IMG/VR virus record: IMGVR_UViG_3300006802_000048
Coordinates: 1 to 35,350 of that record
Origin: a virus
DNA length: 35,350 nt
Direction: 5' to 3' (one strand)
The position numbers and the translations under genes were made by a program. This document shows, piece by piece, positions 1 through 35,350 of the stretch. The notes beneath the pieces were generated by a model. It searched no databases and was not told where the DNA came from. It saw only the letters and a list, made by a program, of their open reading frames with translations. The first letter of the stretch is position 1, and each line of letters starts with the position of its first letter.

Positions 1-123
1 ACTGGCGATGCGCGTTTGATGTAGTACCTATTAGGAACGGCAAGCCAGTATGGGGAACGTCCGGCAAAGACGGTGAGTTATGGCGAACCGTTGGAGAGCT
101 TGGCGAATCAGTCGGGCTGGAAT
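1..123. repeat. Terminal direct repeat, left copy
   Basis: These 123 bases are identical to the last 123 bases of the window (35228-35350). Both copies lie inside the endolysin reading frame, and joining them restores one continuous gene. The simplest reading is an overlap at the ends of a circular assembly. The Sf6-like terminase set suggests headful packaging and circular permutation rather than a true fixed terminal repeat. Confidence 0.97.
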
Positions 124-245
124 GGGCTGGGCGGTGGAATGGGAAGTTGCGTGAAATGGCGCATTTCCAATACACCAATGGAATGAGTCTTGCTGATTTT
201 CAATCTGGTAAAACTTTGAAAGGGTGGCATCATGAAAGGGTATAA
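3..245 (+). CDS. Endolysin (M15-type peptidase), C-terminal part
   Basis: This is the end of the endolysin that starts at 35020; across the circular junction the full protein is 150 residues. This part holds AFD of the SWHNWRCAFD zinc-site motif and the later MAHFQY, whose His would be the third zinc ligand. In the M15 family (L-alanyl-D-glutamate and D-Ala-D-Ala peptidases) this pattern marks peptidoglycan peptide cleavage. The stop at 243-245 overlaps the start of the next small membrane protein by 14 bases, so the two are probably translated together as a lysis unit. Confidence 0.9.
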   Translation, partial: WRCAFDVVPIRNGKPVWGTSGKDGELWRTVGELGESVGLEWAGRWNGKLREMAHFQYTNGMSLADFQSGKTLKGWHHERV

Positions 246-423
246 GACTGTTGTTTTTAATGGAGCAGTAGCGGCGCTTCCTGTAGTGGATTTTGTTTTA
301 AGTAATGGACAACTTCTTGGTACTTTATTAGGACCTCACGGGGCGGCAGTATTGTCCGCAGTTGGTCTTGCCAACGTTGTATTGCGTTGGGTTACTAGCA
401 CCCCGATTTTTAATAAAGATTAA
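232..423 (+). CDS. Small membrane protein, possible holin
   Basis: A 63-residue protein starting 14 bases inside the end of the endolysin gene. It is largely hydrophobic, with two stretches that could cross the membrane (about residues 8-34, with a Gly/Leu-rich middle, and 38-52) and a short polar C-terminus ending in TPIFNKD. Its size, hydrophobicity and place directly behind the endolysin fit a holin or other lysis membrane protein, but there is no diagnostic motif. It is the last rightward gene before the convergent early operon. The function is inferred from context. Confidence 0.65.
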   Translation: MKGYKTVVFNGAVAALPVVDFVLSNGQLLGTLLGPHGAAVLSAVGLANVVLRWVTSTPIFNKD

Positions 424-462
424 TTCTTATTCTTCTGTTATTAAAACCAATAGAATAAGAAT
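423..462. terminator. Inverted repeat between convergent operons
   Basis: A perfect 11-bp inverted repeat: ATTCTTATTCT at 423-433 and its reverse complement at 452-462, with an 18-nt loop. It lies in the 56-base gap between the rightward lysis genes and the leftward early operon. The stem is AT-rich and has no long T-run, so it is not a classic terminator. It could act in both directions or protect the 3' ends of both transcripts. Confidence 0.5.
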
Positions 463-479
463 AGCCCCAACAACAAATA

Positions 480-854
480 TTACTTTGAGATCTGTATCGG
501 CTGACATTTCATTGCCTCCAAGACTTCTTGGTAAATAATTTTGTTTGATTGGTTAGACAACCATTCAAGAGTTACCCCAATTAAAGGGGTGACATCTTCT
601 TTCGTAAACTTTTGTTTTGATAGAATCTCTAAAGCTTTTATTGCTATATCTTGCACTTGTTCATCATGAACTCTTTTGGCTACAAAAAAAGCTAACACAG
701 CATGCGCTTTAAGATCAGCTAAATGAGACTCGCACCACCAAGGCTGCCCAATCGCTTGCAACGCTACATGCCCAGGAAGTTCAAGCATGTCTAATTTTTT
801 TGTATTTAATGGCATAACTACTGGTTTTGGTCTGTAAGATGATCTCTTGCGCAT
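480..854 (-). CDS. Conserved-looking phage protein, unknown
   Basis: A 124-residue protein and the last gene of the leftward operon. The N-terminus is basic (MRKRSSYRPKPV) and is followed by a helical domain with a WWCESHLADLK segment and no obvious catalytic motif. MRKRxSYRPKPV-type starts occur in small unknown phage proteins, but I cannot assign a function. No clear Shine-Dalgarno precedes the ATG; the upstream small gene stops 13 bases before it, so translation may be coupled. Confidence 0.75.
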   Translation of the reverse strand: MRKRSSYRPKPVVMPLNTKKLDMLELPGHVALQAIGQPWWCESHLADLKAHAVLAFFVAKRVHDEQVQDIAIKALEILSKQKFTKEDVTPLIGVTLEWLSNQSNKIIYQEVLEAMKCQPIQISK

Positions 855-867
855 GATGTGTTTGTAA

Positions 868-1032
868 TTAGTTTGACTTGCCTTGCAATACGTCTTTCGC
901 CATTAACCCAAAGATTCGTTTGATGAATGCTGCTTCGCCAATCTTACTTGGCGGCATGGTTCTAACCTCAGTCATCACCGCATCCATTGCACGGTCCCAT
1001 CCGCATCTAAACCCATCGTGCCATTCGCTCAT
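868..1032 (-). CDS. Small unknown protein (54 aa)
   Basis: A 54-residue frame starting MSEWHDGFRCGW and ending LQGKSN. Its ATG at 1032-1030 shares bases with the stop of the preceding gene (an ATGA overlap), the same arrangement as other real genes in this operon, and it fills an otherwise empty 174-base gap. No domain is recognised. The short amphipathic sequence could form one or two helices. Confidence 0.7.
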   Translation of the reverse strand: MSEWHDGFRCGWDRAMDAVMTEVRTMPPSKIGEAAFIKRIFGLMAKDVLQGKSN

Positions 1033-1268
1033 TTGATTGCCTTTCTAAGTTCATCGGCCAACGCTTTGGCAGCCCCAGCATGAATAAGCTTGTTCTCTCC
1101 GATCCATTTAGCCTGTTTGGCGTCTAAGTCAAACGCAACTTCTTCGCGGATTTTGTTTAAAGCATCAATTGCAACGTGCGTTGATTCTGGAAGGTCTTTT
1201 TTCCATTTGCTTACTGCCATTCTGAGCGCTTGGGAATTTGCAATAATGGCCGATGCGTTGCGAATCAT
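1029..1268 (-). CDS. Small helical protein, unknown
   Basis: A 79-residue protein, mostly helical by composition and rich in Ala, Lys and Glu. It starts four bases inside the end of the upstream SNase-fold gene and ends with the ATGA overlap into the next gene, so it is a tightly coupled operon member. No motif suggests an enzyme. Small accessory phage proteins of this kind are often host-interaction factors, but nothing here shows that. Confidence 0.75.
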   Translation of the reverse strand: MIRNASAIIANSQALRMAVSKWKKDLPESTHVAIDALNKIREEVAFDLDAKQAKWIGENKLIHAGAAKALADELRKAIK

Positions 1269-1588
1269 TTTTTGCCCCCAAAGTAAGGAACGGCCAGTTT
1301 GTTTTCGACTAATAAGTCGTTAAGATTCTTGCCGTCTGACAACGTAATTTCAGCAAGGTAATACCCAAACTTGCTTGCTTTCTCAGTTGCGATAGTTACT
1401 TCTTTATTCAGACATTTGTCCCGTACAAAATCACCTGCCATTGCATAACCTGGCTGGGTGCGCTCAGGAGTGTCAATGCGCGCCATTCTAAGGCGTTGTT
1501 TTGAAAAGATTTTGAAGCCAAGATCAATGTTTGCGTCAACAGTATCTCCATCAACAACATTTTCAATAATCGCTTTATAAGTGTGCAT
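1265..1588 (-). CDS. SNase-fold nuclease homologue lacking one catalytic Arg
   Basis: A 107-residue protein of the staphylococcal nuclease (thermonuclease) family, whose active members cut DNA and RNA using calcium. VVDGDTVDANI (residues 11-21) and RLRMARIDTPE (32-42) supply the expected acidic residues (Asp13, Asp15, Asp39), Arg34 and the general base Glu42. The second catalytic arginine, normally in a K-Y/F-G-R motif, is replaced by Tyr76 in KFGYYLAEI. Activity may therefore be weak or lost, leaving a nucleic-acid-binding role. A strong GGAGG site precedes the ATG inside the end of the upstream gene. There is no signal peptide, so it should act in the cytoplasm. Confidence 0.88.
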   Translation of the reverse strand: MHTYKAIIENVVDGDTVDANIDLGFKIFSKQRLRMARIDTPERTQPGYAMAGDFVRDKCLNKEVTIATEKASKFGYYLAEITLSDGKNLNDLLVENKLAVPYFGGKK

Positions 1589-1766
1589 TCTTCCTCCGCT
1601 TCAGTTCATTGATTAAACCGCCAGCAGCCTGTGCAAGCATTTGTTCTACATCTGTCAAAACATCGTCATTCACTTGTTTTGATGAAAGCACGTCTAATGC
1701 ACTTAATACTAATTGGACGGATTCGTTGAAACTTCGCAACGTTGTTTCCTCCGTTCTAATTCCCAT
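1575..1766 (-). CDS. Small helical protein, unknown
   Basis: A 63-residue protein starting MGIRTEETTLRSF. The frame stays open further upstream, but the ATG at 1766 has a good ribosome site (GAAAGG, about 8 nt before) and the upstream extension overlaps the zinc-ribbon gene, so the short start is preferred. The sequence looks like two amphipathic helices with a basic end (LKRRKNAHL). It overlaps the SNase-fold gene by 14 bases and the zinc-ribbon gene by 58 bases. No family is recognised. Confidence 0.65.
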   Translation of the reverse strand: MGIRTEETTLRSFNESVQLVLSALDVLSSKQVNDDVLTDVEQMLAQAAGGLINELKRRKNAHL

Positions 1767-1897
1767 TGGCGCACCCTTTCTGCACAATTTTTGCACTTCC
1801 AGCGTTTTCCATTTACATAAAACTTCCATTCGCCACCTGCCTCTGGACGGTTTTTCATGCAATGGCTGCAAAACTTTGTTTGTTCATTCATGTTCAT
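1709..1897 (-). CDS. Small zinc-ribbon protein
   Basis: A 62-residue protein with two Cys-x2-Cys pairs: CSHC near the N-terminus and CKNC about 25 residues later, around a basic Trp-containing strand (WKFYVNGKRWKC). It ends in a charged helix (RVRQWELERRKQR). This is a classic zinc-ribbon layout; phage proteins of this type bind nucleic acid or a host protein partner. Starts at 1897 and 1891 are both possible, each overlapping the end of the upstream gene. The role is unknown. Confidence 0.72.
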   Translation of the reverse strand: MNMNEQTKFCSHCMKNRPEAGGEWKFYVNGKRWKCKNCAERVRQWELERRKQRCEVSTNPSN

Positions 1898-2111
1898 AAA
1901 GTTTGATCGCCCAATCAGGAAATTGTTTTCCAGAACTACACACGTCCCACCACACATCTCCATCATGCTCTGCGAATAGTGATGTGACCCCAGGTACTAC
2001 CTGCCATCCATTCTCATCATAAAATCGTGCTTCAATACTCCCAAACTCTGCATATCTGACCATGTACCACCCTGGGGATATTGGTTCAATATAAGCAGGC
2101 ATGGCTTTCAT
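1884..2111 (-). CDS. Unknown small protein, beta-rich
   Basis: A 75-residue protein rich in aromatic and acidic residues (PGWYMVRYAEFG, DGDVWWDVCSSGKQFPDWA), suggesting a compact beta fold. The ATG at 2111 lies one base after the upstream stop (TAA-C-ATG), with a GGGG run about 9 nt before it. I do not recognise a family. The acidic, Trp-rich surface would suit a protein-binding role, but that is a guess. Confidence 0.72.
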   Translation of the reverse strand: MKAMPAYIEPISPGWYMVRYAEFGSIEARFYDENGWQVVPGVTSLFAEHDGDVWWDVCSSGKQFPDWAIKLYEHE

Positions 2112-2112
2112 G

Positions 2113-2325
2113 TTATGCGCCCCAAACCATTTGGACTGGAATTGTTAGCAAACATACTGCCAACACCACCGAATCACGATCCATAGATAAAACCCACTTT
2201 TTGCCTAGTTTCAAAACGGATCTCACCCACGACTTCCTTGCATGAATAATTGATTTTCGGTCCGCGTAATCAGTTATTGGATAAAGCTTGATTGCTTTCC
2301 TTGCCAGTTTGTATTTTTCGTTCAT
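2113..2325 (-). CDS. Small basic membrane-associated protein, unknown
   Basis: A 70-residue protein starting MNEKYKLARKAIK. The frame extends upstream only through a TTG codon; the ATG at 2325 with AAAGGA about 7 nt before it is the better start. The N-terminal two-thirds is strongly basic and the C-terminus holds one hydrophobic segment (SVVLAVCLLTIPVQMVWGA) that could insert in the membrane. A basic domain plus a C-terminal anchor suggests a membrane-associated host-interaction factor. No family is recognised. Confidence 0.68.
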   Translation of the reverse strand: MNEKYKLARKAIKLYPITDYADRKSIIHARKSWVRSVLKLGKKWVLSMDRDSVVLAVCLLTIPVQMVWGA

Positions 2326-2342
2326 GGTTTTTTCCTTTGTTA

Positions 2343-2744
2343 TTACCAACCAAGCCGGGCCAATTCTTGCTCCATAATGACATGGAGCTCGTTTAATTCT
2401 TTTGCCAATCTGCCAAGTGAGATAACTTCAAAAGGTTGCATTTCAACAATGTAATCAACGTCACGAACAAAGAAAATGTTTTCTTGTGCAATGCGGCAAG
2501 CGGGCTCTGTTTCTGTGGATGTTGCGTCAAATTCCAAGTCGTTGATGAATTGATCTGAGCTCACATCGTTGTATTCCCAAGTGTTTTCATCATTGTTAAT
2601 AGAGATTGTGTTGTTGATATAACCGCCGCGATACCAATAAACAAATGCTTGTTCAAACTTTTTGCGCCCTGCATCCGTCAATTTCACGTTAGATACAAAG
2701 TAGCCTTCTGGCGTAACAATTTTGTTTGATTCAAGTGTTTGCAT
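2343..2744 (-). CDS. Unknown protein, first gene of second leftward operon
   Basis: A 133-residue acidic protein starting MQTLESNKIVTPEGYF. The ATG at 2744 has a textbook AAGGAG site 8 nt upstream and sits about 35 nt after the predicted transcription start of the promoter at 2785-2813. The first half looks beta-rich and acidic; the end is a helix (LAKELNELHVIMEQELARLGW). No domain is recognised. As the first gene behind a strong, operator-bearing promoter it is probably made early and abundantly. Confidence 0.78.
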   Translation of the reverse strand: MQTLESNKIVTPEGYFVSNVKLTDAGRKKFEQAFVYWYRGGYINNTISINNDENTWEYNDVSSDQFINDLEFDATSTETEPACRIAQENIFFVRDVDYIVEMQPFEVISLGRLAKELNELHVIMEQELARLGW

Positions 2745-2784
2745 GATGCAGCTCCTTGGTTTGTGTTGCGTTGTTGATGTCTGA

Positions 2785-2813
2785 ACTATACGCACAACGC
2801 GCGCAGGATGCAA
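2785..2813 (-). promoter_or_regulatory. Sigma70 promoter with palindromic operator
   Basis: On the minus strand, TTGCAT (2813-2808), a 17-nt spacer, then TATAGT (2790-2785). The spacer and the first two bases of the -10 box form a 17-bp imperfect palindrome (2789-2805; minus strand TGCGCGC-GTT-GTGCGTA). A palindrome of the same design in the same place is found in the promoter at 13493-13521, and a related one at 12700-12716. It drives the genes from 2744 to 480. Confidence 0.85.
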
Positions 2814-2852
2814 GCCTTTTTAACAACAAAATGTAAAAAAAGTGTTGATGCG

Positions 2853-2879
2853 ATAAAAAACCCGCCTTGTGAGCGGGTT
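2853..2879 (-). terminator. Rho-independent terminator (leftward)
   Basis: On the minus strand AACCCGC, a 7-nt loop and GCGGGTT form a 7-bp stem running into a T-run (complement of 2855-2860). It ends transcripts coming from the candidate RNA region and the VRR-NUC gene, just upstream of the promoter of the next operon. Confidence 0.9.
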
Positions 2880-3152
2880 AGTTGTTGGTGAAACAGGGCT
2901 TTCTTAACGCGCCATGACAGCGCCCCGCCCCGTAACGCCAACACGGCGGGACACTGGCGCAGAACCTTGCCGACGAAGCGGTTGCAGTTCCACTTGTAAC
3001 CAATGCCCCTGCGTGTTGGTTGTTGGTGGCCGGTGCTGATCTCCGGCTTGCGGCTTGACCCTGTAACCGCCAGTAAGCATTACGCATCAGCCTGCGCATT
3101 CACCAACACGGCTGAAGACTAACGGCGTTGCAACCTTGCGTACCGGATGCCA
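2853..3152 (-). ncRNA. Candidate structured non-coding RNA
   Basis: About 270 bases without a convincing gene lie between the VRR-NUC stop (3153) and the terminator. Read leftward the stretch folds well by eye. The complement of 3101-3108 (TGTTGGTG) can pair with that of 3021-3028, and alternatively with that of 2883-2890. The complement of 3012-3019 can pair with that of 2938-2945 (8 bp). A GCCGG/CCGGC hairpin and a GCGC/GCGC hairpin lie between. The 10-base word CCAACACGGC occurs at 2938-2947 and 3103-3112, giving competing partners. A frame at 2878-3099 covers the region but is Cys/Arg/Ser-rich and lacks a ribosome site. It could be a regulatory antisense RNA of the C4 kind, a processed 3' UTR, or a packaging or recombination site. 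Confidence 0.55.
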
Positions 3153-3503
3153 TCAATCCTCATGCGTTTTGGCGTAGGCAATAATCTGCCTTTGGGCATC
3201 TTCATTGCCTTTACCTACTATAACAAAATCGCCAATGCCCTGTAAGTAAAAATGCCAATCTTTTTGCTCTGGCGAGACTGCGCCGCCCTTGATGCGCTTC
3301 ATCTCAACCCAGGTTCGCCATGCCGGAATGTAAAGGTCTGGAACGCCCTTGGACACGCCCTCGGCCTTGAGTCGCCCGGCAACGCTTGGAGATCTAGCGC
3401 CGCCGTTGGGAATGGAGAAGATTCGCACGCCAGGGTAGGTCTGACGGAACCATCGGACAAACTCGCGTTGTTCTTCGTGCTCGGTGGGTATGCGCTCAGT
3501 CAT
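3153..3503 (-). CDS. VRR-NUC domain nuclease
   Basis: A 116-residue single-domain nuclease of the VRR-NUC family (PD-(D/E)XK superfamily, Holliday-junction-resolvase-like fold). The family pattern is clear: EEQREFVRWFR, IPNGGARS, LKAEGVSKGVPDLYIP with the metal-binding Asp, then VEMK as the E-x-K motif and SPEQKDWHFYL. Phage versions are thought to process branched DNA or flaps during replication and recombination. The ATG at 3503 has an AGGGG site and overlaps the upstream coiled-coil gene by 8 bases; the frame extends to 3536 without a better start. It is the last protein gene of the long early operon before the candidate RNA. Confidence 0.92.
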   Translation of the reverse strand: MTERIPTEHEEQREFVRWFRQTYPGVRIFSIPNGGARSPSVAGRLKAEGVSKGVPDLYIPAWRTWVEMKRIKGGAVSPEQKDWHFYLQGIGDFVIVGKGNEDAQRQIIAYAKTHED

Positions 3504-3672
3504 ATTCGCCCCTAAGCACTTTTTCGATTTCCTCAAGCTTTAGCTTAAGATCAACATTTTCCCACATCATTTTTCTGTAGTTATCCCATTGCTTTTCCGA
3601 TCTCTCGCGCTCGGCGGCAAGCAAGCGTTCGAGCCGCTCCATCTGTAACCGCTCTTTTTTCGTCATTGCCAT
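3496..3672 (-). CDS. Small coiled-coil protein
   Basis: A 58-residue protein starting MAMTKKERLQMERLERLL. Nearly all of it is one charged amphipathic helix with heptad-like Leu/Met spacing (RLERLLAAERERSEK, VDLKLKLEEIEKVL), so a coiled coil is likely. GGGGA lies about 9 nt before the ATG at 3672. It overlaps the methyltransferase-like gene upstream by 10 bases and the VRR-NUC gene downstream by 8. It may be a dimerising partner of one of these, which is inference only. Confidence 0.7.
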   Translation of the reverse strand: MAMTKKERLQMERLERLLAAERERSEKQWDNYRKMMWENVDLKLKLEEIEKVLRGEYD

Positions 3673-4235
3673 GATGGTTTTCCCCATTGCGTTGCCATCG
3701 CGTATGCGATGCCCTGATAAGTTTCGCTGCGCTTTTTCCATCTATCTGCGCTTGGCGGCATTTTGTGAATGCGTGCTTCGCGGCCATCAACGATGTTTGT
3801 CGGTTGAAGCAAAGGCAAACCTTTCAACCATAAACAAGTGGCCTTTGTTTCGCCATGCCCAAACTGCCATGGCTGGATGATCTGGTCAGGCTTACGAATG
3901 CGGCTTGATATGATGCTAATTGGATTCTCAAGAGCTATGCGCGGGATTGGCGCAGCAAGCAGAAGCCGCACAAAATCTAACGCTTCAGCTTGTTCTGCCT
4001 GTTTTTCTTTGAACCAGCGAGCACCAGACACGGCCAGATGCGTGCATGGGGGATGTGCAATCATCAAGTCCCATCCATCATTAAGAATGTCACGCACGTC
4101 CCCTTGATAATGAAAGCCCGGAACGTCAGTCGGCAATAAATCACAACTGACAGCGTAATGCCCTAACGATTGAAACGCATCCCTAACGCGGCCAGAATAT
4201 TCACAAGCCACTAAAATTTTCATTTTCATTGCCAT
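3663..4235 (-). CDS. DNA cytosine methyltransferase-like protein
   Basis: A 190-residue compact protein resembling C5-cytosine methyltransferases. ILVACEYSGRVRDAF matches the AdoMet-binding strand-loop, CDLLPT the acidic second strand, and AHPPCTHLAVSGARWF carries the Pro-Pro-Cys catalytic motif. ALENP stands where classic enzymes have ENV. A Trp/Lys/Thr stretch follows (FGHGETKATCLWLKGLP). It lacks room for a large target-recognition domain. This is a widespread phage family annotated as DNA methylase; it could protect the genome from restriction or modify nucleotides. No partner restriction enzyme is present. It overlaps the helicase gene by 10 bases. Confidence 0.8.
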   Translation of the reverse strand: MAMKMKILVACEYSGRVRDAFQSLGHYAVSCDLLPTDVPGFHYQGDVRDILNDGWDLMIAHPPCTHLAVSGARWFKEKQAEQAEALDFVRLLLAAPIPRIALENPISIISSRIRKPDQIIQPWQFGHGETKATCLWLKGLPLLQPTNIVDGREARIHKMPPSADRWKKRSETYQGIAYAMATQWGKPSWQ

Positions 4236-5809
4236 AATCTAGTCAGTACCCTGTAAAATTTGCCGTCTTGTTTGTAAGTGATGATAGCCGGTGCAGCGCC
4301 CTTATTCATTGCATCGGCTATACCATCAAGCGATGATTCCTCAGTGTTGGGCGCGCGGCTTTTCCTCTTTGCCTCTACAAGCCTTTCAAGTGCCTTCTGT
4401 CCTGCGTAGCCTTCGTGGTTGATAGGCAAGTATTCAGTGATAGGCTTATCGCTCAGAGCCCCGTAATACGTCACGGCGAGCATTTCCTTTCCCGATGCCT
4501 TGCTCACATGCTTGCGCCAGTTCCATTCGGTAACCTCAAGCTCCTGCGCTTCAATCCCCATAATGTCATCGGTGTGCAGATGAAACTTTTTTGGACTTGG
4601 TGCCGGGAACTCAGCGCCACATGCCGGACACTTACGAGCTGAGATCGGGCAAAGTTCGTTGCATGTATCGCACACCTTGACTGGTGCCTCGCCTTCGCCC
4701 GATCCCGCTTTCTTCGGTGGTTGCACCGCAGTGATAGGACCGTGAGTCTGCACCACTCCAGCAAAATCCAGCACCAAACAATGATCGGTGTGGCTCTTTG
4801 GCCTCATGCCGCGCCCAGCCATCTGCACATAAAGACTCGGCGACATGGTTGGGCGGAGCATGGCGATCAGGTCAATGTCCGGGTAATCAAAGCCGGTCGT
4901 TAACACATTGGCATTGGTCAATGCACGGATTCTGCCGGCCTTAAACTCCGAAAGAAGTGCGGCGCGTTCAACTTTTGGCGTGTCACCAGTCACGCAAGCC
5001 GCAGCGATACCGTACCCTTGCAATACCTCTGCAACGTGTTGAGCGTGGGCCACGCCAGTACAGAAAAACAGCCAGGCTTTGCGATCTTCGGCCCTAGCGA
5101 TTACCTCACGTACCACAGCATGATTCTGATCGTCGGTATCAACGGCGCGTTGTAGATCGGCCTCAATGTATTCACCGCCGCGCTTCTTGACCTTAGACAC
5201 GTCGAGCCGCGCACCCGTTACTTTGCTCCGCAGCTTTGACAGGTAGCCTCGAAATACCAACTCCTCGATGCTAACAGGCTCAATCAGGTCGGCAAAGATT
5301 GCCGGCGCGTCGGTGATTAGGCCATGCCCAAGGCGATAAGGCGTAGCAGTAAGCCCAACCACTCGCAACGCCGGGTTTATGGCTTGAAGCTCGGCCAGGA
5401 AGGTGCGATATCCGCCTTCGTCGTTGTGGCTCACAAGGTGGCATTCGTCGATCAGCACCAGGTCTATATGCCCGATTTCCTGCGCCTTGGTGCGGATAGA
5501 CTGGATACCGGCAAACGTAATAGGCTCGCCTAAGTCTTTCCGACCGATACTGGCCGAATAAATCCCCATTGGCGCACCCGGCCAGTGCTGGCGCATCTTT
5601 TCGGCGTTCTGCTCGATCAACTCTTTAACATGCGTGAGCATCAGCACCCGAGTCTGCGGCCACTTTTGCAGGGCATCTTTGCACAGCGCCGCGACAATAT
5701 GGCTCTTGCCTGAGCCAGTCGGCAGCACCAGGCATGGGTTGCCCTCGTTCCCTGCTGCAAACCATGCATAAAGCTGGTCAATTGTGCGTTGTTGATAGTC
5801 ACGAAGCAT
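4226..5809 (-). CDS. SF2 DEAD/DEAH-type helicase with zinc ribbon
   Basis: A 527-residue superfamily 2 ATPase. Walker A PTGSGKS is near residue 32, a DECH box (LVLIDECHLV) near 125, GLTATPYR is motif III-like, and motifs V/VI are TTGFDYPDID and QMAGRGMR. About residue 385 a CDTC...CPACG zinc ribbon follows, then a C-terminal region seen in phage helicases of this kind. It should unwind or remodel DNA during replication or recombination using ATP. The start is the ATG at 5809 with TAGGGA just upstream; an in-frame TTG at 5824 is less likely. It lies between nuclease genes of the recombination module and overlaps the methyltransferase-like gene. Confidence 0.93.
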   Translation of the reverse strand: MLRDYQQRTIDQLYAWFAAGNEGNPCLVLPTGSGKSHIVAALCKDALQKWPQTRVLMLTHVKELIEQNAEKMRQHWPGAPMGIYSASIGRKDLGEPITFAGIQSIRTKAQEIGHIDLVLIDECHLVSHNDEGGYRTFLAELQAINPALRVVGLTATPYRLGHGLITDAPAIFADLIEPVSIEELVFRGYLSKLRSKVTGARLDVSKVKKRGGEYIEADLQRAVDTDDQNHAVVREVIARAEDRKAWLFFCTGVAHAQHVAEVLQGYGIAAACVTGDTPKVERAALLSEFKAGRIRALTNANVLTTGFDYPDIDLIAMLRPTMSPSLYVQMAGRGMRPKSHTDHCLVLDFAGVVQTHGPITAVQPPKKAGSGEGEAPVKVCDTCNELCPISARKCPACGAEFPAPSPKKFHLHTDDIMGIEAQELEVTEWNWRKHVSKASGKEMLAVTYYGALSDKPITEYLPINHEGYAGQKALERLVEAKRKSRAPNTEESSLDGIADAMNKGAAPAIITYKQDGKFYRVLTRLWQ

Positions 5810-5820
5810 GTTTTTCCCTA

Positions 5821-6273
5821 TCAAGGATTGCCAGAGTTATCCTGTTGCGCTTGTGATTCACTTGGGGTCTTCTTAATGCAAAACATTCCAGCAACAAACG
5901 CCACGATGCATGCGCCTACAAAAGCAGCGCCTATTGGTAGAGCCATTGCCATAACAGTTAATGCCGGGATAAACAGGCTTGCGCCAATTGCTGCTAAAAC
6001 GGCGCCAAACTTTTGAAGTTTGGTTTTTTGTGCTGGCAGATCAACTGGACGGTGAACAATTCTTAAAGTCGGTCTTTCTTGATTCATTCTCGGCACCCTT
6101 TCTGGCATCTGTGTTCTTAAAGTTATTTCTAAAATCCGCGCGTTAATTGTTGGCTCAAGAGGGGGCGCAATCTCATCAATACGAAACAACCGTAAATCTG
6201 ATGTTGGCGCTTCCGCATGCGGCGCATTTACTCTAGGGATATCAATTGGTCTTGATCTGTTAATTTGAATCAT
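5821..6273 (-). CDS. Two-TM membrane protein, unknown
   Basis: A 150-residue protein with a polar, Pro/Arg-rich N-terminal region of about 85 residues, followed by two close hydrophobic helices (around residues 88-130: FGAVLAAIGASLFIPALTV and IGAAFVGACIVAFVAGMF) and a short polar tail. This is a hairpin membrane anchor with a cytoplasmic N-terminal domain. It starts four bases inside the nuclease gene and ends 11 bases before the helicase ATG. A membrane protein inside a recombination operon is unusual; it may tether replication proteins or alter the host membrane. No family is recognised. Confidence 0.75.
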   Translation of the reverse strand: MIQINRSRPIDIPRVNAPHAEAPTSDLRLFRIDEIAPPLEPTINARILEITLRTQMPERVPRMNQERPTLRIVHRPVDLPAQKTKLQKFGAVLAAIGASLFIPALTVMAMALPIGAAFVGACIVAFVAGMFCIKKTPSESQAQQDNSGNP

Positions 6274-7283
6274 TTCACAATCCTCCCGCCGTCTTTTCTA
6301 ATTTCTTCAATAAAATCATCAGGATTCGCGCACATTGATGGATTCGCCAGAATTTCTTTACTGGTGAATGTGGTTTCGTTCGGCTCACCGTTTGCCACAT
6401 CTTTACCGTCAATTACATAAACGGCAGTCATGGCGTCCGGACCTTCCTTGATTTGCCAAGGCACCAAGTCAGGATGCAGCACGTGGCCCTCGCATCCGGT
6501 GCGTTGATATTCAACTGGAACGGATGCATCACCATGTCTGGCGCAAGTGAATTCGTTGTCAGATGTGGCGGTAGAGTGCGCGCAAGTTCGACAATTCACT
6601 TCTTTTGTGGTGTTCGTCTTGTGGCAAAACTCATGTGCCGGGCAGTACTTGCATTGATACCAGCTCGGATCGGCGCTCAATGGCTCTGGCATACGGTCTA
6701 ACAAAGCAATTCGCTTGCCTCGTTCGACTAACGAATTGGCAATTTGTGCATTAAAGCTGACATGCTCAACCCAGATCCGGTCATCGTCCTTGCAGATGGC
6801 AACGTATAAGGCGCGGTCAATTTTGGTGCCCAGCATATAAGCCTGCATTTGTGCGTAATGCATTGGCTTAGACTTTTCAACACCGTTATCCTCTAAGTGA
6901 TCAAATGACTTTTTAGAGTGCGTCTTAAACTCGACAACGTATCGTTTGCCGTCGCCAAAAGGCACGCCGCATTCTGCGATGCCATCGACTGAACCAGAAA
7001 CATGGCATCCAAAATCAACTTTGCTTTGCGCTTTGCCAGTGCGTTGAATATCAATGCCAATAGCGCGCAGGTCATTGATTAACGTTTGTTCCTCAAGTTG
7101 CCCACGACGAAACAAACGAAGAATGCGGCCAGGGAATTTTTCAATTACGGCCCAGCGAAACGATAACCAAAGCCAGCGATCACACGGGTGCCCCAACATT
7201 GACGCGCCAAGATGAGGGCGCGGAGGTTCCTGGCGATCTTCGTGGGCCTTGTCTATCAGCTCTTCAATGGTGTATTGTGTCAA
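6270..7283 (-). CDS. PD-(D/E)XK exonuclease with Fe-S-type cysteines
   Basis: A 337-residue RecB/Cas4-like nuclease. Motifs in order: GHPCDR (residues 31-36), GSVDGIAE with Asp100, VVEFKTHS with the E-x-K pair Glu118/Lys120, and QMQAY near 145. Cys34 together with CKYCPAHEFC near 209-218 matches the four-cysteine iron-sulfur staple of AddB and Cas4. A second cysteine group follows (CRTCAHS, TCARHG, GCEGH), perhaps a zinc site. It probably resects DNA ends for the Sak4-like recombinase. The start is TTG at 7283 with an AGGAG site 6 nt before it, a rare start that may keep its level low. Confidence 0.9.
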   Translation of the reverse strand: MTQYTIEELIDKAHEDRQEPPRPHLGASMLGHPCDRWLWLSFRWAVIEKFPGRILRLFRRGQLEEQTLINDLRAIGIDIQRTGKAQSKVDFGCHVSGSVDGIAECGVPFGDGKRYVVEFKTHSKKSFDHLEDNGVEKSKPMHYAQMQAYMLGTKIDRALYVAICKDDDRIWVEHVSFNAQIANSLVERGKRIALLDRMPEPLSADPSWYQCKYCPAHEFCHKTNTTKEVNCRTCAHSTATSDNEFTCARHGDASVPVEYQRTGCEGHVLHPDLVPWQIKEGPDAMTAVYVIDGKDVANGEPNETTFTSKEILANPSMCANPDDFIEEIRKDGGRIVK

Positions 7284-7310
7284 CGTATTCTCCTGTCTGT
7301 GAGTGAATTG

Positions 7311-7339
7311 GCCCAGCCTATTGGCTGGGCTTCTTTTTT
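7311..7339 (+). terminator. Rho-independent terminator pointing against the operon
   Basis: GCCCAGCC, a TATT loop and GGCTGGGC form an 8-bp perfect stem followed by TTCTTTTTT, all on the plus strand. The genes on both sides run leftward, so on the coding transcript the hairpin has its A-run in front and should not terminate. It could stop antisense transcription rising into the operon or be a stabilising hairpin between the two messages. Confidence 0.85.
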
Positions 7340-7344
7340 ACTGT

Positions 7345-7863
7345 TTACTTCCTGGCCCAAGGAGGCGCAGCACCGTCGGCCTTCGGTGCAGCAGTAGGTT
7401 TTGGAAACGAAGGAATGGAGCTGGCGGGCATGGCATCGCCGGAAGCTTTAAACCCCTTAACGTCATTGCTTGCCTCATATGTCTTGCCGGTTGCTTCATC
7501 GGTACGGGCCTCACGCACATCCAGTTTGATCGACAAGCTGCCGCCAACCAGTTGATCTGTGTCAGTAAGCTTCGCCAAGCCAATTGCCCGCATCAATTCG
7601 CCAAGTTGCGCGCGCCCAATGCTTTCAGCTTTTTCCGACTTGTTTTTGATGTTCAGGTTCCCAAACACCACACGACCTTGGTGCGTCGGGCCAGTCACGT
7701 CATAACGAACAGCAATGTATTGGCCGGTTCCGTCTTTGGTATTGCGCAACTCGGCTTTGTTGATGGTTACTTGATACCAACCTGCTGGCAACGGTTTGAA
7801 ATCGCCGTCGCCAGTAGATTCAGGCAGGTCATCGAGGCTGATTGCATGTTCAAGAAAAGCCAT
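7345..7863 (-). CDS. DUF669 family protein, ssDNA-binding-like
   Basis: A 172-residue protein of the phage DUF669 family. The family core is visible: LPAGWYQVTINKAELRNTKDG, YIAVRYDVTG, GRVVFGNLNIKNKSEKAESIGRAQLGEL. A low-complexity Pro/Ala tail ends PPWARK, reminiscent of SSB tails that contact partner proteins although it lacks the acidic tip. Members sit beside Sak4/Erf-type recombinases and are thought to coat single-stranded DNA. The ATG at 7863 has GGAGA about 8 nt upstream. The neighbouring recombinase and exonuclease support the role. Confidence 0.85.
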   Translation of the reverse strand: MAFLEHAISLDDLPESTGDGDFKPLPAGWYQVTINKAELRNTKDGTGQYIAVRYDVTGPTHQGRVVFGNLNIKNKSEKAESIGRAQLGELMRAIGLAKLTDTDQLVGGSLSIKLDVREARTDEATGKTYEASNDVKGFKASGDAMPASSIPSFPKPTAAPKADGAAPPWARK

Positions 7864-7865
7864 GA

Positions 7866-8261
7866 TTATTTCTCCAGTGTGATTTGAAATGATGGGCGTG
7901 AAGATGAAACGGTAACTGCATCGGCCAATAGTGAGGTGATCTGCGGCGCGGTGGCCTTCCACGCCGTGAGGTTGATTTCAGGTTTCCAGCGAAACAGACT
8001 AGACAGGTGTTCGGTCAGGCCATGCTCGGCGGCTAGTTCCTGCACCTTGTCGGCATCAACCTTGCGGGTAAGCCGCCCGGTGATTTTGATCTGGTGGCCG
8101 GTGAGCGTCTTGGCGTTGAAGGTGCCTTCCATCTGCTCACCGATGGCAAAGGCTTTGATAAGTTCATCTTCAACCGCTCGGCGGGCTTCCACTGCCATGC
8201 GTTCTGCTTCTTTGGCCTGAAGCCAAGCTTCAGAAAGCTCAAACAGTTTTGCTTCGATCAT
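7866..8261 (-). CDS. Unknown protein of recombination operon
   Basis: A 131-residue protein starting MIEAKLFELSEAW. A long N-terminal helix (about 1-45, charged, coiled-coil-like) is followed by an alpha/beta part with GHQIKITGRLTRKVDADKV and a C-terminal FRWKPEINLTAWKATAP. Similar proteins accompany DUF669/Sak4 genes in many phages, suggesting a recombination accessory role, but no enzyme motif is visible. The ATG at 8261 has AAGGGGA upstream and overlaps the preceding small gene as ATGA; the longer open frame to 8462 has no good start. Confidence 0.78.
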   Translation of the reverse strand: MIEAKLFELSEAWLQAKEAERMAVEARRAVEDELIKAFAIGEQMEGTFNAKTLTGHQIKITGRLTRKVDADKVQELAAEHGLTEHLSSLFRWKPEINLTAWKATAPQITSLLADAVTVSSSRPSFQITLEK

Positions 8262-8434
8262 TTGTTTCCCCTTTCTGCCATCATCGCATCGGCCATCATG
8301 TAACACTGAGTTGCTACCATTTCTTCCCACTCCATGTCTGCATTGACCGCATCGCGGTCGGTGGTGTTTTCGAGGAAATATCGCATTACAAGCCCGGCAA
8401 AGTAGTCGCGTAGGTTGATGTCGTTTTCGTTCAT
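8258..8434 (-). CDS. Small acidic phage protein (58 aa)
   Basis: A 58-residue frame starting MNENDINLRDYFAGLVMRYF and ending MMADAMMAERGNK. The ATG at 8434 has a strong AGGAG 7 nt upstream and overlaps the upstream stop as ATGA; its own stop overlaps the next ATG the same way. The pattern LRDYFA...A..CY.MADAM.AER is typical of a widespread family of tiny phage proteins. No function is known. Confidence 0.85.
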   Translation of the reverse strand: MNENDINLRDYFAGLVMRYFLENTTDRDAVNADMEWEEMVATQCYMMADAMMAERGNK

Positions 8435-8691
8435 TGTTTTTCTCCTGTTGCTTTAAAAACAACTGACTTTGCTTCGTCGATCACGTCTGATTTTCCGATC
8501 AGCATGTCGCTTAACTTAATCAGTTTTTGCAATGCCTCCAGTAGCTCAGGTGCAGCGGCAATCAGGCGGGCGTCATTTGCATTGTTTGGATTTCCGCTTC
8601 CATAAGTGCAATTGGCAATTACTTTTTCGGTTTTGGTTTCAATTATTTGATAATCATTGTGTTCCCACGGCCCCGGCGTGTGCTTGCTCAT
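8431..8691 (-). CDS. Small conserved phage protein (HTPGPW type)
   Basis: An 86-residue protein starting MSKHTPGPWEHNDYQI with NANDARLIAAAPELLEALQKL in the middle. The HTPGPW start and the NARLIAAAPELLEAL helix are hallmarks of a very common small phage protein family of unknown function. It is linked by ATGA overlaps to the Sak4-like gene upstream and the 58-residue gene downstream; a GGGGGG run lies just before its ATG. Confidence 0.88.
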   Translation of the reverse strand: MSKHTPGPWEHNDYQIIETKTEKVIANCTYGSGNPNNANDARLIAAAPELLEALQKLIKLSDMLIGKSDVIDEAKSVVFKATGEKQ

Positions 8692-9365
8692 TTTTGCCCC
8701 CCAATCTTCGCAATGATCTCGCCCAAGTCAGGCGCTTCCCAAGCTGACAACTTGCCGGAACGATCTTTTGCCAGCCATGCACCGTCACCGTCACACATCA
8801 GGGCGCGCTGGCTTTGGCCTTCGGCATCCTTCTCCACGCGCAGGGCCAACACTTCGTCAAAGAAATACGGCAGGCTTTGAGAGAGCGTCTTGCCAGGCAT
8901 GCTCGGTCCATACATCACCTTGCCCATTTCGTCTTGGAGCTTTTCCAGCTTGGCCGACATATAAACATGCAAGCCGGGTAGGTCGCGAAACGAACGGATA
9001 AGATCGGTCATGGTGCTGTTCATCTCGCCATAAGCCGCACGCCCGTCCTTGGTGGCTTTCTTCTCGGCATTCAGGACAACCTCGGCCACTTCAGAAATGC
9101 TATCCAGCGCCACCGATTGAAATGCTTTTGCTTCGGCGCTGTCGCGCAGCCAAACGTAGGCTTCGCGCAGATCGTCCATTGAGCCGATCTCGATATAAGG
9201 CACGTCGGCATCAGCGATTGACAGCAAGCCGCCTTCCGCCGACAGCACCACCGGGTTCGGAAGTGTTTTAATAAGGCTGGTTTTGCCCGCGCCTGCTTGC
9301 CCATACACAAGCAATTTGACGCCATCAGCAGCTAACGCGCTGCTACGCTTTAAATTAATTGCCAT
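8688..9365 (-). CDS. Sak4-like single-strand annealing recombinase ATPase
   Basis: A 225-residue RecA-fold ATPase of the phage AAA_24/Sak4 group. Walker A GQAGAGKTS is at residues 22-30, followed by VVLSAEGGLLSIAD. The Walker B-type strand is SVALDSISEVAE, and VYMSAKLEKLQDEMGKVMYGPSMPGKTLSQSLPYFFDEVLAL is read here as separate helix-strand pieces. Sak4 proteins promote pairing of single-stranded DNA with an SSB partner. Nearby are a DUF669 SSB-like protein, an exonuclease, a helicase and a resolvase-type nuclease, forming a full recombination set. The frame starts directly after the small leader gene. Confidence 0.88.
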   Translation of the reverse strand: MAINLKRSSALAADGVKLLVYGQAGAGKTSLIKTLPNPVVLSAEGGLLSIADADVPYIEIGSMDDLREAYVWLRDSAEAKAFQSVALDSISEVAEVVLNAEKKATKDGRAAYGEMNSTMTDLIRSFRDLPGLHVYMSAKLEKLQDEMGKVMYGPSMPGKTLSQSLPYFFDEVLALRVEKDAEGQSQRALMCDGDGAWLAKDRSGKLSAWEAPDLGEIIAKIGGQK

Positions 9366-9545
9366 TTAAATTTTCTCCTCTGTGGTTTTAGCAATAACGG
9401 CGCGGGCGGCTTTAATTGCTTTTGAAAGATCGCCGCAAATTTGACCATCAGGGCGCACGTTGTTAATTACAACCAGCGCGGCAGTTGCCGCGTTTTCCAA
9501 TGAATTGAGAGCATCCAATAGTGCGGCAAAATTGTTTGTGTTCAT
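9366..9545 (-). CDS. Small unknown protein, first leftward gene
   Basis: A 59-residue helical protein starting MNTNNFAALLDALNSLENAA. The ATG at 9545 has a clear AGGAG 7 nt upstream and is about 50 nt from the predicted start of the leftward promoter. It is the first early product of this arm and is followed at once by the Sak4-like gene. Ala-rich amphipathic helices suggest a small helical bundle. No family is recognised. Confidence 0.75.
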   Translation of the reverse strand: MNTNNFAALLDALNSLENAATAALVVINNVRPDGQICGDLSKAIKAARAVIAKTTEEKI

Positions 9546-9595
9546 TTTTTTACTCCTATCTGTCTGCACCGTCGGCCATTCCGTTCGTGCAGTGG

Positions 9596-9624
9596 TTGTA
9601 CTATAGCAAGCAATCTGCTAGATT
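9596..9624 (+). promoter_or_regulatory. Rightward early promoter
   Basis: TTGTAC (9596-9601), 17 nt, TAGATT (9619-9624), facing and overlapping the leftward promoter. It would drive the HTH regulator at 9668 and the primase-helicase. Two polymerases could not occupy both promoters at once. Confidence 0.7.
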
Positions 9625-9628
9625 GCAA
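9600..9628 (-). promoter_or_regulatory. Leftward early promoter
   Basis: On the minus strand, TTGCAA (9628-9623), 17 nt, TATAGT (9605-9600): a near-consensus sigma70 promoter for the 9545-to-3153 operon. Its -35 box and spacer contain the 17-bp palindrome at 9610-9626. Confidence 0.85.
9610..9626. promoter_or_regulatory. Palindromic operator between divergent promoters
   Basis: A perfect 7-bp inverted repeat with a 3-bp centre, GCAATCT-GCT-AGATTGC. It covers the -10 box of the rightward promoter and most of the -35 box and spacer of the leftward one. The nearest regulator gene is the HTH protein 40 bases to the right, a natural candidate ligand. Confidence 0.75.
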
Positions 9629-9667
9629 CAACGCAATGAAATTTTTTTAACAAACAAGGATAAAAAC

Positions 9668-9847
9668 ATGACACTTGAAGACATCCGAGCAGCCTTGCAG
9701 GATCGGAAGATTTCGGTGGTGGCGAGGGCTACGGCTATCCATCCGAACACGATCCGCAGCATTTTGAATGACCAAGAAGCAAACCCGACGCACCGAGTAA
9801 TCAAGGCCTTGTCTGACTACCTGAGCGGCGGGGTGCGGAATGGCTGA
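9668..9847 (+). CDS. Small HTH regulator (Cro/XRE-like)
   Basis: A 59-residue protein that is almost only a helix-turn-helix: LEDIRAALQDRKISVVARATAIHPNTIRSILNDQEANPTHRVI, in which helix 3 (HPNTIRSIL) would read DNA. Its length fits Cro-type regulators that act as dimers. The ATG at 9668 has AAGGA 8 nt before it and follows the divergent promoters, so it may autoregulate and switch between the two arms. Its stop overlaps the primase-helicase start by 8 bases. No partner CI-size repressor is visible. Confidence 0.85.
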   Translation: MTLEDIRAALQDRKISVVARATAIHPNTIRSILNDQEANPTHRVIKALSDYLSGGVRNG

Positions 9848-11864
9848 CCTCACAAAGATACTTGGCGGCCCCTGGTCGCCACCTCCCGCACCTACCTACG
9901 CCCCGCCAGAAGTGCAGTTCCGCGAGGCGATGCTATCTGCGGGCGTGTCGCCACCTGACGAGATTATTCTGGATGGCCAGATTCGCCGGTTTCGCCCAGA
10001 TCCAAAAAAGCACGACCGCTCGGGCTGGTATGTTGGTCACGCAGATGGAATCTGCACCATGGTGTGGGGCGATTGGCGGCAAGGTATAGAGCAGACAATT
10101 AAGGCAGAAACTGGCAAAAAATGGACCGTAGCCGATGAAATGGCCCACGTCGCTAGAGTTGCCGCAGCCAAAGCCGCTCGTGACCTGGAGCGTAAGAAAC
10201 AAAACGAAGCCGCGGCGAGCACCGTAGAAATTATCTGGTCTGAAGGCGCGGCTGCCAGTCCTGAGCATCCTTACTTAAAGCGCAAAGGCATTCAACCACA
10301 CGGCGCCAAAATTACTGGCGACGGGCGCCTTATGGTGCCGCTTTTTGACTCAGACGGCGCGCTTGCCAGCTTGCAGTACATCGATGCCGATGGCGGCAAA
10401 CTTTACCACCCAGGTGGCAGCGTAAGCGGCAAATTTTGCATGCTTGGGACATTAGACGCGCCAGGTGTCTTATATGTTGCCGAAGGCTTCGCCACAGCAG
10501 CCACCATCCATGAGGTAAGCGGCAGGCCAGTCGTGGTGGCTTATAGCGCCAGTAACTTAGTGCCAGTCACCGGCACCCTGCGTGATTTGTACGGCCAGAA
10601 CCAAGACATTGTAATCGTGGCCGATAACGATGCGAGCGGGGTGGGCCAAAAGTACGCCGAGCAAGCCTGCGCCAAGTATGGGTCACGCATGGTCATGCCT
10701 CCAATCCAAGGCGATGCCAATGATTATGCGCAGGCAGGGCATGACTTGGCAGGGATGTTAAATCCTCAAGCCGATAAAAAAATGTTGGATAAATTAAAGG
10801 TTGTTTTTGGCGATGGCCTATCAACCGACTACGAAGCCCCGAATGAGCTGGTCGAGGACTTCATGACTATAGGCGGCATGGCGGTGTTGTACGGAGACAG
10901 CAACAGCGGCAAGACGTTTTTTGCCTTGTCTCTCGCCGCCCACATTGCATCAGGCCAAGAGTTTTTCGGTCGCCAGATCGATCCCGGCCTAGTGGTGTAT
11001 TTAGCCAGTGAAGCCCCTGGGTCAATCCGCTCTCGCATGCAGGCCATTAAAAAGCATTTCGGATGCAGTCTGGAAAACCTGGCGATGGTGCCAGTCCCGC
11101 TTAATTTCTACGCTAACCAAGGCGATGCAAACGACGTCATCGAACTGGTCAAGACAATCGAAGAAATAAAAGGCCAGCCCGTCCGTTTAATTATTGGTGA
11201 CACCCTGGCACGCATGAGCGCAGGCGCTAACGAAAATAGCGGTGAGGACATGGGGCCAGTCATGGCAAGGTTTGATGCAGTCGCCACAGCAACAGGAGCA
11301 GCAATTTTAATCATTCACCATAACGGCAAAGATCAAGCCAAAGGCGCCCGCGGTTGGTCAGGGATTCGGGCGCATATTGATACTGAAATTGAAGTGATGG
11401 AAAAGGATGGCATTAGATCCGCCACTATCACCAAGCAAAGAGAATTACCAGGTAAAGGCCAGGTTATATATTTCCGTCTTGAAGTGGTTGAGATGGGTGT
11501 AACTAAGTTTGGCAAACCCGCAACCACTTGCGTTGCCGTGCCAGATGAAACCGCCAGCTCAGAACAGCCTTATAAAACACAAAGCCAACACGATGAGAAT
11601 GTTAGGGTATTAGAACGAGCATGGTTTTATGCCAAAGCAGAATTTATCGAAGATCAGCCATATATAAGCAAGTCTGCTTTTGTCGATTTTCTTACTCAAC
11701 AAGGTTATACATATAAACAAGCAGAAGATGAGGCCAATCCTACGAAGCAAAATAAGATTATTAGCAGGCTTATAAACGCTGAAATTATCACCCCAAAACG
11801 CTATGGCTGGGTGGTCATTGACTCCATCACAGCCAGCGCCATGTCACTCAGGGCCAAAAATTGA
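9840..11864 (+). CDS. Fused primase (Toprim)-helicase, RepA-like
   Basis: A 674-residue replication protein. The N-terminal part has WGDWR and a charged linker helix. A Toprim-like primase domain spans about 150-305: PYLKRKGIQPHGA, LYVAEGFATAATIHE with the catalytic Glu, and VIVADNDASGVG with the DxD pair. The C-terminal AAA_25/RepA-like helicase domain has Walker A GDSNSGKTF (about 355), Walker B LIIGDTLARM and IIHHNGKD. A wing-like C-terminal region (about 590-670) may bind DNA. It would prime and unwind at the origin. The origin-like repeats follow directly. The window encodes no DNA polymerase, so host polymerase III probably completes the fork. Confidence 0.93.
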   Translation: MADLTKILGGPWSPPPAPTYAPPEVQFREAMLSAGVSPPDEIILDGQIRRFRPDPKKHDRSGWYVGHADGICTMVWGDWRQGIEQTIKAETGKKWTVADEMAHVARVAAAKAARDLERKKQNEAAASTVEIIWSEGAAASPEHPYLKRKGIQPHGAKITGDGRLMVPLFDSDGALASLQYIDADGGKLYHPGGSVSGKFCMLGTLDAPGVLYVAEGFATAATIHEVSGRPVVVAYSASNLVPVTGTLRDLYGQNQDIVIVADNDASGVGQKYAEQACAKYGSRMVMPPIQGDANDYAQAGHDLAGMLNPQADKKMLDKLKVVFGDGLSTDYEAPNELVEDFMTIGGMAVLYGDSNSGKTFFALSLAAHIASGQEFFGRQIDPGLVVYLASEAPGSIRSRMQAIKKHFGCSLENLAMVPVPLNFYANQGDANDVIELVKTIEEIKGQPVRLIIGDTLARMSAGANENSGEDMGPVMARFDAVATATGAAILIIHHNGKDQAKGARGWSGIRAHIDTEIEVMEKDGIRSATITKQRELPGKGQVIYFRLEVVEMGVTKFGKPATTCVAVPDETASSEQPYKTQSQHDENVRVLERAWFYAKAEFIEDQPYISKSAFVDFLTQQGYTYKQAEDEANPTKQNKIISRLINAEIITPKRYGWVVIDSITASAMSLRAKN

Positions 11865-11870
11865 TTGTTG

Positions 11871-12040
11871 CCCGCTACAGCAAAAAGCATGACTACTAAG
11901 AAAAAAAACTTTACCGCTAAGAAAAAAAAATGTAATCTCAATTAAAGTTTTGTTCTGTAGAGGCAAAGAAAAGAGTGGTAGCGAGCAAGAAAATGAATGT
12001 AGCGGTCAAGAAAATTGTTGTAGCGTGCAAATAAAATTGA
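11871..12040. repeat. 21-bp-phased iteron and A-tract array, candidate origin
   Basis: Four units begin at 11957, 11978, 11999 and 12020, exactly 21 bases apart. Each starts GTAGCG (GTAGAG in the first), then CAA and a run of A. Three related units at 11871, 11892 and 11913, also 21 apart, carry CCGCTA/ACTACTAAG-type words and A-runs. CCGCTAC at 11872 is the reverse complement of GTAGCGG at 11999. A-tracts repeated every two helical turns should bend the DNA. Regularly spaced repeats beside a helicase gene and before a winged-helix gene fit a replication origin. Confidence 0.72.
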
Positions 12041-12056
12041 CGCCTACGAAGTATAA

Positions 12057-12078
12057 GTGTAACGTAAGTGTAACGTAA
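12057..12078. repeat. 11-bp tandem repeat
   Basis: GTGTAACGTAA occurs twice head-to-tail with no gap, about one helical turn per unit, between the iteron array and the GC-rich hairpin. Its end overlaps the hairpin's first arm. It may be a second protein-binding site in the origin region. Confidence 0.75.
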
Positions 12079-12122
12079 GACTTCGTCCGCGCGCGCGATG
12101 CGCGCTGCGGACATCGTCTTAC
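12075..12122. other. Long imperfect GC-rich inverted repeat
   Basis: GTAAGAC (12075-12081) pairs with GTCTTAC (12116-12122), GTCCGC with GCGGAC, and GCGCGC with GCGCGC around a GAT centre, with a 3-nt mismatch and one bulge. No T-run follows, so it is a poor Rho-independent terminator. It could be a cruciform in the origin or a hairpin in the leader of the gene at 12139, whose ribosome site starts nine bases later. Confidence 0.75.
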
Positions 12123-12138
12123 AAACTAACAGGGGGAT

Positions 12139-12699
12139 ATGATGGAGATGGATTACAAGAAGTGCGTGGAAATTTTGAGGTGGCACGCTTTGTATTCTGA
12201 TTTGAATGGCACAGAAGCAAAAGTGCTTATGCTGATGGTTACGAATGCCAATTATAAGACAGGTGTTTTTGTTGGCAGTCAGATGGAGATTGCAGAGTTA
12301 ATAGGCTCGTCAAAGCAATCAGTTAATAAGGCTATTGCTGAATTGCAAAGAATGGAGGCAATTGTTGAAACTAAATTAGGTAAAGGCCGAATGCCATCGG
12401 CTTATAAGATCAGGGCAAATGAAGATTTGGACATTTTGTTTAGAAAGACAGAAAAGAATCAGGCAAGAGAAGAGTGGTATGCAGAAAGAGAAAACTTGTT
12501 TGGTGGAATAGAGGCAAAGATGTATGAAATTTGCGAAGGGTGTGAAGACTGCACAGAAAAGGTGGTGTGCGAAAGATGTACGTTTAGGATGAATGAGTAC
12601 AAAAAACGGGAAGACTACAGGAGACTCATGTTATGGGAGGCGGACAATCCAAAGCCACCAATGATGGTGGAAACGATTAGAGGTCGTCGCGCTGTCTGA
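12139..12699 (+). CDS. Winged-helix protein, candidate replication initiator
   Basis: A 186-residue protein. Residues 20-95 form a winged helix-turn-helix: TEAKVLMLMVTNANYKTGVF, then SQMEIAELIGSSKQSVNKAI as the HTH and a wing with GKGRMPSAYKI. The C-terminal part is charged and contains a cysteine cluster, CEGCEDC...CERC, probably a zinc site. This resembles RepL and other phage/plasmid initiator or MarR-like domains. It follows the iteron array and hairpin directly and has a strong AGGGGG ribosome site. Binding to the iterons and loading the helicase is a reasonable inference; a transcription regulator is the alternative. Confidence 0.78.
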   Translation: MMEMDYKKCVEILRWHALYSDLNGTEAKVLMLMVTNANYKTGVFVGSQMEIAELIGSSKQSVNKAIAELQRMEAIVETKLGKGRMPSAYKIRANEDLDILFRKTEKNQAREEWYAERENLFGGIEAKMYEICEGCEDCTEKVVCERCTFRMNEYKKREDYRRLMLWEADNPKPPMMVETIRGRRAV

Positions 12700-12719
12700 T
12701 ACGCACAATGTGCTAAGAT
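12700..12719 (+). promoter_or_regulatory. Promoter-like site with operator palindrome
   Basis: TACGCAC-AAT-GTGCTAA (12700-12716), then TAAGAT as -10 (12714-12719). It matches the palindromes at 13501-13517 and 2789-2805. The -35 region (around 12691-12696) is poor, so this may be a weak or activated promoter. It begins right after the stop of the winged-helix gene and precedes the short leader frame and TerS. Confidence 0.6.
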
Positions 12720-12725
12720 GAGATC

Positions 12726-12794
12726 ATGATTACTGTTCTAGTTTGTGTTGCGGTACTTTATTTTTGCGCTTGGTTGGAGGATCAACAATCATGA
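12726..12794 (+). CDS. Possible 22-residue hydrophobic leader peptide
   Basis: ATG at 12726 opens a 22-codon frame, MITVLVCVAVLYFCAWLEDQ plus two residues. Its first 17 residues are hydrophobic, like a single short membrane segment, and its stop overlaps the TerS ATG as ATGA. The TerS ribosome site (GGAGG) lies inside this frame. It may be a coupling leader, a tiny membrane protein, or chance. Confidence 0.4.
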   Translation: MITVLVCVAVLYFCAWLEDQQS

Positions 12795-13240
12795 CGGCGA
12801 GATTGGCATCAAGAAAATATGATCGTGATGCGGTGTCAGAAATTGTATTGGAAGAAATGCAGAATGGATTAAGCACATTTAAAGCGTGTCAAAAAGCCGG
12901 GGTTCCGCATAATACTTTTATTAGATGGGTTGGGGAAAATAAGGAGCTAGCGGACAAATACGCGCGCGCCAGAGAAGATTTAATTGAAAGAATGGCGCAA
13001 GAGATAATGGAAATAGCAGATTCCCCAGTACCTACCACAGATAGTGGCGCAACTGATTCTGGGGCGGTTCAAGATAAACGGGTTCGAATTGATACTAGAA
13101 AATGGTTGTTATCAAAACTCGCGCCTAAGAAATATGGCGATAAATTGGAGCTATCTGGAGATGCAAATAATCCAATTACCATTGCCAAAATCGAGCGAGT
13201 CGTTGTCGACGGACAAGCAAAACGGATCGAAGATGAGTGA
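12791..13240 (+). CDS. Terminase small subunit (Sf6-like)
   Basis: A 149-residue DNA-recognition subunit of the packaging motor. The N-terminal HTH (TFKACQKAGVPHNTFIRWVGENKELADKYARAR, read as two helices) binds the pac site, followed by the oligomerisation helices (ERMAQEIMEIADS) and the signature RVRIDTRKWLLSKLAPKKYGDK shared with the Sf6 gp1 family. The ATG at 12791 has GGAGG about 10 nt upstream; an earlier in-frame start at 12743 would ignore it. Unusually, the large subunit lies 2.65 kb downstream. A pac site may lie within or near this gene, but none can be read off. Confidence 0.92.
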   Translation: MTARLASRKYDRDAVSEIVLEEMQNGLSTFKACQKAGVPHNTFIRWVGENKELADKYARAREDLIERMAQEIMEIADSPVPTTDSGATDSGAVQDKRVRIDTRKWLLSKLAPKKYGDKLELSGDANNPITIAKIERVVVDGQAKRIEDE

Positions 13241-13487
13241 TATAGACAACACATTGAAAGAGCGTGGCGCTAGGTACGGAGATTTCAGAAGCCATGCCGA
13301 AATCAGCCAAATGTTGAAGTCTTTGGTGCTTGACCATGACGCACAGCTTGCTCCGTACCAAGCAGAAGCGCTTGAAATGATCTGCCATAAACTTGCGCGA
13401 ATTGTTAACGGCGACCCAAATTACGCGGACTCTTGGAGAGACATCGCAGGATATGCGCAGTTAGTTGTGCGAGAACTTGAACGATAA
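13233..13487 (+). CDS. DUF6378-like phage protein
   Basis: An 84-residue helical protein starting MSDIDNTLKERGARYGDF. The pattern R-x-x-x-YGDF...H(A)...MICHKLARIVNGDPNYADSWRDIAGYAQLV matches the DUF6378 family common in phages, whose His/Lys/Asp spacing resembles MazG-like all-alpha phosphohydrolases. A nucleotide pool role is possible but unproven. It starts 8 bases inside TerS and is the last gene before the promoter of the small-gene cassette. Confidence 0.78.
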   Translation: MSDIDNTLKERGARYGDFRSHAEISQMLKSLVLDHDAQLAPYQAEALEMICHKLARIVNGDPNYADSWRDIAGYAQLVVRELER

Positions 13488-13492
13488 AACAC

Positions 13493-13521
13493 TTGACATC
13501 TGCGCACGATGTGCGTATTAT
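13493..13521 (+). promoter_or_regulatory. Strong sigma70 promoter with palindromic operator
   Basis: TTGACA (perfect -35, 13493-13498), 17-nt spacer, TATTAT (13516-13521). The spacer plus the first two bases of the -10 box form TGCGCAC-GAT-GTGCGTA (13501-13517), nearly palindromic. The layout is the same as in the promoter at 2785-2813. It would drive the small-gene cassette and perhaps TerL and the structural genes. Confidence 0.88.
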
Positions 13522-13558
13522 TCAGGTTGTCAGCACATCACAACTACAGGAGATCGAC

Positions 13559-13720
13559 ATGGGTTACTTTTCATATCGTCAAATGGGAAACGCCACTTTA
13601 ATCGTGACGCACGCGCCAGATGGCGAAGAGATTGAGTATCAGGTTCAAACGTCAAACGGCATGCGCTCCTGCTACTTTGATCGGCGCGACCATGCAGAAG
13701 CTATGGCAAAGGCATGCTAA
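13559..13720 (+). CDS. Small unknown protein (53 aa)
   Basis: A 53-residue protein starting MGYFSYRQMGNATLIVTH, first gene behind the strong promoter. AGGAG lies 8 nt before the ATG. It looks like a small beta sheet (ATLIVTHAPDGEEIEYQVQ) with an Asp/Arg-rich end (YFDRRDHAEAMAKAC). No family is recognised. Its position predicts high early expression. Confidence 0.78.
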   Translation: MGYFSYRQMGNATLIVTHAPDGEEIEYQVQTSNGMRSCYFDRRDHAEAMAKAC

Positions 13721-13905
13721 TGAAACTTGCAAATGACTACATGCAGTTAGCACTAACAAGCGTTTTGGCAGCAGCGGCACGTGGCGACATTGACCTAAAC
13801 CAATTGGCGAGGGAAGAGCTGCTTAAAAGAGGCGTAAACGCCAATGGCGAATGGATCGGATTTGAAGAAGCAAGGCGCATAAGACTCTTGGAGCGTAATG
13901 GATAG
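13720..13905 (+). CDS. Small conserved phage protein (61 aa)
   Basis: A 61-residue helical protein with LAAAARGDIDLNQLAREELLKRGVNANGEWIGFEEARRI. The phrase LAREEL..RG...G.W.GF..A is common in tiny unknown phage proteins. The start at 13720 overlaps the upstream stop (TAATG) with AAAGG upstream; an ATG two codons earlier is possible. It overlaps the next gene by 8 bases. Confidence 0.82.
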   Translation: MKLANDYMQLALTSVLAAAARGDIDLNQLAREELLKRGVNANGEWIGFEEARRIRLLERNG

Positions 13906-14089
13906 CCCTACCCCTCAACAAGTGCGCGAAATCCGCTCTAAGGCGGGTTTAAGCGCGTCCAAAGCCGCGGCACTGATATATCGCAGCACCCGAAACTGGC
14001 AGCAGTGGGAGCTTGGCGAGCGAAAGATGTGCCCGGCATTGTTCGAACTATTTTGCATGAAGGTTAAAAATGAACGATCCGTCGATTGA
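13898..14089 (+). CDS. XRE-type HTH protein
   Basis: A 63-residue HTH-only protein: TPQQVREIRSKAGLSASKAAALIYRSTRNWQQWELGERKMCPALFELF. The pattern LSASKAAALI-RSTRNWQQWE is a Cro/C1-type HTH with a Trp-rich recognition helix, a common small phage regulator. Being encoded in the cassette driven by a palindromic-operator promoter, it is a plausible ligand of the TRCGCAC..GTGCGTA palindrome. It overlaps the following gene by 20 bases. Confidence 0.83.
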   Translation: MDSPTPQQVREIRSKAGLSASKAAALIYRSTRNWQQWELGERKMCPALFELFCMKVKNERSVD

Positions 14090-14231
14090 TCTGGTGCTGC
14101 TTAAAAAGCTATGCAACGAACTACAGCGTGAGCTTGCTTACTCCCAAGCGGACACAGATGCAGTGGCGCGGTTGGCGCGAGACGTGGAGTACTTGGCGGG
14201 CCGCATGATTGCATGGGCGGGTGGGGAATAA
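14070..14231 (+). CDS. Small helical protein (53 aa)
   Basis: A 53-residue protein starting MNDPSIDLVLLKKLCNEL and ending MIAWAGGE. It starts inside the HTH gene and its TAA overlaps the next ATG (TAATG), matching the coupling style of its neighbours. It is a short amphipathic helical protein, perhaps coiled-coil. No family is recognised. Confidence 0.7.
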   Translation: MNDPSIDLVLLKKLCNELQRELAYSQADTDAVARLARDVEYLAGRMIAWAGGE

Positions 14232-14596
14232 TGAGCATCGAAGCCATGAAACAGGCGCTTGAGGCGTTGGACAGTAAGCATGACATGACCAAAGCTGAAT
14301 GGCGCGTACTTCAATATCGCGCTTTCAACGCCCTCCGCGCCGCGATAGCCGAGGCAGAAAAGCAGGAGCCGTTCGCGTGGATGATACTAAACAGTTTGGG
14401 TGATGATGAAGGCATTACATATTACCAGCCATCGGGAGATCTGCTTCCCGGTTGGGCATATAAGCCTATTTACACCCACCCACCTCGCCGCGAGTGGGTT
14501 GGGCTGACGGATGAGGATATGGCGTTGTGTGAGTCTGAGGAGGATGTGCAATTTGTTCGCGCCATTGCAGCCAAGCTGAAGGAGAAGAACTCGTGA
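14231..14596 (+). CDS. Small conserved phage protein with YTHPPRREWVGLTDE motif
   Basis: A 121-residue protein: an N-terminal helical part with MKQALEALDS and ALRAAIAEAEKQEPFAWM, a middle PSGDLLPGWAYKPIYTHPPRREWVGLTDEDMA, and a C-terminal helix. The EKQEPxAW, LYTHPPR and WVGLTDE words recur in many mosaic phage small proteins of unknown role. The start was chosen from the TAATG overlap at 14231. Confidence 0.82.
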   Translation: MSIEAMKQALEALDSKHDMTKAEWRVLQYRAFNALRAAIAEAEKQEPFAWMILNSLGDDEGITYYQPSGDLLPGWAYKPIYTHPPRREWVGLTDEDMALCESEEDVQFVRAIAAKLKEKNS

Positions 14597-14970
14597 CTGA
14601 CAAAGAGTTGCTGGAGCTGGCTGCGAAGGCGGCGGGGATTAAGGTTCCTTCCAAGAAGGATTACCCATACGCTTATATCAATAAAACAGGGATTCACAGA
14701 GACATTAGTTATGGCGGCGACGGAACTCGGATGAGTTGTTGGAACCCACTCATCAACGATGGAGATGCGCTGCGACTGGCTGTGAAGTTGGGAATTGAAA
14801 TTGGGTTTGATCCTAGAGCCGTAGAAGCAACTGCGGTAGCGCGGGCCTGTGAAGTAGATGGGCAGACCATCATGCCGTGGGCGTGGGAAGAGTTAGAGCC
14901 TGATCCCTACGCCGCGACCCGCCGCGCGATTGTCAGGGCTGCGGCTGAGATCGGTAGGGAGATGAAATGA
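14593..14970 (+). CDS. Small conserved phage protein (125 aa)
   Basis: A 125-residue protein starting at GTG (14593) that overlaps the upstream stop (GTGA). It has MTDKELLELAAKAAGIKV, CWNPLINDGDALRLAVKLG and DPYAATRRAIVRAAAEIG. The WNPL-DDGDALRLAV and ATRRAIVRAAAEIG words are typical of a widespread small phage family of unknown role, related to the DUF2591-type proteins. It ends in an ATGA overlap with the next gene. Confidence 0.83.
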   Translation: MTDKELLELAAKAAGIKVPSKKDYPYAYINKTGIHRDISYGGDGTRMSCWNPLINDGDALRLAVKLGIEIGFDPRAVEATAVARACEVDGQTIMPWAWEELEPDPYAATRRAIVRAAAEIGREMK

Positions 14971-15113
14971 CCAAAGAAGAAATGCTGAGCATCATGCGCT
15001 TGCTGTCCGCACTTGAGGCCGTAAGTCTGTACCGTGAGCCTGCGATCTCGTCTTACTTGGTAGAGCAGATTGACAGCGCAGTTGCGATATTGGAGAGGGA
15101 GATACTGAAATGA
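14967..15113 (+). CDS. Small helical protein (48 aa)
   Basis: A 48-residue frame, MTKEEMLSIMRLLSALEAVS to LEREILK, joined to the genes on both sides by ATGA overlaps. It is likely two amphipathic helices. No family is recognised; the overlaps and the lack of any gap support it being translated. Confidence 0.7.
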   Translation: MTKEEMLSIMRLLSALEAVSLYREPAISSYLVEQIDSAVAILEREILK

Positions 15114-15367
15114 ACCAAGAAGACATTACCCGCATGGCGCGGGAGGCTGGGTGCCTTGGCCCCGGCAAAGGTGGAGACCCAAATGGGCTGTGGGAACCAA
15201 ACGGATGGGAGAACGTAACTGAATTGATGCTTAACTTCGCCGCCCTTGTCGCCGTAGCCGAGCGCGAGGCGTGTGCTCGCATGGCCGAGGCATTTCATCA
15301 ACACGGCTACGACTTTACTGGCGACTTTGAATTGCATGAAGCCATCCGAGCAAGGGGGCAAGCATGA
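15110..15367 (+). CDS. Small conserved phage protein, EREACAR type
   Basis: An 85-residue protein: MNQEDITRMAREAGCLGP at the N-terminus, then FAALVAVAEREACARMAEAF and EAIRARGQA. The EREACAxxA..........AIRARG words are common in a mosaic family of tiny phage proteins. It shares the FAALVA-AEREACA module, and a 20-base identical DNA stretch, with the following gene, so the two are partial paralogues or products of recombination. Confidence 0.82.
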   Translation: MNQEDITRMAREAGCLGPGKGGDPNGLWEPNGWENVTELMLNFAALVAVAEREACARMAEAFHQHGYDFTGDFELHEAIRARGQA

Positions 15368-15642
15368 CGCCGGGTCAACTGATCGACTTGCTTGAGAAAG
15401 CAGGCATGTTGAAAGAAGAATCACCCGGGGTGTTCGGCTGGCGCCCAACAATGCAGAAGGCCGAACGCTTCGCCGCCCTTGTCGCCGCTGCCGAGAGGGA
15501 GGCATGTGCGTTGATCTGCCATGAACTGAAGATGCAGAACAAGTTTCAAAACGCCGATGACCAATACGACGACTGGAATCACGGCATCGCTCACGGCGCT
15601 GAATTGTGTAGGGATGCAATCAGATCAAGGAACAACACATGA
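15364..15642 (+). CDS. Small conserved phage protein, EREACAL type
   Basis: A 92-residue relative of the preceding gene: MTPGQLIDLLEKAGMLKE, then FAALVAAAEREACALICHEL and a C-terminal AELCRDAIRSRNNT. The central module matches its neighbour; the ends differ. It overlaps both neighbours by four bases (ATGA). The role is unknown. Confidence 0.82.
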   Translation: MTPGQLIDLLEKAGMLKEESPGVFGWRPTMQKAERFAALVAAAEREACALICHELKMQNKFQNADDQYDDWNHGIAHGAELCRDAIRSRNNT

Positions 15643-15890
15643 ACCCAATCCAACCGCCGCCGCCAATGACTTACCAGCATTTGCAGGCAGAGAACGCATA
15701 TCTAAAACATAACGTGGCCTATACGCAGCAGATTGCATGGCATAACCAAGCCACTGCGCAGGCAAATTATGATGACGCGCAACGGTGGAGAAAGTTCAAG
15801 GAAATGCTAGATATGAAGCATGGGTCGGATCAGCAATCAAAAGATCTGGAAATGAGGGTTGATCAGGCGCTAAAGGTGACTAAACAGTAA
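15639..15890 (+). CDS. Coiled-coil protein preceding TerL
   Basis: An 83-residue protein with a Pro-rich start (MNPIQPPPPMTYQ), then a long polar helix (LQAENAYLKHNVAYTQQIA...AQRWRKFKEML). Its TAA shares its last base with the TerL ATG. No family is recognised; the heptad-like helix suggests oligomerisation. The coupling to TerL could set TerL level. Confidence 0.75.
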   Translation: MNPIQPPPPMTYQHLQAENAYLKHNVAYTQQIAWHNQATAQANYDDAQRWRKFKEMLDMKHGSDQQSKDLEMRVDQALKVTKQ

Positions 15891-17134
15891 TGACCACTCT
15901 CAAAATCCAAACCCCGCGTTGGGCTTTACCATTGCTTAAGCCTGCGCGGTATAAGGGCGCCTACGGTGGGCGGGGTTCGGGGAAGTCTCATTGCTTTGCC
16001 GAAATGCTTATCGAAGCCCACATCATGGATCAGTCGCAGTCCTCAGTGTGCGTGCGGGAGATCCAGAAGTCGCTGAATCAGTCTGTGAAGCGCCTTATCG
16101 AGCACAAGATCAGCACTATGAATGCTGGGGCTTACTTCGAGGTGCAGGATGCTGTCATTAAGTGCAAAAACGGGCCTGGTTTGATCATTTTCCAGGGCAT
16201 GCAGAACCACACCGCGGATTCAATCAAGTCTTTGGAGGGCTATGACCGCGCGTGGGTAGAAGAGGCGCAAAGCTTGTCTCAACGCAGTCTAGACTTGCTG
16301 CGCCCTACTATCCGCAAGCCTGGCTCGGAGCTGTGGTTTACCTGGAACCCGCATAGTCATGACGACCCGGTGGATCTGCTGCTCCGCGGAAACACGCCCC
16401 CGCCTGATGCTGTGGTGTTGCCCGTAAATTATGAGGACAACCCTTGGTTTCCGCAGGTGCTGCGGGATGAAATGGAGTACGACCGGCGGCGCGACCCAGA
16501 CAAGTGGCAACACGTATGGCGTGGCGAGTATCTCAAGAACAGCGAAGCGCGTGTGTTCAAGAACTGGGTCGTGGAAGATTTCGAGCGGCCTGAAGGCACG
16601 ATATATAGGCTTGGCGCAGACTGGGGGTTCAGCGTTGATCCGTCAGTGCTAGTGCGATGCTCCATCGAAGGCAATCGCCTGTATGTTGATTATGAGGCTT
16701 ACATGATCGGGTGCGAGATCGTTAATCTGCCCGACTTGTTTGACCGGGTGCCAGAATCCAGAAAGTGGTTTATACGCGCAGACTCAGCACGCCCTGAGAC
16801 TATTTCTTACATGCAAAAGCATGGGTATCCCAAGATTCAACCCGCGCAAAAGGGTAAAGGATCAATTGAAGAAGGCATCGCGTTTTTGCAATCGTTTGAC
16901 ATTGTGGTGCACCCAAGATGCAAACATCTAATCGATGAACTTAATAGTTATTCTTATAAAATAGATTCACAAACTAACGAGATATTGCCTATTATTGATG
17001 ATAAAAATAACCATGTAATAGACGCTTTAAGGTATGCTTGCGAAGGAATCCGCAAAGCTAATACAATTAAGCGTCAAGTGGTTTCAGCACCGCCGCGGCC
17101 TTTCACGGGCTCAACTGGCTGGATGGGGGCATAA
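15890..17134 (+). CDS. Terminase large subunit
   Basis: A 414-residue packaging motor of the Sf6/PBSX-like Terminase_3 type. ATPase domain: Walker A GGRGSGKSH (26-34), Walker B-type AWVEEAQ with its catalytic Glu, and the coupling motif WFTWNPHS. Nuclease domain: GADWGFSVDPS (first acidic residue), IRADSARPE, and DDKNNHVIDALRY with the last acidic residues. It uses ATP to push DNA into the procapsid through the portal and cuts at headful length. It lies directly before a run of small head genes and the portal. Confidence 0.96.
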   Translation: MTTLKIQTPRWALPLLKPARYKGAYGGRGSGKSHCFAEMLIEAHIMDQSQSSVCVREIQKSLNQSVKRLIEHKISTMNAGAYFEVQDAVIKCKNGPGLIIFQGMQNHTADSIKSLEGYDRAWVEEAQSLSQRSLDLLRPTIRKPGSELWFTWNPHSHDDPVDLLLRGNTPPPDAVVLPVNYEDNPWFPQVLRDEMEYDRRRDPDKWQHVWRGEYLKNSEARVFKNWVVEDFERPEGTIYRLGADWGFSVDPSVLVRCSIEGNRLYVDYEAYMIGCEIVNLPDLFDRVPESRKWFIRADSARPETISYMQKHGYPKIQPAQKGKGSIEEGIAFLQSFDIVVHPRCKHLIDELNSYSYKIDSQTNEILPIIDDKNNHVIDALRYACEGIRKANTIKRQVVSAPPRPFTGSTGWMGA

Positions 17135-17397
17135 TGGCTAAAAAAAGTGTGTCGTTATCGGTCGGGCGTGGCGAGAAGTTGCCAACGAAGCAAGGCGCAG
17201 GCTTAACGGCCAAGGGGCGCGCTAAGTATAATCGTGAAACAGGGTCCAACCTCAAGGCCCCTGCTCCAAATCCAAAGACTGAAGCCGACAAGGGTCGCAA
17301 GGCCTCTTTTTGCGCTCGTATGGGCGGAGTTGCTGCAAAAGCTAAAAATGGAGAACGGGCGCGCGCTGCATTAAAGAGGTGGAACTGTGGCAAGTAA
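17134..17397 (+). CDS. Small basic phage protein, DUF6321-like
   Basis: An 87-residue, very basic protein: KQGAGLTAKGRAKYNRETGSNL, then KASFCARMGGVA and ALKRWNCGK. The GLTAKGRAKYNR and SFCARMxGV words are the DUF6321 signature, found beside terminase and portal genes in many podoviruses. Its charge suggests it binds DNA or a head component. It starts on the last base of the TerL stop. Confidence 0.85.
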   Translation: MAKKSVSLSVGRGEKLPTKQGAGLTAKGRAKYNRETGSNLKAPAPNPKTEADKGRKASFCARMGGVAAKAKNGERARAALKRWNCGK

Positions 17398-17542
17398 ACC
17401 TGGGTTATACGCCAACATCCACGCTAAACGGGCTCGGATTAAAGCCGGCTCGGGTGAAAAGATGCGCAAACCAGGAACGCCTGGAGCGCCAACCAAAAAA
17501 GCGTTTCAGCAATCTGCCAAGACTGCAAAAGGGAACAAGTGA
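17387..17542 (+). CDS. Small basic phage protein (PGLYANIHAKR type)
   Basis: A 51-residue protein starting at GTG (17387), inside the end of the previous gene: ASKPGLYANIHAKRARIKAG and MRKPGTPGAPTKKAFQQSAK. These words mark a conserved tiny basic protein that sits with DUF6321 and portal genes in many phages. The role is unknown; the strong positive charge suggests DNA or scaffold binding. Its stop overlaps the next ATG (TGATG). Confidence 0.87.
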   Translation: MASKPGLYANIHAKRARIKAGSGEKMRKPGTPGAPTKKAFQQSAKTAKGNK

Positions 17543-17688
17543 TGCCTCTGGTGAAAAGCGCAAGCAAGAAAGCATTTTCTAAAAACGTCAAAACTGAGAT
17601 GGCGCACGGCAAACCGCAAAAACAAGCGGTAGCCATCGCTTATGCAACGCAACGCGCTGCCAAAAAGCCGGCCAAAAAGGGCAAGTAA
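17542..17688 (+). CDS. Small phage protein, DUF6496-like
   Basis: A 48-residue basic protein: MPLVKSASKKAFSKNVKTEM and GKPQKQAVAIAYATQR with a Lys-rich tail. The pattern K-S-A-S-K-K-A...N-V-x-T-E-M...GKPQKQAVAIA is the DUF6496 signature. Its TAA overlaps the portal ATG. Three consecutive tiny basic proteins between TerL and portal suggest a shared role in head assembly, which is inference. Confidence 0.87.
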   Translation: MPLVKSASKKAFSKNVKTEMAHGKPQKQAVAIAYATQRAAKKPAKKGK

Positions 17689-19826
17689 TGGCGCATGAAA
17701 AAGACTTGTTGGCAACTGCTCGAGCGCGCCTTAGCATGGCAATTTCTGCGTATTCAGAAAGCCGTGAAGATGAACTCGACGATTTAAAATTTTATGCAGG
17801 ATCGCCAGACAATCATTGGCAATGGCCCGCAGATGTGCTGGCGACGCGCGGAGCGGTGCAAGGGCAGACGATCAATGCTCGGCCATGCCTAACCATCAAC
17901 AAACTGCCGCAACACGTACGGCAAGTCACCAATGATCAGCGTCAGAACCGCCCGTCCGGTAAGGTAATCCCCGCGGATGACGCGGCAGATCCTGAAGTCG
18001 CAGAGATCTTTGACGGGATGGCGCGGCATATTGAGTACATCAGCGATGCTGATGTGGCATACGACACCGCATGCGAAAACCAAGTTTCTTATGGCGAAGG
18101 GTATATTCGCCTGCTGACCGAGTATTGCGACGATAACACGTTCGATCAAGACATCAAGATCGGGCGTGTTCGTAATAGTTTCTCGGTCTACATGGACCCC
18201 CTGATTCAGGACCCGTGCGGGGCTGACGCCAAGTGGTGCTTCATCACCGAAGACATTACCAAGGAAGAATACGAGCGCACGTATCCTGACGCGCAGCCTT
18301 TGTCTACACTTCAACAGCTAGGCGTTGGAGATCAAAGCGTTTCGCAGTGGATCAACGAAAATACGGTAAGAATCGCTGAATATTTTTATGTTGATTACGA
18401 ACCCGCCACGCTAAATCTGTATTATGGCAATCAGACAGCGTTTGCTGGGTCGCCAAAAGACAAGCAATTCAAAGCCGCTGGCATGAAGCCAGTGCGCACT
18501 CGGCGTGTGCAAAAGCGCGTTGTCCGTTGGTGCAAGATTAACGGCTATGAAGTGCTGGAGGAGTCTGACTGGGCAGGCAAGTACATCCCTGTCGTTCGGG
18601 TGGTTGGAAACGAATATGAAGTAGATGGGCGCATATATGTGTCTGGCCTTGTGCGCAATGCCAAGGACGCCCAGCGCATGTATAACTATTGGGTTAGCCA
18701 AGAGGCCGAGATGCTTGCTTTGGCTCCCAAAGCGCCGTTCATTGGGTATGGGGGGCAGTTCGAAGGGTACGAAACTCAGTGGAAAACTGCCAATACGCAG
18801 AACTGGCCTTATCTTGAAGTTAACCCAGATGTAACAGACGCCAATGGCAACATGCTGCCGCTTCCTCAGCGTGCCGCTCCTCCTCTGCCGCAAACTGGCC
18901 TGATTCAGGCCAAAATGGGCGCTGCTGATGACATTAAAGCCACCACAGCGCAATATGACGCATCTCTTGGCTTGCAGGGTAATGAGCAATCAGGCCGCGC
19001 AATTCTGGCGCGCCAGCGGCAAAGCAACACTGGAACCTATCATTATGTTGATAACTTGGCCCGCGCCATTCGCCATGTAACGCGTCAGATTGTGGATTTG
19101 GTGCCTAAAATTTACGATACGCAACGAATTGCACGCATCATCGGAATCGATGGCGAACCAGACATGGTTATGATCGATCCGACTCAGCAAGAAGCTGTGC
19201 GGCGCATTAAAGATGAGTTTGGCAACACGGTTAAGAAGATTTACAACCCATCTATTGGTAAATACGACGTTTGTGTGACCACTGGTCCGAGCTATATGAC
19301 CAAACGGCAAGAGTCTGCCGATCAAATGTCGCAAGTGCTGCAAGCAAACCCGGCGTTGTGGCAAGTGGCTGGCGATCTTTTGGTAAAGAACTTCGACTGG
19401 CCTGGCGCTGATGAGCTTGCTAAACGCATGCGCAAAATGATTGATCCTAAGCTGTTGGAAAGTGGCGACAACATTTCGCCCGAACTTCAAATGGCGCAGC
19501 AACAAATGCAGGCAATGGAGCAGCAAATGCAGCAGATGACTGCAATGTTGCAGAATGTCCAGCAATCTGTGGAAATGCGTGAGCTTGAGATCAAAGAGTT
19601 TGACAGTAAGGTCAAAGCATACCAAGCCGAAACGCAACGGATTAGCGCGGTTCAGTCTGGTATGAATGAAGAACAAATTCAAGATATTGTCATGGGCACT
19701 TTGGCGGGCATGATCACTAGCGGTGATCTGGTTTCAGAAATGCCAGGGCAGGAATTGCCGGAAATGGAACAAGAAATGCCAGAACAAACTCCGATAATGA
19801 ATCAACCAATTGAGGGGATGCAATGA
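17688..19826 (+). CDS. Portal protein (P22-like)
   Basis: A 712-residue portal of the P22 gp1 family (P22 portal is about 725). Family stretches include DDLKFYAGSPDNHWQWP, RPCLTINKLPQHVRQVTNDQRQNRPS and IRLLTEYCDDNTFDQDI. The C-terminus, about residues 600-640, is a Met/Gln-rich helix (MAQQQMQAMEQQMQQMTAML) matching the barrel part of P22 portal. A dodecameric ring of this protein forms the DNA entry and exit channel and binds TerL, then the gp4-like adaptor. It overlaps the next gene by four bases. Confidence 0.95.
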   Translation: MAHEKDLLATARARLSMAISAYSESREDELDDLKFYAGSPDNHWQWPADVLATRGAVQGQTINARPCLTINKLPQHVRQVTNDQRQNRPSGKVIPADDAADPEVAEIFDGMARHIEYISDADVAYDTACENQVSYGEGYIRLLTEYCDDNTFDQDIKIGRVRNSFSVYMDPLIQDPCGADAKWCFITEDITKEEYERTYPDAQPLSTLQQLGVGDQSVSQWINENTVRIAEYFYVDYEPATLNLYYGNQTAFAGSPKDKQFKAAGMKPVRTRRVQKRVVRWCKINGYEVLEESDWAGKYIPVVRVVGNEYEVDGRIYVSGLVRNAKDAQRMYNYWVSQEAEMLALAPKAPFIGYGGQFEGYETQWKTANTQNWPYLEVNPDVTDANGNMLPLPQRAAPPLPQTGLIQAKMGAADDIKATTAQYDASLGLQGNEQSGRAILARQRQSNTGTYHYVDNLARAIRHVTRQIVDLVPKIYDTQRIARIIGIDGEPDMVMIDPTQQEAVRRIKDEFGNTVKKIYNPSIGKYDVCVTTGPSYMTKRQESADQMSQVLQANPALWQVAGDLLVKNFDWPGADELAKRMRKMIDPKLLESGDNISPELQMAQQQMQAMEQQMQQMTAMLQNVQQSVEMRELEIKEFDSKVKAYQAETQRISAVQSGMNEEQIQDIVMGTLAGMITSGDLVSEMPGQELPEMEQEMPEQTPIMNQPIEGMQ

Positions 19827-20185
19827 AGCCCGCCGATTTTGTCGGTTTGTTGTTTTTGGGGCGCGATGTCGCGCACTCGGTTCATTTAAATACTAGAAGT
19901 TATGCAAAGCACGTAGCGCTTCAAGGGTTTTACGAAGGCATTGTTGATTTAGCAGATAGTTTTGCCGAGGCTTATCAAGGTAAATATGGTCTAATTGGAC
20001 CGATTGCTCTACAATCTGTGAAAAAGACTAATAACATCATAGAGTTTTTGCAAAATCAACTAGATGAAATTGAGTCTGAACGCTATAAAGTAGTAGAAAA
20101 AGAATGTACGGCGTTGCACAACATTATCGATGAGATTGTCAGTCTGTATCTTTCGACGCTTTATAAGTTGAGGTTTTTAGCATGA
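19823..20185 (+). CDS. Helical-bundle phage protein, DUF5856-like
   Basis: A 120-residue all-helical protein: GLLFLGRDVAHSVHLNTRSYAKHVALQGFYEGIVDLADSFAEAYQGKYG is the conserved core (read as two helices) with His and Asp/Glu residues in positions reminiscent of ferritin-like bundles. The LxLxRDxAHxxHLxTxSYAxHxAL pattern occurs in a phage family annotated as DUF5856. It lies between portal and scaffold, where P22 has no gene, so it may be a head-associated accessory protein. Confidence 0.72.
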   Translation: MKPADFVGLLFLGRDVAHSVHLNTRSYAKHVALQGFYEGIVDLADSFAEAYQGKYGLIGPIALQSVKKTNNIIEFLQNQLDEIESERYKVVEKECTALHNIIDEIVSLYLSTLYKLRFLA

Positions 20186-20478
20186 ATAAAGATATTACTA
20201 GTTGCCTTGGATATCAGCAGATCACAAGCTTAAGTTCAGCAACAGGGCTGACCGTCCCAACTGTTACCCCAGAAGGGTTGTCGACATTGCCGACCCATGC
20301 AATGATTATCTGCGAAACCAACCCCGTTCGCTGGCGTGATGATGGGGTTAACCCAACTGCATCAGTCGGAATGTTGATGCAAGCAAATAGCTGCATGATG
20401 TATGACGGTGACCTTAAGAAGATTAGGTTCATTCAAACCGGCGCAGCCGCAACTATTAGCGTGAGTTACTACAAATGA
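20182..20478 (+). CDS. Small beta-rich virion-associated protein, unknown
   Basis: A 98-residue protein with PTHAMIICETNPVRWRDDGVNPTASVGM and a C-terminal DLKKIRFIQTGAAATISVSYYK. The RWRDDG...PTASVGM...YDGDL..IRFIQ....A..SVSYY pattern is a recurrent small beta protein in podovirus head regions. It is likely a virion or assembly component, by context. It overlaps both neighbours by four bases. Confidence 0.75.
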   Translation: MNKDITSCLGYQQITSLSSATGLTVPTVTPEGLSTLPTHAMIICETNPVRWRDDGVNPTASVGMLMQANSCMMYDGDLKKIRFIQTGAAATISVSYYK

Positions 20479-21011
20479 ATATTTCTCCAGTACCATCAAC
20501 GTTAACAGTTTCTGGCGTCAACGGCGAAGATGTGGCGGCCTCTGGCGCTCCTGTCCTTACGGCTGGAGTGGTTAGGTCTGCAATTGCTCCTTCGACGTTA
20601 GTTGCGGGGGATGTTGCGCGGCTTTCCATGACCACGGCAGCTGGTCTGGTAGTAATGCCATACTCTATCCCGGAAGTTACTTGGAGTTATGCTGCAGCCG
20701 CTTCAGGTATTGTTAATACCACCACCGCTGTGACTGTAAAAGCTGCTGCGGGTACTGGTATTAGGAATTACATTAAAAACATTCAAATTATGGCCGAAGC
20801 TCTTGGGACAGCAACTGAATTTGCTGTTAGAGACGGCGCAGCAGGCACGGTGCTATTTCGCACGAAGATAACTACTGCTGGTGTAAATATCAATTTGACC
20901 TTTGATACCCCTTTAAGGGGCACTGCAAATACTTTGTTAGAAGTTGTTACGCTTACTGCCAGCGGTACCGGCGCAGTTTATGTAAACGTGCAAGGATATA
21001 CAGGTTATTAA
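20475..21011 (+). CDS. Beta-rich putative structural protein
   Basis: A 178-residue protein rich in Ala, Thr, Val and Gly with an alternating beta pattern (TGIRNYIKNIQIMAEALG, TEFAVRDGAAGTVLFRTKI, GVNINLTFDTPLRGTANTLLEV). It has the look of a jelly-roll decoration or head-fibre protein. No exact family is recognised. It sits between portal and scaffold, and its overlap with the previous gene indicates co-translation. Confidence 0.72.
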   Translation: MNISPVPSTLTVSGVNGEDVAASGAPVLTAGVVRSAIAPSTLVAGDVARLSMTTAAGLVVMPYSIPEVTWSYAAAASGIVNTTTAVTVKAAAGTGIRNYIKNIQIMAEALGTATEFAVRDGAAGTVLFRTKITTAGVNINLTFDTPLRGTANTLLEVVTLTASGTGAVYVNVQGYTGY

Positions 21012-21054
21012 CCCTACTGGCAGGGATAGCCAGGGATTCTAAGGAATCGAAACC
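21012..21054 (+). promoter_or_regulatory. Scaffold gene leader with two hairpins
   Basis: CTGGC/GCCAG forms a 5-bp hairpin and, next to it, GATTC/GAATC a second one whose loop holds the AAGGA ribosome site of the scaffold gene (ATG at 21055). Placing the ribosome site in a hairpin loop could tune scaffold translation. There is no T-run, so neither is a clear terminator. Confidence 0.45.
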
Positions 21055-21852
21055 ATGACTGAAGAAGTCGCAGCATCAGCGGAAATGTCCGCGCCGGAAC
21101 AGGTTGAGACGGCATCACCTGAACCCGAAGTTTCAGCGCCGGAAGTTGAAGCCGAGCAGCAAAACGACGAAAAACCTTCGAAAGTATTTTCGCAGGAAGA
21201 GGTCGACGCGCTAATCGGAAAACGGCTTGCAAGAGAACAGAGGAAATGGGAAAGAGAACAACAGCGTAAAGCTACTGAGGCGCAGACTTTACGGTCTATG
21301 CCGGCTGATATCCCGCCTGCTGAACAGTTTGAAAGCCCCGAAGCCTACGCGGAAGCGCTGGCGCTTCGTAAAGCAGAAGAGCTGATTGCGCAGCGTGAGC
21401 AAGCCAAACAGCAAGCGGCGCTGTTAGAAAGTTATCACGAACGTGAAGAAGAGGCGCGGAATAAATACGAAGACTTTGAACAAGTCGCGTATAACCCGCA
21501 ACTTCGAATCACTGAAGTGATGGCGCAGACAATCCAAGCTTCTGACGTTGGTCCCGATGTTGCATATTATCTCGGGGCTAATCCTAAAGAAGCCGATCGC
21601 ATTTCCCGGCTGTCTCCGTATCTTCAAGCTAAAGAAATTGGAAGGATCGAGGCCAAAATAGCGGCTGAACCTCCTGCCAAAAAAACTACCAGTGCTCCGG
21701 CACCGATTAAGCCTGTAACCGCGCGTGCATCTGGCGCGCCTGCTTATGATACGACCGATCCACGCTCTACTAAAACCATGAGCGCATCGGAATGGATCGA
21801 AGCAGAACGGCAACGGCAGATTCGGCAATGGGAAGCACGACGTAACCGCTAA
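21055..21852 (+). CDS. Scaffolding protein
   Basis: A 265-residue, highly charged protein. The N-terminus is acidic (EVAASAEMSAPEQVETASPE), the middle is long coiled-coil-like helices rich in Glu, Arg and Gln (KRLAREQRKWEREQQRK), and the C-terminus is a basic helix (SEWIEAERQRQIRQWEARR), as in P22 scaffold where the basic C-terminal helix-turn-helix binds coat. It directs procapsid assembly and then exits. The position directly before coat confirms the call. Confidence 0.9.
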   Translation: MTEEVAASAEMSAPEQVETASPEPEVSAPEVEAEQQNDEKPSKVFSQEEVDALIGKRLAREQRKWEREQQRKATEAQTLRSMPADIPPAEQFESPEAYAEALALRKAEELIAQREQAKQQAALLESYHEREEEARNKYEDFEQVAYNPQLRITEVMAQTIQASDVGPDVAYYLGANPKEADRISRLSPYLQAKEIGRIEAKIAAEPPAKKTTSAPAPIKPVTARASGAPAYDTTDPRSTKTMSASEWIEAERQRQIRQWEARRNR

Positions 21853-21868
21853 CTTCTAAAGGATCATC

Positions 21869-23074
21869 ATGGCAAATAGTATTCTTACCATTGACATGAT
21901 CACCCGGAAGGCTCTCGAAATCCTCGAGAACAACCTGGTGCTCACCCGTAACGTTAACCGTCAGTACGACGACAGCTTTGCTGTTGAAGGTGCCAAGATC
22001 GGTTCTACCCTGCGTATCCGCCTGCCGGACCGCGCTCTGGTGACCGACGGTGCCGCCCTGCAAGTTCAGGACGACAACGAGCAGTACACCACGCTGTCTG
22101 TGGCTTCGCAAAAGCACATTGGCGTGAACTTCACTTCTGCCGAACTCACCATGCAATTGGATGACTTCGCAGATCGTGTGTTGAAGCCTCGTATTAGCCA
22201 GCTCGCTGCGTCTATTGATGCAGATGTCGCTAATGCTTTTAAAGGTATTGCTAACAGCGTCGGCACCCCTGGTACGACCCCGGCCACTTCGCTGGTGCTG
22301 CTGCAAGCCCAACAAAAGCTGAATGAAAACGCGGCTGTTATGTCGCCCCGTTATGCCACGGTTAATCCCGCGGCTAACGCTGGCTTGGTTGAAGGCATGA
22401 AAGGCCTGTTTAACCCTACCGACACCATTTCCAAGCAATTCAAAAATGGTCTGATGGGCACTGGCGTTTTGGGCTTTGAAGAAATCAACATGTCTCAATC
22501 TATCAAAGTTCTTACGACTGGCACCCGTACCAATGGCACTGTGAACACCACTGTGTCCACGCAAGGCACCTCCACCCTGTCTTTGACTGGCTTGGGTGCA
22601 AGCGCCACCATTAAGGCCGGCGAAGTCTTTACCATTGGCAGCGTGTTCGCGGTTAACCCGCAAACTCGTGAATCCACTGGCTCGCTTCAGCAGTTTGTTG
22701 TTACTGCTGATGCCACTGCATCTGGTGGCGGTGTGGCGTCTGTGACCGTGTTCCCGGCTATTTATACCGCGGCGCATGCTCTGGCAACGGTGGATTCTTT
22801 CCCGCAATCAAGTGCTGCCGTGACTTGGCTGGGCGCTGCTTCTACTTCGTACCCGCAAAACATGGTCTATCACAAAGACGCTATCACGTTTGCAACCGCC
22901 GACCTTCTGCTGCCGCAAGGCGTGGATATGGCCTCGCGCGCTGTGCATAACGGTATTAGCCTGCGTGTGGTTCGCCAGTACGACATTAACAATGACCGCC
23001 TGCCTTGCCGTATTGACGTCCTGTACGGCTATAGCGTTATCCGTCCGCAAATGGGCTGCCGGATTTGGGGCTAG
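21869..23074 (+). CDS. Major coat protein (P22 fold)
   Basis: A 401-residue coat of the P22 gp5 family (HK97 fold with an inserted domain). Features include the N-terminal ILTIDMITRKALEILENNLV helix, FAVEGAKIGSTLRIRLP, SQKHIGVNFTSAELTMQLDD and the C-terminal VRQYDINNDRLPCRIDVLYG. Codon choice in the first half is GC-rich and regular compared with neighbours, as expected of a very highly expressed gene. AAAGGA precedes the ATG. A strong hairpin terminator follows at once, limiting read-through into the minor genes. Confidence 0.95.
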   Translation: MANSILTIDMITRKALEILENNLVLTRNVNRQYDDSFAVEGAKIGSTLRIRLPDRALVTDGAALQVQDDNEQYTTLSVASQKHIGVNFTSAELTMQLDDFADRVLKPRISQLAASIDADVANAFKGIANSVGTPGTTPATSLVLLQAQQKLNENAAVMSPRYATVNPAANAGLVEGMKGLFNPTDTISKQFKNGLMGTGVLGFEEINMSQSIKVLTTGTRTNGTVNTTVSTQGTSTLSLTGLGASATIKAGEVFTIGSVFAVNPQTRESTGSLQQFVVTADATASGGGVASVTVFPAIYTAAHALATVDSFPQSSAAVTWLGAASTSYPQNMVYHKDAITFATADLLLPQGVDMASRAVHNGISLRVVRQYDINNDRLPCRIDVLYGYSVIRPQMGCRIWG

Positions 23075-23080
23075 TAGAAT

Positions 23081-23104
23081 AGGGGCTTCGGCCCCTGTTT
23101 TAAA
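23081..23104 (+). terminator. Rho-independent terminator after coat
   Basis: AGGGGC-TTCG-GCCCCT: a 6-bp GC stem with a UUCG tetraloop, followed by GTTTT. It lies seven bases after the coat stop. Confidence 0.88.
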
Positions 23105-23128
23105 CTAATTACTTGAAAGGATTTAATT

Positions 23129-23542
23129 ATGGCTCTCCCTAATGGCGCTGGCGGGTATCAGCTGGGCGATGGAAACGTTAACGAACCTTACATCAACCTT
23201 ACGGCTGATCCCGTTTCAATTACTGCTTCTGCCACTCTCAGCGTGGCTCAATTGTTAAATGGTCTGATTCTGGCTAATAGCGGTATTACTGCTTCCCAAA
23301 CTTATACGCTGCCTACGGTATCTGATTTGGAAGCACAGCTGATTAACTCGGATCGTATTGGTACGACTTTTGAGTTTACCGTTGTCAACCTCGGAACATC
23401 GTCTGGCACGGCTGTTATTGCTGCTGGTACGGGCTGGACTGTTTCGGGCTCTTTGACGATGACAATTCCGGTAACGACAGGTGCTCAATTCGTCGCCAGA
23501 AAATCGGCGTCAGGCGCTTGGACTCTGTATCGAGTGGTGTAA
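23129..23542 (+). CDS. Putative head decoration or structural protein
   Basis: A 137-residue beta-rich protein: VSITASATLSVAQLLNGLI, YTLPTVSDLEAQL, TTFEFTVVNLGTSSGTAVIAAGTGWTV and AGTGWTVSGSLTMTIPV-type strands. The sequence type is common directly after coat in environmental podoviruses and is thought to decorate capsids. The ATG has AAAGGA upstream. It is flanked on both sides by terminators, so its level is separately limited. Confidence 0.78.
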   Translation: MALPNGAGGYQLGDGNVNEPYINLTADPVSITASATLSVAQLLNGLILANSGITASQTYTLPTVSDLEAQLINSDRIGTTFEFTVVNLGTSSGTAVIAAGTGWTVSGSLTMTIPVTTGAQFVARKSASGAWTLYRVV

Positions 23543-23544
23543 TT

Positions 23545-23566
23545 AAAGGGGGCTTTGCCCCCTTTT
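23545..23566 (+). terminator. Rho-independent terminator
   Basis: AAAGGGGGC, a TTT loop and GCCCCCTTT (9-bp stem) run into T and A bases. It begins two bases after the preceding stop codon. Confidence 0.88.
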
Positions 23567-23581
23567 ATGAAAGGTTTTTAT

Positions 23582-23941
23582 ATGCCGAATACCAAAGCAA
23601 TTGGGGTTGCATACAGTGACATGGAAATCGTTGGGGGCAGTGTAGATGGCTCTCCAATCGGCGCATCAACTCCGTCTACGGTTGCCGCTACTTCCGTTTC
23701 TTCCACTGGAGCAGTATCGGCCTACACTGGCACGGCAGTTCCTGCTGGAGGCACTGCTGGCGTAGGGTTCAAGCTTTCTAGCACGTCAAATTTAGGCGTG
23801 TTTTTTGGGTCTGGAGCGCCTACCTTGGCGGCTGCGCAAGGTTCTTTGTACATTCGTACTGATGGCTCGTCCACTTCGACTCGCTTGTATGTAAATACAA
23901 ACGGCTCTACGACTTGGACAAACGTCACCACAGCTGCTTAA
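23582..23941 (+). CDS. Putative decoration or structural protein
   Basis: A 119-residue protein, rich in Ser, Thr, Ala and Gly, ending SLYIRTDGSSTSTRLYVNTN and TTWTNVTTAA. The GVFFGSGAPTLAAAQGSLYIRTDGS pattern (shown in two parts) recurs in virion surface and fibre-base proteins. The ATG at 23582 has AAAGG just upstream; the terminator hairpin ends 16 bases earlier. It is presumed to be a capsid or tail surface component. Confidence 0.75.
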   Translation: MPNTKAIGVAYSDMEIVGGSVDGSPIGASTPSTVAATSVSSTGAVSAYTGTAVPAGGTAGVGFKLSSTSNLGVFFGSGAPTLAAAQGSLYIRTDGSSTSTRLYVNTNGSTTWTNVTTAA

Positions 23942-23943
23942 GG

Positions 23944-23967
23944 ACAGGGGCTTAGGCCCCTGTTATT
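23944..23967 (+). terminator. Hairpin terminator (weak T-run)
   Basis: ACAGGGGC-TTAG-GCCCCTGT, an 8-bp stem, followed by TATTCTT. The stem is strong but the T-run is interrupted, so read-through to the tail genes is expected. Confidence 0.7.
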
Positions 23968-23970
23968 CTT

Positions 23971-24156
23971 ATGGTTATATATCTAAAACATTGGCAACAT
24001 GGTTCAAAAGTAGCCATTTCCGATATGGAAGCCGAAGCTGATGAAGAAAATGGCTGGGTGCGCTATACTCTTGAAGAGCAAGAGGAAAGCGACCTGCAAC
24101 CCGTCAATCATTTGCAGCCTAAAAGGCGCGGCAGACCTCCAAAAAACCTGCAATAA
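23971..24156 (+). CDS. Small phage protein with basic tail
   Basis: A 61-residue protein: MVIYLKHWQHGSKVAISDME, an acidic middle (EAEADEENGWVRYTLEEQEE) and a basic end, KRRGRPPKNLQ, which resembles an AT-hook. Proteins of the type MVIYLKHPxHGxKVA...AExDEENGWxRY lie before gp4-like genes in many P22-like phages. The role is unknown; the basic tail may touch DNA in the head. Confidence 0.8.
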   Translation: MVIYLKHWQHGSKVAISDMEAEADEENGWVRYTLEEQEESDLQPVNHLQPKRRGRPPKNLQ

Positions 24157-24165
24157 GGGGCAAGC

Positions 24166-24876
24166 ATGACAACGGCTGGCGACATTATCAACGGCTCTCT
24201 TAGGTTGCTTGGAATGCTGGCCGAAGGAGAAACTCCTTCTGCTGCAACATCTCAAGATGCTTTAGACGCGATGAATCAAATGATTCAATCGTGGAACATT
24301 GAGCATCTAATGATTTATAACACCCAAGACCAAGTTTTTACTTGGCCTGCCGATCAGATTCAACAAACGCTTGGCCCGAGTGGGGATTTTGTAGGCAATC
24401 GTCCTGTTCTTCTTGAGGACTCAACCTATTTCCGTGATGCAACGACCAACGTGTCGTTTGGTATTAAGTTCATCAATCAGCAACAATATGATGGAATTGC
24501 GGTAAAAACGGTGACCTCAACTTATCCACAAGTCATGTGGATAAATATGACGTATCCAGACGTCACTATGACGGTTTATCCTAAACCCACTCGGGCACTG
24601 GAGTGGCATTTCATTTCAGCGCAAGAAATCTCTCAACCTGTTACATTGGCTGATACGCTTGCCTTCCCCCCTGGGTATCTTCGCGCTTTCCGTTACAACT
24701 TGGCGCTTGAGCTTGGGCCAGAGTTTGGGGTTACTCCATCCCCTGATGTGCGTAGAATTGCAATTGTCAGCAAACGCAATTTGAAAAGAATCAACAACTC
24801 CAACGATATTATGTCGATGCCTTATTCGTTGGTGGCAACGCGGCAGCGCTTTAATGTGTATGCCGGGAACTATTGA
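24166..24876 (+). CDS. Head-to-tail adaptor, P22 gp4-like
   Basis: A 236-residue protein of the P22 gp4 tail-accessory-factor family: AGDIINGSLRLLGMLAEGETPSAA..., DALDAMNQMIQSWN, ...FPPGYLRAFRYNLALELGPEFG and IAIVSKRNLKRIN are family landmarks. It binds under the portal after packaging and starts closing the DNA channel; P22 gp4 (166 residues) is shorter. Its stop overlaps the next start. Confidence 0.9.
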   Translation: MTTAGDIINGSLRLLGMLAEGETPSAATSQDALDAMNQMIQSWNIEHLMIYNTQDQVFTWPADQIQQTLGPSGDFVGNRPVLLEDSTYFRDATTNVSFGIKFINQQQYDGIAVKTVTSTYPQVMWINMTYPDVTMTVYPKPTRALEWHFISAQEISQPVTLADTLAFPPGYLRAFRYNLALELGPEFGVTPSPDVRRIAIVSKRNLKRINNSNDIMSMPYSLVATRQRFNVYAGNY

Positions 24877-26306
24877 TGAAAACCCCTATCTTAGGTTCTA
24901 GTTACGTTGCCCGCAGTGTCAATGCTGCGGATAACCGCATGGTCAATTTGTTTCCTGAGATCGTGCCTGAAAGTGGCAAAGAACCTGCGTTTTTGCAAAG
25001 AGCGCCAGGATTGCGTTTATTGGCTACCATTGGTAATGGCCCAATTCGTGGAATGTGGTCTTTTGGAGGCAAGGCGTACGTTGTGTCTGGGGCATCATTG
25101 TATTTGATGAATACAGACTATTCAGCGACGCTTCTAGGTACGGTAAGTGGGGTTGGCCCTGTCAGCATGGCCGACAATGGAACGCAGTTGTTTGTAGCCT
25201 GTAATGGGCCAAGTTACATTTACAACTCACAAACATCGGTGTTTCAACAGATTACAGATCCAGATTTTCCTGGGGCAATGACCGTCAGCTATTTGGACGG
25301 ATATTTTGTATTTATTGAGCCGAACAGTCAGAAAGTATGGGTCACCTCATTGCTTGAGGGCACCCAGATTGATCCGTTGGACTTTGCCAGTGCTGAAGGA
25401 TCACCAGACAATCTTGTGTCATCAATCGTTGATCACCGTGAGGTGTGGTTATTCGGTACAAACTCTGTTGAAGTCTGGTATGACGCAGGTTTGTCTGACT
25501 TCCCGCTTACTCGGATTCAAGGTGCTTACAACGAAATAGGATGTGCCGCCACATTCTCTGTGGCAAAGCTAGACAACGCATTATTTTGGCTAGGGGCTGA
25601 TGCTCGTGGCAATGGCATCGTTTATCGTGCAAATGGGTACACAGGACAACGAGTTTCAACGCACGCAGTTGAATGGCAGATCCAGCAATACGGCACCATT
25701 TCCGATGCCTTAGCATACACGTACCAGCAAGACGGGCACGCTTTCTATGTTTTGAACTTCCCAACGGCAGATGCAACTTGGGTTTATGACGTATCCACAA
25801 ACGCATGGCATGAGCGCGCAGGGTTTTCAGATGGGCAATTTGTACGACACCGCAGCAATTGCCAAGTGAATTTTAATGGCGAAATTATTGTTGGGGATTA
25901 CGAAACAGGCGCTTTGTATGCATTTGATTTAGAAGTGTATGACGACAACGGAAGCACGCAAAAATGGCTTCGTTCATGGCGTGCTTTACCGACGGGACAA
26001 AACAATCTAATGAGAACTGCGCACCACTCATTGCAGTTAGATTGCCAAACTGGCGTTGGGTTGGTGTCCGGGCAAGGCAGCGACCCAGAAGTCACGCTTA
26101 GATGGTCAGATGATGGCGGGCACACTTGGTCAAGCGAATACTGGCGCAAGATGGGCAAAATTGGTGAGTACGGGTATCGCACACTATGGCGCAGGCTTGG
26201 CATGACCACAAAATTGCGTGATCGAGTGTACGAGCTTTCTGGAACTGACCCTGTAAAAATTTACATTACCGGCGCTGAACTTATTGTAAGCGGCACGAAT
26301 GCCTAA
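24876..26306 (+). CDS. Packaged DNA stabilisation protein, P22 gp10-like
   Basis: A 476-residue tail hub protein of the P22 gp10 family. The N-terminal LGSSYVARSVNAADNRMVNL and the repeated beta blades (GGKAYVVSGASLYLMN, DGYFVFIEP, WLFGTNSVEVWYDAG, RRLGMTTKLRDRVYELSGTD) support the call. It forms the tail tube below the gp4-like ring and carries the fibres or needle. The ATG at 24876 shares its A with the upstream stop; the preceding TTG is not needed. Confidence 0.92.
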   Translation: MKTPILGSSYVARSVNAADNRMVNLFPEIVPESGKEPAFLQRAPGLRLLATIGNGPIRGMWSFGGKAYVVSGASLYLMNTDYSATLLGTVSGVGPVSMADNGTQLFVACNGPSYIYNSQTSVFQQITDPDFPGAMTVSYLDGYFVFIEPNSQKVWVTSLLEGTQIDPLDFASAEGSPDNLVSSIVDHREVWLFGTNSVEVWYDAGLSDFPLTRIQGAYNEIGCAATFSVAKLDNALFWLGADARGNGIVYRANGYTGQRVSTHAVEWQIQQYGTISDALAYTYQQDGHAFYVLNFPTADATWVYDVSTNAWHERAGFSDGQFVRHRSNCQVNFNGEIIVGDYETGALYAFDLEVYDDNGSTQKWLRSWRALPTGQNNLMRTAHHSLQLDCQTGVGLVSGQGSDPEVTLRWSDDGGHTWSSEYWRKMGKIGEYGYRTLWRRLGMTTKLRDRVYELSGTDPVKIYITGAELIVSGTNA

Positions 26307-28263
26307 CAACATTACTAACATTCCAGCCCCTCGTGTTGAGTTCATTGATCCTCGCACGGGGTTGATGGCTAGGGAGTGGTATAGATTTTTCCTTAACCTG
26401 TTTCAATTAACAGGCAACGGTCAAAGCACGACATCGCTTGAAGATTTGCAGGTTTCTCCGCCATCGCAAGATGTGATTGGACAGCTTGGTATTGTTTATG
26501 ACCAAGCGCAATTAGCAGCAATGCTTGCTCAGTACGAAGATGCTGCAAGACAAGCATTGAATAGATTAGACGCTCAACCAGCATTGCCTCAGCTTGGCAC
26601 TCTGTCTGCCGTCAATGAAGACAACGTGCGATTGATTGGGTTTTCTAACAATCCATCACCAGCCGTTCCAAATCCTGCCCCCACTGGCACACTATATTGG
26701 GATGGCAACTCTACGCTTGGTTTGCAAATGAACCAAAGCGTCCTTGTCAGAGTTGGGCAAGCTCAGTTTGTTTATGTTAAAGCTTCCGCATCAATTACTA
26801 AGGGACAGCTTTGTAAGCATACTGGGTCAGTTGGGGCCTCTGGCGTTATTACCGCGGCTCCAACCAGCACAGGCATGACGGACCCCGTTCAAATTGTGGG
26901 CGTTGCCGCACAAGATATTGCACTTAACGATTTTGGGTTCATCCAGATTTCTGGAGATATCCGGGGATTTGATACCACTGGTACAAGCGTTGGAGAAGTC
27001 TGGGCAGACGGAGATTCGTTGTACTACAACCCTTCATTTGTTGGAGGACTAACCAAAACAAAACCGTCTGCGCCCAACATAAAAACGTACGTTGGAGAAG
27101 TTATTAACGCAGGGTCTGGCGGTTCAGGATCAATAAACATTCGTATTGTTTATGGGTCTGTTTTGGGTGGAACAGACGCTAACGTTCAGTTTGGGATACT
27201 CGCTGATAAAGATCTAATTCAATACGATTCAGCACTTCAATATTGGAAGAATGTTTCTTCGTCATCTATAGCAATTGGCACGGCCACTAATGTGGCTGGG
27301 GGAACAGCTGGGGCGCTGCTGTACCAATCTGCTTCCAGCACGACTACATTTTTAAGTATTGGCACAAGCAACTATGTCCTGACGTCTAATGGCACTGCGC
27401 CTGTCTGGACGGCCAACACTGGCACTGACAATGTGGTTAGGTCTACCAGCCCAACGATTGCAACGCCAACCATTACAACCAGCGCTACGGTGCCGTTAGT
27501 AATTGGCGGCACGGGCACTACTAGCACGCTTACATTGCGCTCAACTTCAGGGGTTGGGACAACGGGCGCGGACATCATCTTTCAAACTGGCAACAATGGG
27601 GCCACTGAATGCATGAGAATCCGAAACAGCGGAAACGTTGGTATTGGGACTGCTACGCCAGGTTATAAACTTACATTAAATGCATTTACTGGGGTTACTG
27701 GCCCTGTAATCGCACTTAAACAATCTGCCGAAACAAGCGCATTTTATGGGTTTGGAATTCAACGTTCAGGAGATACGTCAACGCTTGGCATAGGTTTTAA
27801 CAGCACTGCTGACGCCTGGTCATTTTCTGCAAGCTATGCTTCCACAGGCGGATATAAACCAATCGCTTTTTCTACCAGCGACCTTGAACGGTTTAAAATT
27901 GACACAAGCGGGAATGTTCTTGTAACTGGAGCAGGTGGTTTAGGGTATGGCACAGGGTCTGGTGGCGCAGTTACTCAAGCAACCTCAAGAACTACAGGCG
28001 TTACTCTTAACAAAACAAATGGGGCAATAACATTAGTTAGTGCCGCGGGTTCTACAGCATGGCAAACTTTTACTGTAACCAATTCTACTGTTGCCGCGAC
28101 TGATGTTATTAGAATTTGCCAGAAATCCGGCACTGATTTGTATATGATTCATGTAACAAACGTGTCCGCTGGCAGTTTTAATATAACATTTGCTACCACT
28201 GGCGGTACCACCACAGAACAACCAGTTTTTAACTTTGCTGTTACAAAAGCGGTGACTGCGTAA
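26299..28263 (+). CDS. Tail fibre protein 1
   Basis: A 654-residue fibre. The N-terminus (RVEFIDPRTGLMAREWYRFF) is a conserved attachment module of podovirus tail proteins. The middle has Gly/Ser/Thr-rich beta repeats and the phrase NSGNVGIGTATPGYKLTL, widespread in fibre shafts. The C-terminal domain (about 550-654; AVTQATSRTTGVTLNKTNG, TDLYMIHVTNVSAGSFNITF) is a beta domain found at phage fibre ends, likely receptor-binding. It stands where P22 has its needle gene, next to gp10, so it may be fixed to the gp10-like hub. Confidence 0.85.
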   Translation: MPNNITNIPAPRVEFIDPRTGLMAREWYRFFLNLFQLTGNGQSTTSLEDLQVSPPSQDVIGQLGIVYDQAQLAAMLAQYEDAARQALNRLDAQPALPQLGTLSAVNEDNVRLIGFSNNPSPAVPNPAPTGTLYWDGNSTLGLQMNQSVLVRVGQAQFVYVKASASITKGQLCKHTGSVGASGVITAAPTSTGMTDPVQIVGVAAQDIALNDFGFIQISGDIRGFDTTGTSVGEVWADGDSLYYNPSFVGGLTKTKPSAPNIKTYVGEVINAGSGGSGSINIRIVYGSVLGGTDANVQFGILADKDLIQYDSALQYWKNVSSSSIAIGTATNVAGGTAGALLYQSASSTTTFLSIGTSNYVLTSNGTAPVWTANTGTDNVVRSTSPTIATPTITTSATVPLVIGGTGTTSTLTLRSTSGVGTTGADIIFQTGNNGATECMRIRNSGNVGIGTATPGYKLTLNAFTGVTGPVIALKQSAETSAFYGFGIQRSGDTSTLGIGFNSTADAWSFSASYASTGGYKPIAFSTSDLERFKIDTSGNVLVTGAGGLGYGTGSGGAVTQATSRTTGVTLNKTNGAITLVSAAGSTAWQTFTVTNSTVAATDVIRICQKSGTDLYMIHVTNVSAGSFNITFATTGGTTTEQPVFNFAVTKAVTA

Positions 28264-28284
28264 CAACATCTTATTGAGGCAAAT

Positions 28285-29748
28285 ATGACTGTTCTTAGCC
28301 CAAGTGCAAAACAGCAGTTTTTTGATGCAAACGGGAACCCGCTTTCTGGTGGCAAAGTTTATACATATGCCGCAGGCACTACTACGCCATTAGCTACATA
28401 TTCTGATTACGCTGGAGTGACACCTAACGCCAATCCAATTATTTTGGATTCGCGCGGAGAAGCATTGATTTATCTCAGTGTATATAAGTACAAATTTAAA
28501 CTTACTGATGCTAATGACGTAGAAATTTGGACCGTTGATAACATCAATAGCCCATTAGAGTTTACAGACACACTGGTTTCTGCGGATCGATTTGAAGGTA
28601 CTGCTACGGACGATGCAGGCACGCCTGATGCTGTGTTTCGTGTGTTAAGAACCCATACAATCAACACTGCGCCGCATAGCTTTCGAGATCAAACCACATT
28701 TACACCTGGCGTGGCTGGAAACGCTGCCTGCTCGTATGATGCTGCGCTTACTTCGTCTGGCGCTCAAGCAATGGACCATACCATTGCTTACCAAGCTAGG
28801 AACGTCCATAACGGCAGCAATACTCTGACGCATCTTTATGCGTTTGGGTCTTACATGGTCGCTAATGGGCCAGTCACCAATAGTTATGGTTTAGAGTATC
28901 GCGCAGTCAGCGGAACTGGTACGGTTACTAATGAATATGGGGTTTATATTGGCAATCTTACCAAAGGCACTAACAAGTATCCTCTTTACATTGCAGACAA
29001 TCTAGGCTCCAACTATATTGGAGCCCCAACCAGATTTACTGGGCAAGTTTCTATTGGTAGCACAGCCAGACTGTTTTTAGGCGACGGTGGAGGCGGGTAT
29101 AAATCAATCGCTTATAACTGGGACATTGCTAGTAATACTTATAATGCCGCTGACAAAATTCAGAGGTTGTATTTTGGGCCGTCTGATATAACGTTTAGCT
29201 ATGCACCGTCCGGCTCTGCTGGCGCGACTCCAACGTTTACGGACCTTGTTTCTGTTAAATGCGATGGCGGGGCTAATCAAGGCGCGTTTTATCCTGGGAC
29301 AGATAACACGCAAAACCTTGGCGCAGGCGGATCTCGTTGGAAAGAAGTTTTCGCCGGTAGCGGTACTATCAACACATCAGATGCTCGCGTTAAAACCGCT
29401 GTTAGAGCTTTTAACAGTGCGGAAATTTCAGCTGCCAAGCAACTTAGCAAAGAAATCGGAATCTTCAAGTTTCTTGATGCAGTTGCACAAAAAGGAAATC
29501 TTGCGCGTGATCACATTGGGATGACTGTGCAACGCGCTATTGAAATTATGAAAGTAAATGGGCTTGACCCTATGGCGTATGGATTTATCTGCTATGACGA
29601 ATGGAAAGATGAGTATGAAACTGACGCCAAAGGAATCAAACAACTAAAGAAAAAAGGCGGGAATCTGTATAGTTTCAGATACCAAGAGCTTATGTTATTC
29701 ATTGCAAAAGGCATTGAAGCCCGCCTTACTACTTTGGAAAGTAAATAA
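28285..29748 (+). CDS. Tail fibre/spike with self-cleaving S74 chaperone domain
   Basis: A 487-residue protein. The N-terminal 110 residues resemble the P22 tailspike head-binding domain (FFDANGNPLSGGKVYTYAAG, NPIILDSRGEALIYL, YKFKLTDANDVEIWTVDNI). A beta-rich shaft follows. From about residue 360, NTSDARVKTAV begins a peptidase S74 intramolecular chaperone: the Ser-Asp (about 365) and Lys (about 370) form the cleavage site, followed by FKFLDAV, HIGMTVQRAIEIM and YSFRYQELMLFIAKGIEARL. In this family the chaperone trimerises the fibre and then cuts itself off. No depolymerase motif is visible. Confidence 0.9.
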   Translation: MTVLSPSAKQQFFDANGNPLSGGKVYTYAAGTTTPLATYSDYAGVTPNANPIILDSRGEALIYLSVYKYKFKLTDANDVEIWTVDNINSPLEFTDTLVSADRFEGTATDDAGTPDAVFRVLRTHTINTAPHSFRDQTTFTPGVAGNAACSYDAALTSSGAQAMDHTIAYQARNVHNGSNTLTHLYAFGSYMVANGPVTNSYGLEYRAVSGTGTVTNEYGVYIGNLTKGTNKYPLYIADNLGSNYIGAPTRFTGQVSIGSTARLFLGDGGGGYKSIAYNWDIASNTYNAADKIQRLYFGPSDITFSYAPSGSAGATPTFTDLVSVKCDGGANQGAFYPGTDNTQNLGAGGSRWKEVFAGSGTINTSDARVKTAVRAFNSAEISAAKQLSKEIGIFKFLDAVAQKGNLARDHIGMTVQRAIEIMKVNGLDPMAYGFICYDEWKDEYETDAKGIKQLKKKGGNLYSFRYQELMLFIAKGIEARLTTLESK

Positions 29749-30083
29749 TGACTGTTACCGTTAAAGTTTTGGTGCCGGCAAAAATTGCCGAAGCAACGCA
29801 GACGACGCAGTATACAGCTAATGGCGTAACAACCATTATTGACAAGTTTACCGCTACTAATTATAGCGCTGCGGCTGCAACTATTAGCGTAAACATTGTG
29901 ACCAGTGCCGATACGGCAGGCAATCAGAACCTTATTGTTAAAACTAAAACCCTTCAACCGGCTGAAACATATACTTTTCCAGAGCTGGTTGGGCAAGCAC
30001 TTGCTCCTGGCGGGTTTATAAGCACGATTGCTGGAACAGCTACAGCCATTAACATTCGATCAAATGGTCGTGAAATTACCTGA
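29748..30083 (+). CDS. Small beta-rich virion protein
   Basis: A 111-residue protein: QTTQYTANGVTTIIDKFTAT, NYSAAAATISVNIVTSADTA, ETYTFPELVGQALAPGGFIS, INIRSNGREIT. It has an immunoglobulin-like beta pattern and belongs to a recurring podovirus family lying after fibre genes. It is probably a virion or fibre-associated component. It starts on the last base of the fibre stop. Confidence 0.8.
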   Translation: MTVTVKVLVPAKIAEATQTTQYTANGVTTIIDKFTATNYSAAAATISVNIVTSADTAGNQNLIVKTKTLQPAETYTFPELVGQALAPGGFISTIAGTATAINIRSNGREIT

Positions 30084-30447
30084 TGACGTTTGGGAAGTGA
30101 TCTGCGACACTTTGGTGAAGTTCGACGGTATTGATTGCCGTTCGCCAGAGTTGCGTGAGTACATAGAGAAAAATGCACAGATCACTTTGTTTGATGGCGG
30201 AGCATTCGTTGCAGATGGCAATGAGTTTGATTTGTTTGTAGTGCCAGAACGTCGTGGAAAGTGGAATATCAAAAAGGAAATCAATAGTTTCCTTGCTACA
30301 ATGGCAGAAAGATATCCAGTCGCAATTGTAAAGATTAGCGAGCGCAACACCAGATCATTAAGGCTTGCCCGGTTCTTTGGCTTCAAAGATCGCCAGAAAG
30401 ACAATCGAGGTAAGATCGTATTGGAGAAAAAGCTATGGGTAGCGTAG
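30064..30447 (+). CDS. Putative GNAT-fold (acetyltransferase-like) phage protein
   Basis: A 127-residue protein starting MVVKLPDDVWEVICDTLV, overlapping the upstream gene by 20 bases. The order of elements (helix, ITLFDGGAFVADGNEFDLFVVPERRGKW strand pair with loop, helix, AIVKISERNTRSLRLARFFGFKDR) fits the GNAT-like fold seen in phage internal or connector-region proteins; the N..SLRLARFFGF phrase is the acetyltransferase end motif. The canonical acetyl-CoA pyrophosphate loop (Q/RxxGxG/A) is not clear, so it may be catalytically dead. It precedes the ejection protein genes. Confidence 0.68.
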   Translation: MVVKLPDDVWEVICDTLVKFDGIDCRSPELREYIEKNAQITLFDGGAFVADGNEFDLFVVPERRGKWNIKKEINSFLATMAERYPVAIVKISERNTRSLRLARFFGFKDRQKDNRGKIVLEKKLWVA

Positions 30448-31160
30448 TTGAAAGCGTAGTTGGGTTTCTAGGTGCCAAAAAGCAAGCTGAAGCGACGGAA
30501 GAAGCGGCAAAAACTGGAGCACAATCCGCCCAATATGCTGCTGACTTGCAACGCCAAATGTTTGAAAAACAGATGGCTGCTCAAGAGCCTTGGCGTCAAG
30601 CTGGCGTCACTGCGCTTAATCAGCTTGCCCCACTTGCACAGCAATACCAACCTTTCGGAATGGCCCAGTTTCAGGCTGACCCAGGATATGGGTTTCGTCT
30701 TTCAGAAGGCATGAAAGCTTTGGAGCGTAGTGCAGCAGCGCGTGGTGGGTTGATGTCTGGCGCCCAGATGAAAGGCATTCAACGCTATGGCCAAGACCTA
30801 GCCAGTCAAGAATATCAGAACGCTTTCAATCGATATCAAGCAGAACGTCAAGCTAGGCTAAATCCTTTGCAATCTCTGGCCGGGCTTGGACAAACTAGCG
30901 CGCAATCCATTGGCGGCGCTGCTGGGCAACTTGGCACAAACCTTGGCAACATTGCTCTAGGTGCAGGCGCCACTGCTGGCGCTGCGCAACTCGCTATGGG
31001 CAATCTTCGTGCGAGTCAATATGGAAACATTGGGAAAACAATTAATGATGTTGTTGGAAGCCCAACTGTTCAAAACTGGCTTGCTCAATTTAACCAAAGC
31101 CCAGCGCAGCAGGCTGCCGGTGAGTTTGTTCAAAACTGGTCCCCAGAATTTTACGGTTAA
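30435..31160 (+). CDS. DNA ejection protein, P22 gp7-like
   Basis: A 241-residue internal virion protein: FLGAKKQAEATEEAAK, QEPWRQAGVTALNQLAPL, DPGYGFRLSEGMKALERSAA, RGGLMSGAQMKGIQRYGQDL and QSIGGAAGQLGTNLGNIALG. The PGYxFRxxEGxKAxxxSAAARGG phrase identifies the gp7/p32 DNA transfer family. It leaves the head with the DNA to help form the transfer path. It is the first of three ejection genes. Confidence 0.87.
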   Translation: MGSVVESVVGFLGAKKQAEATEEAAKTGAQSAQYAADLQRQMFEKQMAAQEPWRQAGVTALNQLAPLAQQYQPFGMAQFQADPGYGFRLSEGMKALERSAAARGGLMSGAQMKGIQRYGQDLASQEYQNAFNRYQAERQARLNPLQSLAGLGQTSAQSIGGAAGQLGTNLGNIALGAGATAGAAQLAMGNLRASQYGNIGKTINDVVGSPTVQNWLAQFNQSPAQQAAGEFVQNWSPEFYG

Positions 31161-31165
31161 TAGAT

Positions 31166-32593
31166 ATGGCAAATTCACTTATTGATTTTGGCGTAATACA
31201 ACCTGAGATTGCATTGCAACCGTTTGAGCGTGCAAGGCAACAAGCTAGGCAAGAGCAAGCTAACCAACTTGCCGCTTTGCAACTTCGCGCCGCGCAACGC
31301 GGCGAGGAAGAGGCTTTAACCTCACGCGAGGCGTTCAAAACCGCAGACCCGGTAAAAGCACTGTTTGCCGCTGGACTTGGCCCGCAAGCTATTCAAACGG
31401 CCAAAACGTTGCAAGATCAAAAAGCCGCTCAACTTAAGCAGGTTGAGGAAGACCTTAAGATTGGCCGAGGCATTGCAGAGCGGGCTTTTTCTGCCGGACG
31501 TGCGGCTTCTATGTCTGCCCCGGGCACCGAAAAAGCTGCTATTTTGTCGGTATTGAATCAATATCAAGGCAAAGGGATTGATCTTAGCCAAGACATTGAT
31601 GAAGTATCAAAAATGTCAAGCAATCAGGCGCTTGAGCATGCTTTTAACAGGTCTCAAGAACTAAAAAATCTTGCGGAAATGATTACTTCCGATACTGGGG
31701 CGGCGATTATTCGGACGCCTAGATTCCAACAACCTGGAGTTGTTGCGCAGCAGCCTATTGGAGCTTTTCAAGGCGAGCCGCAGCAAGTCATGAATCAGTT
31801 GGCAACCATTCCTGATCCGGCAGAGCGTGCCGCGGCAACAGCCGCCTATCAACGGCAGCTAACGGCGCAAGCTCCTACGGCGGGCACGCGTATTCCGAAA
31901 GCATTGTCTCCTGCTCAAGAAATGCAAGAAGCTAGAGAACAAACACGAATTGGTCTTGAGCAACGTCGCGTGGAGCTTGCAGAAAAGGAAGCCGCAAGGA
32001 AAGCCGAAGGCGCAGCGGAACCGTTGTCCAAAAAAGAAGTTCAAGCGCGTGAGGCTAAGTATCCGCAAGCCACTAAAGCTGTACAAACTTTTGATGCCAC
32101 CACTAACGATTTGATCTCAGATCTTCAAAAGTTAAAAGATCATCCGGGATTGAATGGCATCACAGGGCTTATCTATGGCCGCACTCCCGGCGTTACTGGC
32201 AAGGCCCGAGAAGCCGAAGCGATTTACGACCGAATTATGGCAAGAGGCGGGTTTTCTGAGCTTCAAGAAATGCGAAATGCTTCGCCAACTGGCGGCGCAT
32301 TGGGTAACGTATCAAACGCGGAAGGGCAGCAGCTTCGCGCTGCTTTTGCGGCTATTGATAGACGACAAGACCCAGAGTCAGTTCGTCGCGCAATTGATGA
32401 TGCTATTGTTCGTTTGCAAGGCTCAAAACAGCGCGTGCGCGATGCGTATAACATGACTTATGAATACAAGGGAATTGAGCCTGCTATTTCTGCCCAGCCA
32501 GTTAAGCCTGCTGCGCAAGTTACAGGGGGTCCTTTGACTCCAGCAGAACAAGCAGAACTTGAACAACTCCGCGCTCGTTTTGGAAAACGCTAA
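31166..32593 (+). CDS. DNA ejection protein, P22 gp20-like
   Basis: A 475-residue protein, highly helical and Gln/Ala/Arg-rich (FERARQQARQEQANQLAALQ, TKAVQTFDATTNDLISDLQK, YNMTYEYKGIEPAISAQPVK), with long coiled-coil stretches. Ejection proteins diverge fast, and the call rests on composition, size (P22 gp20 is 471) and position between gp7-like and gp16-like genes. It ends sharing its last base with the next ATG. Confidence 0.78.
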   Translation: MANSLIDFGVIQPEIALQPFERARQQARQEQANQLAALQLRAAQRGEEEALTSREAFKTADPVKALFAAGLGPQAIQTAKTLQDQKAAQLKQVEEDLKIGRGIAERAFSAGRAASMSAPGTEKAAILSVLNQYQGKGIDLSQDIDEVSKMSSNQALEHAFNRSQELKNLAEMITSDTGAAIIRTPRFQQPGVVAQQPIGAFQGEPQQVMNQLATIPDPAERAAATAAYQRQLTAQAPTAGTRIPKALSPAQEMQEAREQTRIGLEQRRVELAEKEAARKAEGAAEPLSKKEVQAREAKYPQATKAVQTFDATTNDLISDLQKLKDHPGLNGITGLIYGRTPGVTGKAREAEAIYDRIMARGGFSELQEMRNASPTGGALGNVSNAEGQQLRAAFAAIDRRQDPESVRRAIDDAIVRLQGSKQRVRDAYNMTYEYKGIEPAISAQPVKPAAQVTGGPLTPAEQAELEQLRARFGKR

Positions 32594-34551
32594 TGGACCC
32601 AAGAGAAGAACTGCAAGCATTGCGGCGCATGGCAGAACTTGAGGCTAGGGCAACAATTGTTCAACCTAAAACGCGAGGAATGCCGCCTTCTGAAGAACCA
32701 AGAATTCTTGAGACTATTGGGGCTGGTGCTGGTTATGGGGTTGGACGTGCAGCGCTTGGCGCGCAAGAATTGCTAGGAAAATTTGCAGGAGCTATTGGAG
32801 CAGAAAAAACTGCTCAATTGCTCCAGGAAGATGTGGCGCGAGGCCGTGCAAAACTTGCAGCAGAAATTGCACCGTACCAACAAACTTCTCCATATGTCAC
32901 TAGTGGGGCAGAACTTGTCGGGGAAACTGCAATTCCAATAGGGGTAATATCAAAAGGTGCTCAAGCCATTCGTGCAATTGGCACTGTGGCACCTCGTGTT
33001 GCCGGGATAACCGCTCCTTTAGCTGAGTCTTTATCCACTGGGGGGTTTCGAACTGGATTGCAACCAGGGGCAGCAAACGTGCTTGCTAAGCTGGCAGGCG
33101 CGACTGGTGCTGGAGCCGCAACAAGCGGAATCTTGTCAGGTGGAGATATTGGCGAAACGGCAACGGGCGCTGGCGTTAGCGCCGCAATACCTTTTGTTCT
33201 TCCAGCACTTGGGCAACTTGGGTACAAAGGCGCGGAAAAATTTATTGACCTTGTTACCGGGCAGTCTCCTAAAGTTAAAGCCGGAAAAATAGCGCGTGAA
33301 GCAGCAGGAGAGAATTTAGAAGCTATTAAAAACGCGCTTGCAAAATCTATTGAAGGAGAAACAGCAGGACAAGCAGCCGCTTATGTAAAACAACCTGCTT
33401 TTCAGGCTTTGGCCGATCTTGCTGAACGAAAAGACATAAGCGGAGAAACATTCCGCAAATTAAGTGCGCAACAAATTGCTAGGCAAAAGCAACTTGCTGA
33501 AGTATCCCCATTGTTGTCTGAAGCGGAAGCCACCAGAACAGCTATCACCGCTCCTATGTATGAACGTGCTTTTGCCTCTGATGTGCAACGCATGGAAGAT
33601 GCAGCACGCATGGCACAGCTAAAAACCCAGCAACAATCTGGTGGGTTGTTTCCTGGAAGTCTTGGGAAAGCTGAAATCGTTCCTCAACTTGAGGCAATGA
33701 AAGACAACCCAATTATTAAAGACGCAGCAAAAGTAGCTAAAGATTTAGCTTCTAGTGAAGGAATTGATATTGGCAATCCGATGTCTTCATTACAAGGATT
33801 GCATTACATGAAAATCGCAATTGACCGGCAATTTTCAGACAAAACAGCTTCAACAGCATTACAAAAATACCAAGAAAAAGCTTTGCAAAACACAAAACAA
33901 CGTTTGCTGCAAGCTATAGAAGGAACTGAAACAGAGATTGGATTATCCCCTGCATATGGACTTGCAAGACAAAAATATGCGGAGCTTTCTAAACCAATCA
34001 ATCAGGCCATGATTCTTGATGAACTGCAAAAAATACTTAAAGCGCCTGGTGGGATTGGAGAGAAAGAAACAGCGTTTTTAAATGTGCTTGGCGCTGGGGA
34101 AAACGCGCTTATCAAACGTGCAGGTGGGCAACCTAGATTTGGGGGCCTAAGAGAAACTTTGACCCCTGAACAAATGCGCGCATTTGAAGATGTTGCCGCT
34201 CAATTACAAATTAACAAATTGGCATCTGAACAAGCTATTGCAGGACGCCAAGCATTAACAGATATCCTTGCAAAACAAAAACAGTTTCGTTTGCCCGGTA
34301 TCTTAGGTGGGAGGTACACGCAAGCAGCAAACATAGCCATTGACGAAATTGCAGACCGTGTTGGCGAAAAAACCATGAACGCGCTTATTGAAGGAATGCG
34401 TAGTGGTAAGTCTGCAAATGAACTTCTCAACACATTGCCGGCTGGAGAACGAGACAATCTGTTACGCGTTATGATTGGAGTGGCAAGAAAAACTCAAGGG
34501 CTTGGGGTAACAACTGGCACTGCTCAATCGCAAGTTTCAAGGGAACAATAG
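32593..34551 (+). CDS. DNA ejection protein, P22 gp16-like
   Basis: A 652-residue internal protein (P22 gp16 is 609). It begins with a charged helix (MDPREELQALRRMAELEARA), then a Gly/Ala-rich amphipathic and hydrophobic region (about 40-200: GAGAGYGVGRAALGAQELLG, LAKLAGATGAGAATSGILSG, GAGVSAAIPFVLPALGQLGY) suited to membrane insertion, and a long helical C-terminal half. Such proteins insert in the host envelope during ejection. No lytic enzyme motif is seen. The stop overlaps the next GTG start. Confidence 0.8.
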   Translation: MDPREELQALRRMAELEARATIVQPKTRGMPPSEEPRILETIGAGAGYGVGRAALGAQELLGKFAGAIGAEKTAQLLQEDVARGRAKLAAEIAPYQQTSPYVTSGAELVGETAIPIGVISKGAQAIRAIGTVAPRVAGITAPLAESLSTGGFRTGLQPGAANVLAKLAGATGAGAATSGILSGGDIGETATGAGVSAAIPFVLPALGQLGYKGAEKFIDLVTGQSPKVKAGKIAREAAGENLEAIKNALAKSIEGETAGQAAAYVKQPAFQALADLAERKDISGETFRKLSAQQIARQKQLAEVSPLLSEAEATRTAITAPMYERAFASDVQRMEDAARMAQLKTQQQSGGLFPGSLGKAEIVPQLEAMKDNPIIKDAAKVAKDLASSEGIDIGNPMSSLQGLHYMKIAIDRQFSDKTASTALQKYQEKALQNTKQRLLQAIEGTETEIGLSPAYGLARQKYAELSKPINQAMILDELQKILKAPGGIGEKETAFLNVLGAGENALIKRAGGQPRFGGLRETLTPEQMRAFEDVAAQLQINKLASEQAIAGRQALTDILAKQKQFRLPGILGGRYTQAANIAIDEIADRVGEKTMNALIEGMRSGKSANELLNTLPAGERDNLLRVMIGVARKTQGLGVTTGTAQSQVSREQ

Positions 34552-34790
34552 TGGAAAAAGCCGTTCTAACAGAGCTTTTGTTAATTCTAGTAGCCACTAT
34601 GTTTGGGTTGCTAGTGGCTGTGTTTGGATGGCTTAGTAACAAGCTTTACGAAAAGATGGAATATATAAACGAAAGTCTAAAAGATATAGAGAAAAGCCTG
34701 ACATCGAGAATTCATCAAATCGATACAAGGGTTACAAAGGTGGAGACAGAGCAAACCCCGGTAGCAAGAATAGTGAGTTTAAAAAAATGA
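34551..34790 (+). CDS. TM plus coiled-coil protein, lysis region paralogue A
   Basis: A 79-residue protein starting at GTG (34551), sharing a base with the upstream stop (TAGTG). Residues about 7-28 (ELLLILVATMFGLLVAVFGWL) are one transmembrane helix, followed by a charged coiled coil (LKDIEKSLTSRIHQIDTRVTKVE). It is a close relative of the next gene. Position suggests a holin-related or anchoring protein; the layout (N-terminal TM, C-terminal coiled coil) is the reverse of XhlA. Lys after the helix suggests a cytoplasmic C-terminus. Confidence 0.78.
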   Translation: MEKAVLTELLLILVATMFGLLVAVFGWLSNKLYEKMEYINESLKDIEKSLTSRIHQIDTRVTKVETEQTPVARIVSLKK

Positions 34791-35023
34791 ACGATTCTTT
34801 TATTATTACTACAGCAACATCTTTAGTTGCTGTGTTTTTCGGGTTGCTGGTGGCTGTGTTGGGGTGGATAGGAAACAAGATTTATACTAGCCTTGAATCA
34901 GTAAGCCGAAGCCTTCGAGACATGGAAAGAGAAATAACCATTAGGCTTTCAGACATGGATAGAAGGATCACTAGAATTGAAACAGTGCATCATGCGACCA
35001 TGAATGTGCCTAAATCAAAATGA
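34787..35023 (+). CDS. TM plus coiled-coil protein, lysis region paralogue B
   Basis: A 78-residue relative of the preceding protein: LVAVFFGLLVAVLGWIGNKI is the transmembrane helix, then SLRDMEREITIRLSDMDRRI is the coiled coil. Roughly half of the central 57 positions match paralogue A, including FGLLVAV-GW--NK-Y. It overlaps A by four bases and the endolysin by four bases, so all three are co-translated. It may form a hetero-oligomer with A; a holin/antiholin pair is one possibility. Confidence 0.78.
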   Translation: MNDSFIITTATSLVAVFFGLLVAVLGWIGNKIYTSLESVSRSLRDMEREITIRLSDMDRRITRIETVHHATMNVPKSK

Positions 35024-35350
35024 TTAACAGCAGAGACTTAAACGACTTACACCCAGTTGTTAAAGTCAAAGCACAAGCTTTTCTTGATAAGGCAAAGAGT
35101 GTTGGGATAGATTTGCTTATAACCAGCACTTATAGAGACCAAGAAAGCCAAGCTGCCTTATATGAACAAGGCAGAACCAAACCAGGGCAGATTGTTACAA
35201 ATGCTAGGCCTGGACAATCTTGGCATAACTGGCGATGCGCGTTTGATGTAGTACCTATTAGGAACGGCAAGCCAGTATGGGGAACGTCCGGCAAAGACGG
35301 TGAGTTATGGCGAACCGTTGGAGAGCTTGGCGAATCAGTCGGGCTGGAAT
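35020..35350 (+). CDS. Endolysin (M15-type peptidase), N-terminal part
   Basis: The start of the 150-residue endolysin whose end lies at 3-245. It opens MINSRDLNDLHPVVKVKAQA; then ITSTYRDQESQAALYEQGRT matches the M15C substrate-binding region, and SWHNWRCAFDVV holds the first zinc His and the Asp ligand. The usual Gly after S-x-H-x-x is Trp here. It cleaves peptide bonds of peptidoglycan after membrane proteins open the inner membrane. There is no signal peptide, so holin-dependent release is expected. Confidence 0.92.
   Translation, partial: MINSRDLNDLHPVVKVKAQAFLDKAKSVGIDLLITSTYRDQESQAALYEQGRTKPGQIVTNARPGQSWHNWRCAFDVVPIRNGKPVWGTSGKDGELWRTVGELGESVGLE
35228..35350. repeat. Terminal direct repeat, right copy
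   Basis: Identical to positions 1-123; see the left copy. It marks the circular junction inside the endolysin gene. Confidence 0.97.

Follow-up and report, generated by a model that had tools for sequence, protein, structure and literature searches.

Aca10-type operators at three promoters of an uncultured phage and their probable regulator

An uncultured phage carries the same 17-bp palindrome at three promoters on both arms of its genome, and this palindrome is real, beyond what chance would give. The DNA analysed, called the window here, is the 35,350-nt stretch formed by positions 1-35,350 of IMG/VR record IMGVR_UViG_3300006802_000048, in which the first ~126 bases (window 1-126) recur as a direct repeat in the last ~130 bases, suggesting a complete genome. 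Judged from its sequence, the previously unrecognised operator is of the Aca10 type. We consider it highly probable that the small HTH protein encoded at 13898 is an Aca10-family autorepressor, which would bind the three operators (A, B and C) and shut off all three promoters. The sites, their conservation, the Aca10 homology and the site-gene association were computed; binding, repression and timing we infer. What appears to be new is one Aca10-type autorepressor over three promoters, not one acr-aca operon.

Three promoters share a 17-bp operator

The layout of the three sites is as follows:

2785..2813, minus strand: promoter A, TTGCAT-17-TATAGT, read from the sequence, upstream of the left small-gene cassette
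2789..2805, minus strand: operator A, TGCGCGCGTTGTGCGTA, supported by sequence, conservation and an outside-matrix score of 21.5
2859..2879, minus strand: hairpin resembling a terminator, with TTTT after it, immediately upstream of promoter A
12700..12716, plus strand: operator B, TACGCACAATGTGCTAA, overlapping the -10 box TAAGAT upstream of the terminase small subunit (TerS) gene, outside-matrix score 15.6
13493..13521, plus strand: promoter C, TTGACA-17-TATTAT, an 11/12 match to sigma-70
13501..13517, plus strand: operator C, TGCGCACGATGTGCGTA, supported by sequence, conservation and an outside-matrix score of 23.6

All three palindromes of the original prediction were confirmed at these positions. 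At A and C the dyad ends on the first two bases of the -10 box, as had been described, but it occupies only 15 of the 17 spacer positions and not the whole spacer. Likewise, the description of two strong promoters holds for C (TTGACA at 13493-13498, TATTAT at 13516-13521), the top sigma-70 match within positions 1-16000, but less well for A (TTGCAT at 2813-2808, TATAGT at 2790-2785), whose -35 hexamer matches sigma-70 at only 3/6 bases. The promoter at operator B has only a weak -35 box. The hairpin upstream of promoter A would part the cassette behind it from the leftward early operon.

For the statistical evaluation, a scoring matrix was built solely from sites that lie in viruses and genomes other than this phage. 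With this matrix, operators C, A and B were the top three sites in the window, the fourth-best scoring 5.8. Across 200 Markov-1 simulations, scores reached at most 18.4 for the best site and 12.3 for the third-best. The significance of the sites rests on these scores; a post-hoc count of motifs allowing three mismatches or fewer gave 8 observed against 6.2 expected sites and is not significant alone.

A motif search of the genome and its relatives, the latter being contigs found by protein similarity, located the palindrome at the same promoters, where the original prediction needed it to be kept. Of 25 informative left-arm contigs, 24 retain site A, nearly all of them in the form TTGCATnn-TGCGNNC-N3-GTGCGTA-TAnnnT. 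At B, most relatives carry two abutting operators, nACGAACAATGTACAA then CGAACAATGTGCTA, the latter overlapping the -10 box, and the window has retained only the second of them. Site C is present at 19 of the 29 loci with an aca gene. The other ten, roughly one in three clade loci, comprise two that are too short to judge and eight with no site-C-like dyad within 1.1 kb. In at least four of these eight (L007, L010, L015 and L021) B operators lie upstream of aca, which may therefore be read from B there.

The HTH protein 13898 is an Aca10 homolog

The proposed regulator is encoded within the operon behind promoter C:

13898..14089, plus strand: Aca10-like HTH protein of 63 aa, proposed binder and autorepressor, from homology to PDB 7XI5 and a fold model

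Both sequence and structure prediction identify 13898 as a homolog of Aca10. Against 7XI5, its nearest match in both sequence and fold, it gave a phmmer E-value of 7.8e-14 as a single sequence and 5.8e-27 as a profile, with 46% identity in the fold alignment, and its AlphaFold2 model (pLDDT 94.9) superimposes on 7XI5 with an rmsd of 0.5 A and a TM score of 0.96 by target length. Matches to Pfam HTH_31 (19.7 vs 27 bits) and, weakly, to the VC1465 Xer-activation-factor family stayed below cut-off. A tblastn search of 13898 against annotated phages gave no match, so there are no annotated neighbour genes to borrow from.

Aca10 of Pseudomonas citronellolis is encoded in the operon acrIC7-acrIC6-aca10, its structure is 7XI5, and it has been studied at single acr-aca promoters (PMC9410881). 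Its minimal site comprises 19 bp, ATACGCTCATTGAGCGTAT, inside TTGCAA-N16-TATTCT, with the 17-bp core TACGCTC-ATT-GAGCGTA (PMC9410881). This core lies within the -35/-10 spacer, in the same frame and promoter place as the window sites, and its ATT centre recurs in many of the sites found here; operator C also shares the arrangement of an inverted repeat inside the core promoter of the regulator's own operon. Both proteins belong to a homologous family of ~65-aa HTH dimers, and the residues corresponding to R44 and Q37, two DNA contacts of Aca10, are kept in 13898 (R42 in place of R44) and invariant across 20 homologs. In contrast, the contact residue Q22 is replaced by A in the window clade, and arm position 6 is A or G in the three window sites and T in the tested Aca10 site. 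A coupling of this arm position with residue 22 is unsupported, as L227 combines Q22 with an A-type arm. A further difference is that P. citronellolis has a single operon with two known acr genes, whereas the window has three promoters on both arms, TerS among the targets, no known acr gene and aca in third place of its operon.

Homology and operator likeness thus single out 13898 among the candidates originally listed, and it is most likely the binder of the 17-bp dyad. One regulator for all three promoters, as first proposed, remains the best reading of the shared operator and the Aca10-like gene.

The operator accompanies Aca10-like genes in other phages and bacteria

Contigs were fetched from the viral set by DNA pattern alone, with the reversed pattern as control. 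An Aca10 homolog was encoded in 9 of the 109 contigs fetched in this way and in 0 of 52 reversed-pattern contigs, counts that overstate the independent cases since several of the 109 are near-copies and not all are independent lineages. Every contig with a promoter-spacer site scoring at least 9 encodes an Aca10 homolog, UViG_3300034692_000006 among them.

In a de novo search, the regions upstream of homologs from beyond the window clade were examined for 17-bp dyads of whatever sequence within a promoter spacer. Such dyads, nearly all of the same type as the window operator, were found upstream of 9/20 viral and 15/20 bacterial-genome homologs, compared to 2/514 viral control segments. Antisense (0/20) and downstream (0/19) controls of the viral set were empty; the bacterial-genome antisense control gave 6 hits, the probable reason being that dyads which start and end with TA score on either strand. 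Some Aca10-like genes in both sets have no site within 1.5 kb.

The 44-kb contig UViG_3300034692_000006 (L060, L076, L103) carries five near-identical operator-promoters, TTGCAC-17-TATACT, with aca as second gene behind one of them; five window proteins other than 13898 were searched against it and gave no match. In an Elioraea MAG (L338), the Aca10-like gene is preceded by TTGACA-16-TATAAT enclosing the exact published 17-bp Aca10 core. Among the bacterial contigs, five from genomes labelled Rhodocyclaceae, Rhodocyclales or Sulfuritalea (L342, L344, L346, L347, L349) have TACGCGCAATGCGCGTA as a perfect dyad 50 bases ahead of Aca10-like genes. A second flavour of operator, AACACTCAATGAGTGTA, stands 68-90 bases upstream of such genes in L334, L339, L340, L341 and L345.

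Target genes and proposed circuit

The genes behind the three promoters are:

480..2744, minus strand: cassette A, eight small genes behind promoter A, largely of unknown function
12791..13240, plus strand: TerS gene, first after operator B (PHROG 1482, Pfam Sf6_terminase)
13559..15890, plus strand: cassette C, some ten small genes largely of unknown function, with the Aca10-like regulator third

The gene at 1265-1588 in cassette A is SNase-like. Gene content in cassettes A and C varies among relatives more than that of the core genes, and comparison of the cassette proteins with Pfam, NCBIfam and PHROGs revealed no known acr family. No clear terminator separates promoter C from TerL, so repression of C could also touch the packaging genes.

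In the proposed circuit, a dimer of 13898 would bind the dyad (consensus TRCGNNC-N3-GNNCGTA) in the -35/-10 interval of promoters A, B and C, thereby blocking host RNA polymerase. Early in infection, before 13898 builds up, the promoters would fire and give a burst of small-gene cassette products; later 13898, made from operon C itself, would shut off A, B and C together. Such a burst followed by shut-off is likely by analogy, because other Aca proteins repress (PMC9410906) and a comparable shut-off has been proposed for SIRV2 (PMC11065993). The other Aca families, for which autorepression was demonstrated in E. coli reporters, also place an inverted repeat in the core promoter, but they use other HTH families and repeats and were studied as single acr-aca promoters (PMC9410906). 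In the archaeal virus SIRV2, Aca8 is proposed to shut off early genes after their early expression; one common promoter sequence likewise precedes scattered small early genes at both genome ends, whereas the promoters are of the archaeal TATA/BRE kind, the protein is a wHTH protein and 11/13 early genes are involved instead of three promoters (PMC11065993).

Alternative binders and functions

Lambda-type CI and Cro likewise bind as HTH dimers to 17-bp dyads whose arms are 7 bp long, as predicted here, but the operator sequence is unrelated; moreover, no lysogeny switch is evident in the window phage, and no tyrosine integrase was found in its record. A switch of early genes by the Cro-like protein encoded at 9668, acting through the shared operator, was considered, since this small HTH protein is conserved in the clade and adjoins divergent early promoters. 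We reject it as the binder and regard this reading as very improbable: no pattern-fetched contig that carries the operator encodes a homolog of 9668, unrelated ones included, and the control region of 9668 itself has another dyad. This second perfect 17-bp dyad, GCAATCT-GCT-AGATTGC, is shared by the divergent promoters at 9569-9668 before the gene; it is exact in the window and L023 alone, and L006, L020 and L025 have near-copies. The winged-helix protein at 12139, another of the original candidates, is disfavoured, because among the relatives only L006 has a homolog, and nearly all of those with the operator lack one. A long GC-rich hairpin, GTCCGCGCGCGCGATGCGCGCTGCGGAC, lies at 12082-12124 between the primase gene and 12139 and is also found in L006. 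Similar operators in bacterial genome contigs could mean that the phage borrows a host operator bound by a host factor, yet those sites stand upstream of Aca10-like genes, and across unrelated phages the site tracks a phage-borne gene; we give this explanation very little weight. Even less credible is the view that a promoter was duplicated by chance and that the dyad has no regulator. Promoters A and C are indeed identical at 26 of 36 bases and short dyads are common, but the dyad is retained despite sequence drift in relatives and accompanies the Aca10 gene in unrelated phages.

A different kind of alternative accepts binding by 13898 and competes only with the anti-defence reading: the protein could be a general timing switch that turns early promoters off when packaging begins. 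TerS among the targets speaks for it, as does the lack of a known acr gene in the cassettes in the three databases named above, and aca-like genes often occur without acr genes (PMC9410906). On the other hand, accessory anti-host genes would be expected to be small, variable and largely of unknown function, and cassettes A and C fit this picture. We regard the timing switch as a serious contender with somewhat less than an even chance. Homology of 13898 to Aca10 alone does not make its neighbours anti-CRISPR genes, and the view of the cassettes as anti-defence genes is conjectural.

Implications of the proposed Aca10-type regulon

With 13898 as an autorepressor of all three promoters, the regulon would tie the shut-off of the cassettes to the packaging gene TerS. 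The chances are nearly balanced, leaning slightly against, that Aca10-type repressors run dispersed multi-promoter regulons on both genome arms and that their operator marks anti-defence cassettes. Finding anti-defence genes by way of a regulatory sequence has already been done for archaeal viruses (PMC11065993). The proposed multi-promoter regulon, conserved in this phage clade, together with the five operators in an unrelated phage, may offer a handle at the level of regulatory sequence on the anti-defence genes of bacterial phages; if the idea is true, new anti-defence genes would come to light when uncultured phages are scanned for the operator.
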